Below are positions 1 through 64,000 of a stretch of 64,000 bases of DNA, in pieces; positions within the stretch are counted from its first letter, which is position 1, and the number at the start of each line of letters is the position of its first letter. The translations under genes and the position numbers were made by a program. Source of the stretch: Halobacteroides halobius DSM 5150 (GTDB taxonomy: Bacteria; Bacillota; Halanaerobiia; Halobacteroidales; Halobacteroidaceae); contig NC_019978.1 in assembly GCF_000328625.1 (NCBI RefSeq), forward strand, positions 62,001 to 126,000. The letters run 5' to 3'. The notes under the pieces were generated by a model, which did no database searches, had not been told where the DNA came from, and saw only the letters and a list, made by a program, of their open reading frames with translations.

Positions 1-112
1 TTATACTGAAGAATATCTAACTAGAAGTGAAGCCCAAAAAAGAGAGTATGCTATAAAACAATTAAAGCGGCAAGAGAAGTTAGATTTAATTAAGGAGGAC
101 GGCAATGACTAA
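1..112 (+). CDS. GIY-YIG endonuclease family protein (3' end only)
   Basis: Reading from base 2 gives about 36 residues ending at TAA 110-112. The tail has the form YTEEYLTRSEAQKREYAIK followed by a basic helix, which is the typical C-terminal end of small YazA/YhbQ-type GIY-YIG proteins. The catalytic GIY-YIG half lies outside the window. The stop overlaps the rsmI start by 8 bases, so the two are translationally coupled. The same yazA-rsmI neighbourhood is known in Bacillus, which supports the call. Confidence 0.75.
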   Translation, partial: YTEEYLTRSEAQKREYAIKQLKRQEKLDLIKEDGND

Positions 113-950
113 AGGGACATTGTATATATGTGGTACACCAATTGGTAATTTAAAAGATATTACTTTAAGAGCATTAGATATATTAAAAGAAGTTGATTTA
201 ATTGCTGCTGAAGATACTCGTAGGACAAGCAAGTTACTTAATTATTATGAAATTAAAACTAAGCTAACTAGTTATCATGAGCATAATGCTGATGATAAAA
301 AGAAAGAACTATTAGCTAAATTGGAAACAAATAATGATATAGCTTTGGTTTCAGATGCTGGAATGCCAGGAATTTCAGATCCAGGTTATAAGCTAGTTAA
401 ATTATTAAGAAATGAAGGGATTGAAATTAGAGTAGTCCCCGGGCCAACGGCTATGACTAGTGCTATAGTTAGTTCAGGGTTGCCTACAAATAAATTTAGT
501 TTTGAAGGTTTTTTACCTCGGAAGAAGAGTGAACGGCAAAAATATTTACAGCAATTAAAATCAGAAGAACGAACTATGATCTACTATGAAGCTCCTCATC
601 GTTTAGTTAAAACATTAAAGGATATATTAGATGTTTTAGGTAATCGTAAGATAGCAGTTTGTCGTGAGTTGACAAAGAAATTTGAAGAAGTACTTACAGA
701 GCGAGTTAGCGATTTATTAGATTACTTTAAAAATAATAAACCTCAAGGAGAAATTGTTTTAGTAGTAGAAGGGGGAAATAACGATAAATCTACAGATGAG
801 TGGAAAAGTTTATCCATTTTAGAGCATGTTAAGCAAGAAATGAAAACAGGATTAACTAAGAAAGAAGCAATCAAGGAAGTAGCTAAACTAAGGGAGTTGC
901 CTAAAAGTGAAGTTTATCAAATAGCAACTAAAATTAGAGTTAATAAATAA
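105..950 (+). CDS. rsmI: 16S rRNA (cytidine-1402 2'-O)-methyltransferase RsmI
   Basis: This 281-aa protein is a SAM-dependent tetrapyrrole-methylase-fold enzyme that, in the known family, 2'-O-methylates C1402 in the ribosomal P site. Family hallmarks are visible: GTPIGNLKDIT near residue 10, AEDTRRTSKLL near 36, the PGPTAMTSA loop near 111 and GFLPRK near 136. Length is normal. The ATG overlaps the end of the upstream GIY-YIG gene and is preceded by AAGGAGGA. The gene ends just before a strong hairpin shared with the convergent abrB-type gene. Confidence 0.95.
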   Translation: MTKGTLYICGTPIGNLKDITLRALDILKEVDLIAAEDTRRTSKLLNYYEIKTKLTSYHEHNADDKKKELLAKLETNNDIALVSDAGMPGISDPGYKLVKLLRNEGIEIRVVPGPTAMTSAIVSSGLPTNKFSFEGFLPRKKSERQKYLQQLKSEERTMIYYEAPHRLVKTLKDILDVLGNRKIAVCRELTKKFEEVLTERVSDLLDYFKNNKPQGEIVLVVEGGNNDKSTDEWKSLSILEHVKQEMKTGLTKKEAIKEVAKLRELPKSEVYQIATKIRVNK

Positions 951-980
951 AAGAGAGTGCATGATGCACTCTCTTTTATA
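951..980. terminator. Bidirectional intrinsic terminator between rsmI and the AbrB-type gene
   Basis: A perfect 11-bp stem (951-961 with 965-975) encloses a 3-base loop. It is flanked by A-rich sequence on the left and T-rich sequence on the right. It can terminate the rightward rsmI transcript and the leftward abrB transcript. Confidence 0.85.
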
Positions 981-994
981 ACTGATATCTGTTA

Positions 995-1246
995 TTAAGC
1001 AGAAACAGAATCAGCCATATCTTCTAAACAGTCCGGACAGATATTCTTCCCTTTAAAGTTTTGAATATTTCCAGCGTTACCACAGAAGATACATGCAGGT
1101 TGATATTTTTTAAGGATAATCTTTTCCTCATCGACATAAATCTCCAAAGAATCCTTATTCTCAATATTTAAAGTCCTTCTTAATTCTACAGGAATAACAA
1201 CTCTACCTAGCTCGTCCACCTTACGTACAATACCAGTTGATTTCAT
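995..1246 (-). CDS. abrB: AbrB-family transition-state regulator with C-terminal zinc-ribbon-like tail
   Basis: This 83-aa protein starts at MKSTGIVRKVDELGRVVIP, the swapped-hairpin AbrB DNA-binding domain. A longer frame exists upstream, but the ATG at 1246 has a good AAGGAGG site just before it, so I chose that start. The C-terminal part has CxxC...CxxC (CIFCG and CPDCL), probably binding zinc, in place of the usual AbrB multimerisation domain. Such AbrB proteins occur in clostridia and act as growth-phase or sporulation regulators. Position after rsmI matches Bacillus gene order. Confidence 0.88.
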   Translation of the reverse strand: MKSTGIVRKVDELGRVVIPVELRRTLNIENKDSLEIYVDEEKIILKKYQPACIFCGNAGNIQNFKGKNICPDCLEDMADSVSA

Positions 1247-1326
1247 ATTTATTTCCTCCTTATAAGATTGTAAAATAATATGTTTTTTGGGTTCATATTC
1301 CAGGTTTCGACATTTATTACATTTAA

Positions 1327-1355
1327 ATAATAACACGTATTCCAACAAAAGTCAA
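1327..1355 (-). promoter_or_regulatory. Putative sigma-A promoter of the AbrB-type gene
   Basis: On the minus strand TTGACT (1350-1355) and TATTAT (1327-1332) are separated by 17 bases. They lie about 80 bases upstream of the chosen start codon. Confidence 0.6.
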
Positions 1356-1535
1356 TAGAATGAATAAATTTTATAAAAATATTTTTTTCGACAAATTCCA
1401 TACTAGATTATACCATTATTTTCTTTTTTAGTCAATAATAAATTATCTTTTACATAACAAGGGAAACAATAATTTAAAGCAAAAGATATAAGTAGAGTAT
1501 TGTAAATTGAATTTATCAAATAAGGAGTTGATAAA

Positions 1536-2537
1536 GTGCGTGAATTAAGCTCTGGATTAAAGTCATCATTAGAAAAATTTAATGATAAATTGCAACAAAA
1601 ATATCAAAATAAATCAAATTTAACTGACCAACAATTAAAAAAGTTAATTATTCAGCACCTTGGTGACTTTAAACTGATAGAAGAATTAGCTGGTAAAGAA
1701 CTTAAAGAGTGGACAAAAAACGGGCCAATTGTAGGGGTAGATGGTTCAGTCAATACTACAGGTAAGGTCTATCCTCACTATCTTACTTTATTGCAAGCAT
1801 TAGCTAAAAGTACAACTGAGAAAGAAGTTATTAGACATGAAATTTTTAGTCCGCTAAGTGAAAAAGATAAAGAAAAGATCTTTAGAAAGTTAAGTAAAGA
1901 AGGATTAGATAATGCTCAAGAAGCAGCAGGAAAGATTAAAACATCTTTATTAGCTGCTTTGGAGGTAAAAGTAGCTTACGAGAGTATTAAACAATGTAAT
2001 CCACAATTAATTATGATGGATGGTTCGTTGATTAGATATTATTATCAAGCAGAAGAGTTATGGAAGGAGCTAGTTGATTTAGCATTAGCAGAAGATGTGT
2101 TATTAGTAGGGGTTATAGAAGAAATTGCAACTCATCAAATAAGTAAAAAATTAAAGGAGCAATTACCAGTTCAGATGAAAGAGATGTATGATAGAGAACT
2201 ATTATTTGGTTTGCTAAAGAAAGGTGAGATGTTACAGTTTAAGCCAGGAATTGATTTTAAGCCAGGTTTGGAGACTGTATTTTTAAGAAGTTCTAGTGGA
2301 CCAGGAGTAATAGGCGTAGATATCTTAAAACAACAGGCAAATAAATTAGAATTTATAAATCAAGTGATTTATTCTTTGACCCCTAAAGAAGGTAGAGGAA
2401 TCCCTATATGGCTGGATATGGTTGATGAAGAAGTAAGGATTACTAATAAAATGATGGAGTTGTTATTAAATAATTATTTGGATCCGGCTTTAAAGGAAAG
2501 ACTATTTCATTCCAAGCGTAAGGATAGGATTTATTAA
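1536..2537 (+). CDS. nurA: NurA-domain 5'-3' nuclease
   Basis: This 333-aa protein begins at GTG after AAGGAG. It contains GPIVGVDGSVNTTG near residue 66, which matches the first metal-binding aspartate of the NurA (RNase H-like) nuclease domain, and LIMMDGSLIRYYY near 160 for a further acidic motif. NurA nucleases resect DNA ends together with a HerA hexameric ATPase, usually from an adjacent gene. Here the herA-type gene is the next cellular gene in the same direction, but about 2 kb of IscB element separates them. The function in bacteria is less well studied than in archaea. Confidence 0.85.
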   Translation: MRELSSGLKSSLEKFNDKLQQKYQNKSNLTDQQLKKLIIQHLGDFKLIEELAGKELKEWTKNGPIVGVDGSVNTTGKVYPHYLTLLQALAKSTTEKEVIRHEIFSPLSEKDKEKIFRKLSKEGLDNAQEAAGKIKTSLLAALEVKVAYESIKQCNPQLIMMDGSLIRYYYQAEELWKELVDLALAEDVLLVGVIEEIATHQISKKLKEQLPVQMKEMYDRELLFGLLKKGEMLQFKPGIDFKPGLETVFLRSSSGPGVIGVDILKQQANKLEFINQVIYSLTPKEGRGIPIWLDMVDEEVRITNKMMELLLNNYLDPALKERLFHSKRKDRIY

Positions 2538-2570
2538 TTATTTGTAATCAAGCAATAGTGATATTAAGAG

Positions 2571-2686
2571 CAATTGACAATGGACAATGAACAATTTACA
2601 ATTAAACTTCAAAATCGTATAAACCCTTGATTTAGAAAGGTTTTAATGGGTTCTAATTGTCAATTGTTAATTGTAAATTAAAAGTG
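2571..2686. repeat. Palindromic AATTGACAAT-type intergenic repeat (MITE-like)
   Basis: An imperfect 20-bp inverted repeat (2584-2603 with 2655-2674, two mismatches) is made of AACAATTTACAATT-type units and encloses about 50 bases that can fold further (AACCC with GGGTT). Both arms contain internal ATTGTCAATT repeats. It resembles short non-coding interspersed repeats seen in low-GC Firmicutes. It lies between the nurA stop and the putative omega-RNA, and could be part of the inserted element or an older neighbour. Confidence 0.5.
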
Positions 2687-2704
2687 AAGCTTTATATCAA
2701 TTAA

Positions 2705-3190
2705 GTTTTAGTTTCTAAACTAACCTAACTTATAAGGAGCTATGAAACAGCTTATAAAATCCTAACTAATGCTATTTAAAGTTAGGTAAAACTGTTTCGT
2801 TGCTTTCAAGGTTAAGGGAGTGTAGAGGATAGAAATATCCTTAGCACAATGCTCTATGTTATTTGGTCAAAGAGTCTTTTAACTCTACAAGGCTTATTAT
2901 CACACCCTCGGATGTATCCTATCAGTCTTAGGTCGCAGGCAGAGCCTTGCTCTGTAAACTGCTCTGTGGTGTCAAGGAAGAACGCTTACCTAAGTTCTTA
3001 TAGAATACCTAACACCAAAGACACTTTAAGCCCCATTTGACATTGCCTATAGCAGGGTATTTACATACCCTAGCTATTGACTACATCTGGGAACTATAAC
3101 CAATGGTTATGTTCGCCAATGTACTTTAAGAGCAAGAATCTATATGATTCTGCGACAAAGAAGGGAAGTTCCCATTATGGAGGTGGCAGA
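2705..3190 (+). ncRNA. Putative omega-RNA (HEARO-like) of the IscB element
   Basis: This roughly 490-base stretch has no convincing gene and is rich in stems. CCTAACTT (2723-2730) pairs with AAGTTAGG (2779-2786). AGGATA/TATCCT (2826-2841) closes a GAAA loop. CAAGGCT pairs with AGCCTTG across about 55 bases. AGGGTAT/ATACCCT forms a hairpin at 3051-3075, and GAATC/GATTC another near 3135-3149. It runs right up to the iscB ribosome site, where HEARO/omega-RNA genes of IscB elements are known to lie. The last part (GTTCGCCAATG, then TTCTGCGACAAAG) looks like HEARO from memory. The 5' end, and therefore the guide, is not defined by sequence alone. Confidence 0.62.
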
Positions 3191-3191
3191 G

Positions 3192-4451
3192 ATGCCAAAC
3201 AAATATGCTTTTGTATTAGATAGTAAGGGCAAGCTACTTGATCCTACTAAAAGTAAAAAAGCATGGTATTTAATTAGAAAGGGTAAAGCTAGTTTAGTAG
3301 AAGAATATCCACTTATTATTAAGCTAAAAAGAGAAGTACCTAAAGACCAAGTTAATAGTGATAAGCTAATTTTAGGAATTGATGATGGTACTAAAAAGGT
3401 AGGGTTTGCTTTAGTACAGAAGTGTCAAACTAAAAATAAAGTTCTATTTAAAGCAGTAATGGAGCAACGTCAAGATGTATCTAAAAAGATGGAAGAACGT
3501 AGAGGTTATCGTAGGTATAGACGTTCTCATAAGAGATATAGACCTGCTAGATTTGATAATCGTTCCTCTAGCAAGAGAAAAGGTCGAATACCACCTAGCA
3601 TACTCCAAAAGAAACAAGCTATTTTAAGAGTAGTAAATAAATTAAAGAAGTACATTAGAATAGATAAGATAGTTTTAGAAGATGTATCAATTGATATTCG
3701 TAAATTAACAGAAGGTAGAGAACTTTATAATTGGGAGTATCAAGAGTCTAATCGACTTGATGAAAATTTAAGAAAAGCTACGCTATATCGTGATGATTGT
3801 ACTTGTCAATTATGCGGTACTACTGAAACTATGCTACACGCCCACCACATCATGCCTAGACGAGATGGTGGAGCAGATAGTATATATAATCTAATTACCT
3901 TATGTAAAGCTTGTCATAAAGATAAAGTAGATAATAATGAGTATCAGTATAAAGACCAATTTTTAGCTATTATTGACAGTAAAGAACTATCTGACTTAAA
4001 ATCAGCAAGTCATGTTATGCAAGGTAAGACTTGGTTAAGAGATAAATTATCTAAAATAGCTCAACTAGAAATTACATCAGGTGGTAATACTGCTAATAAA
4101 CGGATTGACTATGAGATAGAAAAAAGTCATAGTAATGATGCTATTTGTACTACTGGACTATTACCTGTTGATAATATTGATGATATTAAAGAGTATTATA
4201 TTAAACCTCTTAGAAAGAAGTCTAAGGCTAAAATTAAAGAATTAAAATGTTTTAGACAGCGAGATTTAGTTAAATATACTAAGAGAAATGGTGAAACTTA
4301 TACAGGCTATATTACTTCATTAAGAATTAAGAATAATAAATATAATTCTAAAGTCTGTAATTTCTCAACTTTAAAAGGTAAGATTTTTCGAGGTTATGGA
4401 TTTAGAAATTTAACTCTATTAAATAGACCTAAAGGTCTAATGATTGTTTAA
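3192..4451 (+). CDS. iscB: IscB RNA-guided nuclease (RuvC with HNH insertion)
   Basis: The start ATG at 3192 sits 5 bases after GGAGGTGG, giving 419 aa. An N-terminal PLMP-type domain (FVLDSKGKLLDP) is followed by RuvC-I LGIDDGTKKVG (D64), an Arg-rich bridge helix at 102-121 (RRGYRRYRRSHKRYRPARF), RuvC-II IVLEDVSID (E163), an HNH with CxxC (205, 208), HAHHI (216-220) and C238/C241, and RuvC-III KSHSNDAIC (H313, D316). No REC lobe is present, as expected for IscB, the ancestor of Cas9. All catalytic residues appear intact. In this family the protein is guided by an RNA encoded just upstream; such a region is present. No transposase gene is adjacent. The element lies between nurA and herA. Confidence 0.93.
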   Translation: MPNKYAFVLDSKGKLLDPTKSKKAWYLIRKGKASLVEEYPLIIKLKREVPKDQVNSDKLILGIDDGTKKVGFALVQKCQTKNKVLFKAVMEQRQDVSKKMEERRGYRRYRRSHKRYRPARFDNRSSSKRKGRIPPSILQKKQAILRVVNKLKKYIRIDKIVLEDVSIDIRKLTEGRELYNWEYQESNRLDENLRKATLYRDDCTCQLCGTTETMLHAHHIMPRRDGGADSIYNLITLCKACHKDKVDNNEYQYKDQFLAIIDSKELSDLKSASHVMQGKTWLRDKLSKIAQLEITSGGNTANKRIDYEIEKSHSNDAICTTGLLPVDNIDDIKEYYIKPLRKKSKAKIKELKCFRQRDLVKYTKRNGETYTGYITSLRIKNNKYNSKVCNFSTLKGKIFRGYGFRNLTLLNRPKGLMIV

Positions 4452-4481
4452 TAAGTATTTTTAAAAAGGGGGTGTATCTGT

Positions 4482-4519
4482 TTATAAACCTATAAGTAGT
4501 TTTAAATAGGTTTTTATAA
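4482..4519 (+). repeat. Hairpin at the probable right end of the IscB element
   Basis: AAACCTAT (4486-4493) pairs with ATAGGTTT (4506-4513), with possible extension into flanking TATA-rich bases. It lies 30 bases after the iscB stop and just before the herA start. Terminal hairpins of this kind are typical of IS200/IS605-group ends, so it may mark the right boundary. No target duplication is expected for such elements, and none was seen. Confidence 0.4.
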
Positions 4520-4531
4520 GCAGGCAAAAAG

Positions 4532-6379
4532 ATGCAAGTAGTAGGTTTAACTAATCAACAAGAAGTTTATGTAGCTTCTAAAGAACATAAATTTAGAATT
4601 AATGAAATGTTAAAGATAATGGATGGGACTTTAGATAATCCTTTAGGAGAGGTAATTGAAACCCAATCTTATAACCGTTATATTCCTTTATCAATTGATA
4701 ATAGTTTTGTAGATCAAGGAGTAATTGATTCATTAGAAAGTATAGGGTATAATATAGCTGAAGACGAAATTAATATTGCTAAGGTCAGATTATTAGAGGA
4801 AGCACCTTATCCAATTCAAACTGGTTCAATTGTAGAGACACCAGAATTTAGTGAAGTAAAAGAACTATTGATTAAAGAAGAACCACAAGATGGTTTAGTT
4901 TTAGGAGTGATTAAAGGAACAGAAGAGTTAGCTACAGGAATGGATAATAATTTAGAGGGTATTGCACCATTGCTAGAAGGAGATGAGGTAGTAGAACAAC
5001 AGGGTGTACCTTTTAACTTTAAGGTTAAGGCTATGCATCAGTATCCCCATGTAGGAATTATTGGTGGTTCAGGGTCAGGTAAATCATTTGGAATGAGGGT
5101 TATTTTAGAAGAAATGATGAAGTTAGAGATTCCAACTATTGTATTTGACCCCCATTTTGAGATGGATTTTAGTAATCCATTTCCGGGATTAGATAATAAA
5201 GATCAAAGTGAATTTGATAGTAAATTTGTCCAATATCAAATTGGTTATGATGTAGGAGTTAACTTTGAGGATCTATCAACCAAAGATCTATTAGATCTAT
5301 TGGCTGCAGCTGATAGTTTAACTAACTCAATGGTTAATGCTGTACAAAAGTTACACCAAAAGAATGATAGCTTACTTAGTTTTAAAGGCAGGTTAGATGA
5401 TTTAAAAACAGCCCAAGAGATAGGTAAGAAAAGAATTGAACGTGATTTAAAGAATGGAGCAGTAAGTGGAATAAAAAAGCAAGAGTATGAGGCCTACCAA
5501 GAATTATTGGATGCCTATGGAGATTTGCCTGCTAGTTCAGTTAATGGTTTAAGCTGGAGGTTAGGGCGTTTAGAGAGAGAAGGATTGTTTAGTCAAAGTA
5601 TTGATCAGATTGAAGCAGCAATTCGAGGTAGAAAATTGGTTGTAATTCAAGGGCCAATCTGGCTACTACAGGTTTTTGCTACTTATGTACTAGGAACTTT
5701 ATATCGTAAACGTCGTGATTATAAGGATGCTCAGTATAGACAACAAACGGCTGATTATTTTCCACCTTTTGTAATAGCAACAGATGAAGCTCATAACTTT
5801 GCTCCTAAAGGACAAGATGCTCCAGCCAATAAGATTATTAAGGAGATATCCCAAGAAGGTAGAAAGTATGGAACTTTCTTGATTTTAGCAACACAAAGAC
5901 CCACTTTGTTAAATGAAACTGTTACAGCACAGTTAAATACAAAGTTTGTCTTTAGAACAGTTAGAGCTACAGATATTGAGACGATTAAGCAAGAAACTGA
6001 TTTGACAGCTGAGGAAGCAAAAAGGCTACCTTATTTACGTTCAGGAGATACTTTTGTTTCTTCTGCAATTTTTGGAAGGACATTATCAGTTAGGATTAGA
6101 GTTGCTAAGACAACAAGTCCTCATACCGAAAATCCTTTTGATGAGTTAGAAGCTAAAACTAAAGAAAAAGATGATGAGTTATATCAAGCAATTTTTAATA
6201 GTTTACCAATTGATAGTATCAATATTTTATCTAAATTAGAAGAGATTAATGAACAACTACCTACTACTCTTGATCGGGAAAATTTATTAGAGCAGTTGGA
6301 TAAATTAGCTGAGAAAGGAAGAGTTGAGAAAAAAGCTTCTCCTTTAGGGGATCAAATTTATCAAAGAGCTTGTGAATAA
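4532..6379 (+). CDS. herA: HerA-type FtsK/HerA-superfamily ATPase (DUF87)
   Basis: This is a 615-aa protein. The N-terminal 160 residues resemble the HerA barrel domain. Walker A is GGSGSGKS at 178-185, followed by FDPHFEMDF. Walker B with DEAH lies at 418-421, followed by a sensor-like ATQRPT segment. HerA ATPases form hexamers that pump DNA and activate NurA nuclease. The partner nurA gene is upstream but separated by the IscB element. The start ATG has only a weak ribosome site (GCAGGC), unlike most genes here, which may result from the insertion. Confidence 0.85.
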   Translation: MQVVGLTNQQEVYVASKEHKFRINEMLKIMDGTLDNPLGEVIETQSYNRYIPLSIDNSFVDQGVIDSLESIGYNIAEDEINIAKVRLLEEAPYPIQTGSIVETPEFSEVKELLIKEEPQDGLVLGVIKGTEELATGMDNNLEGIAPLLEGDEVVEQQGVPFNFKVKAMHQYPHVGIIGGSGSGKSFGMRVILEEMMKLEIPTIVFDPHFEMDFSNPFPGLDNKDQSEFDSKFVQYQIGYDVGVNFEDLSTKDLLDLLAAADSLTNSMVNAVQKLHQKNDSLLSFKGRLDDLKTAQEIGKKRIERDLKNGAVSGIKKQEYEAYQELLDAYGDLPASSVNGLSWRLGRLEREGLFSQSIDQIEAAIRGRKLVVIQGPIWLLQVFATYVLGTLYRKRRDYKDAQYRQQTADYFPPFVIATDEAHNFAPKGQDAPANKIIKEISQEGRKYGTFLILATQRPTLLNETVTAQLNTKFVFRTVRATDIETIKQETDLTAEEAKRLPYLRSGDTFVSSAIFGRTLSVRIRVAKTTSPHTENPFDELEAKTKEKDDELYQAIFNSLPIDSINILSKLEEINEQLPTTLDRENLLEQLDKLAEKGRVEKKASPLGDQIYQRACE

Positions 6380-6445
6380 ATTCGAGAATAAAGAGGACTT
6401 TCAGTACTATTGTTGAATATCTTATGTTTGTAGGGAGGAATATTT

Positions 6446-7693
6446 ATGAAAGAAAAAATAAAAAACTTGTTTAAATTTTCATTTAGTCTAAAGTTTAAGT
6501 TTGTGTTGGCTGTGGTCTTTTCTTTATTGGTTGGCCCGATTGTTGCTAAATATCTAAATGGTCTAGTACAAAAGCATATTTATACTGGTTATTTATCTGG
6601 ATATTTATCAAATGTTATTAATGTAATAGTTGTCACTGGAGTTATTTTGTTTTTAACTAGACGACTAATTATTGCTCCAGTAGAAGAAGTAATAGATATA
6701 ATTGAAGGATTAGCTAAAGGGGATCTAGATAGGGAGACTATTACTGTAAGTCGAAATGATGAAATTGGTTTATTACAAACTGAAGTAAATAATATGATCA
6801 AGAATATGAATGATATGTTAGAAAAAATTGATCAAACTACTCAACAAGTAGAAAAGGTTAGCTCTGATTTGGCCGTTGCTTCTGAAGAAAGTGGTCAGAT
6901 GGCTACTCAAGCTGCAAGTGCTATCCAACAAGTAGCAAGTGGTTCAGAAAATCATGTTAAATTAATTAATGATTTAAAGAAGGAAGTACAAGAAGTTAAT
7001 GGTGATCGTGATCAAACAGATTTAACTTCAGTTAAGGATATTTCAGAGGCTGCTAAAGAAGGGACAGAGTTAGTTGATGAGGCTGTAGATACAATGCAAC
7101 AAGTTAATCAACGGATTAATCAATCAGCGGATACAGTAGAACGTTTAAATGATTTTACTACAGAGATTAGTCAGTTTGTTGATGTAATTACTAATATAGC
7201 TGAACAGACTAATCTATTAGCACTCAATGCTAGCATTGAGGCAGCTAGGGCTGGAGAGCATGGACAAGGCTTTGCTGTGGTAGCAGAAGAGATTAGAGAG
7301 TTAGCTGTAGAATCTAATGGTGCCGCTGATGATATTGTAGGATTAATTAATCGTATGCGACAACAATCAAAGAATACTGTAGAAGAAATGAAAGTAGGAA
7401 GAGAACAAGCAAATATTGGATTAAAAATTATAAATCAGGCTGATGAGATGTTTATGAGTATTAGAAATAGAGTTGATAAGTTAGATTCAGTTCTAGATAA
7501 GCTTGCTTCTTCTACAGAAGAAATGGCCAGTTTTACTGAAGAAGTCTCAGCCTCTGCTCAGGAAGTAGCTAGTGTTAGTGAAGAGCAGTCAGCTGAAGCT
7601 CAACAGACTGCAGCTATAGCAGACCAATTAGAGATAATAGTAGATGATCTGCATAAACTAGTTGTAAAGGATATAGATTTATATCAGGAGTAG
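6446..7693 (+). CDS. Methyl-accepting chemotaxis protein without large extracytoplasmic sensor
   Basis: This 415-aa protein has two hydrophobic segments (about residues 18-37 and 52-72) with only about 15 residues between them, so almost nothing is exposed outside the membrane. A HAMP domain follows ([19 protein letters not shown]...NDEIG), then a long coiled coil with the conserved receptor tip [19 protein letters not shown] and [13 protein letters not shown], where CheA/CheW bind. The signal is probably sensed in the membrane or through HAMP, or relayed by a partner. No chemotaxis genes are adjacent. SD AGGGAGGA precedes the ATG. Confidence 0.9.
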
Positions 7694-7697
7694 CTTC

Positions 7698-7726
7698 TTG
7701 ACAAAATAGTTATTCTTTTGTATATT
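7698..7726 (+). promoter_or_regulatory. Sigma-A promoter of the metG T-box leader
   Basis: TTGACA (7698-7703) and TATATT (7721-7726) are separated by 17 bases. They start just after the chemoreceptor stop codon and precede the T-box leader. Confidence 0.7.
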
Positions 7727-7779
7727 TTTAAGTATAGTTTATATAATAGATAATGAGATAATTTTAATATAGGATTAAA

Positions 7780-8006
7780 TGCTTTGCAAGGAAGAGTAAA
7801 TATTTAAACTAGCTACAGAGAACTAGGAGGAGCTGAGAACCTAGGTTAGTAAGAATATTGAAGATGGTCCTTAAGCTATATAGTTGAACTAGTAGTAGAC
7901 TATATCGGTTAGCTATCGTTAATAGCCTCAAAGTAGTCATCTAACGAGATGATAAATAGGGTGGTACCGCGACCTCTCGCCCCTAGCAGGGTGAGGGGAT
8001 TTTTTA
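7780..8006 (+). promoter_or_regulatory. T-box leader (probably tRNA-Met responsive) with terminator, upstream of metG
   Basis: The canonical T-box sequence AGGGTGGTACCGCG is at about 7958-7971, followed by an intrinsic terminator (CCTCTCGCCCCT with AGGGTGAGGGG, then T6). The upstream stem I region (about 7785-7880) has an AGAGAACTAGGAGGA core and GAAGATGGTCC, in which ATG (7864-7866) is the plausible specifier codon. Uncharged tRNA-Met would pair with the specifier and T-box and favour the antiterminator, raising metG expression when methionine charging falls. Confidence 0.93.
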
Positions 8007-8030
8007 ATTATAAAACTAGGGGGGTTAATA

Positions 8031-9971
8031 ATGAGTAAAGATACTTTTTATGTTACAACACCGATTTATTATCCAAATGATAAGCTGCATATAGGACATA
8101 CATATACAACTACTGCAGCAGATACAATTATTAAGTTTAAAGAATTACAAGGCTATGAAACTGAGTTTATTACTGGATCAGATGAGCATGGTCAGAAATT
8201 ACAACAAGCAGCTCAAGAACATGGCATGGAGCCTCTAGAGTATATTGATGGCATTGTTACGAGTTTTAAAGATCTTTGGGCCAAGCTTAAAGTTGATTAT
8301 ACTGAATTTGTGCGAACTACTACTCCAGAACATAAAGAGGATGTTCAATATATCTTTAAAAAACTTTATGATAAAGGCGATATCTATAAGGATAAGTACG
8401 AGGGATATTATTGTACTCCTTGTGAGACTTTTTGGAAAGAACGAGAGTTAAATGAAAATGATAACTGCCCAGATTGTGATCGAGATGTAGAGTGGATGGA
8501 AGAAGAGAGCTACTTTTTTAAAATGTCCAAGTATGAGGATCAGCTACTAGACTTTCTAGATTCTAATCCTGACTTTATTCAGCCAAGTAAACGGCGTAGT
8601 GAAATGATTAATTTTATTAAAGATGGGCTAGAAGATTTATGTGTTTCACGAGCTAGTTTTGATTGGGGGGTTCCAGTACCTGTTGATGATGAGCATGTTA
8701 TTTATGTTTGGTTTGATGCTTTAATTAGTTATCTAACAGGGATTGATTTTCAGCGTAATCAAGATAAATTCAATGATTATTGGCCTGCTGATATTCATAT
8801 TGTAGGTAAGGATATCTTACGTTTCCATACAATCATTTGGCCCTCTATTTTAATGGCAGCTGATATGCCACTACCTAAGCAGGTATTTGGACATGGTTTC
8901 TTACTTGTTGAAGGTGGTAAGATGTCTAAGTCTAAAGGAAATGTGATTGATCCTGTTAAGCTAATTGATGACTTTGGTGTTGATGCCGTTAGATATTATC
9001 TATTACGAGAGATTGCTTTTGGTACAGATGGTTCTTATTCAACAGAGTCTTTTATCCAACGAATTAACTCTGATTTAGCTAATGATTTAGGCAATTTATT
9101 AAATAGAACAGTAGCTATGGTAGAGAAGTATTTTGATGGTCAAATTCCAGTTGGTAAAGTAGAGACAGATTATGATGCAGATTTAGAGAGTGTAGCCCAA
9201 GATGCTTTTGCTAGGATTGAAGAAAACCTGGAACAATTACAGTTTAGTACAGCTTTAGAAGAGTTGTGGAGATTGATTAGAAGAACTAATAAGTATATTG
9301 ATCAGACCAAACCTTGGGTTTTAGCTAAGGATGATAGCAAACGTGATAAATTAGGAAGAGTACTATACAACCTAATGGATAATTTAAGAAGAATTGCTAT
9401 CTCACTAGTACCATTCTTACCAGAAGCTCCAGCTAAGATGTGGAAACAGATTGGAATTAAAGAAGATTTAGCAGATCAAACGTGGGAAGATGTTAAGACA
9501 AAAGGTGGACTAGAAGCTGGACTAGAAATTAATAAAGGAGCACCAATCTTTCCCAGAATCGATATTGAAGAGTATTATGCTAATTTAGAGGCAGAAGATA
9601 CAAAAGCAGTAGCAGATAAGGAGGAAGAAGAAATGACAGAACAAGATTATATTAGTTTTGATGAATTTGGTCAATTGGATTTAAGAGTTGCTGAAGTTCT
9701 AGAGGTAGAAAAGATAGAAGGTAGTGATAAGTTACTTAAGGTTCAAGTAGAGTTAGGAGCAGAAAAGAGACAATTAGTAGCGGGTATTTCTAAGCATTAT
9801 CAACCGGATGAATTAACAGGCAAAAAGATAGTTATGATAGCTAATATGGAGCCAGCAACTATTTTTGGAGTTGAATCTAATGGAATGATTTTAGCGGCTT
9901 CTAATGATGAAGGAGATTTAACAGTAACTACTGTAGATCGAGATATTGCTAGTGGCGCTAAAGTAAAATAG
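8031..9971 (+). CDS. metG: Methionine-tRNA ligase with C-terminal tRNA-binding domain
   Basis: This 646-aa class I synthetase charges tRNA-Met. Visible motifs are HIGHTYTTTA near residue 21, a zinc knuckle CTPC...CPDC near 128-147, and KMSKSKGN near 300. The last 110 residues form the EMAP/Trbp111-like OB fold (DEFGQLDLRVAEVLEVEKI to the end), which aids dimerisation and tRNA binding. The enzyme is of the long bacterial MetG2 type. It is controlled by the T-box leader just upstream and followed 11 bases later by tatD. Confidence 0.97.
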   Translation: MSKDTFYVTTPIYYPNDKLHIGHTYTTTAADTIIKFKELQGYETEFITGSDEHGQKLQQAAQEHGMEPLEYIDGIVTSFKDLWAKLKVDYTEFVRTTTPEHKEDVQYIFKKLYDKGDIYKDKYEGYYCTPCETFWKERELNENDNCPDCDRDVEWMEEESYFFKMSKYEDQLLDFLDSNPDFIQPSKRRSEMINFIKDGLEDLCVSRASFDWGVPVPVDDEHVIYVWFDALISYLTGIDFQRNQDKFNDYWPADIHIVGKDILRFHTIIWPSILMAADMPLPKQVFGHGFLLVEGGKMSKSKGNVIDPVKLIDDFGVDAVRYYLLREIAFGTDGSYSTESFIQRINSDLANDLGNLLNRTVAMVEKYFDGQIPVGKVETDYDADLESVAQDAFARIEENLEQLQFSTALEELWRLIRRTNKYIDQTKPWVLAKDDSKRDKLGRVLYNLMDNLRRIAISLVPFLPEAPAKMWKQIGIKEDLADQTWEDVKTKGGLEAGLEINKGAPIFPRIDIEEYYANLEAEDTKAVADKEEEEMTEQDYISFDEFGQLDLRVAEVLEVEKIEGSDKLLKVQVELGAEKRQLVAGISKHYQPDELTGKKIVMIANMEPATIFGVESNGMILAASNDEGDLTVTTVDRDIASGAKVK

Positions 9972-9982
9972 GTGGTGGAAAA

Positions 9983-10747
9983 ATGTTAATTGATACACAT
10001 GCTCATCTTGATTTTCCTAGATTTGATAATGATCGAGATAAGGTAATTCTGGATGCTTATCGAGCAGGAATTAAGCAAGTTATTAATGTAGGAGCCGACA
10101 TGAAATCAAGTCGTAATTCAGTGGAATTAGCTCAAGAATATAATTTTATTGTAGCTAGTGTAGGAGTTCATCCTCATGAGGCCAAAAGTTTTACAGACCA
10201 AGATTATCAAGAACTAAAAAATTTAGCTAGTCAAAATGAAGTAGTTGCTATTGGTGAGATGGGATTAGATTATCACTATGATAATTCGCCCCGACAGGAG
10301 CAACAAGAAGCATTTAGAAAACAATTACAGTTGGCCCAAGAGGTTGATCTACCAGTTATAATTCATAGTCGTGAAGCACAAGAAGATACACTCAAGATTC
10401 TAAAAGAAGAAGCAACTAATCTAGAAGGTGTATTACATTGTTTTGCTTACGATTTAGAAGTAGCCCGTGAAGTTATTGATTTAGGATTTTATGTGGCTTT
10501 AGGAGGCGTATTAACTTTCGGTAGTGCCAAAGATTTAAGAATGGTAGTGCCTAATTTATCTTTAGATAGAATACTAATAGAGACGGATGCGCCCTACTTA
10601 ACACCTGAGCCACATCGTGGAGAACGAAATGAGCCTAAGTATGTTAAAGAAGTAGCTAAAAAGATAGCAAAATTAAAGAACACTAATCTAGAAGCAGTAG
10701 CTAAGCAAACTACTAAAAACGCAAAGAAATTATTTAAGTTAGACTAA
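9983..10747 (+). CDS. tatD: TatD-family metal-dependent hydrolase/DNase
   Basis: This 254-aa TIM-barrel amidohydrolase shows the TatD signature set: DTHAHLDF at the start, GVHPHEA near 60, GEMGLDYHYD near 89, HSREA near 128, HCF near 153 and ETDAPYLTPEPHRG near 200. These provide the two-metal ligands. TatD proteins degrade DNA and damaged ends, with a role in DNA quality control. It lies in the metG operon, matching the metS-yabD order of Bacillus. Confidence 0.95.
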   Translation: MLIDTHAHLDFPRFDNDRDKVILDAYRAGIKQVINVGADMKSSRNSVELAQEYNFIVASVGVHPHEAKSFTDQDYQELKNLASQNEVVAIGEMGLDYHYDNSPRQEQQEAFRKQLQLAQEVDLPVIIHSREAQEDTLKILKEEATNLEGVLHCFAYDLEVAREVIDLGFYVALGGVLTFGSAKDLRMVVPNLSLDRILIETDAPYLTPEPHRGERNEPKYVKEVAKKIAKLKNTNLEAVAKQTTKNAKKLFKLD

Positions 10748-10754
10748 TAAAATT

Positions 10755-10792
10755 GTACTAATTGCTATTTAGCAATTAGTACTTTATTTTTA
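10755..10792 (+). terminator. Intrinsic terminator after tatD
   Basis: A perfect 12-bp stem GTACTAATTGCT/AGCAATTAGTAC (10755-10766 with 10771-10782) and ATTT loop are followed by a T-rich run. It separates tatD from the radical SAM gene. Confidence 0.8.
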
Positions 10793-10824
10793 TAGAACTG
10801 TGAATCTCTAAAGGAGGCGTTAAA

Positions 10825-11403
10825 GTGACTATTACTTATCAATTAGGCGATAAATTATATATCAATTTAACTAATCGTTGTAGTAATGACTGTAAATTTT
10901 GCGTCAGAAATTTTAAAGATGGAGTAGGAGGATATGACTTATGGCTTGAGGAAGAGCCTTCAGTTACAGAAGTAATAGCTGAATTTGATGATGTTAGTAA
11001 ATATGGAGAGGTAGTATTTTGTGGCTATGGCGAGCCACTAACAAGAGTTGCTGCTGTAGTGGAGATTAGTCAGTACTTACAAGATAACTACCCTGATACT
11101 TTAGTAAGGGTTAATACCAATGGGCAAGCTAATTTAATTCATAGAGGGAATATCTTACCTAGGTTACAAGGAAAGATTGATATAATTTCAATTAGTTTAA
11201 ATGCTTCTAATGCTACTAAATACCAAGAGATTTGTCAATCAGATTTTGGTGTAGAGTCTTTTACAGCAGTAGTTGATTTTATTAAGCAGGCCAAAAAGGT
11301 AATTCCTAAGGTAATTGTATCAGTCGTTAGTAGTTCTAATATTGATTTAGAAGCTTGCAGGGATTTAGCTTCTCAGTTAGAGGTAGAATTTAGAATTCGT
11401 TAG
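10825..11403 (+). CDS. TatD-associated radical SAM protein
   Basis: This short (192 aa) radical SAM protein starts at GTG after AAGGAGG. The cluster-binding CxxxCxxC motif is CSNDCKFC near residues 18-25, followed by FCGYGEPL-type GGE equivalents. A small family of radical SAM proteins is found repeatedly beside tatD; length, motif and location fit it. The substrate and reaction are not known. A possible link to repair or modification products handled by TatD is inference only. Confidence 0.85.
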   Translation: MTITYQLGDKLYINLTNRCSNDCKFCVRNFKDGVGGYDLWLEEEPSVTEVIAEFDDVSKYGEVVFCGYGEPLTRVAAVVEISQYLQDNYPDTLVRVNTNGQANLIHRGNILPRLQGKIDIISISLNASNATKYQEICQSDFGVESFTAVVDFIKQAKKVIPKVIVSVVSSSNIDLEACRDLASQLEVEFRIR

Positions 11404-11748
11404 ATTTTAAATTAATTTAAAAAAGAAGGAGGAATTTTCTCTAAAGCGTAGAATTAATATTATAACAGATGCAATCGTTTGCATTTATATTATAATTTAA
11501 TAAGAATAGTCTTAAATTAGTTTAAAATGCAGATGATATATGTTATAATAAATTTAGTAAGAAATAAGTCAATAATAAAATTAGAGAATAAGTTAATAAT
11601 TTTATAAGGGAAGTATTTTATTTTTTAATTGTGGAATCGCTTGCACTAAGTAACTTAAGGTAGTTTCCTCAATAATTTTATAATTACATAAGATGGGGAA
11701 TTGAGTTGGTTATTATTTAGAATTTAAAAATTTGAGGGGGGACTATCA
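11404..11748 (+). promoter_or_regulatory. Regulatory region with two LacI-type operators before the sugar ABC operon
   Basis: There is no gene in this 345-base stretch. Two near-palindromes with a central CG, typical of LacI-family binding, are present: ATGCAATCGTTTGCAT (11469-11484) and GTGGAATCGCTTGCAC (11631-11646), with centres about 162 bp apart. TATAAT-like boxes follow at 11491-11496, 11544-11549 and 11679-11684, but a unique promoter cannot be assigned. The spacing would allow repression by looping. The cognate regulator is probably the lacI-type gene at 15093. Confidence 0.65.
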
Positions 11749-13059
11749 ATGAAAAAAAGATTTAGTGTTGTATTGATTGCTATTCTAGCTTTATCTTTAG
11801 TCGTAGTCGGGTGTGGCTCCAATAAGGAAGCAGCACCTAAAAAGGACACAGAAGAAAAAGCAGTTGCTTTAGATAAAAGAGAATTATCTAAGCAAGTGAC
11901 TATTAAGTTTTGGGAGAAAGAATCAGTAAAATTTGATAAAAAGACAATGACGCCTTTAATCAAGAAGTTTGAAAAGAAATATCCTAATATTAATGTTGAT
12001 CGAACTCATATGGGGATTGAGGATTTAAGAAAGAATACTCAAACTGCTTATATGGGTGGTAAGGGTCCAGATGTAGTATGGAGTCCTTTTGATCACATTG
12101 GCCCATTTTCTGCAATGGGAATTGCGCAACCATTAGATAAGTTAATGAGTGATGAGCTAAAGAATCGTTATATTGATTCTGCACTACCAGGTATGAGCTT
12201 AAAAGGTAATGTTTATGGTGTGCCAGTTACTATGGGTAATCACTTAATGTTATATTATAACAAAGATTTAGTTAACCAAGTGCCTAAGACTTGGGAAGAA
12301 TTAATTAAAATAGCTAAAAAAGCAACTAAGGATACAACTGGTGACGGGAAAACTGATCAGTATGGCTTAGTATATAATTCAGCTGAACCATTCTGGTGGG
12401 TTGTATTTCACGGTGGTTTTGGAGGTTGGGTCTTTGATAAAGAATATAATCCAACTTTAGATACCAAAGCAACTAAGCAAGCTATGCAATTTGTACATGA
12501 CTTAGAATTTGAACACAAGATTATTCCTAAAGAGTGTGGATATAATGTAGCTGATAGTCTATTTAAAAAAGGAAAAGCTGCTTTTATTATTAATGGAGTG
12601 TGGGCTCTAAATGGTTATACCGAAAGTGAAAAGATTGATGCTGGCGTAGCTGTCTTACCTAAGTTTGAGGCAACAGGTAAGTATGCTCAGCCAATGACTA
12701 GTGGAGCTGGCTTAATTATGATGTCTGGTTTACCAGAGGCTAAACAGATTGCTGTTATGAAATTCATTAAGTTCATGACTAGTCAAGAAGCTCAGAAGAC
12801 AATTGTTAAGCATCATAAACGATTACCAAGTAATAAGGTAGTTTATGATTTACCAGTTATTAAAAATAATCCAGTAATGAAAGTATCTGGAGAGCAGTTA
12901 AGAAAAGGTAGAGCTATGCCTGTAGTTCCAGAGATGAGAGCTGTTTGGGATGCTATTCGACCAGCTTTACAAAGTGTAATGAGTGGAGATTTAGCACCAG
13001 CTAAGGCACCAGCTAAGATTCAAGAAACTGCTGAAAAGAAAATTAAACAGATGAAATAG
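11749..13059 (+). CDS. Sugar ABC transporter substrate-binding lipoprotein
   Basis: This 436-aa family-1 solute-binding protein (MalE-like) has a signal peptide ending in a lipobox VVGC with Cys22, so it is a lipid-anchored receptor. The mature part has the usual fold signatures: KFWEKESVKFD, PLIKKFEKKYPNI, the central TWEELIKIAKKAT region and a C-terminal hinge helix. It delivers an oligosaccharide (maltodextrin-like, not certain) to the permeases encoded next. A strong hairpin follows the gene, probably making this product more abundant than the permeases. SD GAGGGGGG precedes the ATG. Confidence 0.9.
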   Translation: MKKRFSVVLIAILALSLVVVGCGSNKEAAPKKDTEEKAVALDKRELSKQVTIKFWEKESVKFDKKTMTPLIKKFEKKYPNINVDRTHMGIEDLRKNTQTAYMGGKGPDVVWSPFDHIGPFSAMGIAQPLDKLMSDELKNRYIDSALPGMSLKGNVYGVPVTMGNHLMLYYNKDLVNQVPKTWEELIKIAKKATKDTTGDGKTDQYGLVYNSAEPFWWVVFHGGFGGWVFDKEYNPTLDTKATKQAMQFVHDLEFEHKIIPKECGYNVADSLFKKGKAAFIINGVWALNGYTESEKIDAGVAVLPKFEATGKYAQPMTSGAGLIMMSGLPEAKQIAVMKFIKFMTSQEAQKTIVKHHKRLPSNKVVYDLPVIKNNPVMKVSGEQLRKGRAMPVVPEMRAVWDAIRPALQSVMSGDLAPAKAPAKIQETAEKKIKQMK

Positions 13060-13070
13060 TAAAGTAATAA

Positions 13071-13097
13071 AAGATGGGGAATATGCCCCATCTTTTT
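13071..13097 (+). terminator. Intercistronic hairpin/terminator between binding protein and permease genes
   Basis: A perfect 9-bp stem AAGATGGGG/CCCCATCTT with a 6-base loop is followed by TTTTTATT. Since permease genes continue in the same direction without a clear new promoter, it is likely a leaky terminator or 3' stabiliser that sets the ratio of binding protein to permease. Confidence 0.75.
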
Positions 13098-13123
13098 ATT
13101 AAGATAGTAAAGGGGGAGTTTGG

Positions 13124-14059
13124 ATGAGTGCTGAAGTTCAGAAGCAAGATAATGGTATTTTAAATTTTTCCTTAAGTGAATTTTGGGAAAAGAATAGATT
13201 TGCTTATTTAATGTTACTACCAGCCTTTATTGGAGTATTCTTTGTTATTATTTATCCTTTCTTTTATAATTTAAAGTTAGCATTTTCAGATTTAAATATG
13301 TATAGTATGCGAGCATTTATTAAGAATGGTACTTTAAATTATATCGGATTTAAGAACTTTGTTGAAGTTGTAACTACTAGTGATTTTTGGACTGTATTTG
13401 GAAGAACAATAGTTTGGACAGTAGTCAATGTTGCTTGCCACGTTGGATTTGGGATTCTTCTTGCTATTTTATTAGATAGAGATATGAAGTTAAAAGGAAT
13501 TTATCGGACTTTATTAGTTATTCCTTGGGCTATTCCCCAATATATTGTAATTTTAGTCTGGAAGGGTATGTTTAATTATCGGTTTGGTGCTATTAACTTA
13601 ATGTTAAATAAGTTAGGTTTTGAGTCTATTGCTTGGTTAAGTGATCCTACAACTGGATTTTTAGCTGCAATTATAGTTAATGTTTGGCTAGGAATTCCTT
13701 TTATGATGATGATTGCTTTAGGTGGATTACAAAGTATTGATCCTAACTATTATGAAGCAGCAGAGATTGATGGAGCTAGCAATTGGCAACAGGTAAAGAA
13801 TGTTACACTGCCGCTGCTAAAGCCTGTTATGATTCCAGCAGTTATCTTAGGGGTTGTCTGGACATTTAAGAATTTAAAAGTAATCTTTATGTTAACAGCA
13901 GGAACTTTAACAGGAAAAATTGATATTTTAGTAACTTATGTTTATAAAGCAGCCTTCACTTATTACCGTTATGGGTATGCTGCAGCATTTTCATTTGTGA
14001 TTTTCTTGATCTTATTAATCTGGAGTATAATCTTTATTGAACATCTTAGAGAAGAGTAG
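13124..14059 (+). CDS. Sugar ABC transporter permease, MalF-type
   Basis: This 311-aa membrane protein has about six transmembrane helices. The cytoplasmic EAA loop near residues 205-220 reads EAAEIDGASNWQQVKNVTLPLL, the contact with the ATPase. The N-terminus is longer than minimal MalF-like permeases but lacks a large periplasmic loop. It forms a heterodimer with the next permease. The ATPase gene is absent from the window, so a shared MsmX/UgpC-type ATPase encoded elsewhere is likely. Confidence 0.92.
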   Translation: MSAEVQKQDNGILNFSLSEFWEKNRFAYLMLLPAFIGVFFVIIYPFFYNLKLAFSDLNMYSMRAFIKNGTLNYIGFKNFVEVVTTSDFWTVFGRTIVWTVVNVACHVGFGILLAILLDRDMKLKGIYRTLLVIPWAIPQYIVILVWKGMFNYRFGAINLMLNKLGFESIAWLSDPTTGFLAAIIVNVWLGIPFMMMIALGGLQSIDPNYYEAAEIDGASNWQQVKNVTLPLLKPVMIPAVILGVVWTFKNLKVIFMLTAGTLTGKIDILVTYVYKAAFTYYRYGYAAAFSFVIFLILLIWSIIFIEHLREE

Positions 14060-14071
14060 GGGGGATTTAAA

Positions 14072-14947
14072 ATGTCAGTTAAAAAAGATAGTAAACTAAA
14101 GAGATTTATTATTCATTTTATATTATTAGTTTCAGTAGCACTTGCTCTTTATCCAGCTCTACGAGTATTTGGAATTTCTCTGCGGCCTACTAGTGCACTT
14201 CATACCAGTAGTATCGGGATTATTCCTGACAATCCAACTCTAGAGGCTTACAAAACTATATTATTTGAAAAGCCATTTTTAACTTGGTTAAAGAACAGTT
14301 TATTGGTTACAGTATTTACAGTAATTATTGGAGTAAGCTTAGCTACTACTGCAGGTTATGCTTTTTCTCGTAAAAAGTTTACTGGACGAAAAGCAGGGTT
14401 AACTTTCTTTTTAGTTACTCAAATGTTTCCAGCTACGATGTTAATTTTACCGATGTATCTATTATTAGCTCAATTTGGGTTAACTTCTCAAGAAATAATT
14501 ATTCCTTTTATTGGTCTGTCTAAAGTTCATCTAGCTTTAATAATTATGTATTCTACTACTGCTTTACCACTTTGTGTTTGGCAGATGAAAGGTTATTATG
14601 ATACAATTCCGGGTAGTTTGGAGGAAGCTGCTTTAGTTGATGGTTTAAATCAATTCCAGGCTTTTTATAAGATTATTTTACCGTTAGCTAAGCCAGCTTT
14701 AGTAATTACTGCTTTATTCTCTTTTATGACAGCTTGGAATGAATTTATGGTAGCTCGAATTTTAATGACGGATAGTAATTTATATACTCTACCAGTAGGT
14801 CTGAGAAATTTAGCATCTCAGTTTAATACCCAATGGGCCAACTTTGCTGCTGCGTCAGTATTGATTATGGTCCCAGTAATGGCGGTTTTTCTCATATTAT
14901 CCCGCTATTTAGTTGGTGGATTAACATTAGGAGGAGTAAAAGGATAA
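14072..14947 (+). CDS. Sugar ABC transporter permease, MalG-type
   Basis: This 291-aa integral membrane protein has about six helices and an EAA loop EEAALVDGLNQFQAFYKIILPL near residue 190. It is the second permease half of the importer and starts 12 bases after the first one, behind a GGGGGGA ribosome site. The C-terminal YLVGGLTLGGVKG is typical for MalG-like permeases. An intrinsic terminator follows. Confidence 0.93.
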   Translation: MSVKKDSKLKRFIIHFILLVSVALALYPALRVFGISLRPTSALHTSSIGIIPDNPTLEAYKTILFEKPFLTWLKNSLLVTVFTVIIGVSLATTAGYAFSRKKFTGRKAGLTFFLVTQMFPATMLILPMYLLLAQFGLTSQEIIIPFIGLSKVHLALIIMYSTTALPLCVWQMKGYYDTIPGSLEEAALVDGLNQFQAFYKIILPLAKPALVITALFSFMTAWNEFMVARILMTDSNLYTLPVGLRNLASQFNTQWANFAAASVLIMVPVMAVFLILSRYLVGGLTLGGVKG

Positions 14948-14958
14948 TCGATAATCAA

Positions 14959-14988
14959 GTCATAGGCTTTTGGTCTATGGCTTTTTTC
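14959..14988 (+). terminator. Intrinsic terminator after the permease gene
   Basis: The stem GTCATAG/CTATGGC (one G-T pair) is followed by TTTTTT. It ends the importer operon before the regulator gene. Confidence 0.7.
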
Positions 14989-15092
14989 TTTGTTTAGTTA
15001 TTGATTTAGTTAGTTTATTCAATTATAGTAATTAAAGAAAGTACTCTTAAAAGTAAAATAATTTTTAATAAATAATGGGAAGGAAGATAGTT

Positions 15093-16115
15093 ATGCCAAC
15101 AATCAAGGATGTGGCAAAGAAAGCAGGTGTTTCTCCTTCAACAGTTTCTAGGGTAGTTAATAATCACCCACGGATTAGTCAAGAAACCAGAGAGGAAGTT
15201 TTGCAGGCAATGGATGAAATAGGCTATCATCCTAATGTTATTGCTCAAAATTTAGTTAATCAAACGACCAATACATTAGGGTTAGTAATGGCCCCTTCTA
15301 CTGAGGAAGCTTTTGCAGACCCTTTTTATGCCGAAGTCTTACGAGGAATTGGTTCGATGGCTCAAAAAAATGGTTACAGTTTATTATTAATTACCGGTGA
15401 TGAAGAGGGAGGAGAGTTAGAGGCTACCTTAAGAGCAGTTAGAGGAAAGCAGGTGGATGGTCTATTGTTATTAAGGGCCAAAAAAAGTGATAAGTTAACT
15501 GATAAATTAAACGAGATGAACTTTCCTTTTGTAGTAGTAGGAAGACCTGAAGAAGAAGATAAAAATTATTGGGTTAATAATGATAATGTACAGTCTAGTA
15601 AGGAGTTAGTTGAATATTTAATCAATTTAGGGCATAATAAAATAGGAGCATTTATTGGTAGTGAAGAATATATAGTTGATCAGGATCGATTAAAAGGATA
15701 TAAATTAGCTCTTAAGTCCCACGGGATTGATTATAATCAAGATTATATAGTACAAATCGAAAGTGGTAAACAAGAAAAAGCTTATCGATTTACTAAAGAT
15801 CTACTCAATTCTTATCCTGAACTGACTGCTTTATATGGTATTGATGATCGGATAGCTTATGGAGCAATCAAAGCAGTTAAGGAGTTAGGCTTTAAAATTC
15901 CTGAAGATATAGCTATAGTTGGGTTTAATAATAATCCTTTATCAGAATTAATTGAACCTGCTTTAACTACTGTTGATATTAACACTTATGAATTAGGAAG
16001 AAAGGCAACTAGTTTGTTAATTCAAGTAATTACAGAACAAGTAACTAGTTATTGTAATGATATAGTACCAACTGATTTAATTGTTAGAGAGTCTTGTGGT
16101 GGTAAGAATGATTAA
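15093..16115 (+). CDS. LacI-family transcriptional regulator (sugar importer operon)
   Basis: This 340-aa repressor has an N-terminal helix-turn-helix with hinge helix (TIKDVAKKAGVSPSTVSRVV, then NVIAQNLVN), followed by a periplasmic-binding-protein-like sugar domain (GLVMAPSTEE..., VDGLLLLR, IVGFNNNPLSELIEPALTT). I chose ATG 15093, which follows GGAAGGAAG; an in-frame ATG lies 18 bases upstream. It probably controls the preceding ABC operon through operators at 11469 and 11631. The stop codon overlaps the rnmV start (ATGATTAA), so a sugar-responsive gene is coupled to a housekeeping rRNA gene. Confidence 0.9.
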   Translation: MPTIKDVAKKAGVSPSTVSRVVNNHPRISQETREEVLQAMDEIGYHPNVIAQNLVNQTTNTLGLVMAPSTEEAFADPFYAEVLRGIGSMAQKNGYSLLLITGDEEGGELEATLRAVRGKQVDGLLLLRAKKSDKLTDKLNEMNFPFVVVGRPEEEDKNYWVNNDNVQSSKELVEYLINLGHNKIGAFIGSEEYIVDQDRLKGYKLALKSHGIDYNQDYIVQIESGKQEKAYRFTKDLLNSYPELTALYGIDDRIAYGAIKAVKELGFKIPEDIAIVGFNNNPLSELIEPALTTVDINTYELGRKATSLLIQVITEQVTSYCNDIVPTDLIVRESCGGKND

Positions 16116-16665
16116 AGAAGTTATTGTGGTAGAAGGTAGAGATGATGTAGATGCAGTTAAAAAAGCAGTTGATGCAGAATTAATTATTACAGGAGGTTTT
16201 TCTTTGGGAGAGGAAGTATTAGATAGGATTCGTTTAGCCCAGGAAAGAAAAGGAGTAATTATCTTTACTGACCCAGATCATGCAGGTGAATTAATTAGAA
16301 AAAGAATTAAACAAGAAGTATCAGGCTGTAAGGATGCTTATTTATCCCAAGCAGAAGCTATTGAAGCAGGAGATATTGGGATTGAGAATGCCCCTCCCCA
16401 AGTGATTAGAGAGGCTTTAAATAAGGCTCAAGTAGAGGATGAAACTAGACAGAAACAATTTGATAAACAAGACTTAGTTCAATTAGGTCTATTAGGTAAT
16501 AAAAATGCCAAGAATAGGCGGGAACTAGTTGGTAAAAGGTTAGGTATTGGTTATGCAAATGGAAAGCAGTTTTTAAGTAGATTAAATAATTATGGGATTA
16601 GCCCACAAGAATTAGTAGAAGCTGTTGAACGAGAGATGGGAGGTAATAAAAATGGAGTTAGGTAG
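16108..16665 (+). CDS. rnmV: Ribonuclease M5 (5S rRNA maturation)
   Basis: This 185-aa TOPRIM protein has VVEGRDDVDAVK at the N-terminus (catalytic Glu) and FTDPDHAGE (DxD) near residue 54. The C-terminal RNA-binding part contains GNKNAKNRRELVGKRLGIGYANGKQF. RNase M5 trims both ends of 5S rRNA in Firmicutes. It overlaps the lacI gene by 8 bases and rsmA by 14 bases. The rnmV-rsmA order is conserved in Bacillus. Confidence 0.95.
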   Translation: MIKEVIVVEGRDDVDAVKKAVDAELIITGGFSLGEEVLDRIRLAQERKGVIIFTDPDHAGELIRKRIKQEVSGCKDAYLSQAEAIEAGDIGIENAPPQVIREALNKAQVEDETRQKQFDKQDLVQLGLLGNKNAKNRRELVGKRLGIGYANGKQFLSRLNNYGISPQELVEAVEREMGGNKNGVR

Positions 16666-17509
16666 TCCAAGTCAGACAAAAGAAATTTTGCAAAAGTATA
16701 ATCTAAATTTAAAAAAGAGTTTAGGACAGAACTTTTTAGTTGATGGTAATATTTTGAGAAATATTGTTGGAGTAGCTGATATCACTAAAGATGATACAGT
16801 GGTAGAGATTGGCCCGGGAATTGGTTCCTTAACTCAACAATTAGCTAAAGAAGCAGGAGAAGTAATAGCAGTTGAGTTAGATGATAGATTAATTCCTGTA
16901 TTAGAAGATACTTTAGCTGAATATGATAATGTTAAAATTAAGCATGGTGATGCCTTAGAAGTTGATTTTGATCAGTTAGCAGGTAAAAATTATAAAGTAG
17001 TAGCTAATTTACCTTATTATATTACTACACCAATTGTTATGAGGTTGCTAGAAGAAGATTTTTCTGTTGATAAGATAGTAGTAATGGTGCAAAAGGAAGT
17101 AGCAGAAAGGATGGTAGCTAGCCCAGAAGATGGAAAAGATTATGGGGTTTTATCTATTGGAGTCCAGTATCATACGGCAGCTAATATAGCCTTCAATGTT
17201 CCTTCAAGTGTTTTTATTCCTCAGCCTAGAGTTGATTCGGCAGTAGTATCACTTACAGTTAGAGAAGAATCTAGAGCAGAGGTATTAGATGAAAAATTCT
17301 TCTTTAAAGTAGTAAGAGCTTCTTTTCAGCAACGAAGAAAGACAATTAGAAATGCTTTAAGTAAAGCAGCTAATATTGATTTGAGTCGTGACTTAGTAGA
17401 TGAAGCACTAGAGAGAGTAGGGATTGACTCGCGAAGAAGAGGAGAGAAATTAAATATAGAACAATTTGCTCAATTAAGTGATCTTTTATTTAAGTTAAAG
17501 TATAACTAA
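16652..17509 (+). CDS. rsmA: 16S rRNA dimethyladenosine transferase RsmA/KsgA
   Basis: This 285-aa SAM-dependent enzyme dimethylates two adjacent adenines near the 3' end of 16S rRNA. It shows KSLGQNFLVD near residue 25, motif I VEIGPGIGSLTQQL near 51, and the catalytic NLPYYITTPIV near 122. ATG 16652 was chosen because GGGAGGT lies 8 bases before; a longer frame lacks such a site. The gene is followed closely by an inserted IS element. Confidence 0.96.
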   Translation: MELGSPSQTKEILQKYNLNLKKSLGQNFLVDGNILRNIVGVADITKDDTVVEIGPGIGSLTQQLAKEAGEVIAVELDDRLIPVLEDTLAEYDNVKIKHGDALEVDFDQLAGKNYKVVANLPYYITTPIVMRLLEEDFSVDKIVVMVQKEVAERMVASPEDGKDYGVLSIGVQYHTAANIAFNVPSSVFIPQPRVDSAVVSLTVREESRAEVLDEKFFFKVVRASFQQRRKTIRNALSKAANIDLSRDLVDEALERVGIDSRRRGEKLNIEQFAQLSDLLFKLKYN

Positions 17510-17629
17510 GTTAATTGCTATATGTAGAGTTTCCCCATTTTTTCAAAAATAATAAATTAGAACTTATTGATAATAAAATTGTGGATAACTTTTGGTAAAA
17601 CAGATAGTAACTGCTCTAAAATAAAAAAA

Positions 17630-17698
17630 GGTGAAATGAACTCCTAAATTTGGTATAATTAGTTTGGCAACCAAAACCAAATAGGAGGTCATTTCACC
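17630..17698 (+). promoter_or_regulatory. Long inverted repeat hiding the transposase ribosome site
   Basis: GGTGAAATGAACTCCTA (17630-17646) is complementary to the bases 17682-17698 with one mismatch. The right arm contains the AGGAGG ribosome site just before the transposase ATG at 17699. Transcripts reading in from outside would fold and block translation, whereas a TATAAT lies inside the loop. This is a known self-limiting arrangement in insertion sequences. Confidence 0.6.
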
Positions 17699-18966
17699 AT
17701 GATTAATTATACCAAACTTATCTATCAATTGAAACGAAAATTATCAACTTTTTCAGATAAAATCACTAAAAATTTATCAAAACCAAAATCTAAATTCATT
17801 TTTCAAATATTATATGGTCTATTAGAAAGTCAATCTATATTATTAAGTGAAATTTCTAGAGCTTTAAAAGAAGATATAACATTAAAAAAAGTAATTGATC
17901 GTTTATCTCGCAATTGTAAAAATTTTGATCAAAGATCAACAGTTATGAATAATTATATTAATTCAGTTAAAACATGCATTAACGAAAACACAATTTTTTG
18001 TTGTGATAAATCTGATATAGTTAAACCTGCAAGCAAAAAATTAGAAGCATTAGACCAAGTTCGTGATGGAAGCACTGGGAAAATTAACGATGGGTATTGA
18101 TACTTTTGAAATGGATCATTAACAAAAGAACATGAGAATGCCGTTTTTGTATATTCTTCGGGTTTATTCTACTAAAGAAAAAGGATTCAAAAGTCAGAAT
18201 ATAGAGACTATCAAAGGTCTTGATTTTGTTAAATCACACTTTGGGAATCAAGGTATTTATGCCTTAGATCGTTGGTACGATAATAATCGTTTTTATAAAT
18301 ATTTTACAAAAAACAATGATGAATGTAATTTTGTTATTAGAGCTAAAAAACTAGAAATGTTATTTATAAAGGGCAAACAATGAATATATTAGATGTAGCA
18401 AAGTTTTACAAAGGTAAATATGTTGCTAATTTTAAAGATAAAAACAATAATCCCCAAAAAGCAAAGTATAGTTATGCTGAAATAAAACTTCCTGCTATGC
18501 CAGATAAAGATTTAACTATGGTTATAGTAAAAGGGCTTGGGCTAACCCCTATGATATTAATTAGTAATTTAGCTCCTGAATCAAAAAAACTTACTAAAAC
18601 TATATTTGAAGCATACTTAAAAAGATGGAAAGTAGAAGAATACTTCGATTTAAAAAACAACAATTCAATTTAGAAAATATTAGAGTCAGATCTTTAAATA
18701 GTATTAGAACTATGGATTTGCTACTTAGTATTTTAATTGGTTTTATTGCTATGCTGTCAGAAAAGCGAAATAAAACTAAATTAAATATGTGGATAACTAA
18801 ATTATCTGAAAGAATTTATGATATCCCCGAATTTGATTATTATGCAATAGCTACTGGAATTTATAATATTTTCAAGAAAACCCGAACAGGTATCCAAAGT
18901 TTTATTAATAAAAATATCAAATACCAACAATCACAACAATTAATGTTGTCTAAACTATTGCTATAA
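17699..18966 (+). pseudogene. DDE transposase, IS4-like, disrupted
   Basis: The coding information continues in several frames. Residues from 17699 to 18100 carry CCDKSDIVKPASKKLEAL and VRDGSTGKI (first catalytic Asp region), then stops at about 18098-18120 and again near 18383 and 18670. Later pieces contain IYALDRWYDN (second Asp), and KRWKVEEYF continuing in a shifted frame as RFKKQQFNLENIRVRSL, the YREK-type signature with the catalytic Glu. At least three disruptions make it inactive. The IS4 family is the best fit by motif and 10-bp duplication; the exact subgroup is uncertain. Confidence 0.82.
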
Positions 18967-19024
18967 TAGCAATGTTGGCTTGCTGGTATTATAATTTTGG
19001 GGAAACTCTATATTGCTATATATA

Positions 19025-19053
19025 TTGACAGAGTAATATTTTTCTGGTATAAT
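19025..19053 (+). promoter_or_regulatory. Consensus sigma-A promoter of veg
   Basis: TTGACA (19025-19030) and TATAAT (19048-19053) are separated by exactly 17 bases, a perfect consensus. A second candidate (TTGCAA 19062-19067, 17 bases, TATAAT 19085-19090) lies downstream. veg promoters are known to be very strong in Bacillus. Confidence 0.85.
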
Positions 19054-19125
19054 TAGATTTCTTGCAAAGAATTAAAAGGTGTGTTATAATGTAGTATGAC
19101 TCCAATGATACGAAAGGGGACACTA

Positions 19126-19395
19126 ATGGGGGATAATAACATCTTAAAGCAAATTAAGTCTGATCTTGATTCTTTTGTTGGGCAAGAAGTTAAGTTAAAA
19201 GCCAATCAAGGACGGCGAAAAATTATTGAACGACAAGGGGTTTTAGAAAGTACTTACCCTAAAGTCTTTGTAGTTAAGGTGGAAGGTAATCAAACTCCTC
19301 GCCGGATGTCTTATAGTTATGCTGATGTACTTACTGAAACAGTTGAAATAGAAATTAAGAAAAATCAAATGAAAATTGGTTGTATTACTGTTTAA
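19126..19395 (+). CDS. veg: Veg family protein
   Basis: The 89-aa protein starts at MGDNNILKQIKSDL. ATG 19126 was chosen because GAAAGGGG lies just upstream; a longer frame begins at 19096. The core GQEVKLKANQGRRKI and YPKVFVVKVEG...MSYSYADVLTETVEI matches the small beta-barrel Veg family, linked in Bacillus to biofilm gene regulation. Its location after rsmA is conserved. The gene ends with a terminator interrupted by a group II intron. Confidence 0.92.
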   Translation: MGDNNILKQIKSDLDSFVGQEVKLKANQGRRKIIERQGVLESTYPKVFVVKVEGNQTPRRMSYSYADVLTETVEIEIKKNQMKIGCITV

Positions 19396-19420
19396 GACTC
19401 CTCAAATGAGGAGTCTTTTT
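19396..19420 (+). terminator. veg terminator hairpin, T-tract split by introns
   Basis: GACTCCT/AGGAGTC closes a CAAATG loop, followed by TTTTT, after which intron 1 begins with GTGTG at 19421. The 3' flank after intron 2 begins TTATACC, so removing both introns restores a seven-T tract. Confidence 0.85.
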
Positions 19421-21526
19421 GTGTGCTCTGTAGTCTATGATGATAGTAGGTGTAAGTCCTGCCTATTCTGGAAGAATGGATAATATGGTTGAGATATTGT
19501 GGCACTCACAGACGAAATGGGTGAGCAAACGGAGAAAACAAACGTCAACCTAAGTTAATAAAGAACAGGATATGAAGCCAACAGTAACAGGGTGTTCATT
19601 GTGAGATGTAATCTGAAGAGTTTGAGGCGAAAAATCAGTCCGGAACAATATGTGAACCGAAGGTGGCATTCATTAGTGACGATCTACCAAAAGGATGGAG
19701 AAGTCCAAAGCTGACTTACAGACCATTGGAGTATGTTAGATTAATGAGTGTGATTATGGTCGGAATGATTGGAATATAGCATAGGTGACCAGAGGATGCT
19801 CTAATATGGTCTTTATAGAAATCTATAAAGATAAGTGATGATATAACCTGAATAGGGAAAGTCAAAGCGATGAAATATTAGAGTTCAGAAGCTATCATAG
19901 TAGTGAAAAAAAAAAAAAATCAATGAAAGTTGATTACAGTGAAGGATAGCCAGGTTATTGAAGTTTAGAATTGAGTGTTGATGGTATTTAAATCAAAATG
20001 GTTTAAACATTGTTAAAGACAATAAGTCTTAAAAGAAATAGCGGACAGAAAATCATAGCTGGAAGCGTGATGAATTTAAGAAAAACCATGACCTAAGTAG
20101 TAGTAAACTAAGAGGTGCGATTGGCGAGAGCTTAGAAGACGTGCTTAGGAATGCTACGAATATAGGGGTTTAGATATTAAGACAGGATAGGAAGAACTGG
20201 TAAGTCGTGAGGTAGGATAGGTGAAAAAAATTAGTTCGCTATATAGTATAAAAGATTTAGTGACTAAGAAAAGACATTTACATTGTGCAGCTCAGAAAGT
20301 TTTGAATAATGGTGGTTGTGGAGGGATTGACGGTGTAGAAGTTGAAGAATTTAGAGAAAATTACACTAAGAATATGAGTGCTTTATATCGCCAGTTAACA
20401 GAAGATAGATATGAGCCACAACCAGTTCTAAGAACGTATATCTCAAAAGGAAATGGAGAACAAAGACCACTAGGTATTCCAGTAATTAAAGACCGAATTG
20501 CCCAACAAGCAGTGAAACAGATTCTAGAGATACACTTTGAAGAAATATTCTGCGACTGTTCTTATGGTTTTAGACCTAATAGGTCAACCGAAGATGCAAT
20601 TAAGAAAGTAGAAGAATATAAAGAACAAGGTTATAATTGGGTATTAGACACAGATGTCAAATCTTACTTTGATACAATAGACCATGAAATTTTAATGGAG
20701 CTGATAGCAGAGGAAGTAAGTGATGGTTGGATATTAGATATTATTAGGTCGTGGCTTACTATAGGTGTCATGACTGAGAAAGGAAAAGAAGAAACAACGG
20801 AGGGAACTCCACAAGGAGGCGTAATTTCTCCACTTTTAGCAAATATCTACCTACATCACTTTGATAAGAAAATGACGCGTCGAGGATATAAGATAGTTAG
20901 ATTTGCCGATGACTTTATAATTATGGCTAAGAGTAAAGCTAAAGCAGAACGTGCTTTGGAAGTAACTCGCCAGATTATAGAAAATGAATTAAACTTAAGA
21001 CTACATCCTCGGAAAACAGTAATTACGAATTTTAATGATGGATTTAAATTTCTAGAATTTAAATTTTATAATTGTGATTATAAAAAGCCAAAAGAGAGCT
21101 CTATTAAAAGTTTCAAGGATAAAGTAAGAAAGAAAACCAAAAGGAATAGGTCAATAGGAGTAGCTGTAATGATTGATGAGCTTAATTTAATTATTAGAGG
21201 TTGGGGTAATAGTTTTCTACTAGGAAATATTAAAGGACTATATAAAAAGTTAGATGGTTGGATAAGAATGAGAGTACGTTGTTTTATAGAAGGAAAGAAG
21301 GCGAAAGGGCAGAATTATCGCCTTCCTAATAAAATATTAAGAGATTTAGGACTAGAATCACTGCTTACCGATGTGCTTTAGACAAGAGTAAAATATACAT
21401 TTGAGGCAACACAAAGACGATAACTTACTCTCTGTTAAGGAGCAACAATGACCGAAAGCTGTATACGGGAGAACCGTACGTGCAGTTTGACAAGAGGTCC
21501 CAGCCGTGAGGCTGGTCCTACTTTAT
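19421..21526 (+). mobile_element. Group II intron copy 1 (probably class C) with maturase ORF
   Basis: The intron is 2106 bp. It starts GTGTGCTCTG (GUGYG rule) and ends TTTAT (AY rule). Domain V is a 34-base hairpin at 21455-21488 with the AGC triad (21457-21459) and a GAGA loop. Domain VI follows (CCAGCC/GGCTGG stem). Domains I-III occupy about 19421-20200 and a maturase ORF sits in domain IV. Insertion right after a terminator stem is the hallmark of bacterial class C introns. Confidence 0.9.
20221..21381 (+). CDS. ltrA: Group II intron reverse transcriptase/maturase (copy 1)
   Basis: This 386-aa protein starts at GTG after GGTAGGATAG. RT blocks are visible: GGCGGIDGV near 31, RPLGIP near 82, YGFRPNRST near 115, DTDVKSYFDTIDH (catalytic Asp) near 143, GTPQGGVISPLLANIYL near 195, RFADDFIIM (catalytic DD 230-231) and LRLHPRKT. 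A maturase X domain follows. No HNH endonuclease domain is present, as expected for class C introns, which use existing nicks or forks. The frame appears intact, so the copy may be active and may serve both introns. Confidence 0.92.
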   Translation: MKKISSLYSIKDLVTKKRHLHCAAQKVLNNGGCGGIDGVEVEEFRENYTKNMSALYRQLTEDRYEPQPVLRTYISKGNGEQRPLGIPVIKDRIAQQAVKQILEIHFEEIFCDCSYGFRPNRSTEDAIKKVEEYKEQGYNWVLDTDVKSYFDTIDHEILMELIAEEVSDGWILDIIRSWLTIGVMTEKGKEETTEGTPQGGVISPLLANIYLHHFDKKMTRRGYKIVRFADDFIIMAKSKAKAERALEVTRQIIENELNLRLHPRKTVITNFNDGFKFLEFKFYNCDYKKPKESSIKSFKDKVRKKTKRNRSIGVAVMIDELNLIIRGWGNSFLLGNIKGLYKKLDGWIRMRVRCFIEGKKAKGQNYRLPNKILRDLGLESLLTDVL

Positions 21527-23633
21527 GTGTGCTCTGTAGTCTATGATGATAGTAGGTGTAAGTCCTGCCTATTCTGGAAGAATGGATAATATGGTTGAGA
21601 TATTGTGGCACTCACAGACGAAATGGGTGAGCAAACGGAGAAAACAAACGTCAACCTAAGTTAATAAAGAACAGGATATGAAGCCAACAGTAACAGGGTG
21701 TTCATCGTGAGATGTGATCTGAAGAGTTTGAGGCGAAAAATCAGTCCGGAACAATATGTGAACCGAAGGTGGCATTCATTAGTGACGATCTACCAAAAGG
21801 ATGGAGAAGTCCAAAGCTGACTTACAGACCATTGGAGTATGTTAGATTAATGAGTGTGATTATGGTCGGAATGATTGGAATATAGCATAGGTGACCAGAG
21901 GATGCTCTAATATGGTCTTTATAGAAATCTATAAAGATAAGTGATGATATAACCTGAATAGGGAAAGTCAAAGCGATGAAATATTAGAGTTCAGAAGCTA
22001 TCATAGTAGTGAAAAAAAAAAAAAATCAATGAAAGTTGATTACAGTGAAGGATAGCCAGGTTATTGAAGTTTAGAATTGAGTGTTGATGGTATTTAAATC
22101 AAAATGGTTTAAACATTGTTAAAGACAATAAGTCTTAAAAGAAATAGCGGACAGAAAATCATAGCTGGAAGCGTGATGAATTTAAGAAAAACCATGACCT
22201 AAGTAGTAGTAAACTAAGAGGTGCGATTGGCGAGAGCTTAGAAGACGTGCTTAGGAATGCTACGAATATAGGGGTTTAGATATTAAGACAGGATAGGAAG
22301 AACTGGTAAGTCGTGAGGTAGGATAGGTGAAAAAAAATTAGTTCGCTATATAGTATAAAAGATTTAGTGACTAAGAAAAGACATTTACATTGTGCAGCTC
22401 AGAAAGTTTTGAATAATGGTGGTTGTGGAGGGATTGACGGTGTAGAAGTTGAAGAATTTAGAGAAAATTACACTAAGAATATGAGTGCTTTATATCGCCA
22501 GTTAACAGAAGATAGATATGAGCCACAACCAGTTCTAAGAACGTATATCTCAAAAGGAAATGGAGAACAAAGACCACTAGGTATTCCAGTAATTAAAGAC
22601 CGAATTGCCCAACAAGCAGTGAAACAGATTCTAGAGATACACTTTGAAGAAATATTCTGCGACTGTTCTTATGGTTTTAGACCTAATAGGTCAACCGAAG
22701 ATGCAATTAAGAAAGTAGAAGAATATAAAGAACAAGGTTATAATTGGGTATTAGACGCAGATGTCAAATCTTACTTTGATACAATAGATCATGAAATTTT
22801 AATGGAGCTGATAGCAGAGGAAGTAAGTGATGGTTGGGTATTAGATATTATTAGGTCGTGGCTTACTATAGGTGTCATGACTGAGCAAGGAAGAGAAGAA
22901 ACAACGGAGGGAACTCCACAAGGAGGCGTAATTTCTCCACTTTTAGCAAATATCTACCTACATCATTTTGATAAGAAAATGAGGTGTCGAGGATATAAGA
23001 TAGTTAGATTTGCCGATGACTTTATAATTATGGCTAAGAGTAAAGCTAAAGCAGAACGTGCTTTGGAAGTAACTCGCCAGATTATAGAAAATGAATTAAA
23101 CTTAAGACTACATCCTCGGAAAACAGTAATTACGAATTTTAATGATGGATTTAAATTTCTAGAATTTAAATTTTATAATTGTGATTACAAAAAGCCAAAA
23201 GAGAGCTCTATTAAAAGTTTCAAGGACAAAGTAAGAAAGAAAACTAAAAGGAATAGGTCAATAGGAGTAGCTGTAATGATTGATGAGCTTAATTTAATTA
23301 TTAGAGGTTGGGGTAATAGTTTTCTACTAGGAAATGTTAAAGGACTATATAAAAGGTTAGATGGTTGGATAAGAATGAGATTACGTTGTTTTATAGAAGG
23401 AAAGAAGGCGAAAGGGCAGAATTATCGCCTTCCTAATAAAATATTAAGAGATTTAGGACTAGAATCACTGCTTACCGATGTGCTTTAGACAAGAGTAAAA
23501 TATACATTTGTGGCAACACAAAGACGATAACTTACTCTCTGTTAAGGAGCAACAATGACCGAAAGCTGTATACGGGAGAACCGTACGTGCAGTTTGACAA
23601 GAGGTCCCAGCCGTGAGGCTGGTCCTACTTTAT
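21527..23633 (+). mobile_element. Group II intron copy 2, inserted directly behind copy 1
   Basis: The intron is 2107 bp, nearly identical to copy 1 over its entire length, starting GTGTG immediately after copy 1 ends TTTAT. The one-base difference in length comes from an A-run (eight instead of seven) near the ORF start at 22327. A few substitutions lie in the ORF. Both 5' flanks (GTCTTTTT and TACTTTAT) are T-rich after a hairpin, so the domain VI stem of copy 1 may have served as the target for copy 2. Confidence 0.88.
22327..23488 (+). pseudogene. ltrA: Group II intron maturase (copy 2) with frameshifted start
   Basis: Relative to copy 1, an extra A in the run after the GTG start at 22327 gives GTG AAA AAA AAT TAG, stopping after four codons. 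The rest is open from a GTG at 22367 (373 aa), lacking the first 13 residues. The RT core including FADD is intact. Differences to copy 1 include T144A, I171V, K187Q/K189R, T219R/R220C and several conservative changes near the end. Translation may still occur from the internal GTG or by slippage on the A-run; otherwise copy 1 would supply maturase. Confidence 0.7.
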
Positions 23634-23704
23634 TTATACCCTTCTTTTGTCACGAAATTAACTAATTGGTGAATATATTATAAATAACAGAAAGGAGGGA
23701 TAAA

Positions 23705-24715
23705 ATGAGTAAGATTAAACAGATAATAGAAAATTATAAGCAGCAAATTTTTTCTTTAGATAATGTAATAGGGGTTGGAGAAGGTTATAAAGAGGTTAAT
23801 GGGAAACAAACTAGCGAAGAATGTATTGTAGTATTAGTAGAAGAAAAATTAACCCCTGATGAATTAAGTGGTAATCATATTGTTCCTGAGAGTCTAGATG
23901 AGCAAAAGACAGATGTTATAGAAATAGGCAAAGTGGAACTTTTAGGTAATAATAGTGAAATAAGAACTACTAAATTAAGACCAGCCCAACCTGGGATAAG
24001 TATTGGACATTATAAGATTACTGCCGGAACTTTTGGAGCCGTGGTTACAGATAATAATACAGGTGAGAAATTAATATTATCTAACAATCATGTATTAGCT
24101 AATATTACTAATGGGCAGGATGGAAGAGCTCAAATTGGTGATCCAATCTTACAGCCTGGAAGTTATGATGGAGGTGAAAAAGGAGAGGATACTATTGCTT
24201 ATTTAGAAAGGTTTGTTCCTATTTATGATAAGCAACCCCCGAGTTGTCCTTTAATGTCTGGATTTAGGCAAGTACTAAATGGAGTTAATAAGTTATTAAA
24301 CTCATCTAAGCAGGTACGAACTATGAATGTAGAGAATAAAGTAGATTGTGCTTTAGCTAAGCCCAAGGAAGCAAAAGTAGTAGATTCTAAAATTTTGGAT
24401 ATTGGTACAGTAAAAGGAGTTACTGAACCTAAGGTGGGTATGGCAGTAAAGAAGAGTGGTCGAACTACTGGTTTAACAGAATCTGAGATTAAAGCAGTTA
24501 ATGCGACACTGGAGGTACAATTATCTGCTTCTAGATCAGCTATATTCACTGACCAAATTGTAACAAAGCCTTTTTCTAAACCAGGGGATAGTGGTTCTTT
24601 GGTTCTTAATAAGCAAAATCAGGCGGTTGGTCTATTATTTGCTGGTTCAGATAAAAGTACTATTTGTAATAAAATTACTAATGTTTTGGATGCATTAGAA
24701 GTTAGTTTTAATTAA
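23705..24715 (+). CDS. Trypsin-like (S1/chymotrypsin-fold) serine peptidase family protein
   Basis: This is a 336-aa protein. A catalytic triad can be proposed: His129 in LSNNHVLAN, Asp214 in NKVDCALA, and Ser296 in KPGDSGSLV. Between them are GTVKG and GMAVKKSGRTTG, typical for this peptidase fold. No signal peptide or membrane segment is visible, so it may act in the cytoplasm or mother cell. An N-terminal IGVGEGYKEVNG segment precedes the protease domain. SD GAAAGGAGGG precedes the ATG. Natural substrate unknown. Confidence 0.78.
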   Translation: MSKIKQIIENYKQQIFSLDNVIGVGEGYKEVNGKQTSEECIVVLVEEKLTPDELSGNHIVPESLDEQKTDVIEIGKVELLGNNSEIRTTKLRPAQPGISIGHYKITAGTFGAVVTDNNTGEKLILSNNHVLANITNGQDGRAQIGDPILQPGSYDGGEKGEDTIAYLERFVPIYDKQPPSCPLMSGFRQVLNGVNKLLNSSKQVRTMNVENKVDCALAKPKEAKVVDSKILDIGTVKGVTEPKVGMAVKKSGRTTGLTESEIKAVNATLEVQLSASRSAIFTDQIVTKPFSKPGDSGSLVLNKQNQAVGLLFAGSDKSTICNKITNVLDALEVSFN

Positions 24716-24767
24716 ACTAAAACATTTCTGCCATAAGTTACATTACCTTAGTTAGGACTATTTATGC

Positions 24768-24773
24768 TATAAT
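24768..24773 (+). promoter_or_regulatory. Extended -10 element before the CAP-domain gene
   Basis: TGCTATAAT forms an extended -10 box about 35 bases upstream of the start codon; no good -35 box is seen at the usual distance. Confidence 0.45.
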
Positions 24774-24806
24774 AAAATTAACTATAGAGGGTAAAGGAGG
24801 CAGAGA

Positions 24807-25466
24807 ATGCAGTTAAAGAAGATAATAAGTTTAGTATTAATTTTAGCTTTAATTTTTCCAGCAACAATATTAATTAGCACTGAATTAGCTTCTGCTTCTC
24901 AAGGAGGAGACTTAGATAACGGGTTTCTTAACTTATTAAGTAAGTTATTAGACCTATTATTCTTTGGTTTGTTTGAGACGGAGCAACCAACATCTAATTC
25001 TACTGAAGCTAGTGACAATTCATCTCCAGTTTCAGTAACTATTGAAACTGATTGGACAGCAAGAGAAGTTACATCTTTAACTAAAGCTGAAGAAAAAATG
25101 GTAGAGATGGTCAATCAAGCTAGAGTTAAAAAGGGATTAAGTCCCTTAAAAGTTGATTATCGATTGGTTAAGATAGCTCGGGCCAAAAGCCGAGATTTAA
25201 TCAAGGAAGATTATTTTAGTCATTACTCTCCTAATTATGGTTCACCTTTTGATATGATGAGGAAATTAAATATTAACTATTACTTAGCAGGAGAAAATTT
25301 AGCAGGAGCATCTAGTGTAGAAGTTGCTTTTGAAGAATTAATGAAGAGTAAAAGTCATCGTAATAATATCTTACATCCTGATTTTACTCACATTGGAATT
25401 GGTATTATTGAAGGTGGACCATATGAAAAAATGTATACACAAGAGTTTGTTGATTTAGAAGATTAA
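24807..25466 (+). CDS. Secreted CAP-domain (SCP/PR1-like, YkwD-type) protein
   Basis: This 219-aa protein has a signal peptide (basic start, hydrophobic 7-24, probable cleavage after LASAS near 31). A Ser/Thr-rich linker follows, then a CAP domain from about residue 92: EEKMVEMVNQARVKKGLSPL, a His in SHYSPNYGSPFD, GENLAG near 161, and SHRNNILHPDFTHIGIG. Such domains are common in sporulating Firmicutes, and some are coat or cell-wall associated. Molecular function not established. A terminator hairpin follows. Confidence 0.88.
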   Translation: MQLKKIISLVLILALIFPATILISTELASASQGGDLDNGFLNLLSKLLDLLFFGLFETEQPTSNSTEASDNSSPVSVTIETDWTAREVTSLTKAEEKMVEMVNQARVKKGLSPLKVDYRLVKIARAKSRDLIKEDYFSHYSPNYGSPFDMMRKLNINYYLAGENLAGASSVEVAFEELMKSKSHRNNILHPDFTHIGIGIIEGGPYEKMYTQEFVDLED

Positions 25467-25469
25467 AGA

Positions 25470-25500
25470 AGGGAGCTGGTTAAACCAGGCTCCTTTTTTA
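25470..25500 (+). terminator. Intrinsic terminator after the CAP-domain gene
   Basis: The GGAGCTGG/CCAGGCTCC stem (with a small bulge) and a short TTAAA loop are followed by TTTTTT. Confidence 0.75.
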
Positions 25501-25600
25501 TTTTTACTATTTATTTGATTATATTTGTTATATTAGTTACATATATTATTCAATAGCAAGGTGCTTATATATTTTGTTATTATTAAAAGGAGGTAGTAAA

Positions 25601-25966
25601 TTGTTAGCTTTGGAAAGAGCTAAGAAGTTAAGCAATAAGGTTCAAATAGAAATCGGGCAATTCACTGAAAGAATAAAACAGGTTCCTGGCTACTTGTTGG
25701 TAAGTATGAAAAGATATCAATTAAAAGGAGATAATATTCAATTTTTTGGGGTTGATAGAAGAGGTGCTTTAATCTCTGGTAATGGTGTAGAAGCATCCTG
25801 GATAGATAATTATAATCAAGAAGAATTAATTGCTTATTTTAATATAAGTAAATTAGTTAAGCAAGGTCAATTCACTGACCAAACAGTTGAGGGTGTGATT
25901 ACACTAGATAATTTAGAAGTAGGTCGAAAAAGTATTAGTAAGCATCCAGCGATTCATCTAGGATAA
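25601..25966 (+). CDS. Conserved-looking small protein of unknown function
   Basis: The protein is 121 aa from the TTG at 25601, which follows AAAGGAGG at the right distance; the frame is open further upstream but without a ribosome site. No signal peptide, membrane segment or cysteine motif is seen. The N-terminus is amphipathic (LERAKKLSNKVQIEIGQFTERIKQ). The middle has beta-type sequence (GDNIQFFGVDRRGALISGNG) and the C-terminus ends RKSISKHPAIHLG. I do not recognise the family. Lying between CAP-domain and SPOCS genes, it may belong to spore envelope or sporulation functions, but this is guesswork. Confidence 0.6.
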   Translation: MLALERAKKLSNKVQIEIGQFTERIKQVPGYLLVSMKRYQLKGDNIQFFGVDRRGALISGNGVEASWIDNYNQEELIAYFNISKLVKQGQFTDQTVEGVITLDNLEVGRKSISKHPAIHLG

Positions 25967-25990
25967 TATTTACAATAATTGTAAATAAAA
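25966..25990 (+). terminator. Palindromic hairpin after the small unknown gene
   Basis: ATTTACAAT/ATTGTAAAT with a single central base lies just after the stop codon and is followed by AAAAATTA. The tiny loop forces opening of the inner pairs, so its strength as a terminator is doubtful. Confidence 0.35.
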
Positions 25991-26065
25991 ATTATACACA
26001 TTTCCCTTACTCCAGCATATATTTATCAATGAGGACTCTTTTATTAATAAAAAAGGGGGAAAAAA

Positions 26066-27676
26066 ATGGCTGTTAATGTTAAGGAAGAAGAAGTAAGGGT
26101 TGAGTATGTTGTTGTTGAAGAGACAGTGCGAACTTCTGTTGAGGGTACATTACAAGTTCCAAATCAAAAGCCAGATATTCAAAGAGTATTAGAAATTGGT
26201 GTTGAACAGGTTAAGCTTGATGATATGGGATCAGACAGTGACTTATATGTAGAAGAAGGTGGGGTATCATTTACTGGTGGGGCAATAGAAATGGGAGTTG
26301 TTTATGTTGCTGCTGAAGCTGACCAACCAGTGCATTTTTTCCATGATGATCTTGAATTAAGTAATATTGATCTAGATATTCCAGAATTAACTTCTGATAT
26401 GAATGTGAGTGTTAAAATTGAAGTTACAGATATAAGCTATGAAGTTAATCCACCTACTGATACTATAGAAGTTACAGCTATTTTAGCTATTGAGGTTAAG
26501 GCTACAGAAACTAGGGAAATCGAAGTTATTACTGACGTAACGGGAATTAAAGATAGTTTAGTTGATAAAGAATTATTAAAGGTTGAAGACATTATAGATG
26601 AGATTAACCAAAAGAAAATTATCAAGGATAAAAATTTAGAATTAGACAATGATATCTCACGGATTTTAAAGGTTGAAGGAGGATTGATTACTACTGCAAA
26701 GGCTAAAATAGTAAATGGAGCAGTAAAGGTTACAGGTAGATTTAAAGCTAAAGTAATGTATGTAGCTGATACTGCAGCAGATGATCAACCAGTTTATATT
26801 GAAGAAGGCACTTTTGACTTTACTCAAGTTATAGACATACCGCAAGTAACTAATGAGATGAAGGCTTATGCTGATGTAGATCTGAAAAGATGGAATTATA
26901 GTATAGCAGATACAAATGTAGCTAATATAGATGCTATAATTAATATTTATGTTAAGGTAACTGCTCCAAGAGAGGTTATGGCTGTTGTTGATGTTAGTAG
27001 TGATAAAGTAAAAGTAGAAGAAGAAGTTATTAGGGTAGAAGAAATTGTTGGAGAAAATCAAATAACGGATACTATAGTACAAAGCTTTACCATCCCAGAT
27101 GTGAAACCGGATATTCAAAGTATTGTGGAATCTAAAGGTAATTTGTTGAATCTAGATTGCAATGTAGATGATGGGGGAGTAACTGTAACAGGTACTTTGC
27201 AATCAGGGGTTTTATATCAAGCTGAAGATAACTCAGCTCATTTTGTGTGGTCTACTGAAGCACAAAATGCAGATCAAGAATTTACCAGTTTTGTTAGTGT
27301 AGGTGGAGCTAAAGCTGGTATGGATTGTTATCAGGATGTAGTATTACAAAGAGTTAAAGCTACTAAACAGGGAGATAGAAGTGTTAAAATTACTGCTACT
27401 ATAAGTGAATATGTTAGAGTAAGCGATCTAAAAGAATTAAATATTGTAACTGATATTATTGCAGTTTCTCCTGTGGTTGATCAGCCTGATTATGAGCGAC
27501 CATCTAGGATTGTTTATGTAGTTCAACCTGGAGATACCTTATATAAGATAGCTGCTCGTTACAATACAACTGTGGATGCTCTTGTTGAAGTCAATGATAT
27601 AGAAAATCCTAATTATATCGAAGTTGGTCAAAAAATAATCATACCTAAAGAAATCATTGATCAACCAAGAGGTTGA
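26066..27676 (+). CDS. SPOCS (DUF3794)/LysM protein, SipL-like
   Basis: This 536-aa protein has three tandem beta-rich SPOCS domains (about 15-130, 170-280 and 320-440), recognisable by repeated VPNQKPDIQRVLEI / IPDVKPDIQSIVES and EGGVSFTGG / DDGGVTVTGTLQSGVLY motifs. A C-terminal LysM domain (about 487-531) contains VVQPGDTLYKIAARYNTTV. In Clostridioides, SipL with SPOCS and LysM recruits SpoIVA to the forespore. This protein has the same parts. No signal peptide is seen, in line with mother-cell cytoplasmic action. SD AAAGGGGGAA. Confidence 0.88.
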   Translation: MAVNVKEEEVRVEYVVVEETVRTSVEGTLQVPNQKPDIQRVLEIGVEQVKLDDMGSDSDLYVEEGGVSFTGGAIEMGVVYVAAEADQPVHFFHDDLELSNIDLDIPELTSDMNVSVKIEVTDISYEVNPPTDTIEVTAILAIEVKATETREIEVITDVTGIKDSLVDKELLKVEDIIDEINQKKIIKDKNLELDNDISRILKVEGGLITTAKAKIVNGAVKVTGRFKAKVMYVADTAADDQPVYIEEGTFDFTQVIDIPQVTNEMKAYADVDLKRWNYSIADTNVANIDAIINIYVKVTAPREVMAVVDVSSDKVKVEEEVIRVEEIVGENQITDTIVQSFTIPDVKPDIQSIVESKGNLLNLDCNVDDGGVTVTGTLQSGVLYQAEDNSAHFVWSTEAQNADQEFTSFVSVGGAKAGMDCYQDVVLQRVKATKQGDRSVKITATISEYVRVSDLKELNIVTDIIAVSPVVDQPDYERPSRIVYVVQPGDTLYKIAARYNTTVDALVEVNDIENPNYIEVGQKIIIPKEIIDQPRG

Positions 27677-27679
27677 TAA

Positions 27680-27712
27680 AAAAGAGTAGGACATAGTCCT
27701 ACTCTTTTTTGT
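27680..27712. terminator. Bidirectional terminator between SPOCS/LysM gene and RNase J gene
   Basis: AAAAGAGTAGGA/TCCTACTCTTTT stem with a short CATAG loop and T6 on the right. It overlaps the rnj stop codon on the other strand. Confidence 0.85.
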
Positions 27713-29336
27713 TTTTTGTAATGACTGTTATGATTTTAGGGTTGCGTTTAGTTTTATTATATAGAAATTCTTGACTTTTCTCTTTTATTTTGTTTTGCAA
27801 GATAGTTTTATTTTTAGCTGGAGATTTATTTAAGGTTTGTTGAATAGTTTCTTTTAGTTCTTTAATTAGTTTTTCGGATTTTTTAAGGTAGACAAACCCT
27901 TGTGAAATGATATCTAATACTTTGTTGTTGTTAATTATGATGAGTAGAAAACCATTTTGGGCCAATCTTTGGCGTTCTTTTAAAACGGTTGGCCCTACAT
28001 CACCTACCTTTGAACCATCAATTAATAATTTGCCTGTTTTTACAGGCGAGCCAAAGTATGCTTTATTAGCACTTAGATTTAATCGTGACCCATTCTTAGC
28101 AACAAAGATATTATCTTTAGGGATGCCCACTCTTTTAGCTAGTAAAGCATGATGGTAAAGATGGCGATACTCTCCATGAACTGGAATGAAGTACTGAGGT
28201 TTAGTTAAATTAAGCATCATTTTTAATTCTTCTTTGGAGGCGTGGCCTGATGCATGGAGGTTAAGGTCTGATCCATACTTTACTAAAGCTCCTTTGGCAA
28301 ATAATTGATCAATAGTGGTACTGACCGCTAATTCATTTCCAGGAATAGGAGTAGCTGAAAATAGAACCATATCTCCTTGATGTATAGCAATTTGTCTATG
28401 CTCCCCTCTAGCGATTCGAGTTAAAGAGGCCATAGTTTCTCCTTGGCTACCTGTCATCATAAAAACCACTCTGTGATTAGGTAGTTTTTTGATCTCATTG
28501 AGATTAATTAGCAATCCCTCTGGGATATCTAGATATCCTAATTTTTGGGCCAAGCTAGTATTCTCTCTCATACTCCGACCAGAGATAGCTAATTTGCGGT
28601 TAGTTCTTGCTGTAGCATCGATTATTTGTTGTAACCTATCTAAATGAGAAGAGAAAGTAGCAATGATAATCCTTCCTTTAGCTTTCTTAAATAATTTATT
28701 AATATTTTTAGCTACTGTCTTTTCTGATGTTGAAAAGCCCTCCCTTTCCGCATTTGTACTATCTGATAATAAGGCTAGTAACCCTTCTTCCCCTAATGCG
28801 GCTAAACTATAATAGTCCGTTAATTCTTGATTAATTGGTGTCTGATCAAACTTAAAGTCACCTGTATATAATATAGTACCAGCAGGAGTTTTAATGCTAA
28901 TAGCAGCTGCTCCAGGAATACTATGATTTACTCTAATATAATTAATTTCAAAAGGGCCAATTTTTATTTTTTCTCTAGGATTGGCTTCTCTAAGCTGTGT
29001 CTTAGCTGATAGACTCTTGGCAGCTAATTTCTTTTTAATCATGCCTAAAGTGAATTTAGTACCATAAACGGGGATATTTATCTCTGATAATAAGAAAGGA
29101 ATTCCCCCAATGTGATCTTCATGAGCATGGCTGACTAATAGCCCCTTAATTTTATCATGATTTTTAACTAAGTAATCGACTTTAGGCAGGACTAAATCTA
29201 CACCTAACATATTAGGTGTAGGAAATGCAATTCCACAATCTAGAATCAGTATCTCTTTATTGTATTCAATTAAAATCATATTCTTACCGATTTCTTCTCT
29301 GCCCCCTAAGGGGATAATGGATATTTCTTCTGCCAT
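27699..29336 (-). CDS. rnj: Ribonuclease J
   Basis: This 545-aa enzyme is an exo/endoribonuclease for mRNA decay and rRNA processing. The metallo-beta-lactamase motif SHAHEDHIGG is near residue 74. DSTNAEREG and FSSHLDRLQQII mark the beta-CASP domain, with SGRSM and TGSQGE. HASGHASKEELK and PVHGEYRH lie further on, and a C-terminal domain completes the fold. The start was set at MAEEISIIPLGG, which follows AGAGGTG; a frame 7 codons longer exists. Transcribed opposite to its neighbours. Confidence 0.95.
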   Translation of the reverse strand: MAEEISIIPLGGREEIGKNMILIEYNKEILILDCGIAFPTPNMLGVDLVLPKVDYLVKNHDKIKGLLVSHAHEDHIGGIPFLLSEINIPVYGTKFTLGMIKKKLAAKSLSAKTQLREANPREKIKIGPFEINYIRVNHSIPGAAAISIKTPAGTILYTGDFKFDQTPINQELTDYYSLAALGEEGLLALLSDSTNAEREGFSTSEKTVAKNINKLFKKAKGRIIIATFSSHLDRLQQIIDATARTNRKLAISGRSMRENTSLAQKLGYLDIPEGLLINLNEIKKLPNHRVVFMMTGSQGETMASLTRIARGEHRQIAIHQGDMVLFSATPIPGNELAVSTTIDQLFAKGALVKYGSDLNLHASGHASKEELKMMLNLTKPQYFIPVHGEYRHLYHHALLAKRVGIPKDNIFVAKNGSRLNLSANKAYFGSPVKTGKLLIDGSKVGDVGPTVLKERQRLAQNGFLLIIINNNKVLDIISQGFVYLKKSEKLIKELKETIQQTLNKSPAKNKTILQNKIKEKSQEFLYNKTKRNPKIITVITKNKKE

Positions 29337-29482
29337 TATTTCACCTCTAACTAACAAATTATTGGATTCTGTAATTTATTATCACCTAAAAATTATCTTT
29401 TATCCAAAATCAAATTAATAATTAGAGTCTAAATAGGGATAATAAGCTAAGAGTAAAAAAATGTTTCTACAGGAGGATAAAA

Positions 29483-30283
29483 ATGACAGATAAGGCGGGG
29501 CGATTAGTCATTATTGGTGGTGCAGAAGCTAAAGATCATGACCCAATAATTTTAGAAGAAGCGGCGAACTTAGTAGAGGAGAGGCTATTAATTATTACTA
29601 CTGCTACTCAAGAACCTAAGGAAGCAGGTGAGGAATATGATAGGATTTTTAGTAAATTAGGTGTTCCGGAAGTTAAAGCTTTGCATATTAATTCTAGAGC
29701 AGATGCTGCTTATAAAGATTATGTAGAGCAAATAGAGAAGGCAGATGGAGTATTTTTTACTGGAGGAAATCAGTTGAGAATCACTAGTTTATTGGGAGGT
29801 AGTAGGGTTTGTGATGCAATAAAAAGAGGCTACAAAAATGGGAAAGTAATTATTGGAACTAGTGCTGGAGCTGCTGTTATGAGTCGACTTATGGTAGTAA
29901 CAGGTGAAAGTGATGAGAATGCTAAACAAGGGGCTTTAGATTTAGCTTTGGGACTAGGATTTTTGGATAATGTGATTATTGATCAACATTTTTCTCAACG
30001 TGGTAGATTAGGGAGATTATTAACAGGCTTGGCCCATAATCCTGCTTTATTAGGAGTAGGAATTGATGAAAATACTGCAATTATTGTAACGGAAAATACC
30101 TTTGAAGTCATAGGTTCAGGAACAGTAACAATAGTAGATTGTAGCCAAGTAAAAACAACTAATATTTCTAATTTATTACCTGATGAGGCTTTAACTTTAA
30201 CTAATGTTAAGTTGCATATTTTATCTAAAAGGTATGGTTTTAATCTAGATAGAAAAAAAGTTATTTTACCTCAAGACCAATAA
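29483..30283 (+). CDS. cphB: Cyanophycinase
   Basis: This 266-aa peptidase S51-family enzyme cleaves the Asp-Arg polymer cyanophycin into beta-Asp-Arg dipeptides. The N-terminus RLVIIGGAEAKDHDP and the nucleophile elbow GTSAGAAVMS (Ser127) are typical, together with VFFTGGNQLRIT and DQHFSQRGRLGRL. It lies 63 bases upstream of the synthetase. Length is normal for cytosolic CphB (no signal peptide). Peptidase E is a relative but lacks these combined motifs. SD ACAGGAGG. Confidence 0.93.
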   Translation: MTDKAGRLVIIGGAEAKDHDPIILEEAANLVEERLLIITTATQEPKEAGEEYDRIFSKLGVPEVKALHINSRADAAYKDYVEQIEKADGVFFTGGNQLRITSLLGGSRVCDAIKRGYKNGKVIIGTSAGAAVMSRLMVVTGESDENAKQGALDLALGLGFLDNVIIDQHFSQRGRLGRLLTGLAHNPALLGVGIDENTAIIVTENTFEVIGSGTVTIVDCSQVKTTNISNLLPDEALTLTNVKLHILSKRYGFNLDRKKVILPQDQ

Positions 30284-30346
30284 AAATAGTATAGATATTG
30301 CAGACATGGTTAAAATAAATGGAGCTAAAATTAAGGAGGAATCGGT

Positions 30347-32968
30347 ATGAGAATAGTTGAGTTAAAGTCAATTTCTGGTCCTAATGTATATGCTCATCAA
30401 CCAGTAATTAAATTAACATTAGATTTAGAGGAGTACTGTGAAGTAGAAAGTAATCAACTGTCTAATTTTAATAAGCGTTTAGAAAAATTACTGCCAGGAT
30501 TACAAGAACATCATTGTTCTTTACAACAACCAGGAGGATTTATTAGGCGCTTAGAAGAGGGAACGTATCTAGGACATATAATTGAACATATAGCAATAGA
30601 GTTACTAGTGATAGCTGGCCAGGATGTATATTATGGGAAGACAATACATAATGAGAGTACAGGGGTTTATGAGATTATTTTTGAATATAAAACTAAAGCT
30701 ACGGCTTTACTAGTAGCCAAAGAAGCTATCACTTTAGTTGAGAAATTAATTGCAGGAGAAGAGATAGATAAGGGTAAACTAATTAGTAGATTAAAAGAAC
30801 AGGAGCGAATTAGTGCCCTAGGGCCAAGTACTGCTGCTATAGTTAAAGAAGCGAAAAGAAAAGAGATACCTGTAACAAGGTTAGGTGTTGATAATAGTTT
30901 GATTCAATTAGGTTATGGTAGATATAGTAAATTAGTTGAAGCAACTATAGGTGAGACTACTTCTTGTGTGGGAGTTGATATTTCTTGTGATAAAGCTCAA
31001 ACTAGGAAGTTACTTAATGATATGGGAGTACTCACTCCAAGAGGGATAGTAGTTACTAAATTAGATGAGGCAGTTAAATTTCAAGCTCAATTGAACAGAC
31101 CAGTAATTACTAAACCAGTCAACGGAAATCAAGGAACAGGAGTAACACTTAATTTAGAGAATTCTGCTGCAATCAAAAAAGGATTTAAAAGGGCTAAAAA
31201 ATATAGTTCAAAAGTATTAGTAGAAGAGTATATTAATGGTAGTGATTATAGATTATTAGTAGTTGATAATAAAGTGGTTGCTGGTGCTAAACGAGTTCCA
31301 GCTTATGTAGTTGGAGATGGAGAGAAAACAATAAAGGAGTTAATAATAAAATTAAATCAAGACCCTGACCGTGGTATAGATCACGAAAAGCCGTTAACTA
31401 AGGTTAGAATTAATGATAGGTTAAAGGAGGTCTTATCTAAAGCAGGATATAGTCTAGAAGCTATTCCTTCCCAAGGAGAAACAGTTTACTTACAGCAAAC
31501 AGCTAATTTAAGTACAGGAGGGATTGCAGTTGATTGTACCGATCAGCTTCATCCTGATATTAAACGATCAGCTATTAGAGCTGCTAAAACAATAGGTCTA
31601 GATATAGCAGGAGTAGATCTAGTAACCTCTGATATTACTAAGCCTCTGTCTGATCAAGGAGCTATTATTGAAGTTAATTCTGCTCCAGGGATTAGAATGC
31701 ATCATTATCCTAGTCAAGGTAAGTCTAGAAATGTAGCTAAGAAAATTGTTAATCTGCTTGATCCAGCTAGAATTCCTATTGTTTCAATAACAGGAACTAA
31801 TGGTAAGACGACAACTGCTCGTATGATAAGAAATATCCTATCTGAAGCAGGTATTAAAGTAGGAATGGCTGCAACAGGTGGAATTAAAATTGGAGATGAA
31901 GTAGTTTTGAAAGGAGATACTACAGGACCTTTAAGTGCTCAAACAGTCCTAAGAGATAAAGATGTAGAGGCTGCTGTATTAGAGACTGCTCGTGGTGGTA
32001 TTTTACGAGATGGATTGGGATATGATTGGAGTGATATTGGAATTATAACTAATATTACTGCTGATCACTTAGGGCAAGACGGAATTGAAACTGTAGAAGA
32101 AATAGCTAATATTAAATCTTTAGTAATAGAGAGAGTTAGAAAGAATGGTTATGCTATTTTAAATGCTAATGATCCTCAAGTGGTAGCTATAGCTAAAAGA
32201 AGTAACGCAGAAATCATCTATTGTAGTTTAGAAGAAAATAATTTAGTTATTGAAAGGCATTTAGCAGAATCTAAACCAGCAGTTTATTTAAAAGAGGGCA
32301 ACTTAACTTTATTTGATGGTGAAGATGAATTGCCTATTATGGCAATTGATAGGTTACCAGCTGCCCAAGAAGGATTAGCTAAGCATATTTTAGAGAATGC
32401 TCTATTTGCTATAGCTGCTGGTTTTGCTTATGGAATACCAACTTTTATTATCAGAACTGCCTTATGTAAATTTGGGGCTGAGCTTACAGATAATCCAGGT
32501 CGATTAAATGTATTAACCAATAGTAAGTTTACTACTGTTATTGATTATGGTCATAATCCAGCAGGTTATAGAGCGACTTTAAATTTTGCTAAGCAGTTAG
32601 TTGATAATAAGTTAATAGGGGTTATTGGAGTACCAGGTGATAGAGGAGATGATTTGATTGAGCAGGCAGGTCAAGAAGCTGGAAGTCATCTTGACCGAGC
32701 AATTATTAAAGAAGATATTGATTTACGGGGTAGAGATAAAGGAGAAGTAGCAAAGTTATTAAAAGCAGGAGCCTCTAAAGCTGGATTAGAAGATATAGAA
32801 GTTGAATTAAAAGAGTTAGAAGCTATTAAGAAAGGATTGTCAGAAGCAGAAGTAGGAGATGTAGTAGTTATCTTCTACGAACAAGGACTAGAACAGATAA
32901 TAGAGCTAGTAGAAGATTCTAAATTTATAAACCACCAGCAACAAGACGATGAACAAAAGATCTCTTAA
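30347..32968 (+). CDS. cphA: Cyanophycin synthetase
   Basis: This 873-aa, two-ligase enzyme builds multi-L-arginyl-poly-L-aspartate from Asp and Arg with ATP. The N-terminal domain and ATP-grasp part contain GGFIRRLEEGTYLGHIIEHI, KPVNGNQGTGVTLN and IEVNSAPGIRMHHYP. The C-terminal Mur-ligase-like part has the P-loop SITGTNGKTTTARMI near 480-494 and later IDYGHNPAGYRAT. Length matches bacterial CphA1. It pairs with the upstream cyanophycinase, giving storage and remobilisation of nitrogen and carbon. SD AAGGAGGA. Confidence 0.95.
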   Translation: MRIVELKSISGPNVYAHQPVIKLTLDLEEYCEVESNQLSNFNKRLEKLLPGLQEHHCSLQQPGGFIRRLEEGTYLGHIIEHIAIELLVIAGQDVYYGKTIHNESTGVYEIIFEYKTKATALLVAKEAITLVEKLIAGEEIDKGKLISRLKEQERISALGPSTAAIVKEAKRKEIPVTRLGVDNSLIQLGYGRYSKLVEATIGETTSCVGVDISCDKAQTRKLLNDMGVLTPRGIVVTKLDEAVKFQAQLNRPVITKPVNGNQGTGVTLNLENSAAIKKGFKRAKKYSSKVLVEEYINGSDYRLLVVDNKVVAGAKRVPAYVVGDGEKTIKELIIKLNQDPDRGIDHEKPLTKVRINDRLKEVLSKAGYSLEAIPSQGETVYLQQTANLSTGGIAVDCTDQLHPDIKRSAIRAAKTIGLDIAGVDLVTSDITKPLSDQGAIIEVNSAPGIRMHHYPSQGKSRNVAKKIVNLLDPARIPIVSITGTNGKTTTARMIRNILSEAGIKVGMAATGGIKIGDEVVLKGDTTGPLSAQTVLRDKDVEAAVLETARGGILRDGLGYDWSDIGIITNITADHLGQDGIETVEEIANIKSLVIERVRKNGYAILNANDPQVVAIAKRSNAEIIYCSLEENNLVIERHLAESKPAVYLKEGNLTLFDGEDELPIMAIDRLPAAQEGLAKHILENALFAIAAGFAYGIPTFIIRTALCKFGAELTDNPGRLNVLTNSKFTTVIDYGHNPAGYRATLNFAKQLVDNKLIGVIGVPGDRGDDLIEQAGQEAGSHLDRAIIKEDIDLRGRDKGEVAKLLKAGASKAGLEDIEVELKELEAIKKGLSEAEVGDVVVIFYEQGLEQIIELVEDSKFINHQQQDDEQKIS

Positions 32969-33053
32969 TAATAGCTGATTTCAGGAAGATGAAGGAATTA
33001 AGCAGTAAGTAGATAAATAAGAATATATACTATAGCTATGAGGTGAACTAAAA

Positions 33054-33923
33054 TTGGATATACAAGCTTATGCTAAGATTAATTTAACTTTAGATGTGTT
33101 AGATAGACGAACTGATGGTTATCATATAGTAAAGATGATAATGCAAAATATAAGTTTATATGATAATTTATCATTTTCTAGGGGTAATAGTGGAATAGAG
33201 ATTACAACTAATCATCCTCATCTTCCTACTGGGCCAAGTAATTTGGTTTATAAAGCTGCAGAATTATTATTTAATGAGTTTAATTTAGATGGTGGATTAG
33301 AAATTTTTATTGATAAACAAATTCCTGTAGCAGCTGGTTTAGCTGGTGGTAGCACTAATGCAGCTGCTACATTAGTAGCAATTAATAAATTATGGGGCTT
33401 AGGATTAACTAAAGATCAGTTAGCTACCAGAGGTGCTCAATTAGGGGCCGATATACCATTTTGTATCAAAGGGGGGACTCAATTAGCCACTGGGATAGGA
33501 ACACAACTTAAAGAACTACCTACTTGTCCTAAACTATATTTAGTAGTAGTTAATCCCCCTCTAGAAGTTTCTACAGCTCAAGTTTATCAAAATTTGACAC
33601 TAGATGAAGTTACTAAGCATCCTGAAACTACTAAGGTGATTAAGGCATTAGAAGAGAAAAATAAAAAGATGGTTATAAATAACCTATCTAATTTATTAGA
33701 ATTAACAACTTTTGATTTATACCAAGAGGTTGCTACTCTTAAAGATAATGTAGAAAGTTTAACAAATAAGGCTCTTATGTCAGGAAGTGGGCCAACCGTA
33801 TTAGGTTTTGTAAAGAATAAAAGCCAAGCTAAAGCAGTACAAGCTAAGTTACAAGAAGAGCTATCTAGTAAGCACCGAATTTTAGTAGCTCAGACAGTAA
33901 ATCATGGATTACTAGACTCCTAA
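33054..33923 (+). CDS. ispE: 4-diphosphocytidyl-2-C-methyl-D-erythritol kinase
   Basis: This 289-aa GHMP kinase of the MEP isoprenoid pathway starts at TTG behind GAGGTGA. It shows AYAKINLTLDVLDRRTDGYH at the N-terminus, the ATP loop PVAAGLAGGSTNAAATL near 97, and the third GHMP motif MSGSGPTVLGF near 242. The ispE-purR neighbourhood is conserved in Bacillus, though here another gene lies between them. It starts soon after cphA, with a gap of about 85 bases. Confidence 0.95.
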   Translation: MDIQAYAKINLTLDVLDRRTDGYHIVKMIMQNISLYDNLSFSRGNSGIEITTNHPHLPTGPSNLVYKAAELLFNEFNLDGGLEIFIDKQIPVAAGLAGGSTNAAATLVAINKLWGLGLTKDQLATRGAQLGADIPFCIKGGTQLATGIGTQLKELPTCPKLYLVVVNPPLEVSTAQVYQNLTLDEVTKHPETTKVIKALEEKNKKMVINNLSNLLELTTFDLYQEVATLKDNVESLTNKALMSGSGPTVLGFVKNKSQAKAVQAKLQEELSSKHRILVAQTVNHGLLDS

Positions 33924-33936
33924 AAGGGGGAATTAG

Positions 33937-34686
33937 ATGTTAGATGCTATTATTTTGGCTGGAGGTAAGAATGAGGGAAGTTTAAAAAAAATAAGCAGTC
34001 AAAAATATGAAGCATTAATTGATATTAATGGTCAAGCTATGGTTGAATATGTAATTAAGACCTTAGAACAAGTTAGTATTATAGATAAGATTATTGGGGT
34101 TGGCCCCTCTAGATTAAAGAGTAAAGGAATTAATACTTTAGTTCCCGACCAAAATAACTTGTTAAAAAATATTAAATGGGGCTTACAGACGGCTAAAAGC
34201 CCCTATGTGTTATTAGTAACATCTGATATTCCACTAATTACAGTTGAAGCTATTGATTCTTTTTTGGCCCAGTGCGAGAATATAGATTGTGCTTTTTATT
34301 ATCCTATAATTCCTAAAAATGATATGCAAAATATGTTTCCTCAGGCTGAAAAAACATATTTTAAATTAGCTGAAGGTATATTTACTGGTGGTAATTTATT
34401 TTTAGTGAACCGTAAAGTTGTTTTAAAACATCAAGAAAAGATTAAAGAAATTATAAAGTGGCGTAAGAATCCCTGGAAGCTAGTACGAATGTTAGGGCCA
34501 AAGTTTATTTTCAAGTATTGGATAAGAACTTTATCTATCTCAGAGGTTGAAGATAGAATTAATGATTTATTAGGTTACCCAGGGCGAGGGATTATTCTAC
34601 CTTATCCAGAAGTTGGTTTTGATGTAGATCATATAAATCAATTTAAGATTATAAAGGATATTTATGCTAATCGTAAGGCTAATTGA
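33937..34686 (+). CDS. Nucleotidyltransferase-fold protein (MobA/GT-A-like)
   Basis: This 249-aa protein starts LDAIILAGGKNEGSLKKIS, a nucleotide-binding loop of the NTP-transferase type, followed by KYEALIDINGQAMVEYVI and a DxD-like SDIPLIT near residue 88. A C-terminal FDVDHINQFKIIKD is typical of this superfamily. It is probably a nucleotidyl- or guanylyltransferase; the substrate is unknown. Such genes recur between ispE and purR in clostridia. It starts 13 bases after ispE, so it is in the same operon. Confidence 0.75.
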   Translation: MLDAIILAGGKNEGSLKKISSQKYEALIDINGQAMVEYVIKTLEQVSIIDKIIGVGPSRLKSKGINTLVPDQNNLLKNIKWGLQTAKSPYVLLVTSDIPLITVEAIDSFLAQCENIDCAFYYPIIPKNDMQNMFPQAEKTYFKLAEGIFTGGNLFLVNRKVVLKHQEKIKEIIKWRKNPWKLVRMLGPKFIFKYWIRTLSISEVEDRINDLLGYPGRGIILPYPEVGFDVDHINQFKIIKDIYANRKAN

Positions 34687-34753
34687 TTCCTGGTAAGCAA
34701 AGATTTACAAAGTGACTATTTAATGATATGATTAAACTAAGTATATAGTAATT

Positions 34754-34766
34754 GTTCTAGTAGAAC
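34754..34766 (+). promoter_or_regulatory. Perfect inverted repeat upstream of purR (possible operator)
   Basis: GTTCTA-G-TAGAAC (34754-34766) overlaps a GAACATTCGG stretch whose complement CCGAATGTTC resembles a PurBox half-site. It stands about 30 bases before purR. Autoregulation is possible but not shown. Confidence 0.35.
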
Positions 34767-34793
34767 ATTCGGAAGGAGTGTCATCCTTAAAAG

Positions 34794-35618
34794 ATGAAGA
34801 TGCGACGAAGTGAAAGAATTGTAGCTGTAACAAAGATATTAACTGATAATCCATATAAGTTAATTTCATTAAACCGTTTTACTGAACGTTTTGATGCCGC
34901 TAAGTCAACAATTAGTGAAGATTTAGCAATTATTAAAGGAGTATTTTCTAAAGAAAAAATGGGTAGGGTAGAAACTGTTTCAGGAGCTGCTGGAGGGGTT
35001 AGATTTATTCCTAGTAAAGGTGAAGGGGATATTAAAGAGATAATTAGAGATGTTTGTAAACGCCTTTCTAACTCTGATAGGGTATTGCCTGGTGGATATA
35101 TATACATGACTGATTTAATCTTTGATCCAGAATTAATGAGTAATATAGGTAAAGTATTTGCTACTAAATTTGCTGATTTAGAGGCTGATTATATAATTAC
35201 TATGGAGACTAAAGGGATTCCTATTGCCTTAATGGTTGCGAGGGCTCTTAATTTGCCTTTAGTTAGTATTAGACGGAATAGTAGGGTTACAGAGGGATCA
35301 GTGGTAAGTATTAATTATGTCACAGGCTCTTCACAAAAGATTGAAACGATGTCTCTTGCACGTCGAGCATTACCTGAGGAATCAAAAGTAATTATTATTG
35401 ATGATTTTATGAAAGCTGGTGGAACTGCTAAAGGTATGCTGGATTTAATGGCTGAATTTAAGGCAGAAGTGGTTGATTTGGGGGTATTAGTAGAGACGGC
35501 TAATCCTAAAGATAAATTAGTAGATGATTATACATCACTAGTTATACTAGAAGAAGTAGATAAAGTTAAGCGAGAGATTGTTGTTAAACCTAGTTCTTGG
35601 ATTCAAGAATTAAATTAA
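34794..35618 (+). CDS. purR: Pur operon repressor PurR
   Basis: This 274-aa protein has an N-terminal winged helix (RRSERIVAVTKILTDNPYKLI and AAKSTISEDLAIIK) and a C-terminal phosphoribosyltransferase-like domain with VIIIDDFMKAGGTAKGM, which binds PRPP. It controls purine genes in Firmicutes, being released from DNA by PRPP. The only strong ribosome-like site (GGAAGGAG) is 15 bases away, longer than usual; an alternative start ATG lies 6 bases later. Confidence 0.95.
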   Translation: MKMRRSERIVAVTKILTDNPYKLISLNRFTERFDAAKSTISEDLAIIKGVFSKEKMGRVETVSGAAGGVRFIPSKGEGDIKEIIRDVCKRLSNSDRVLPGGYIYMTDLIFDPELMSNIGKVFATKFADLEADYIITMETKGIPIALMVARALNLPLVSIRRNSRVTEGSVVSINYVTGSSQKIETMSLARRALPEESKVIIIDDFMKAGGTAKGMLDLMAEFKAEVVDLGVLVETANPKDKLVDDYTSLVILEEVDKVKREIVVKPSSWIQELN

Positions 35619-35631
35619 AGGAGGGGGTAAG

Positions 35632-36033
35632 ATGGCTAACCAAGAAGCTTCTACTCCTATTTATTCTATTGGGGTAGTAAAAAAAAGAACAGAGTTGACA
35701 GGAAGACAAATACGCTATTATGAAGAATGTGATTTAGTTAAGCCAGCTCGAACAGAAGGAAATCAACGAATTTACTCTGAAAATGATATTAAACGATTAA
35801 CAGAAATAAAAAAGTTATTGGATGAAGGTTTAAATATAGCTGGGATTAAAAAGAAGATAGGTACTGCTGGTGAAATGGCTAACCAAGAAGAGTCTACTAA
35901 AAGTTCTGCTTACGATGGTCGACTGTTAAATAAGTTTGATCGTGGGGGGAGAAAGGGATTAACTTCTTTGTATCCAGTCTCTAATCGAGCCCAATTATAC
36001 GAGGTATTAGATAAGAAGAATAAGAATAATTAA
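35632..36033 (+). CDS. MerR-family regulator, GlnR-like
   Basis: This 133-aa protein has a MerR helix-turn-helix at 8-75: YSIGVVKKRTELTGRQIRYY, EGNQRIYSENDIKRL and IKKLLDEGLNIAGIKK. This part closely resembles GlnR/TnrA repressors of nitrogen genes. The C-terminus (about 95-133) is short and lacks cysteines, so a metal sensor is unlikely. It follows purR by 13 bases. Presence near cyanophycin genes would suit nitrogen control, but no glutamine synthetase gene is adjacent. A terminator follows. Confidence 0.8.
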   Translation: MANQEASTPIYSIGVVKKRTELTGRQIRYYEECDLVKPARTEGNQRIYSENDIKRLTEIKKLLDEGLNIAGIKKKIGTAGEMANQEESTKSSAYDGRLLNKFDRGGRKGLTSLYPVSNRAQLYEVLDKKNKNN

Positions 36034-36035
36034 TT

Positions 36036-36062
36036 TCCCACTACTTCAGGTGGGATTTTTAA
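36036..36062 (+). terminator. Intrinsic terminator after the MerR-type gene
   Basis: TCCCAC/GTGGGA stem with an 8-base loop is followed by TTTTT. Confidence 0.75.
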
Positions 36063-36081
36063 GTAATATTTTATAAAAAGT

Positions 36082-36113
36082 CCCCTCTCAGCATATATAT
36101 TTCCGAGAGGGGG
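36082..36113 (+). promoter_or_regulatory. Hairpin enclosing the ribosome site of the amidohydrolase gene
   Basis: CCCCTCTC (36082-36089) pairs perfectly with GAGAGGGG (36105-36112), which is the ribosome-binding site 6 bases before the ATG at 36120. No T-run follows, so it is not a terminator. It could hold down translation. Confidence 0.6.
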
Positions 36114-36119
36114 ATAATT

Positions 36120-37682
36120 ATGTTAGATATATTGATTAAGCAAGGATTAGTAGTTGATGGTACTGGGCGATCTAAATTTAAGGGCGATATTGGGATTCAA
36201 GCGGGAAAGATTATTCAGGTGGGTTCTATTACTAGTTCAGCGAAAGAAGTTATTGATGCTCAAGGATTAATTGTAGCACCTGGATTTATAGATATTCATT
36301 CGCATGGGGAGTTAGCTATTCTTGTTGATTCTAGAGCTAGTAGTAAAGTTTATCAGGGGATTACCACTGAAGTAGTTGGAAACTGTGGTTCTTCTTTAGC
36401 TCCAGTTTATAAGCATGTTCTATCAGAAGTTGAAAATGAGCTAGATGATTATAACTTAGCTTTATCCTGGTATGATATGGAGGGGTATTTAAACCAGTTA
36501 TCCCAGCAAGGAATAGGAGTTAATATTGCTAGTTTAGTAGGTCATGGTTTACTAAGAAAAGGTGTTATAGGTTATGCTAAGCGAAAAGCTAAAGCATGTG
36601 AATTAAAAAAAATGAAACAATTATTAGAGCAAGCTTTAAAAGAGGGGGCTTATGGTTTATCAACAGGCTTAGTTTACCCACCATCTAGTTATGCGAGTAT
36701 GAAAGAACTGATTGAGTTAGCTAAAATAGTAGCAGATTATAATGGACTTTATACTAGTCATCTTAGAGATGAAGGGGATTGCTTGCTAGAAGCAGTTAAA
36801 GAAGCAATAACTATTGGTCAACAGGCAGGAGTTAGAGTCCAGATTTCTCATCATAAAGCTATTGGTAGAAATAATTGGGGTAAGGTAAAGAAAAGTTTAG
36901 CTTTGCTTGAAGAAGCTAGAGCAGAAGGGATAGATATTAGTTGTGATTTATATCCTTATTTAGCTATTTCTACAGGTCTTAGTTCTTTATTACCGGATTG
37001 GGTATTTGGAGGTAGTAAAGATGAGGTAATCATAAAGATTAAGAAGTACCAAAAAGAAATAATTACTTATTTAAACCAAGAAAGGGCCAAAAAGGATGGC
37101 TGGGATAAGATTATGATTGCAGAGGCTAAAAACTACAAAGAGTGGGAAGGATTAACGATTGCTAAGATTGCTAAACGTAAAGGTAAAGTACCAGCTCAGG
37201 TAGCAGTTGATTTACTAATAGCGGAAAAATTAGATGTAGCTATGATTAGATTTTCTCTTGCAGAAGATGATTTAATCCAAGTTTTACAGGCTAAATTTAG
37301 TATGATTGGTACAGATGCTACATCTAGAGTCAAGGATACTATTTTAGCAGATAATCACTGTCATCCTAGAACATATGGCACTTTTCCTCGAGTTATAAAT
37401 AAGTATGTTAAAGGAGGAGTCTTGTCATTAGAGGAAGCAATAAAAAAAATGACGTATCTAGCTGCTAAAAAGTTGGGGTTAAATCGTGGTCAGTTGGCCC
37501 CTGATTTATATGCTGATGTAGTTATTTTTGATTTAAAGAAAATTAAAGATAAAGCAAATTACCAATACCCTCATCAATACGCTCAAGGAATTAAATATGT
37601 AATCATTAATGGAGAGTTAGTTATAAAGGAAGGAAGACAAGTTTCTAATAATTCTGGGAGAGTATTAAAAAATAAATTATAA
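36120..37682 (+). CDS. N-acyl-D-amino-acid deacylase/D-aminoacylase-type amidohydrolase
   Basis: This 520-aa metal-dependent amidohydrolase has GFIDIHSHGELA (HxH metal ligands) near residue 56, EVVGNCGSSLAP with the family Cys near 90, TSHLRDEGD, QISHHKAIG, and a late Asp in IGTDATSRV. The C-terminal DLYADVVIFDLKKI is typical of this superfamily. It removes acyl groups from D-amino acids or related compounds; the precise substrate cannot be told. Relatives include dihydroorotase-like enzymes. Expressed under a ribosome-site hairpin. Confidence 0.88.
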   Translation: MLDILIKQGLVVDGTGRSKFKGDIGIQAGKIIQVGSITSSAKEVIDAQGLIVAPGFIDIHSHGELAILVDSRASSKVYQGITTEVVGNCGSSLAPVYKHVLSEVENELDDYNLALSWYDMEGYLNQLSQQGIGVNIASLVGHGLLRKGVIGYAKRKAKACELKKMKQLLEQALKEGAYGLSTGLVYPPSSYASMKELIELAKIVADYNGLYTSHLRDEGDCLLEAVKEAITIGQQAGVRVQISHHKAIGRNNWGKVKKSLALLEEARAEGIDISCDLYPYLAISTGLSSLLPDWVFGGSKDEVIIKIKKYQKEIITYLNQERAKKDGWDKIMIAEAKNYKEWEGLTIAKIAKRKGKVPAQVAVDLLIAEKLDVAMIRFSLAEDDLIQVLQAKFSMIGTDATSRVKDTILADNHCHPRTYGTFPRVINKYVKGGVLSLEEAIKKMTYLAAKKLGLNRGQLAPDLYADVVIFDLKKIKDKANYQYPHQYAQGIKYVIINGELVIKEGRQVSNNSGRVLKNKL

Positions 37683-37723
37683 CAAATGAAGTATGATTAA
37701 TATCTAGCTTGGATACAATAATT

Positions 37724-37752
37724 TTGACTTAACAATAAGTGTTTGTTATAAT
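37724..37752 (+). promoter_or_regulatory. Putative sigma-A promoter for the exonuclease-like gene
   Basis: TTGACT (37724-37729) and TATAAT (37747-37752) with 17-base spacing. A short inverted repeat TTAAGAG/CTCTTTA lies in the leader at about 37792-37814. Confidence 0.7.
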
Positions 37753-37837
37753 ACATGTGATTTAGATGGTTTTACTTTGATTTTTTAATAATTAAGAGGA
37801 TATTGGCTCTTTAATTCAATGGAGGGAAGGGGCCATT

Positions 37838-38692
37838 ATGAAAATATATTTGGATACAGATGACTTATATAATATTGAGTTATATGAACATAAATTAGCT
37901 GTTATTTTAGGTCGAGGTAAGCGATTGAAGCGTATGATTAACAAATTTCCCACTGAATCTGATTTTAAAAATGCTTCTTTAGACCAAATTGCTAAAGTCC
38001 TAAAGATTAAAAATAAGGATTCAAAAATCTTACGCCAATTAAGAGAGTTAGATAAAACCTATCAACGCTTAACGGACCCTAAGTTTAGCACTGATTTAAG
38101 TAATGCTCCAGAAGCAAAAACAATTATGTGTGTAGATACTGAATATTTATGGAGTGATTTAGATTCTATTCAATACGCAGCTTATGATGGAGAAGATTGG
38201 CAAGTAGGTCTTATCTTTACTAATTGTGATTTGGCCCCAGCAGTAAAAATTAAAGAAGGAATTGATATCCTAAAGGGGATTATTAAAGATATTAAGCCTG
38301 ATATTTTTGTTGGACATAATTTTAATTGTGACATTAATGTATTAGAAAAAGGTTATGATAATAAATTACCTGTTTTACATAATTATGATGATACTTTACA
38401 GATGGTTAGAAATAGTAATGTAGCTAATATTATTGGTGGAGCAAGTTTGGACCAAATTATTGAAAAAATATTTTCTGATGGAACAGTAGGTCTATTTAAT
38501 GCTTATCAGGAATTAAATTTATTTGTTAAATATGGATTAAGAGATGCTATTTATCCTATTTATGCTAGAGAGTATTTTATGACTGGTAAAGTACCAGAAG
38601 TTGAGTCTAAAATGAAGATAAATCAAATTATAAAATCTGATGCTTGGGAGTTAATTGATTTTCGATCGCTTTCTTTAAAGGGGGATGAATGA
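37838..38692 (+). CDS. DEDDy-type 3'-5' exonuclease-like protein with N-terminal helical domain
   Basis: This 284-aa protein is not a standard member of this gene order. A central RNase H-like fold shows Asp100 and Glu102 (IMCVDTEYLW), Asp165 (VGHNFNCDINVLEKG) and the Tyr232/Asp236 pair (KYGLRDAIY), which is the DEDDy pattern of DnaQ/RNase D-like exonucleases. The first 70 residues may form a helix-hairpin-helix-like DNA-binding part (MINKFPTESDFKNASLDQIAKVLKI). It overlaps the glmU start. The role is unknown; DNA or RNA 3'-end trimming is inferred only. Confidence 0.65.
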   Translation: MKIYLDTDDLYNIELYEHKLAVILGRGKRLKRMINKFPTESDFKNASLDQIAKVLKIKNKDSKILRQLRELDKTYQRLTDPKFSTDLSNAPEAKTIMCVDTEYLWSDLDSIQYAAYDGEDWQVGLIFTNCDLAPAVKIKEGIDILKGIIKDIKPDIFVGHNFNCDINVLEKGYDNKLPVLHNYDDTLQMVRNSNVANIIGGASLDQIIEKIFSDGTVGLFNAYQELNLFVKYGLRDAIYPIYAREYFMTGKVPEVESKMKINQIIKSDAWELIDFRSLSLKGDE

Positions 38693-40038
38693 TGTCAGAA
38701 TTAGCAATAATTACTTTGGCTGCTGGAAAAGGAACAAGGATGAAGTCCGATTTGCCTAAAGTATTACATAAAGTAGCCGGTAAAAGTATGGTTCAGCATG
38801 CAGTTGATACTGCTGATAAGTTAAATCCTATACATAATATTGTAGTTGTAGGTTATAAGTCTAATCAAGTTGAGGCTAAGACTAAAGGTGATTTACAATT
38901 TGTGATGCAAGAGGAACAGCTAGGAACTGGCCATGCAGTAATGCAAACTGAAGATAGATTATCTGATTTTGAAGGAACAGTATTAGTAATGTATGGGGAT
39001 ACTCCATTATTAACAGCTAATACTTTAGATGAATTAGTAACTAAGCATCAACAAGAAGATGCAGCTGCAACAATTTTAACTGCTAAAATAGATGACCCGA
39101 GTGGTTATGGTAGAATTGTACGTAATCAATCAGGTCAGGTAGTAAAAATTGTAGAAGATAAAGATACTACTGTTGATGAGGCTAAGATTAAAGAGATTAA
39201 TACAGGAATTTGTTGTTTTGATAGTCAATTATTATGGGAGGCTTTAGAAGAGATAACTCCTAATAATGAGCAAGGGGAGTATTATTTAACAGATGTGGCT
39301 GGTGTATTAGCCAAGCAAGAGAAGAATGTTACAGCAGTAGTAGCAAAGGATCGAGAGGAAACTGTTGGAGTTAATACTAAAGTTCATTTAGCAAAGGCTG
39401 AATCAATCTTAAGAACTAGAGTATGTAATAAACATTTGCAGCAAGGAGTGACAATTATTGACCCTCAGAATACTTATATAGATAGTGGGGTTGAAATTGG
39501 CAGGGATAGTATTATTTATCCTTTTACATTTTTAGAAGGAGATACTAAGATAGGTGAAGAAGTAATAGTTGGCCCTCGCAATAGAATCAAAGATTCTATT
39601 ATTGGTAATAGGGTAGAGATTGAAGCTTCTACAGTAGTTGATAGTCAAATTGGAGCAGGAACAGTTATTGGCCCTTATGCTTACTTAAGACCAGGCACTA
39701 AAGTAGGAAGAGATGCTAAAATAGGAGATTTTGTTGAAGTTAAACAATCAGAAATAGGAGATAAGACGAAAGTTCCGCATTTGAGTTATATTGGAGATAC
39801 AACCATTGGAGAAAAGACTAATGTTGGAGCTGGAAGTATTACTGCAAATTATGATGGTCAAGATAAGCATAAGACAGTTATTGGTGATAATACATTTATA
39901 GGAAGTGATACAACTCTAGTAGCTCCAATTAGAGTAGGTGATAATGCTGCCACTGGGGCCGGAGCAGTAGTCACCAAAGATGTTGAAACAGATCAAACAG
40001 TAATAGGAGTTCCAGCTAAGCCAAAGGATGATAATTAG
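38692..40038 (+). CDS. glmU: Bifunctional UDP-GlcNAc pyrophosphorylase/GlcN-1-P acetyltransferase
   Basis: This roughly 448-aa enzyme makes UDP-N-acetylglucosamine. The N-terminal uridyltransferase domain has LAAGKGTRMKSDLPKVLH and GDTPLLT. The C-terminal left-handed beta-helix has hexapeptide repeats and GPYAYLRPGTKVG, then the acetyltransferase residues around HLSYIGDTTIG and TANYDGQDKHKT. ATG 38692 was preferred over 38689 because of spacing from AAGGGGG. First gene of the conserved glmU-prs-ctc-pth run. Confidence 0.97.
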   Translation: MSELAIITLAAGKGTRMKSDLPKVLHKVAGKSMVQHAVDTADKLNPIHNIVVVGYKSNQVEAKTKGDLQFVMQEEQLGTGHAVMQTEDRLSDFEGTVLVMYGDTPLLTANTLDELVTKHQQEDAAATILTAKIDDPSGYGRIVRNQSGQVVKIVEDKDTTVDEAKIKEINTGICCFDSQLLWEALEEITPNNEQGEYYLTDVAGVLAKQEKNVTAVVAKDREETVGVNTKVHLAKAESILRTRVCNKHLQQGVTIIDPQNTYIDSGVEIGRDSIIYPFTFLEGDTKIGEEVIVGPRNRIKDSIIGNRVEIEASTVVDSQIGAGTVIGPYAYLRPGTKVGRDAKIGDFVEVKQSEIGDKTKVPHLSYIGDTTIGEKTNVGAGSITANYDGQDKHKTVIGDNTFIGSDTTLVAPIRVGDNAATGAGAVVTKDVETDQTVIGVPAKPKDDN

Positions 40039-40059
40039 ATTAGTAGGAGGTTTGTATTA

Positions 40060-41007
40060 ATGACATCAAGTGGGATGAATTTAAAAGTTATTGCAGGGAA
40101 TGCAAATGTACAGCTAGCTAAGCGGATATGTAATGATTTAGATACTGAGCTAGTTAGTGCAAAAGTTAATCGATTTAGTGATGGTGAAATTGGTGTTGAG
40201 ATTGATGAAAGCATTAGAGGAGATCATGTTTTTGTCATTCAACCAACTTGTCCCCCAGTTAATGAAAGTTTAATGGAACTTTTAACTATGATTGATGCTT
40301 TAAAGAGGGCATCAGCTGAGGTAGTTACTGCTGTAGTTCCATATTATGGTTATGCTCGACAGGACAGAAAAGCTAAGGCTCGAGACCCAATTACTGCAAA
40401 ATTAGTAGCTAATTTAATTACTAAAGCAGGAGCCGATAGGGTAGTAGCTATTGACCTTCATGCCCGCCAAATTCAAGGTTTCTTTGATTTACCAGTAGAT
40501 AATTTAAGAGGAGCTCCAATTTTAGGAGATTATTTTGCTCAAAAGGAAATGGACGATTTAATTGTAGTAGCACCGGATATTGGTGGAGTTAAGCGAGCCA
40601 GAGATTTTTCAGAAAGGTTAAATACTTCTATAGCTATTATTGATAAAAGACGACCAGAGGCTAATGTATCTGAAATTATGAATATTATTGGAGATGTAAA
40701 AGATAAGAATGTAATCTTAGTTGATGATATGATTGATACTGCTGGAACAATTACTAATGCTGCTAGTGCTTTGAAAGAAAAAGGAGCAAAAGAAATTTTT
40801 GCAACTTGTACTCATCCTTTATTTTCTGGTCCAGCGATTGATAGAATTAAAGAATCTCCTATTAGTGAATTAGTGGTTACTGATACTATTCCATTACCAG
40901 AGGAAAAACAATTAGATAAGATAACCACTTTATCAGTATCTTCATTAGTAGCTAATGCAATTAAGAGAATTTATGATGATTTATCAGTAAGTGTGTTATT
41001 TCGTTGA
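40060..41007 (+). CDS. prs: Ribose-phosphate pyrophosphokinase
   Basis: This 315-aa enzyme makes PRPP from ribose-5-phosphate and ATP. The [23 protein letters not shown] stretch near residue 95, [12 protein letters not shown] and the PRPP loop [14 protein letters not shown] near 220 are characteristic. PRPP is the effector of PurR encoded nearby. Starts 21 bases after glmU with AGGAGG. Confidence 0.97.
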
Positions 41008-41032
41008 TAGTTCGATTTAAAGATGTTATAAT
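41004..41032 (+). promoter_or_regulatory. Putative sigma-A promoter before rplY/ctc
   Basis: TTGATA (41004-41009), 17 bases, TATAAT (41027-41032), overlapping the prs stop. In Bacillus ctc has an extra sigma-B promoter; here the spacing and sequence suit the main sigma factor. Confidence 0.7.
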
Positions 41033-41068
41033 ATAATTTATGAAAAACTGTAAAAGGAGAGGGTATTG

Positions 41069-41725
41069 ATGGAACGTTTGCAACTTGATGCTGAAATAAG
41101 AGAAAAAACTGGTTCAGGTGTTGCTCGTCGGCTAAGAGAAAACGGATTAGTGCCGGGCGTACTTTATGGTAAAGACAGAGAATCAGTTAGTGTAAAACTA
41201 AATGAGAAAAAAGTTAATAAGGTAATAGGTGGAAATCAAATTATTGATTTAGAGTTAAATGATGGAACTACGCAACCAGTAATGGTTAAGGATGTTCAAC
41301 GTGATGTAATCAAAGGTAATCTAGTTCATGTTGATTTACATCATATTTCTCTTGATGAGCCTGTTACAATTGAAGTGAGAGTAGAACTTGATGGTCCTGC
41401 AGCTGGTCAACAGGAAGGTGGGGTTTTAGAGCAACTACTTAGAAAGCTTGAGGTTGAATGTTTACCTGCTGATATTCCAGACAAGGTTGTAGTTGATGTT
41501 TCTGAGCTTAAAATTGGACAATCTTTAAGTGTAGATGATATTGAATTAGAAGATGAGCTTGAAATTGTAAGTAGTCCACAAGAAACAATAGCTACTGTTG
41601 TTCTTCCTGATGAGTTAGACTTAGATGAACCAGGTGAAGAAACAGAAGAAGAAGAATTAGAAGAGCCAGAAGTTATTGGTGAAGAAGATGAAGATGAAGA
41701 ATTAGAAGAAGAGTTAGAAGAGTAA
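41069..41725 (+). CDS. rplY: 50S ribosomal protein L25/Ctc-type
   Basis: This 218-aa protein has an N-terminal L25 5S-rRNA-binding domain (AEIREKTGSGVARRLRENGLVPGVLYG) and a C-terminal TL5/Ctc beta domain (EVECLPADIPDKVVVDVSEL). A strongly acidic tail (about 190-218) is built from Glu/Asp-Leu repeats, typical for this family but long. ATG 41069 was chosen over TTG 41066. SD AAAGGAGAGG. Confidence 0.95.
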   Translation: MERLQLDAEIREKTGSGVARRLRENGLVPGVLYGKDRESVSVKLNEKKVNKVIGGNQIIDLELNDGTTQPVMVKDVQRDVIKGNLVHVDLHHISLDEPVTIEVRVELDGPAAGQQEGGVLEQLLRKLEVECLPADIPDKVVVDVSELKIGQSLSVDDIELEDELEIVSSPQETIATVVLPDELDLDEPGEETEEEELEEPEVIGEEDEDEELEEELEE

Positions 41726-41739
41726 TAAATTAATGACCA

Positions 41740-41770
41740 AAGCGCAATCTTTTTAGATTGCGCTTTTTTA
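41740..41770 (+). terminator. Intrinsic terminator after rplY
   Basis: AAGCGCAATCT/AGATTGCGCTT (41740-41764) with a TTTT loop, followed by TTTTT. Confidence 0.88.
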
Positions 41771-41809
41771 GATTACTTAAGTTTTATTTGGAGTAGTTGG
41801 AGGTGTGCT

Positions 41810-42367
41810 ATGAAATTAATTGTTGGATTGGGTAATCCTGGTATCAAGTATCAATCCACTCGACATAATGCAGGGTTTATGGCACTTGATAGATTAGCTA
41901 AAAACTATCACACAGAAATTAATAGAGAAGAACATAAAGCAATGATAGAAAAAATTAGAGTTAATGGTGAAACTATTATTTTAGCTAAACCCCAGACATT
42001 TATGAATAAGAGTGGACAAGCAGTTAAAAAGATAAGTGATTATTATGATATTGACCCTAAGGATATAGTAATAGTTTATGATGATTTAGATTTAGCTCCT
42101 GGTCGAATTAGAGTTAGACCTACAGGAGGTCATGGAGGGCATAATGGTATTAAATCTATTTTTGCTGGATTAGGGACTAAAGAGTTTCCTCGTTTGCGAG
42201 TTGGAATTGGTCGCCCTAAACAGATGTCAGTTGTTGATTATGTACTAGATCAATTTGAGACTGAAGAGTGGTCTAAAATTGATCAGGCCTTAGATGAAGC
42301 CGTAGATGCTTTAAAATTATATCTAGAGCAAGATGATATACAATTAGTAATGAATCAGTATAACTAA
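41810..42367 (+). CDS. pth: Peptidyl-tRNA hydrolase
   Basis: This 185-aa enzyme recycles peptidyl-tRNA. GLGNPGIKYQSTRHNAGFMAL with the catalytic His20 is at the N-terminus. KPQTFMNKSGQAV near residue 60, YDDLDLAPGRIRVRPTGGHGGHNG near 91 and RLRVGIGRP near 125 follow. Known as spoVC in Bacillus because of a sporulation phenotype. Starts after GGAGGTG. Confidence 0.97.
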   Translation: MKLIVGLGNPGIKYQSTRHNAGFMALDRLAKNYHTEINREEHKAMIEKIRVNGETIILAKPQTFMNKSGQAVKKISDYYDIDPKDIVIVYDDLDLAPGRIRVRPTGGHGGHNGIKSIFAGLGTKEFPRLRVGIGRPKQMSVVDYVLDQFETEEWSKIDQALDEAVDALKLYLEQDDIQLVMNQYN

Positions 42368-42368
42368 G

Positions 42369-42394
42369 CCTGGGAATTTTTCTCAGGTTTTTTT
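42369..42394 (+). terminator. Intrinsic terminator after pth
   Basis: CCTGGGA/TCTCAGG (one G-T pair) with an ATTTT-type loop and a long T-run. Confidence 0.75.
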
Positions 42395-42423
42395 GTATAT
42401 TTAAGCATTGATAGGTGAAAATA
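42395..42423 (+). promoter_or_regulatory. Candidate sigma-F-type promoter of fin
   Basis: GTATA (42395-42399) and GGTGAAAATA (42414-42423), 14 bases apart, resemble the forespore sigma-F pattern (GYATA-type -35, GGNRANANTR-type -10). fin is known to be under sigma-F in Bacillus. Spacing is at the short end of the known range. Confidence 0.5.
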
Positions 42424-42463
42424 ATAAGAGAAATCAGAATAAACTTGCTAAGGAGGGTTAGTA

Positions 42464-42688
42464 ATGAACTTAGTTTATAGATGCCCCCAATGCCAAAAAG
42501 TAATTGATCAATTAGCTGTACCAGGAGAGATAGATGATGAAGCATTAGGATTCAATGTCTTGACTGCTGAAGAGCGAGAGGATATAATTGAAGTAGAAGA
42601 GGATAATACTTATGTCAATGTAGTTTGTGATGAATGTGCTCAGGATTATGCAGCAAATCAAACTCTTTATAATACACAAATACATTAG
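42464..42688 (+). CDS. fin: Anti-sigma-F factor Fin family protein
   Basis: This 74-aa protein has paired CxxC motifs (YRCPQCQK at the start and VVCDECAQDY near 60) that likely bind zinc. In Bacillus, Fin (YabK) inhibits sigma-F RNA polymerase and helps the switch to sigma-G. Its place between pth and mfd is identical there. Starts behind AAGGAGGG. Confidence 0.88.
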   Translation: MNLVYRCPQCQKVIDQLAVPGEIDDEALGFNVLTAEEREDIIEVEEDNTYVNVVCDECAQDYAANQTLYNTQIH

Positions 42689-42692
42689 AATT

Positions 42693-42722
42693 AAAGGCCT
42701 TGGTTAATCTAAGGCCTTTTTT
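42693..42722 (+). terminator. Intrinsic terminator after fin
   Basis: AAGGCCTT/AAGGCCTT (42694-42701 with 42711-42718) and T6. Confidence 0.8.
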
Positions 42723-42789
42723 AGCTTTTAGAATAAAGAAGATTTAACAGGGAAGTTTATTTAAAACTCCCTGAAAGGAGTAGATGAGG

Positions 42790-45700
42790 ATGGGGGATAA
42801 TTTATTAACAGTTTTACAAGGAGAAAAATTAAATAAGTTAGAATCATATTACCAAAGGGCTCAAAGTGGAGAATTAATTGGCTTAGAGGGTAGTGGGAAG
42901 AACTTCTTTTTGGCTAATTTATATTTGCAATTAGAAGATGATATATTAATTGTTACGGCAAATGACCAACGAGCAGATACTATTTATGAAGATTTAGTTA
43001 GGTTACTAGAACCCAATCAAGTAATGTTATTTTCTCAACTTGAGATTTTACCACATGAGCCATTAGAAATTGAAGAAACAATTAAATTAGAGAGATTGAG
43101 TGCTTTAGAAGCAGCTATAACAAAGGAACCAAGGGTAATTATTGCTCCAATTCAAGCACTATTAGAGGTTATTATGCCTGCTCAGATATATCAAGATAAA
43201 GTATTTCGGATTCATCCAGGCCAGAAATTATCTACTGATGATCTTATTTCTAAGTTAAGGCAAAGTGGTTATCAGCGAGTTGAACAAGTACAAACCAGGG
43301 GCCAATTTAGTATTAGAGGCGGTATAATAGATATTTATTCTTACACTATAAATCTACCAGTAAGAATTGAACTATTTGGTGATCAAGTTGAATCGATCCG
43401 TCAGTTTGAAGTGGCTAATCAGCGTTCTACTTCTCAATTAGATAGCATTATGATTACTCCAGCTACTGAATTTATTTTTCCTTCTAATTTAAAAGAAGGT
43501 ATAAAAGATATTCAGGCTGATCTGGATACTAGATTAAAAGAATTGAGTGGTGAACAAGAAGAGCAACTAAAAAAAATAATTAAGCAGGATCTAGAATTTT
43601 TAGACGAACAGGTTGATATTGTGGAAAAGAGGCAGTATTTAAGTTATTTTTATCAGTCTGCCACTTTACTTGATTATGTAAGTGGGTTAATTGTCTGTGA
43701 TAACTGGCTACAAATTAAACAACAGGCTATTACTTATTTAAATAGCATTCAAGAAAGATATAATAACCTTTTAAACCAAGGAAAGGTATTACCTAGTTAT
43801 CAAGATTATTTTGTAGAATTTAATGATTTATTTTTTACAGATCAAAATCCAAAATTATATTTATCGCCTACTAAGAAGAAGCTAGAAGATATAACTTCTC
43901 AATTTGACCTTAATCTTACTGCACAAAATTTAGAATCATTACATGGCCAACTAGATTTATTAGTTGATCAATTGAAAAAGTATAGGAAGCAGGATTACCA
44001 AATTATAATTGGACTTTCTAATTTAAAGCAGGCTAATAGATTACAAAAAAAGTTACAGGAAGATAATCTAACAGCAGTCGTTATAGAAGAAATTAAAGAG
44101 CAGATAAACTCTAATAACATTATTTTAACAGTCAGTAATTTAAGCAAAGGATTTATTTTCCCAGAGGCTAAATTTTTATTTTATACTACAAGTGAATTGT
44201 TTAAACAAGCTAAACGGCAACGCAAGAGAGCTAAAAATTTTGATCAAGGTAGTAAGATATCTTCTTTTACAGAGCTTAATGAAGGGAATTATGTTGTCCA
44301 TGAGAATCATGGGATTGGAAAGTATTTAGGGATTAAAACTTTAGAGGTACAAGGTAATAGTGAAGATTATTTAGTGGTTAAGTATGCTGGGGATGATAAA
44401 TTATATATCCCAACTGATCAAGTAGATTTAATTGGAAAGTATGTAGGAATGGATGATAATGAGCCTAAATTGCATAAATTAGATAGTGATAATTGGGCCA
44501 AGGCCAAAGCCCGAGTAAAAAAATCAGTAGAAGAGATGGCTGAAGATTTATTGGAGTTGTATGCCAAACGGGAGATGGCTACCGGGTATGCTTTTAGTAA
44601 AGATACTGAGTGGCAGGTAGATTTTGAGGCAGCTTTTCCTTATCAAGAGACACCTGACCAGTTAAAAGCGATTGAAGAGGTTAAAGCTGATATGGAATCT
44701 GAACAGCCTATGGATAGATTACTATGTGGAGATGTTGGTTATGGTAAAACGGAAGTAGCTATTAGAGCAATGTTTAAGGCTGTAATGGATGGAAAGCAGG
44801 TAGCTTTTTTGGTTCCTACAACCATTTTAGCGCAGCAACATTGGAATAACCTAATAGATAGATTCAGTGAGTATCCGGTTAATGTTAGTATGTTAAGTAG
44901 GTTTAGAACTGCTAAAGAACAACAGAAAATAATAGAAGATTTAGAAGCAGGCAGAACAGATATTATTATAGGAACACATAGGCTATTATCTCAGGATATA
45001 AAATTTAATAATTTAGGATTGGTGGTTGTTGATGAGGAACAAAGATTTGGAGTCACTCAGAAGGAAAAATTAAAAGGAATCAAAGAAAATATTGATATTT
45101 TAACTTTAACAGCTACTCCTATTCCTAGAACTTTACATATGTCTTTAGTAGGTATTAGAGATATCAGTGTGATTGAAACAGCCCCTAAAAATAGGTATCC
45201 AATTAGGACCTATGTAGGGGAGTATAAAGATGAGTTGGTTAAAGATGCATTAGTTAAAGAATTAAATCGGGATGGACAGATTTATGTAGTTCATAATCGA
45301 GTTAAGGATATTAAAGAAGTAGCAAGCCAAATGCAAAGCTTAGTACCTCAAGCTGAAATTGCAGTAGCTCATGGTCAGATGAATGAAAAGAGATTAGAGA
45401 GACTAATGCTTGACTTTTTAGAAGGGAATTTTGATATTTTGGTCTCTACTACAATTATTGAAACAGGTATGGATATTCCGAATGTAAATACGATTATTAT
45501 TAATCAAGCTGATAAGATGGGCTTGGCCCAATTATATCAATTACGAGGACGAGTAGGTAGAAGTAACCGGATTGCGTATGCTTATTTATTATACGACCAA
45601 GGTCGGATTTTATCGGAGATAGCAGAAAAAAGACTTAAAGCTATTAAAGAATTCACTAGCTTAGGATCCGGATTTAAAATTGCTATGCGTGATTTAGAGA

Positions 45701-46272
45701 TTAGAGGAGCTGGGAATATTCTAGGGCCAGAGCAGCATGGACATATTGAAGCCGTTGGTTTTTCATTATATTGTAAGTTGTTAGAGACAGCTATTAAGAA
45801 ATTGCAAAATAAAGAAGAAGCAGAAAGAAAAGTTAAGATGGAACTGAAGGTTGATGCGTATCTTCCGGCTGATTATATTGCTGATTCTAAACAAAAAATT
45901 GAGGTTTATAAAGAGATAAAAACTATTAGTACTTTAGAGGAACAAACTGAATTAGTTAATCAATTACAGGATAGATTCGGTAAGTTACCTCCAGCAGTAA
46001 AGAGGTTATTGAAATTAACTAAGTTAAGAATCTTGGCCCGGAAGTTATTGGTAGAAGAGATAACAGAGAAAAATGATAAAGTAAAATTAATTTTCAGTGC
46101 TGATTGTAAGTTAGAAGGAGCAGACTTTTTAAAGTTAGGACAACAATTTTCTGGTATACGAGTAGTAGCTAGTAAACAACCTAAATTAGAAGTTAAGAGT
46201 AAAGATTTAGAAGATAAGCAAAAGATTAATTTATTATTAGATATTTTGGCTTGTTTAACTCCTAATTTTTAA
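42790..46272 (+). CDS. mfd: Transcription-repair coupling factor
   Basis: This roughly 1160-aa SF2 translocase displaces RNA polymerase stalled at DNA lesions and recruits UvrA. An N-terminal UvrB-like module (YQRVEQVQTRGQFSIRGGIIDIY) is followed by the RNAP-interaction domain (YVVHENHGIGKYLGI), helicase motifs (LLCGDVGYGKTEVA, VVDEEQRFG, TATPIPRTLHMS, QLRGRVGRSNR) and a C-terminal domain. ATG 42790 has better spacing from AAGGAG than the ATG at 42784, but either is possible. Confidence 0.96.
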   Translation: MGDNLLTVLQGEKLNKLESYYQRAQSGELIGLEGSGKNFFLANLYLQLEDDILIVTANDQRADTIYEDLVRLLEPNQVMLFSQLEILPHEPLEIEETIKLERLSALEAAITKEPRVIIAPIQALLEVIMPAQIYQDKVFRIHPGQKLSTDDLISKLRQSGYQRVEQVQTRGQFSIRGGIIDIYSYTINLPVRIELFGDQVESIRQFEVANQRSTSQLDSIMITPATEFIFPSNLKEGIKDIQADLDTRLKELSGEQEEQLKKIIKQDLEFLDEQVDIVEKRQYLSYFYQSATLLDYVSGLIVCDNWLQIKQQAITYLNSIQERYNNLLNQGKVLPSYQDYFVEFNDLFFTDQNPKLYLSPTKKKLEDITSQFDLNLTAQNLESLHGQLDLLVDQLKKYRKQDYQIIIGLSNLKQANRLQKKLQEDNLTAVVIEEIKEQINSNNIILTVSNLSKGFIFPEAKFLFYTTSELFKQAKRQRKRAKNFDQGSKISSFTELNEGNYVVHENHGIGKYLGIKTLEVQGNSEDYLVVKYAGDDKLYIPTDQVDLIGKYVGMDDNEPKLHKLDSDNWAKAKARVKKSVEEMAEDLLELYAKREMATGYAFSKDTEWQVDFEAAFPYQETPDQLKAIEEVKADMESEQPMDRLLCGDVGYGKTEVAIRAMFKAVMDGKQVAFLVPTTILAQQHWNNLIDRFSEYPVNVSMLSRFRTAKEQQKIIEDLEAGRTDIIIGTHRLLSQDIKFNNLGLVVVDEEQRFGVTQKEKLKGIKENIDILTLTATPIPRTLHMSLVGIRDISVIETAPKNRYPIRTYVGEYKDELVKDALVKELNRDGQIYVVHNRVKDIKEVASQMQSLVPQAEIAVAHGQMNEKRLERLMLDFLEGNFDILVSTTIIETGMDIPNVNTIIINQADKMGLAQLYQLRGRVGRSNRIAYAYLLYDQGRILSEIAEKRLKAIKEFTSLGSGFKIAMRDLEIRGAGNILGPEQHGHIEAVGFSLYCKLLETAIKKLQNKEEAERKVKMELKVDAYLPADYIADSKQKIEVYKEIKTISTLEEQTELVNQLQDRFGKLPPAVKRLLKLTKLRILARKLLVEEITEKNDKVKLIFSADCKLEGADFLKLGQQFSGIRVVASKQPKLEVKSKDLEDKQKINLLLDILACLTPNF

Positions 46273-46291
46273 CATTAATTGTAATCTTAAA

Positions 46292-46321
46292 GAATAAAAT
46301 TTTAATTTTAATTATATACTA
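46292..46321 (+). promoter_or_regulatory. Candidate sigma-G-type promoter of spoVT
   Basis: GAATA (46292-46296) and TATACTA (46315-46321) with 18-base spacing resemble the sigma-G pattern GHATR-N18-CATNHTA. spoVT is a sigma-G gene in Bacillus. The first base of the -10 deviates. Confidence 0.4.
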
Positions 46322-46456
46322 ATAATGAAACAGATTGGAAGACAGGGGAAATTAATAGCTTAAAATACATCCATTGTAATTAAGTTAGTTATTAGTAGGA
46401 TAAATTAATAAATCTAAGGTCCCCTAAAATGAATATTTTTAAAGGAGGTTAACCAG

Positions 46457-47011
46457 ATGAAAGCAACAGGAATTGTAAGGCGGATAGATGATTTAGGTAG
46501 AGTAGTAATTCCAAAAGAGATTCGCAGAACAATGAGAATTAGAGAAGGTGAGCCTTTAGAGATTTTTGTTGACCGTGATGGAGAAGTAATTTTGAAAAAA
46601 TATTCTCCTATTGGAGAATTAGGAGAATTTGCTCAAGAATATGTAGATTCTCTTGCAGAAGTAACGGGTAATATTGCTTGTGTTTTAGATAAAGATGCTG
46701 TTGTGGCAGTAGCTGGAAGTAAAAAGAAAAAATTTATTGATAAACCAGCTAGTAATTTAGCTAAAACAGTTATGGAGAATCAAGAAATTAAAATAATTAA
46801 TGAAAGGTCGGAAGAAATCTTTTGTGATGGCATCTATGGCGAAGATGAGGCAGATTTTACAGCTCAAGTATTAGTACCTATTGTTTCTCAAGGTGAGTCT
46901 ATTGGAGTTGTAGCTTTAGCTTCTTATCAAGAGGGATCCTCTATGGGAGACTTAGAAATTAAGTTAGCAGATACTGCTGCTGGTTTTTTAGCTAAACAGA
47001 TGGAAGATTAA
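46457..47011 (+). CDS. spoVT: Stage V sporulation protein T
   Basis: This 184-aa protein has an N-terminal AbrB-like domain (MKATGIVRRIDDLGRVVIPKEI) and a C-terminal GAF domain (about 55-180). SpoVT is a late forespore regulator of sigma-G genes. Its length and position after mfd match the family. The AbrB-type paralogue at 1 kb is shorter and has a zinc-ribbon instead. SD AAAGGAGG. Confidence 0.97.
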   Translation: MKATGIVRRIDDLGRVVIPKEIRRTMRIREGEPLEIFVDRDGEVILKKYSPIGELGEFAQEYVDSLAEVTGNIACVLDKDAVVAVAGSKKKKFIDKPASNLAKTVMENQEIKIINERSEEIFCDGIYGEDEADFTAQVLVPIVSQGESIGVVALASYQEGSSMGDLEIKLADTAAGFLAKQMED

Positions 47012-47017
47012 AACCCT

Positions 47018-47045
47018 GGTGAGCTATTTAGCTCACCTTTTATTT
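47018..47045 (+). terminator. Intrinsic terminator after spoVT
   Basis: GGTGAGCT/AGCTCACC with an ATTT loop, followed by TTTTATTTTT. Confidence 0.82.
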
Positions 47046-47134
47046 TTAAGTAAAATGAGGCTGGACTAACAATTAGATTTTTGATATCGTTAATAGATAG
47101 GGGGCTATTTTATATTAAGGAAGGAAGATAATTA

Positions 47135-48739
47135 TTGAGTGATCAGAAAAACTCTTTATTACAGGGAACAGTTATTTTAGCTGTAGCAGCTTTTATTAGT
47201 AAATTTTTAGGATTTATATATAAGGCTTTTTTGGCCCGAATGATTGGTGGAGTTGGTCTAGGATTATATGAAAAAGCTTATCCTGTTTATACATTAATTT
47301 TAACTATTTCCATTGTCGGAATTCCAGTGGCTATTTCTAAGTTGGTTTCTGAAAAGAGAGCAGAAGGAAAGGATTACATAGCTGATTATATATTTAGAAT
47401 AGCTTTAAGAGTAAGCTTTATTTTTGGGTTAGTAGCATCTGTAACTATAGTTATACTAGCTAAACCTATTGCTCGTTATTTACTAGCTGATATTAAAGTT
47501 TATTATTCAATTATCGCTATTGCCCCTGCTATTTTTATTGTTTCTATTATGGCTACTTACCGTGGTTACTTTCAAGGTTTAAGAAAGATGAAACCTACTG
47601 GTATTTCTCAGGTAATAGAACAATTGATTAGAATGACAACAATGATCCTTTTAGCTTACTTATTATTACCGTATGGTGTAGAATTAGCAGCAGCAGGTGC
47701 TGCTTCAGGAGCTTTTTGGGGTTCAATTGGTGGATTAATAACTATACTAATTATTTATTATCGTTATAAGCCTCAAACTGCAACTGAGCAAAAAGTCAAG
47801 GATGTTGAATTACCCAATTTAAAGGATATTTTGGTGAAAATATTTTCTTTGGCACTTCCCGTAACAATTGGGGCTTTAATTTTACCATTAATGAGATTAG
47901 TAGATGCTTCAATGATTACTCGACGTTTAATAGTAGCTGGTTTTACTCTTAATCAAGCGACGAGCTTATATGGTCAATTTAATGGTATGGCTATGACATT
48001 GGTTAGATTTCCTACTGTAATAGCAGCTTCCTTAGCAGTAAACTTAGTGCCTGCTATTTCTGAAGCAGCTACTTTAAAAGAGGACAAGCTAGTAAAAAAT
48101 AGAATAGCTAAAGCATTTAAGCTAGCATTATATTTATCAATTCCTGCTTCCTTAGGGTTATTTATTTTAGCTAGGCCATTATGTGTTATGATCTTTGGTG
48201 TTGCTCAAGCGGCTATTTCATTACGTTATGTAGCTTTAGGGGTAGTCTCGGTTAGTCTACAACAAGTTACTTCTAGTATTTTACAAGGCTTTAATCATCC
48301 TAAATTGCCAGCGAGAAATCTTTTTTTAGGAGTCATAGCTAATGCAGGTTTAAATTATTTTTTGACTGCCATGCCTCAGTTAGGTATTAGAGGAGCAGCA
48401 ATTGGGACTGTAACAGGATTTACTTTAGCTGCTATACTAAATATTATTGCAGTTTTTAAGATTATTAAACCTGATTTTGATTATTATAATTTAATTATTA
48501 AGCCTTTATATAGTAGTATTATTATGTCAATGATTGTTTATCTTACATATTATTCTTTAAGTCATTTAGTAGATATAAAGATAATAACTACTTTAACAGC
48601 AGTTTTAATAGGAGCTATTAGTTATGGAATGATTTTATTATTTAATGGTGGTCTAACTAAACAGGACTTAGAATTATTACCTAAAATAGGTTCTAAATTA
48701 GCTTCTAAGTTAGATAAATTAGGATTAGTGAGGGGATAA
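47135..48739 (+). CDS. Polysaccharide/lipid flippase, SpoVB/YabM-like (MOP superfamily)
   Basis: This 534-aa membrane protein has about 14 hydrophobic segments and starts at TTG after AAGGAAGG. The N-terminus LLQGTVILAVAAFISKFLGFIYK and IPVAISKLVSEKRAEG are typical of the SpoVB/MurJ-related exporter family. The mid part has ATYRGYFQGLRKMKPT. Probably moves lipid-linked cell-wall or spore-cortex precursors. Gene order (spoVT-yabM-yabN) is as in Bacillus. It ends 1 base before mazG. Confidence 0.9.
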   Translation: MSDQKNSLLQGTVILAVAAFISKFLGFIYKAFLARMIGGVGLGLYEKAYPVYTLILTISIVGIPVAISKLVSEKRAEGKDYIADYIFRIALRVSFIFGLVASVTIVILAKPIARYLLADIKVYYSIIAIAPAIFIVSIMATYRGYFQGLRKMKPTGISQVIEQLIRMTTMILLAYLLLPYGVELAAAGAASGAFWGSIGGLITILIIYYRYKPQTATEQKVKDVELPNLKDILVKIFSLALPVTIGALILPLMRLVDASMITRRLIVAGFTLNQATSLYGQFNGMAMTLVRFPTVIAASLAVNLVPAISEAATLKEDKLVKNRIAKAFKLALYLSIPASLGLFILARPLCVMIFGVAQAAISLRYVALGVVSVSLQQVTSSILQGFNHPKLPARNLFLGVIANAGLNYFLTAMPQLGIRGAAIGTVTGFTLAAILNIIAVFKIIKPDFDYYNLIIKPLYSSIIMSMIVYLTYYSLSHLVDIKIITTLTAVLIGAISYGMILLFNGGLTKQDLELLPKIGSKLASKLDKLGLVRG

Positions 48740-48740
48740 G

Positions 48741-50180
48741 ATGTTACAGATAGTCGGTTTAGGAGCAGGGGATTTAAAATTAGTAACTTTAGAGGTTTAT
48801 CAAAGATTACAAGAGGCGGATAGAGTTTTTCTTAGGACTGAAGTACATCCAGCTGCTAAAGATTTAGTTGCAGAAGGTATTGACTTTGAATCATTTGATT
48901 ATTTATATCAACAGGCTAATCAGTTTACTCAAATTTATCAGGAGATTGCCAATCAAGTAGTTTCTGTAGCTAGTACCGAGAAAGATGTTGTGTATGCGCT
49001 ACCTGGTCACCCTTTAGTAGCAGAAGAATCTGTGCAGCTAATTATTGATCAATTAGACGCATCAGAATATCAAATATTAGCCGGGCCAAGTTTTTTGGAT
49101 ACTATATTTACTAGCTTGAATTTAGATCCAATTAAAGGTGTTAAAGTAATTGATGGGTTAAAGTTTTCTAGTAGGGACTTAAATCCAAGAGTTGATACAA
49201 TAATTAGTCAGGTCTATAACCAAGCTATTGCTTCTGAGGTTAAACTGAAGTTAATGGAAGTCTATCCTGATGAGTTTAAAATTAAAGTGTTACGTGGTGT
49301 AGGATTAGAAGAAGAAAAAATAGTAGAAGTGCCATTATATAAATTAGATCGGTTAGAATGGATTGATCACTTAACTTCTGTTTATCTACCTATTGATAAA
49401 GATAACTCCCAAGAGTTTAATAGGTTAGTAGAAATTATGGAAATCTTAAGAAGTGATCAGGGTTGTCCTTGGGATATCAAACAAGATTATCAATCTTTAA
49501 AGAAATATTTAATTGAAGAGACGTATGAAGTAATCGAACGGATTGAAGAGGAAGATTATTTTGGTTTGGCTGATGAATTAGGTGATTTATTATTACAGGT
49601 AGTATTTCAAGCACAAATAGCTAAAGAAGAAGGTAAGTTTACAATTAGAAATGTTATTTCTAATATTGTAGAGAAGATGGTACGCAGACATCCTCATGTT
49701 TTTGGTAACTTAGAGGTTGAAGATGCATCGGATGTGATGGATAATTGGGAAGAAATTAAAGCAAAAGAAAAGGCAAAGAAAATTGATCATTTATTGGATG
49801 ATATCCCTACTCAGTTACCTTCTTTATTACAGGCCCAAAAGATACAAGAAAAAGCTGCTAAAGTAGGTTTTGATTGGCCCGAGCTTACAGGTGCTTTAAA
49901 TAAAGTAAAAGAGGAACTAGAAGAGTTTGAAGTAGCTTTGAATAATAATAATTCAGATAATATTGAAGAGGAGTTAGGAGATTTAATATTTTCTTTAGTT
50001 AATGTAGCACGATTTTTAGAGATTGATGCAGAAACAAGCTTAAGAAAGACAATCCAGAAATTTAAAAATCGTTTTGCCTATCTAGAAGATAAGGTGCAAG
50101 AAAAGGGCCAAGAGTTAAACCATTATTCTTTATCTCAGCTAGATGATTTATGGCAAGAAGCTAAGAAAGAATTGAAATAA
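48741..50180 (+). CDS. mazG: YabN-type fused tetrapyrrole methylase-like/MazG nucleotide pyrophosphohydrolase
   Basis: This 479-aa protein has an N-terminal tetrapyrrole-methylase-like half (LQIVGLGAGDLKLVTLEVY and PGHPLVAEESV, to about 220) and a C-terminal MazG half. The latter has GCPWDIKQDYQSLKKYLIEE near 248, EExxE and ELGDLLLQVVFQAQIA, and a second helical repeat with EELGDLIFSLVNVARFL. MazG hydrolyses non-canonical NTPs and links to stress response. The fusion is normal for Firmicutes YabN. Translationally linked to the flippase. Confidence 0.94.
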   Translation: MLQIVGLGAGDLKLVTLEVYQRLQEADRVFLRTEVHPAAKDLVAEGIDFESFDYLYQQANQFTQIYQEIANQVVSVASTEKDVVYALPGHPLVAEESVQLIIDQLDASEYQILAGPSFLDTIFTSLNLDPIKGVKVIDGLKFSSRDLNPRVDTIISQVYNQAIASEVKLKLMEVYPDEFKIKVLRGVGLEEEKIVEVPLYKLDRLEWIDHLTSVYLPIDKDNSQEFNRLVEIMEILRSDQGCPWDIKQDYQSLKKYLIEETYEVIERIEEEDYFGLADELGDLLLQVVFQAQIAKEEGKFTIRNVISNIVEKMVRRHPHVFGNLEVEDASDVMDNWEEIKAKEKAKKIDHLLDDIPTQLPSLLQAQKIQEKAAKVGFDWPELTGALNKVKEELEEFEVALNNNNSDNIEEELGDLIFSLVNVARFLEIDAETSLRKTIQKFKNRFAYLEDKVQEKGQELNHYSLSQLDDLWQEAKKELK

Positions 50181-50194
50181 TAGGAGGAAAGGTT

Positions 50195-51349
50195 ATGTCA
50201 AAATTAAAAAAGTTAACATTTTTATGTCTTATGTTAGTAATGTTAGTACCGATGGTTGCTCAGGCTAGTGATTATGCTATTAAGGCTAAATCGGCAGTTT
50301 TAATGGATGCCCAAAGTGGACAGATTTTATTTAGTCAACGACCTAGTTTAGAGTTGCCACCAGCTAGTATTACTAAAACTATGACACTATTATTAACTAT
50401 GGAAGCTGTTGATAGTGGAGCAGTAGATTTAAAAGATCAAGTAGAAATCACTCCATTAGCAGAATCAATGGGTGGATCTCAGCTCTGGTTATCAACTGGA
50501 GAAATATTCTCACTGAAAGGTCTGATAAAAGCAATTCTTATTCCTTCGGCTAATGATGCTGCTGTAGCTGTAGCACAATATATTGGTGGTACAGAACAAA
50601 ACTTTGTTCAGATGATGAATCAAAAAGCAAAGCAGTTAGGACTAAAAAATACTCATTTTATGAATCCAACTGGACTCCCAGTAGCAGGAGGAGGTCATTA
50701 TTCTAGTGCTCGTGATATTGCAGTTATGGTGCGAGAATTAATTACTAATCATAGTCAGATTCTAAAGTGGTCAGATAATCGAGTGGATAAAATTAAAAAT
50801 GGTACTTTACCACTATATACGACTAATGATTTAATAGGGCATTATCCAGGAGCTGATGGTTTAAAGACAGGTTGGACGCCAGAAGCTGGTTATTGTTTGG
50901 TGGGAACGGCTAAAAGAAATGGAAGACGTTTAATCACAGTAGTTATGGGGACAGATAGTGAAGAAGCTCGAGTAGATGAAACTGCAGATTTATTAAATTA
51001 TGGTTTTAGAGCTTTTCATAAAGTTAGATTGATTAATTCTAAAGTAAAGATTAAAAAGTTACCAGTTAACCAAGGAAAAGAATTAACAGTAACAGTAGAA
51101 ACAGCTAATAAGTTATCAGTAATTATTAAAAAAGGAAGTAAAAATCAAATCAAAAGAAAGATAGAGATTTCTAAAAACTTACAAGCTCCAGTAAAAAAAG
51201 GACAAGTAGTAGGCAGATTAGTCTTTCTTCAACAAGATAAGGAGTTAGGTACAGTAAATCTAGTAACAACTAAAGAGATAAAGCAGGCTAGCTGGTTTGT
51301 TTTGGTACTTAGATGGTTACAAGATTTTGTACTAGGTTTTTTAAAATGA
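50195..51349 (+). CDS. D-alanyl-D-alanine carboxypeptidase (DacF/PBP5-like)
   Basis: This 384-aa protein has a signal peptide (cleavage after VAQA near 24). Catalytic motifs are SITK (SxxK) near residue 58, SAN (SxN) near 118 and KTG near 222. A C-terminal beta domain and an amphipathic end helix (WFVLVLRWLQDFVLGFLK) probably anchor it to the membrane. It trims peptidoglycan stem peptides. In this position it may act in spore cortex formation like DacF. SD AGGAGGAAAGG. Confidence 0.94.
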   Translation: MSKLKKLTFLCLMLVMLVPMVAQASDYAIKAKSAVLMDAQSGQILFSQRPSLELPPASITKTMTLLLTMEAVDSGAVDLKDQVEITPLAESMGGSQLWLSTGEIFSLKGLIKAILIPSANDAAVAVAQYIGGTEQNFVQMMNQKAKQLGLKNTHFMNPTGLPVAGGGHYSSARDIAVMVRELITNHSQILKWSDNRVDKIKNGTLPLYTTNDLIGHYPGADGLKTGWTPEAGYCLVGTAKRNGRRLITVVMGTDSEEARVDETADLLNYGFRAFHKVRLINSKVKIKKLPVNQGKELTVTVETANKLSVIIKKGSKNQIKRKIEISKNLQAPVKKGQVVGRLVFLQQDKELGTVNLVTTKEIKQASWFVLVLRWLQDFVLGFLK

Positions 51350-51355
51350 TTTTAG

Positions 51356-51381
51356 GCAGGGGGTTACCCCTGCTTTTTTAT
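51356..51381. terminator. Bidirectional terminator between carboxypeptidase and fluoride channel genes
   Basis: GCAGGGG/CCCCTGC (51357-51363 with 51368-51374) and T6; convergent genes share it. Confidence 0.82.
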
Positions 51382-51752
51382 ATTAATTTAGCAGTATTAA
51401 TTCCTATCCAAGCTACAAATAAGCCTAAGACAAGGCTGATTATGATATTACTAGCTGCTAAAAAAGTACTTTCTTTGTCTAAAAGGCCGATTGTTTTATA
51501 AGTAAAAGTTGAAAAAGTAGTTAAAGCTCCTAAAAATCCAGTAGTAATTGCTGTTCTAAAAGTAGGGTGAAATAATTCCTTTTCTTTGGTTATAGTAGCA
51601 ATAAAACCTAATAGAAAACAACCAATTAAATTTACTACTAAAGTTCCAGCAGGGAAATTTAGATTAAGATTCTTGTTTACTTTTAATGTAATTAGGTATC
51701 TCCCGATAGCTCCTAAAAAGCCACCTAAACCAATATTAATGAGTTTAAACAT
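51378..51752 (-). CDS. crcB: Fluoride ion channel CrcB/Fluc
   Basis: This 124-aa protein has four hydrophobic helices. GGFLGAIGRYLI at the N-terminus, PAGTLVVNLIGCFLLGF in helix 2, and TGFLGALTTFSTFTYKT carrying the Phe-box and pore residues are typical of Fluc channels. Only one copy is present, so it would form a homodimer. The ATG at 51752 follows AAGGAGAG; the frame is open further upstream. No fluoride riboswitch was recognised upstream. Confidence 0.93.
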   Translation of the reverse strand: MFKLINIGLGGFLGAIGRYLITLKVNKNLNLNFPAGTLVVNLIGCFLLGFIATITKEKELFHPTFRTAITTGFLGALTTFSTFTYKTIGLLDKESTFLAASNIIISLVLGLFVAWIGINTAKLI

Positions 51753-51782
51753 TTTATCTCTCCTTTTAATTAACTTATTACG

Positions 51783-51811
51783 ATTATATATTAATTCTTT
51801 TTTAGTTGCAA
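51783..51811 (-). promoter_or_regulatory. Putative promoter of crcB
   Basis: On the minus strand TTGCAA (51806-51811) and TATAAT (51783-51788) are 17 bases apart, about 30 bases before the start. Confidence 0.6.
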
Positions 51812-51992
51812 TCAAATCTTATAATAATACTTTTAACAATTGTTTTTTAGCAGATGAATGTAAACTTAAATAAAGGATTAAACTAAAAGAAGAGTTAAGA
51901 TAAATTTGAAATTATTTAGCAAATTCAATAGGAATTATTTAATAAGTCTTGAATAACAATAAATGGAATATAATAAATGGAGGGATAAGTTT

Positions 51993-53708
51993 ATGAATTA
52001 CAAAGAAAAATATGAAAAGTGGTTAGAAAATGATTATTTTGATCAAGAAACAAAAGAAGAATTAGAGAAAATTTCTAATGATGAAGAGGAAATTGAAGAA
52101 AGATTTTATACTGATTTAGACTTTGGAACAGGTGGTATGAGAGGAATTATTGGTGCTGGTACTAATCGAGTCAATAAGTATACTATTAGAAAGGCTACAC
52201 AAGGTTTGGCTAACTACATAGCTAAAGAAGGAGATAAGTCTAAAGGTGTTGCTATCTCTCATGATAATAGACATAAATCTCGTCAATTTGCTACTGCGGC
52301 TGCTTTAGTATTAGCAGCTAATGGAATTAAAGCTTACTTATTTGATGATCTAAGACCAACTCCAGAACTTTCTTATGCAGTTAGAGAGTTAAATACTACA
52401 GCTGGAATTATGGTAACAGCAAGTCATAACCCACCTGAATATAACGGATATAAGGTTTATTGGAATGATGGAGCACAAATTGTTGCACCACATGATGAAG
52501 GGATTATTTCTGAAGTTAATGCAATTAATGATTTTTCTAAAGTCGAGATAATATCAAAAGAGGAAGCTAAGCAAGCAGGTTTATTTGAAATTATTGCACC
52601 TAGGATGGATGATGAGTATATTGAAACCCTAAAAAATTTATCACTTAACGAAGAAATCATAAAGAAAGTCTCTAATGATTTTGATATTGTTTATACACCA
52701 CTTCATGGGGCAGGAAATATTCCTGTTCAGCGAATTTTAGATGAATTAGGTTTTGAGAATGTACATGTAGTTGCAGAACAGGAAGAACCAGATCCTGATT
52801 TTTCAACTGTAGACTATCCCAATCCAGAAGAACCAGCAGTATTTGATTTAGCAATGGATTTAGCAGAAGAAGAGAATGCAGATTTGATTATGGCTAATGA
52901 TCCTGATGCAGATCGAGTTGGGATTGCTGTTAAAGATACTAGTGGTGAATGGAATTTCTTAAATGGTAATCAGGTAGGAGTTTTATTATCAGAATATATA
53001 CTTGAAAATTTAGCTTCAATTCCAGAGAACGGAACGATCATTAAGACTATTGTAACTACTGAGATGATTAATCCAATTGCTAATAAGTATAATATTGATG
53101 TGATGAATACTTTAACTGGTTTTAAGTATATTGGTGAAAAAATTAAAGAATTCAAGGCTGGTAAATACGATAAAAAGTATATCTTTGGTTTTGAAGAAAG
53201 TTATGGTTATTTATATGGAACTCATGCTCGAGATAAAGATGCCATAGTAGCAACAATGTTAATTGCTGAAATGGCAGCTTATTATGAATCTCAAGGTAGT
53301 TCTTTATATGAAGAACTAATGAGAATGTATGAAGAGTATGGTTATTACAAAGCAGATTTAGAAGCAATTAGAATGCCTGGAAAAGAGGGCCAAGAAAAAA
53401 TTAATGCTATATTAGCTGATTTAAGAGAAAATAGTCCAACAGAAATTAACGGGGAAGAAGTAGTAGTGAAGAAGGATTATTTAGCAAGAAAAAGTTATGA
53501 TTTAGAAAGTGGAGCAGAAAGTAAACTTGATTTACCAGAATCTAATGTGCTTCAGTTTGAGCTTGCGGATGATAGTTTAGTAACAGTTAGACCTTCTGGT
53601 ACTGAACCTAAAATTAAATTTTATTTCTCAGTTACAGCTGATAGTGACGAAGCAGCAGAAGAAAAATTAAATGCAGTTAAAGAATCAGTAATGAATTTAG
53701 TTGAATAA
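51993..53708 (+). CDS. Phospho-sugar mutase (PgcA-like phosphoglucomutase/phosphomannomutase)
   Basis: This 571-aa enzyme interconverts hexose-1- and 6-phosphates. FGTGGMRGIIGAG near the N-terminus, the phospho-serine loop TASHNPPEYNGYKVYW near 132, the metal loop NDPDADRVG near 291, GFEESYGYL (sugar loop) and the C-terminal VRPSGTEPKIKFYFS are all present. ATG 51993 was chosen behind GGAGGG; an upstream in-frame ATG lacks one. It may channel glucose-1-P from the sugar operon that follows into glycolysis. Confidence 0.95.
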   Translation: MNYKEKYEKWLENDYFDQETKEELEKISNDEEEIEERFYTDLDFGTGGMRGIIGAGTNRVNKYTIRKATQGLANYIAKEGDKSKGVAISHDNRHKSRQFATAAALVLAANGIKAYLFDDLRPTPELSYAVRELNTTAGIMVTASHNPPEYNGYKVYWNDGAQIVAPHDEGIISEVNAINDFSKVEIISKEEAKQAGLFEIIAPRMDDEYIETLKNLSLNEEIIKKVSNDFDIVYTPLHGAGNIPVQRILDELGFENVHVVAEQEEPDPDFSTVDYPNPEEPAVFDLAMDLAEEENADLIMANDPDADRVGIAVKDTSGEWNFLNGNQVGVLLSEYILENLASIPENGTIIKTIVTTEMINPIANKYNIDVMNTLTGFKYIGEKIKEFKAGKYDKKYIFGFEESYGYLYGTHARDKDAIVATMLIAEMAAYYESQGSSLYEELMRMYEEYGYYKADLEAIRMPGKEGQEKINAILADLRENSPTEINGEEVVVKKDYLARKSYDLESGAESKLDLPESNVLQFELADDSLVTVRPSGTEPKIKFYFSVTADSDEAAEEKLNAVKESVMNLVE

Positions 53709-53771
53709 TTTTTAAGGAGCTAGCTATAATAGTTAGCTCCTGTATAATTTTTGAAAGTAGTAAAAAATGTG

Positions 53772-53852
53772 TTGAAAAATGAATTTAATTAGTCTATAAT
53801 ATTTATAGAAGCGGTTCCAATTATTTTTTTGCATTCTTCGGAAGTGCTTCCA
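53772..53852 (+). promoter_or_regulatory. Promoter with two LacI-type operators for the second sugar operon
   Basis: TTGAAA (53772-53777), 17 bases, TATAAT (53795-53800). Two palindromes follow: GAAGCGGTTCC (53808-53818) and GGAAGTGCTTCCA (53840-53852), lying over and just after the start site, a classical repression layout. The regulator at 58834 is the likely partner. Confidence 0.75.
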
Positions 53853-53874
53853 AATAAAATTAAGGAGTGGTATA

Positions 53875-55125
53875 ATGAAAAAAAACATTTGGCTTTTCGG
53901 GTTAGTACTCACATTAGTCTTGGTAGTAACAACTACTTCCTCAGCTTGGTGGATCTTTGGTAATGACCAAAAAAGTAATGGTAAAATCACACTTGAATTC
54001 TTTCAAAATAAACAAGAGGCGGTTGATACTTATAACCAGCTAATTAAAAAATTCGAAAAGAGCCATCCTAAGATTGATATTAAACAAAATAATGTTCCTA
54101 GTGCTGAAACAGTCTTAAAGACACGATTAGCTAAAAATGATATTCCAGCTATTATGGGATTAGGTGCTAATTTTACTTATGGTCAGATAGCAGAAGCAGG
54201 CATTTTGGCTAATTTTTCTGATGACCCACAGCTTAAAAATATTCAACCAGCTTATTTAGAGATGACTAAAAACTTACATGAAGGAAATAAAAATTATGGG
54301 ATTCCTTATTCAGCAAATGCAAATACAATTCTTTATAATAAGACTAAATTTAAAAAACTAGGTTTAGAAATTCCTAAAACTTGGAATGAGTTAATTGCTA
54401 CAGCAAAAAAAATTGAGCAAGCAGGAGAAATTCCTTTTTATTTAACATTTAAAGATGCTTGGACAGCGATGATTCCTTGGAATTCACTTGCTGCTAATTT
54501 ACAAGGAGAAAATTTTATTGACCAGCGAAAAGCTGGAGAAACTACTTTTCAAGCAAGATACCAAAAAGTTGCTAAACGAATATATTCTTTACTTGATTAT
54601 GGACAGCAAGATATCTTTGGAAAAGGGTATAATGCAGGAAATAAAGCATTTGCTAAAGGAAAATCTGTAATGTATTTACAAGGAATTTGGGCGATTAGTT
54701 CTATCAAAAAAGCTAATCCAAATATCAAAATTGGTGCATTTGCCTTACCTGCTGTTAATGATGCTAGTAAGAACAAACTTGTTTCAGGTGTTGATACAGT
54801 ATTAACAATGTCTAGTCAATTATCTGATAGGAGGGCCAAAGCAGCTAAAGAGTTTATTCATTTTTTAATTAAACAAGAGAACACCCAATATTATATTAAT
54901 CAAGAAAAACTTTTTTCTGCTGTAAAGGGAGTATATCAAAAGGATCCGCAACTTGTTGACCTTAAAGAATACTTTGAGACTGGTCAACTTGCTCCGTTCC
55001 CTGATCACTATTATCCAGCAGGGATGCAAGTGCCTAGACTAATACAGAAATTTCTGTTGAATGGTAATATTGATTCCTTTTTAGAGAGGTTAGATAAAGC
55101 TTGGAATAGAGTACAAGCTAGATAA
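53875..55125 (+). CDS. Sugar ABC transporter substrate-binding protein (no lipobox)
   Basis: This 416-aa family-1 solute-binding protein has a signal peptide (KKNIWLFGLVLTLVLVVTTT, likely cleaved after SSA near 24), but no cysteine for lipid attachment, unlike the protein encoded at 11749. The mature part has ITLEFFQNKQEAVD, IPKTWNELIATAKKI and YLQGIWAISSIKKANP. If the organism is diderm, it could be a free periplasmic protein. It works with the two permeases downstream. SD TAAGGAGTGG. Confidence 0.88.
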   Translation: MKKNIWLFGLVLTLVLVVTTTSSAWWIFGNDQKSNGKITLEFFQNKQEAVDTYNQLIKKFEKSHPKIDIKQNNVPSAETVLKTRLAKNDIPAIMGLGANFTYGQIAEAGILANFSDDPQLKNIQPAYLEMTKNLHEGNKNYGIPYSANANTILYNKTKFKKLGLEIPKTWNELIATAKKIEQAGEIPFYLTFKDAWTAMIPWNSLAANLQGENFIDQRKAGETTFQARYQKVAKRIYSLLDYGQQDIFGKGYNAGNKAFAKGKSVMYLQGIWAISSIKKANPNIKIGAFALPAVNDASKNKLVSGVDTVLTMSSQLSDRRAKAAKEFIHFLIKQENTQYYINQEKLFSAVKGVYQKDPQLVDLKEYFETGQLAPFPDHYYPAGMQVPRLIQKFLLNGNIDSFLERLDKAWNRVQAR

Positions 55126-55138
55126 TTTAACTAGTAGT

Positions 55139-55188
55139 CTTCTTACTGGGATTAAAATAATATAATAAAATAAGGACTCGGTAAGAAG
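55139..55188 (+). repeat. Intercistronic inverted repeat in the second sugar operon
   Basis: CTTCTTACTG (55139-55148) pairs with CGGTAAGAAG (55179-55188), one G-T pair, enclosing 30 AT-rich bases. It has no T-run. It may stabilise the mRNA 3' end of the binding-protein gene, as in other importer operons. Confidence 0.5.
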
Positions 55189-55224
55189 TCTATAATAAAT
55201 TAATTCTTAGCAGAGGTGATAATT

Positions 55225-56091
55225 GTGATAAAAAGAAATTCAAGAATGTTTTATTATATGACCATTCCAGCTTTGATATTATTTTTTATATTTCATACCT
55301 TCCCTGCTTTGCAAGGTGTTTATTATAGTTTCACTAATTGGCGTGGATTTGGCAATTATGATTTTGTCGGATTAAAAAATTATATCAATTTATTTAAGGA
55401 TCCACGAATTTGGCATTCTTACATTTTTACTTTTAAATTTGCAATTGTATCTACTATTTTAGTAAATACAATAGGACTATTAGTTGCTATTGGTCTTAAT
55501 TCTAAGATTAAGTTTAAAACTACTTTACGGGCGATATATTTCTTGCCCCATATTTTAAGCATTTTAATCGTAGGTTATGTATTTAAGTATATTTTCACTT
55601 ATTTCTTACCAGATATTGCAAGCTCATTAGGAATAGGAATGCTTACTAAAAGTATTCTAGGGAATCCAGATTTAGCTTGGATTGGAGTAGTTATTCTTGC
55701 CGTTTGGCAATCAAGTGCTTTTCATGTTGTTTTATATTTAGCAGGTTTACAGACAATACCTAAAAATTTATATGATGCTGCAAGCATTGATGGGGCAGGT
55801 AGTTGGGGACGGTTTAAACATATTACTTTTCCATTAATAGCTCCTTTCTTTACTGTTAATATGGTATTGGCTTTAAAGAATTTTTTAATGGTTTTTGACC
55901 ATGTTATGGCTTTAACTGGTGGAGGACCTGGATTGGCTACTGAATCTATTTCTTTATTAATTTATCATGGTGGATTTCAAGGGGGAGAGTTTGCTTATCA
56001 GACAGCCAATGCAGTAGTTTATTTTATTATTATTTTGATTGTTTCGTTATTTCAGCTTAAGGTTTTACAAGAACGGGAGGTGGAGTTATAA
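55225..56091 (+). CDS. Sugar ABC transporter permease (MalF-type)
   Basis: This 288-aa membrane protein has about six helices. The EAA loop near residue 190 reads DAASIDGAGSWGRFKHITFPLI. Start at GTG 55225 behind AGAGGTGAT; the frame extends to a GTG at 55216 inside that ribosome site. The GGGPGLATESIS segment near the C-terminus is typical of family permeases. The stop overlaps the next gene by one base. Confidence 0.92.
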   Translation: MIKRNSRMFYYMTIPALILFFIFHTFPALQGVYYSFTNWRGFGNYDFVGLKNYINLFKDPRIWHSYIFTFKFAIVSTILVNTIGLLVAIGLNSKIKFKTTLRAIYFLPHILSILIVGYVFKYIFTYFLPDIASSLGIGMLTKSILGNPDLAWIGVVILAVWQSSAFHVVLYLAGLQTIPKNLYDAASIDGAGSWGRFKHITFPLIAPFFTVNMVLALKNFLMVFDHVMALTGGGPGLATESISLLIYHGGFQGGEFAYQTANAVVYFIIILIVSLFQLKVLQEREVEL

Positions 56092-56975
56092 TGGCACAAG
56101 AGGGAGTAATAACTAATAAAGATGATGTAGTCAAAGAATTACACAATGATTCTTCTAGAGAAGATATCAATTGGTTAGTAACCATATTATTGATAATGGG
56201 AGCTCTTTTTATTTTGTTTCCATTGTACTTAACTGTAACTGTAGCTTTGAAGACACCCCAAGAGATGGCTCAATCACTTTTAGCACTGCCTTTAGGTTTT
56301 CATTGGGAGAACTTTGCTAAAGCAATAGAAATGACCCATTATTTTAGAAGCTTAACAAATAGTAGTTTAGTTACTATTCCAGCAGTGGTTTTTACTTTAT
56401 TTACTAATTCTATGGTAGCCTATGCTATTGGTAGGAATATGGATAAGAAGTTTTTTAAACTTCTGTATTATTATTTTATTAGTGCTATGTTCATTCCTTT
56501 TCCAATTATTATGTTACCAATTGTAAAAGAGATGAGTTTATTTGGATTGGATAATATCCCTGGTTTAATTATTTTGTATATTGTTTATGGATTATCACTT
56601 AATATTTTTATTTATATAGGGTATATTAAATCAATTCCTAGAACTATAGAAGAAGCTGCAATTATTGATGGAGCTAACACTTGGCAGATTTTTTGGAAAA
56701 TTATTTTTCCACTATTAAAACCAGTCAATGCTACAGTTGCCATTTTAACTGGACTTTGGGCTTGGAATGACTTTATGCTTCCTTTGGTTATATTAAGTGA
56801 TCGTAGTTCTATGACTTTACCATTAGTTCAGCATGTATTTCAATCACAATTTAGTACTAATTATAATTTAGCTTTTGCTTCGTATTTATTAGCATTAATC
56901 CCAATGCTTTTGCTATATATATTTGCACAAAAATGGATCATTGGTGGAGTAATGAGAGGTTCAATTAAGGAATAA
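56091..56975 (+). CDS. Sugar ABC transporter permease (MalG-type)
   Basis: This 294-aa protein has a hydrophilic N-terminal 30 residues followed by about six helices. The EAA loop EEAAIIDGANTWQIFWKIIFPL is near residue 195. Ends in WIIGGVMRGSIKE as usual for MalG-like proteins. The start overlaps the stop of the other permease (TAATGG), so translation is coupled. No ATPase gene is nearby. Confidence 0.92.
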   Translation: MAQEGVITNKDDVVKELHNDSSREDINWLVTILLIMGALFILFPLYLTVTVALKTPQEMAQSLLALPLGFHWENFAKAIEMTHYFRSLTNSSLVTIPAVVFTLFTNSMVAYAIGRNMDKKFFKLLYYYFISAMFIPFPIIMLPIVKEMSLFGLDNIPGLIILYIVYGLSLNIFIYIGYIKSIPRTIEEAAIIDGANTWQIFWKIIFPLLKPVNATVAILTGLWAWNDFMLPLVILSDRSSMTLPLVQHVFQSQFSTNYNLAFASYLLALIPMLLLYIFAQKWIIGGVMRGSIKE

Positions 56976-57080
56976 GAGCTTTATAAGTATAAGAAACTTG
57001 ATATAATGAAAGATAAAGGTTAATAAAAAAAGAATTAGAATCAAATAAGAGTAATAATATTATAATCTAGGAGGTAGATT

Positions 57081-58760
57081 ATGAATAAAAAATGGTGGAA
57101 GGAAGCAGTAGTCTATCAAATTTATCCAAGAAGTTTTAATGATTCAAATGGAGATGGGATTGGTGATTTAAGAGGAGTTATTGAGAAAGTAGATTATTTA
57201 GATAAGTTAGGCATAGATGTAGTCTGGTTAAATCCAGTCTATGAATCACCTAATGATGATAATGGTTATGATATTAGTGATTATCAAGCAATTATGGATG
57301 AGTTTGGTACAATGATGGACTGGGAAGAGCTATTAGAAGCACTTCATGATAGAGGAATTAAATTAATTATGGATTTAGTAGTTAATCATACTTCTGATGA
57401 ACATAAATGGTTTGTTGAGTCTCGCAAATCAAAAGACAATCTTTACCGAGATTATTATATTTGGCGTCCTGGAGAAGATGGTGCCCCGCCTAATAATTGG
57501 CGTTCACATTTTAGTGGCTCAGCTTGGGACTATGATGAACAGACAGATGAATATTATTTACATCTATTTAGTAGCAAACAGCCTGATCTAAACTGGAAAA
57601 ATCCTAATTTAAGACAAGAAATATACAAGATGATGACTTGGTGGTTAGAAAAAGGAATTGATGGTTTTCGAATGGATGTTATTAATATGATTTCTAAAGT
57701 AGAAGGTTTACCAGATGGAGAGGAAGTAGGAGAAGATGGTTATGCTTCTGGCGGAGAATATTTCTTAAATGGGCCAAAAGTTCATGATTATTTACAGGAG
57801 ATGAACCAAGAGGTTTTATCTAAATATGACATTATGACAGTAGGAGAGACTCCAGGTGTAACGCCTAAACAAGGGATTAAATATGTAGCAAAAGAGCGCA
57901 AGGAGCTTGATATGGTCTTTCAGTTTGAACTAATGGATATTGATTCTGGTGAAGGTGGCAAATGGGATCTAGCAGATTGGAAGTTAACTGAACTTAAGAA
58001 TATTATAAGTAAATGGCAGATTGGATTAGAAAATCAAGGTTGGAATAGTTTGTATTTAAATAATCATGATCAACCACGACCAGTCTCTCGTTTTGGAGAT
58101 GATGATAAGTATCGAGTTGAATCTGCTAAAATGTTGGCTACTATGAATCATACTTTACAAGGAACTCCTTATATTTATCAAGGGGAAGAGATTGGAATGA
58201 CTAATGTAGAGTTTGATTCTATTACTGATTATGAAGATATAGAAACTTTAAATATGTACCAAGAGAGAGTAGTTGAAGGTAATAAAGACCGAGAAGAAGT
58301 AATGGAAGCAATCTATGCTAAAGGTAGAGATAATGCTAGAACGCCAATGCACTGGGATAATAGTGAAAACGCTGGATTTACTGATGGTAAGCCCTGGATT
58401 AAACTTAATCCTAATTATAAAGAGATAAATGTAGAGAATGCTTTGGATAATCCAGATTCTATCTTTTATTATTATCAAAAGTTAATTAAACTTAGAAAAG
58501 AGAACCCGGTATTTGTTTATGGTAATTATCAATTATTATTAGAAGATGATGAGAATATTTATGCTTATTTAAGAAATTATAATGGTCAACGATTGTTAGT
58601 AATCCTTAATTTCTTTGCAAAAGAAGTAAAATTTGAGTTATCAGATAATATTAATTTTGCTAGTAAGGAATTATTAATTAGTAATTATGAAGTTAATGAA
58701 GAACAAATTTCAGAAATAGACCTCAGACCTTATGAAGCTAGAGTTTATAAATTAAGTTAA
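57081..58760 (+). CDS. GH13 alpha-glucosidase, oligo-1,6-glucosidase-like
   Basis: This 559-aa cytoplasmic enzyme has WWKEAVVYQIYPRSF at the start and the conserved GH13 regions: DLVVNHTSD, GFRMDVINMIS with nucleophile Asp199, VGETPGV with acid Glu256 and NNHDQPR with Asp330. QPDLN (168-172) and Val200 right after the nucleophile are known marks of alpha-1,6-specific members (oligo-1,6-glucosidase subfamily). It probably splits isomalto-oligosaccharides or related disaccharides taken up by the importer encoded upstream. SD AGGAGGT. Confidence 0.93.
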   Translation: MNKKWWKEAVVYQIYPRSFNDSNGDGIGDLRGVIEKVDYLDKLGIDVVWLNPVYESPNDDNGYDISDYQAIMDEFGTMMDWEELLEALHDRGIKLIMDLVVNHTSDEHKWFVESRKSKDNLYRDYYIWRPGEDGAPPNNWRSHFSGSAWDYDEQTDEYYLHLFSSKQPDLNWKNPNLRQEIYKMMTWWLEKGIDGFRMDVINMISKVEGLPDGEEVGEDGYASGGEYFLNGPKVHDYLQEMNQEVLSKYDIMTVGETPGVTPKQGIKYVAKERKELDMVFQFELMDIDSGEGGKWDLADWKLTELKNIISKWQIGLENQGWNSLYLNNHDQPRPVSRFGDDDKYRVESAKMLATMNHTLQGTPYIYQGEEIGMTNVEFDSITDYEDIETLNMYQERVVEGNKDREEVMEAIYAKGRDNARTPMHWDNSENAGFTDGKPWIKLNPNYKEINVENALDNPDSIFYYYQKLIKLRKENPVFVYGNYQLLLEDDENIYAYLRNYNGQRLLVILNFFAKEVKFELSDNINFASKELLISNYEVNEEQISEIDLRPYEARVYKLS

Positions 58761-58833
58761 GTAAATACAGTTAAAATTGGTGATAATGTGTGGATTGAAG
58801 GTATAAATAAACAATTAAAAAGGTAGGTAAACA

Positions 58834-59814
58834 ATGAGTAAAACAACGATTTATGATGTAGCAGAAGCTGCTGAAGTTGGAATAGGAACTGTATCTAGAG
58901 TCTTAAATAATAGTGAAAAAGTTAGTGATGAAACCCGAAATAAGGTATTAAAGGTAATTAAAGAATTAAATTATTATCCTAATGGAATGGCTAGAGGTTT
59001 AGCCTTACAGAGAACAAATGCTATTGGAGTTATGGTGCCTTCTTTTATTGATCATTTCTTTGTAGAAGTTTTAAGGGGTGTCCAGGCTGGATTAAATCAA
59101 TTTGATTTAGATCTAGTATTATTTAAGGTTGATAAAGAAGAAAAGGATAAGCATATTAACCGGGTTTTACAAGGGAGAAAGGTAGACGGGGTATTAGCTA
59201 TTACCCTTGATTTAACTAAAGAAGAAGTTAACAAGTTTAAAGAATTAGATTTACCCTTGGTCTTAGTAGATGATTATCAACAGGATGTAAACTCCATTTT
59301 TGTTGATGACATCGCTGGAGTAAAAAAAGCTATTAGCTATTTAATAGAATTAGGTCACCAAAGAATTGCCTTTTTTGATGGGCCGTTAGAAAGTAATCAT
59401 GGAAAACAGAGATTAGAGGGAGTAAAAATTGCTTTTGCAGAAGCAGGTTTAGAATTTGATGAGCAGTTATTACAGGAGGGTGATTTTACTGTTGAATCAG
59501 GATATCAATCAATGAAGAAAATACTTGATGTAGAGGAGAGACCAACAGCTATTTTTGCTGCTTCTGATGATCAAGCAGTTGGTGCCCTAGAAGCAATTAA
59601 GGAGGAAGGTTTGTCTGTACCAGATGGTTTTGCTTTAATTGGCTATGATAATATTGAATTAGCTCGTTATTTAGATTTAACAACTGTTAGTCAGCCTATG
59701 TTTAAAATGGGGGAGTTAGGAATTGAGACTTTGGCCAAATTAATCTATTCTAAGCAAGATGATTTAATAAAAAAGAAGATAGAACCTAAATTAGTTATTA
59801 GAAATTCTTGTTAG
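58834..59814 (+). CDS. LacI-family transcriptional regulator (second sugar operon)
   Basis: This 326-aa repressor has TTIYDVAEAAEVGIGTVSRVLNN as helix-turn-helix and PNGMARGLALQRT as hinge. The ligand domain follows, with IGVMVPSFIDHFF and LIGYDNIELARYLDLTTVSQP. It directly follows the GH13 gene and likely represses the operon via operators at 53808 and 53840, and perhaps also at 59902. Confidence 0.92.
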   Translation: MSKTTIYDVAEAAEVGIGTVSRVLNNSEKVSDETRNKVLKVIKELNYYPNGMARGLALQRTNAIGVMVPSFIDHFFVEVLRGVQAGLNQFDLDLVLFKVDKEEKDKHINRVLQGRKVDGVLAITLDLTKEEVNKFKELDLPLVLVDDYQQDVNSIFVDDIAGVKKAISYLIELGHQRIAFFDGPLESNHGKQRLEGVKIAFAEAGLEFDEQLLQEGDFTVESGYQSMKKILDVEERPTAIFAASDDQAVGALEAIKEEGLSVPDGFALIGYDNIELARYLDLTTVSQPMFKMGELGIETLAKLIYSKQDDLIKKKIEPKLVIRNSC

Positions 59815-59868
59815 AGATAAAAAATATAGTGTAGCTATTTTATAATTGGAAATTTAAAGTTATTTAAT

Positions 59869-59914
59869 TTGTAAAAAGAGTTATCTTTGGTATAATTATA
59901 GTGGAAGCGTTTCA
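59869..59914 (+). promoter_or_regulatory. Promoter with LacI-type operator before the oxidoreductase operon
   Basis: TTGTAA (59869-59874), 16 bases, TATAAT (59891-59896), and TGGAAGCGTTTCA (59902-59914) directly downstream at the likely start site. Confidence 0.65.
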
Positions 59915-59974
59915 ACTAATGTTCTTATTAATAGTAAAAATAGTTTATAAAAAATATAACAAGGAGGAGTTATA

Positions 59975-61006
59975 ATGTTGAAAGTAGGAGTTGTTGGTTG
60001 TGGTTCTATTGCAGAATATCGTCATATTCCAGAATATATAGCTAATAAGGATGTAGAGGTAGTAGCTCTGTGTGATATTGTAGAACAAAGAGCAGAAAAG
60101 TTTGTTAATAAGTATGAACTAACAAATGCTAAGGTGTATACTGATTATAAGGAATTGGTAAAGGATAAAGAAATAGATGCAGTAAGTGTTTGTACACCAA
60201 ATTATTTACACGCGCCTGTTTCTATCGCTGCAGCTAAATCTGGTAAGCATGTTTTATGTGAGAAGCCTTTAGCAACTTCAGAAGAAGAATCTAAGGATAT
60301 GATTGAAGCTGCTAAGGAGAATGATGTTTTCTTAATGGTTGGCCATAACCAAAGATTAATGCCTATTCACCAGAAAGCTAAAGAAATTATTGAGCAAGGA
60401 AAATTAGGTCAGATTACTTCTTTTAAGACTACTTTTGGGCATCCTGGGCCGGATGATTGGAGTGCTGATGGCGAAGATAGCTGGTTCTTTAGAAAAGATG
60501 AAGCTTTTATTGGTGCTTTAGGAGATTTAGGAGTACATAAAGCTGATTTAATGAGATGGTTATTAGATAAGGAAGTAACTGAAGTAGGTGCTTTTTATGA
60601 TACATTAGTTAAAGATGGGGATGTAGATGATAATGCAGTTTTTATTTTGCGCATGGAAGATGGTGTACTAGGGAACTTATCAGCTAGTTGGACTTATACT
60701 GCTGAAGAGGATAATAGTACAGTAATTTATGGAACGAAGGGGATTATGAAGTTAGGAAGTCCAGAATCTGCTGAGCCAGTTATTATTAAATATGCTAATG
60801 GCACAGAAGAGGTACATCGTGTAGTGGGGATGCAAAGTAATGATGATGATGGCCAGAGTTTAAGTAGTGGGGTCATTGATTATTTTGTTGATCATATTAA
60901 ACGTGATAAAAAGCCTGCTATTTCTGGTGAAGAAGGGTACAAATCTCTTAAAGTGATCTTGGCTGGGTTAGAAGCTGCTAATGAGAAAACAATTATTAAG
61001 CTATAG
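59975..61006 (+). CDS. Gfo/Idh/MocA-family oxidoreductase (first)
   Basis: This 343-aa NAD(P)-dependent dehydrogenase has an N-terminal Rossmann fold (KVGVVGCGSIAEYRHIP) and the family motif HVLCEKPLATSEEE near residue 92 with catalytic Lys. The C-terminal half is an alpha/beta sheet domain with DLGVHKADLMRWL near 188. Substrate not determined; likely a sugar, inositol or 3-keto-sugar derivative. It heads a cluster with an isomerase and a second family member. SD AAGGAGGAG. Confidence 0.9.
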   Translation: MLKVGVVGCGSIAEYRHIPEYIANKDVEVVALCDIVEQRAEKFVNKYELTNAKVYTDYKELVKDKEIDAVSVCTPNYLHAPVSIAAAKSGKHVLCEKPLATSEEESKDMIEAAKENDVFLMVGHNQRLMPIHQKAKEIIEQGKLGQITSFKTTFGHPGPDDWSADGEDSWFFRKDEAFIGALGDLGVHKADLMRWLLDKEVTEVGAFYDTLVKDGDVDDNAVFILRMEDGVLGNLSASWTYTAEEDNSTVIYGTKGIMKLGSPESAEPVIIKYANGTEEVHRVVGMQSNDDDGQSLSSGVIDYFVDHIKRDKKPAISGEEGYKSLKVILAGLEAANEKTIIKL

Positions 61007-61067
61007 TAATTTATCGTTAACATTGTAAATGTAATTATTAATTAACAAAACAGAGGGGGAATAATAG

Positions 61068-62036
61068 ATGAAAGCTGGTGTTTTTAATCCTGTATTTGGA
61101 GATAGTCTATCTTTAGCAGAAATGTTAGATAAAGTAGTTGAATTAGGTTTAGATGCTGTTGAAATTGGAACTGGTTGCTCACCAGGTAATTTTCATTGTA
61201 AACCAGATGAATTATTAAATGATGAAGCTAAGTTAGAAGAATTTAAAGCTGCTTTTGAGGATAGAGACTTAATTATTAGTGGTTTAAGTTGTCATGGTAA
61301 TCCCTTACATCCTGTACCAGAAAAAGCAGAAGCAGATCATGAAGTATTTAGAAAGACTGTTTTATTAGCAGAAAAGTTAGAAGTACCTGTAGTTAATTTA
61401 TTTTCTGGTTGTCCAGGTGGTAGTGAAGATGCAAAACGTCCTAATTGGATTACTTATACTTGGCCAAATGATTATGCAGAGGCTTTAGAATGGCAATGGG
61501 AAGAAAAAGTAATTCCTTATTGGAAAGAACAAGGTAAGTTTGCCCAAGAACATGGAATTAAGTTAGCTTTTGAAATGCATCCTGGTTTTGTTGTTTATAA
61601 TCCTGCGACATTATTAAAATTAAGAGAAGCTGTGGGTGATGTAATAGGGGCCAACTTTGATCCAAGCCATTTAATCTGGCAGGGAATTGAACCTGTAAAA
61701 GCTATTCATGAGCTTAAAGGAGCAATTTATCATTTCCATGCTAAAGATACAGCTATTAATCCAGTTAGATGTCCTGTAAATGGTGTTTTAGATACAACTA
61801 ATTTAGGAGAGGTGGCTGAGAGATCGTGGGCTTTTAGAAGTTTAGGTTATGGTAATGGTATTAAGTACTGGAAAGATATTGTAAGTGCTTTAAGGATGAC
61901 TGGTTATGATTATGTATTAAGCATTGAACATGAAGATGCTTTAGCATCTGTAGATGAAGGATTAACTAAAGCTGCTCAAGTATTAAAGGAATCTTTACTA
62001 TATGAAGAACCTGTTAATCCTTGGTGGACTGATTAA
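61068..62036 (+). CDS. Sugar phosphate isomerase/epimerase-type TIM-barrel protein
   Basis: This 322-aa protein is of the AP-endonuclease-2/xylose-isomerase-like superfamily. Metal-binding segments FEMHPGF near 167, NFDPSHLIWQ near 198, YHFHAKDT near 225 and LSIEHED near 284 are visible. LDAVEIGTGCSPGNFHCKP lies near the start. Between two Gfo/Idh/MocA genes it probably handles a keto-sugar intermediate; the exact reaction is not known. Confidence 0.88.
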   Translation: MKAGVFNPVFGDSLSLAEMLDKVVELGLDAVEIGTGCSPGNFHCKPDELLNDEAKLEEFKAAFEDRDLIISGLSCHGNPLHPVPEKAEADHEVFRKTVLLAEKLEVPVVNLFSGCPGGSEDAKRPNWITYTWPNDYAEALEWQWEEKVIPYWKEQGKFAQEHGIKLAFEMHPGFVVYNPATLLKLREAVGDVIGANFDPSHLIWQGIEPVKAIHELKGAIYHFHAKDTAINPVRCPVNGVLDTTNLGEVAERSWAFRSLGYGNGIKYWKDIVSALRMTGYDYVLSIEHEDALASVDEGLTKAAQVLKESLLYEEPVNPWWTD

Positions 62037-62097
62037 TTCTAAGTCTAAACTTTATACCAATAATCTAATGTTTTTTACAGAATTGGAGGTAATATTT

Positions 62098-63111
62098 ATG
62101 AAAGAACTAAAAGTAGGATTAATTGGAACGGGTCGAATATCTGATACTCATTTAAAGCCAATTACTGCTCTAGAAAATATAGAATTAGTTGCTGTAGCTG
62201 ATATAGATGAAAAATTAGTACAAGAAGCTGCTAATAATTATGATTGTGAGGCTTATCTTGATTATAAAAAGATGTTAGATGATAAAGATTTAGATGTAGT
62301 CCATATTTGTACTCCTCATAATTTGCATGCTGAAATGACTATTGCTGCTGCTAAAAGAGGAATACATGTTCTAACTGAGAAGCCGATGGCTCTTAGTTTA
62401 GAAGATGCTGATAATATGATTCAGACAGCTGAAAGTAATGGAGTTAAGTTAGGAGTTATTTTCCAAAATAGATTTAATAAGGCTTCCCAGGAGATAAAAA
62501 AGCTAATTGATAAAGAAGAATTAGGAGAATTAAAAGGTGCACGAGTCTTTGTTAATTGGTACCGTCCTGATAGCTATTATGAAAATATTTATTGGAAAGG
62601 AACTTGGGAACAAGAAGGTGGAGGAGTAGTTATTGACCAGGCTATCCATACTTTAGATCTGTTACAGTGGTTTGTAGGAGAAGTTGATTTCTTAGAAGCT
62701 AATATTGCTAATAGAGCTCATGAAACATTAGAGGTAGAAGATATGGCTGAAGGATATATTAAGTTTAAAAATGGTTTAAATGCTTCTTTTCATACAACTA
62801 ATTTCTATACTTACGATGCAGATGTATTCTTAGAATTGCATGGTACAAAAGGTGTTGTTACAATGGAGAAGGATAAGGTAACAGTTAAACTGGATGAAAA
62901 AGAAGAGTATATTGTAGATGAAAGTGATGCCCAGGAAGAAATAGGCAAATCATACTGGGGAATTAGTCATAAACGTCAGATAAATCAGTTTTATGATGCT
63001 ATTATAAATAATAAGCCTTTAGCTGTTGATGGCCAGGAAGGTAAAAAGGTATTAAAGACTGTACTAGCAATTTATGAAGCAGGTAAGAATAATAAAAGGA
63101 TTAATTTCTAG
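62098..63111 (+). CDS. Gfo/Idh/MocA-family oxidoreductase (second)
   Basis: The protein is 337 aa from ATG 62098, behind TTGGAGGT; the frame is open 96 bases upstream, overlapping the isomerase gene, but without a ribosome site. The Rossmann motif KVGLIGTGRISDTHL is followed by HVLTEKPMALSLEDA with the family Lys and by VVIDQAIHTLDLLQWFVG. It differs clearly from the first copy, so it probably acts on another substrate or another step. Confidence 0.9.
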   Translation: MKELKVGLIGTGRISDTHLKPITALENIELVAVADIDEKLVQEAANNYDCEAYLDYKKMLDDKDLDVVHICTPHNLHAEMTIAAAKRGIHVLTEKPMALSLEDADNMIQTAESNGVKLGVIFQNRFNKASQEIKKLIDKEELGELKGARVFVNWYRPDSYYENIYWKGTWEQEGGGVVIDQAIHTLDLLQWFVGEVDFLEANIANRAHETLEVEDMAEGYIKFKNGLNASFHTTNFYTYDADVFLELHGTKGVVTMEKDKVTVKLDEKEEYIVDESDAQEEIGKSYWGISHKRQINQFYDAIINNKPLAVDGQEGKKVLKTVLAIYEAGKNNKRINF

Positions 63112-63170
63112 AGATACTGGTGGGAAGGTAAATCCTTCTCACAGTAATTTCAATAATTAATGAAAAAGGG

Positions 63171-63328
63171 TTGAATTTAATGAAGAATAATGTTATAATT
63201 CTTAGTAAGAAAAGTAAAATTTATAATAACTTATAACTAAGATAAGTCACAATAAGATAATAAGCTAATAAGATGAGACTTGTTACTCAACGGATTACTA
63301 TACCGAGGGAGTAGTAGGTCTTTTTTTA
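63171..63328 (+). ncRNA. Short self-terminating leader before the third lacI gene
   Basis: A promoter (TTGAAT 63171-63176, 17 bases, TATAAT 63194-63199) is followed about 70 bases later by a long hairpin (63276-63321): AGACTTGTTACTC pairs with GGAGTAGTAGGTCT, and an inner CGG/CCG stem with nine-base loop, then T7. This would give an RNA of about 120 bases ending before the lacI gene. It could be an attenuator, an uncharacterised riboswitch or a small RNA; it may also just be the terminator of the upstream operon with an accidental promoter. Confidence 0.45.
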
Positions 63329-63341
63329 ATTTACTATTTAC

Positions 63342-63354
63342 TCAAGCGCTTGCG
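63342..63354 (+). promoter_or_regulatory. LacI-type operator upstream of the third lacI gene
   Basis: CAAGCGCTTG (63343-63352) is a perfect palindrome with a central CG, located 48 bases before the start codon and just after the leader terminator. Confidence 0.65.
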
Positions 63355-63399
63355 TAAGTTGGGTAAATGGCCTTGGGCCAAGCTAAAAAGGAGGAAATT

Positions 63400-64000
63400 A
63401 TGAGTATTACAATGAAAGACATCGCCCAAATAGTTGGTGTTTCAGAATCAACTGTTTCTCGAGCAATTAATAATAAACCGGGAGTAGGCGAAAAAACAAG
63501 AAAAGAAATATTGAAAGTAGCTAATAAATATAATTTTAGTCCTAATCAGTTGGCCCGTAACTTAGCTAAACAAGAAAGTAAAATGATTGGCTTAATTTTA
63601 CCTGATATCTCAAGTTTGTTTTATTCAGAAGTAGCGAGAGCTATTCAAGATTTTGCTTTAAAGAAAGGATATCAAGTTGTAATTTGTAATACAGATGGAG
63701 CTAGAGAACAAGAGAATAATTATATAGAATGGTTACAGAGTAATCAAATAGCTGGTGCTATCTTTTTAGGTGATAGGTTAGTTAGTAATCAAATAATGAA
63801 ATTAGGTTTAAGTGACTATCCAGTCGTACTAGCTAATCGCCTAGTGGAAGGGGTAACATTACCTTCAGTAATCATTGATAATACTAGTGGTGCTTATAAA
63901 GCTATGGAGCATCTGCTGGATAAGAACTATCAAAATATCGCATTAATTAATGGGCCCCAAGATAATTGGCAAGCTCAAAATAGATTACGGGGTTATAAGC
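63400..64000 (+). CDS. LacI-family transcriptional regulator (5' part, cut by window end)
   Basis: The first 200 codons are present. They comprise a helix-turn-helix (MSITMKDIAQIVGVSESTVS), a hinge with PNQLARNLAKQ, and the start of the ligand domain (IGLILPDISSLFYSEVARAI). Start ATG behind AAGGAGGA. Its palindromic operator is close upstream, suggesting self-control. The genes it serves probably lie to the right. Confidence 0.92.
   Translation, partial: MSITMKDIAQIVGVSESTVSRAINNKPGVGEKTRKEILKVANKYNFSPNQLARNLAKQESKMIGLILPDISSLFYSEVARAIQDFALKKGYQVVICNTDGAREQENNYIEWLQSNQIAGAIFLGDRLVSNQIMKLGLSDYPVVLANRLVEGVTLPSVIIDNTSGAYKAMEHLLDKNYQNIALINGPQDNWQAQNRLRGYK

What the first reader, a model, noticed from the sequence alone, without database searches (positions are those of the whole stretch)
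2538..4531. Intact IscB (OMEGA) element splits a nurA-herA pair
NurA and HerA are functional partners, usually encoded side by side. Here an IscB gene with apparently complete RuvC and HNH residues (D64, E163, H216-H219, H313, D316) and a structured upstream RNA region sit between them. This may be a simple insertion, or an RNA-guided nuclease placed where its breaks could meet the host end-resection machinery. The second idea is inference.
Basis: partly seen in the sequence, partly recalled or inferred. Interest (0 to 1): 0.75.

Follow-up and report, generated by a model that had tools for sequence, protein, structure and literature searches.

The report
IscB element inserted in ribosome-binding site
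An intact RNA-guided nuclease element (IscB, a relative of the ancestor of Cas9) sits between two repair genes only because this branch of IscB elements inserts at ribosome-binding sites between genes of operons; six copies are scattered in this genome and over thirty related ones in other bacteria and phages follow the same rule.

Summary
An intact 419-aa IscB gene and a structured upstream RNA lie between nurA and herA; all named RuvC and HNH residues are invariant in relatives. The idea that placement beside NurA-HerA is functional is not supported. In 11 of 12 relatives with a HerA orthologue nurA and herA are adjacent without IscB. The same genome carries five more copies of the element: two with iscB and three omegaRNA-only copies, at nusG|rplK, accA|pfkA and spoIVA|hup. 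None is near repair genes.

What sets the position is the target. Left ends follow a host ...AAGG and right ends rejoin AAGG. In 38 of 39 elements examined, the start codon of a co-directional gene lies 5-17 nt beyond the right end. Rejoining the flanks recreates a normal stop / Shine-Dalgarno / ATG junction; real empty sites in staphylococcal phages show it directly for two insertions, and a third lies in the first codons of a phage gene. The omegaRNA scaffold starts at the left end, so the guide is the host flank; it matches empty phage alleles exactly.

Best reading: an IscB homing/retention element of a branch that uses ribosome-binding sites, a new variant of a known kind. No Y1 transposase exists in this genome; cleavage was not tested.

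The parts
1536..2537 (+). nurA, intact (333 aa); host gene upstream of the element
   Evidence: Pfam PF09376 1.9e-22 over profile 3-254/254
2555..2722 (.). palindromic interspersed repeat, not part of the IscB element; about a dozen well-conserved copies (83-95% identity) and many partial ones in the genome
   Evidence: window 2555-2722 matches many places, several of them on both strands
2714..2737 (+). predicted guide-encoding flank, tctaaactaacctaacttataagg, ending in the Shine-Dalgarno core AAGG that remains from the target site
   Evidence: conservation among copies starts exactly here; the HEARO model starts at the left end in a homologue; target logic from phage empty sites
2738..3191 (+). 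omegaRNA (HEARO-like) scaffold region; P1 stem GAAACAG / CTGTTTC at the 5' end; includes a segment of about 115 nt (roughly 3048-3160) absent from copies B and F
   Evidence: conserved in 6 copies and in 23 relatives with covariation
3192..4451 (+). iscB, 419 aa, RuvC and HNH residues intact; longest ORF opens at 3144
4452..4524 (+). right end: AGGGGGTG followed by a 3' hairpin (CTGTTTATAAACCTAT...ATAGGTTTTTATAAGCAG) ending in AGG; may bridge the Shine-Dalgarno to the herA start codon
   Evidence: boundary shared with copies B and E; fold -14.4 kcal/mol, z = -1.2, the same shape in copies B and E and in L140, L071, L144
4525..4531 (+). right flank CAAAAAG up to the herA ATG; joined to the left flank it gives ...TTATAAGG^CAAAAAGATG
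4532..6379 (+). herA, intact (615 aa)
   Evidence: Pfam DUF87 2e-17; orthologues 69-77% identical in 12 relatives

Best explanation
Window 2738-4524 is an IscB (OMEGA) element of a well-supported IscB branch that targets Shine-Dalgarno sites. It inserts after AAGG in the ribosome-binding site between two co-directional genes and restores an AAGG or AGG at its right end, so both neighbouring genes stay intact and the element becomes one more cistron of the operon. Shown: intact protein, conserved RNA, scaffold starting at the left end, the junction rule, exact empty sites in phages, and guides identical to those empty alleles. Inferred: the operon transcript supplies an omegaRNA whose guide is the host flank, usually the 3' end of the upstream gene plus the Shine-Dalgarno; IscB cuts alleles that lack the element, and recombination copies the element in (homing or retention). 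The iscB-less copies at nusG|rplK, accA|pfkA and spoIVA|hup are satellites whose RNAs would be served in trans. The first insertion at a new site needs a transposase, and no Y1 transposase is encoded in this genome now. herA was simply one of the available sites.
For: IscB family and catalytic residues. Relatives with nurA adjacent to herA. Six copies in the genome, three of them without iscB. Left and right junctions in 39 elements: start codon 5-17 nt past the right junction in 38, upstream co-directional stop near the junction in 30 of 34; the mechanical scan places the next start 42-78 nt after the iscB stop in 30 distinct loci. Exact empty sites: JDF86 against phiSA_BS1 (flanks 99.1-99.8% identical), Golestan101-M against PSU4 and RSM-J51Sa, VL10/MRSA21 against LSA2308 and Romulus. 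RNA covariation. HEARO model starting at the left end. IscB branch separate from nine other IscBs with support 100/100.
Against: No cleavage, transcript or mobility data. The exact right boundary is ambiguous by about 4 nt, and I placed it at the Shine-Dalgarno, which inflates the formal P value. No Y1 transposase was found in the genome, so how copies A and B (98.5% identical over 1366 bp) spread is unexplained. The VL10/MRSA21 insertion lies in the first codons of a resolvase gene (AAAAAAGG^TGATG), so the motif is AAGG-like and not strictly a Shine-Dalgarno. In copy A a palindromic repeat separates nurA from the element, so its guide is intergenic, not nurA sequence. Monophyly of the branch partly reflects how it was sampled.
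Confidence: 0.8

Rival explanations
1. The insertion enzyme only needs a short AAGG motif anywhere; insertions elsewhere are lost because they break genes, so the Shine-Dalgarno position is what purifying selection leaves and not true targeting.
For: AAGG-like motif at most junctions; the VL10 insertion is inside the start of a gene; the hairpin-bearing right ends do not rejoin a full AAGGAG.
Against: In 38 of 39 curated elements the next gene is co-directional and starts 5-17 nt beyond the right end, whereas only about 23% of WAGG sites in the same flanks have a start codon within 22 nt; a bare AAGG motif should also give insertions antisense or between convergent genes.
Confidence: 0.4
2. 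A defective remnant: the element has lost its transposase and the nuclease is kept by drift, with no current activity.
For: No Y1 transposase in the genome; iscB-less copies; degraded copies in relatives (L072, L085).
Against: Catalytic residues invariant, RNA pairs maintained by compensatory change, copies A and B nearly identical, all three full copies open.
Confidence: 0.25
3. A host-serving RNA-guided nuclease whose breaks are handed to NurA-HerA.
For: Adjacency only.
Against: Other copies beside nusG, accA, spoIVA, rsmE and an aminotransferase gene; relatives' elements beside other genes; the position is explained by the target rule.
Confidence: 0.03

Closest known systems
HfmIscB (PDB 9k2z) and the IscB/OMEGA family (NF040563)
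   Same: Same domain order (PLMP-like N-terminus, RuvC pieces, arginine-rich bridge, HNH) and catalytic residues; roughly half of about 375 aligned residues identical
   Different: No report found in the held library on its target site or its relation to ribosome-binding sites
HEARO RNA (RF02033)
   Same: RNA upstream of an HNH ORF; a relative matches the model end to end, starting at the left end
   Different: The window RNA does not match up to E = 1; longer variable 5' hairpins and extra inserted segments
Canonical IscB/IsrB elements (plasmid controls; DtIsrB with NTGA TAM, PMC9581776)
   Same: Guide at the 5' end of the scaffold; in several controls the element also sits just before a co-directional gene
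   Different: Left end GTCAACTACCC-like and, where a gene follows closely, right flank ATGA-like instead of AAGG / Shine-Dalgarno; separate branch
IS200/IS605 TnpB gene drive and retention (PMC11870625)
   Same: Proposed logic: the guide records the insertion site, the nuclease cuts empty copies, recombination copies the element
   Different: Different nuclease, guide at the 5' end, no transposase gene in the element and no Y1 transposase in this genome

Membership tests
IscB / OMEGA | IscB protein above curated cut-off | tested here: met
   NF040563 317 bits vs cut-off 175
IscB / OMEGA | RuvC and HNH catalytic residues present | tested here: met
   invariant D64, E163, H218, H219, H313, D316
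IscB / OMEGA | conserved structured RNA directly upstream, scaffold starting at the element's left end with a variable guide flank | tested here: met
IscB / OMEGA | RNA-guided cleavage of DNA next to a TAM | not testable with these tools
   needs a biochemical assay; guides match empty phage alleles exactly
HEARO RNA RF02033 | match to the Rfam model at gathering score | tested here: not met
   no match in the window; a relative scores 36.7 bits against 83
IS200/IS605 insertion sequence | Y1 transposase in the element or genome | tested here: not met
   PF01797 absent from G000 though present in 11 of 12 relatives
IS200/IS605 insertion sequence | no target duplication, insertion beside a fixed short motif, hairpins near the ends | tested here: inconclusive
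   AAGG motif and end hairpins seen, but a 4-nt overlap leaves the exact joint open
IStron (group I intron plus IS) | group I intron RNA | tested here: not met
   Rfam scan of window 1-20000 gives only a T-box
CRISPR-Cas9 | repeat array and Cas1/Cas2 next to the effector | not tested
   no dedicated search; the best Cas9 model (NF049971) is far below its cut-off

The most novel reading that the evidence does not exclude
A branch of IscB elements uses the Shine-Dalgarno sequence as its RNA-guided and insertional target. It joins operons without harming them, takes guides from the 3' ends of host genes, and spreads by RNA-guided homing, in phages as well, with iscB-less omegaRNA satellites served in trans.
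Probability: 0.5. Interest if true: 0.75.

Novelty: new variant of a known kind. Interest (0 to 1): 0.6.

Why it matters
It would show how a genetic parasite avoids harming its host: it targets the one short motif that marks a safe gap between genes and rebuilds that motif on both sides. It also predicts the targets and guides of an IscB branch directly from genomes, and gives natural phage pairs with and without the element that can be crossed to test RNA-guided homing.

Tried and rejected
Rfam on the window RNA: no match. IscB relatives on plasmids at E 1e-40: none. Large genome-family scans gave few new members. A tnpA behind the truncated iscB in L141 was considered as part of the element, but it reads as a nested, decayed tnpA-tnpB insertion. 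Group I intron / IStron rejected. The repeat finder missed the imperfect palindrome. No structure prediction was run, since the sequence match to 9k2z already covers residues 20-394. Weinberg 2009, Altae-Tran 2021 and Meers 2023 are not in the held library, so prior description of Shine-Dalgarno targeting cannot be fully excluded; a search for IscB with Shine-Dalgarno gave no such report by title, abstract or the one paper opened.

Full report
Observation. The nurA-iscB-herA order is real and all three genes are intact. IscB is a clear family member with invariant catalytic residues. The element proper spans about 2738-4524; the repeat at 2555-2722 is separate. The window is a stretch of a 2.65 Mb single-contig genome, in an ordinary run of housekeeping genes.

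Empty site. Twelve relatives of the same family or order have a HerA orthologue. In eleven of them nurA lies directly upstream (gaps 12-509 nt) with no IscB; in the twelfth the fetched stretch shows no nurA. The element is therefore a secondary insertion in this lineage. None of these relatives is close enough to give a base-exact empty site here.

Other copies. The genome has three iscB copies (98% and 78% identical to this one) and three further omegaRNA elements without iscB. Positions: A nurA|herA; B an aminotransferase gene, starting at its stop codon; E the last codons of rsmE; C nusG|rplK; D accA|pfkA; F spoIVA|hup. All are co-directional with both neighbours. Gene names in this list are from my reading of the translations.

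Junction rule. Copies begin to be alike exactly at AAGGAGCTATG. In 39 related elements from chromosomes and viral contigs, the left flank, where it is held, ends in a GG that is AAGG in most, and the right end is followed within 5-17 nt by the start codon of a co-directional gene in 38. Joined flanks read as ordinary operon junctions, for example ttaaataagg^AGGAATTTATG. In 30 of 34 the upstream co-directional gene stops between 59 nt before and 12 nt after the joint. The three satellites give the same result: gctaattaagg^AGGAAATAGAATG, ttattaagtagg^AGGTTGATTGTAATG and aaagtataaag^AGGTATGACCAATG. WAGG sites in the same flanks have such a start codon in 23% of cases. The formal P of 2.5e-23 is overstated, because I placed the right boundary at the Shine-Dalgarno; the mechanical scan, which does not use that choice, finds the next start 42-78 nt after the iscB stop in 30 distinct loci.

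Direct proof in phages. Close homologues sit in staphylococcal Herelleviridae, and near-identical phages lack the insertion. phiSA_BS1 reads CAACCTATAAAGGAGAAAAGACTATTATGG where JDF86 has ...TATAAAGG|ACTTACT... and ...AGGAGGAGAAAAGACTATTATGG. Golestan101-M against PSU4 gives GACAGTAAGG^GGATACTTG. The 16 or more nt left of the element, the predicted guide, are identical in the empty alleles. A third pair (VL10/MRSA21 against LSA2308/Romulus) is inserted in the first codons of a resolvase gene, an exception to the strict rule.

RNA. The upstream region folds with strong covariation: 31 of 38 pairs have double-sided changes. In MRSA21 the HEARO model aligns from its first position at the left end. 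This supports the reading that the guide is the host flank.

Right end. Eight elements, including A, B and E, have a GGAGG-like sequence, then a sequence that can form a hairpin, then 5-7 nt and ATG; the hairpin is clear in six of them and weak in L131 and L137. It may bring the Shine-Dalgarno next to the start codon; this is inference.

Controls and tree. Other IscB families on plasmids start with GTCAACTACCC-like ends, and where a gene follows closely the right flank is often ATGA-like. This agrees with the NTGA TAM reported for DtIsrB (PMC9581776). They form a separate group with full support; sampling by similarity favours that outcome.

Mobility. No Y1 transposase is found in this genome, against 11 of 12 relatives; three TnpB-type proteins are present. 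Copies A and B are nearly identical, so movement was recent and its agent is missing or unknown. The TnpB retention and gene-drive model (PMC11870625) is the closest worked example of the proposed benefit.

Verdict. Insertion confirmed and explained. Functional coupling to NurA-HerA is not supported. The broader pattern, an IscB branch at Shine-Dalgarno sites with satellites and phage empty sites, is the interesting part. The key primary IscB papers were not readable here, so novelty is provisional.

Noticed in passing
window 2555-2722: Palindromic interspersed repeat with about a dozen well-conserved copies in the genome; loosely similar palindromes also sit in the nurA-herA gap of several relatives (L036, L040, L041).
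   Followed up: partly
window about 3048-3160: Segment of about 115 nt with three small hairpins inside the 3' part of the omegaRNA region, present in copies A, C, D, E and absent from B and F, without solo copies elsewhere.
   Followed up: partly
G000:C1:183359, 407287, 1603530: iscB-less omegaRNA elements with a shared right end, between nusG|rplK, accA|pfkA and spoIVA|hup: candidate trans-acting guide RNAs.
   Followed up: yes
G000:C1:2504804-2504902: Short remnant matching both ends of the omegaRNA element.
   Followed up: no
L141 (G011:C1) 2100-4017: iscB truncated by a nested, decayed IS605-type tnpA-tnpB insertion.
   Followed up: yes
L109 and L111, staphylococcal phages VL10 and MRSA21: IscB element inserted in the first codons of a RusA-like resolvase gene; the element's end seems to supply a replacement start.
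   Followed up: partly
window 7775-7987: T-box leader (RF00230) before a methionyl-tRNA synthetase-like gene.
   Followed up: no
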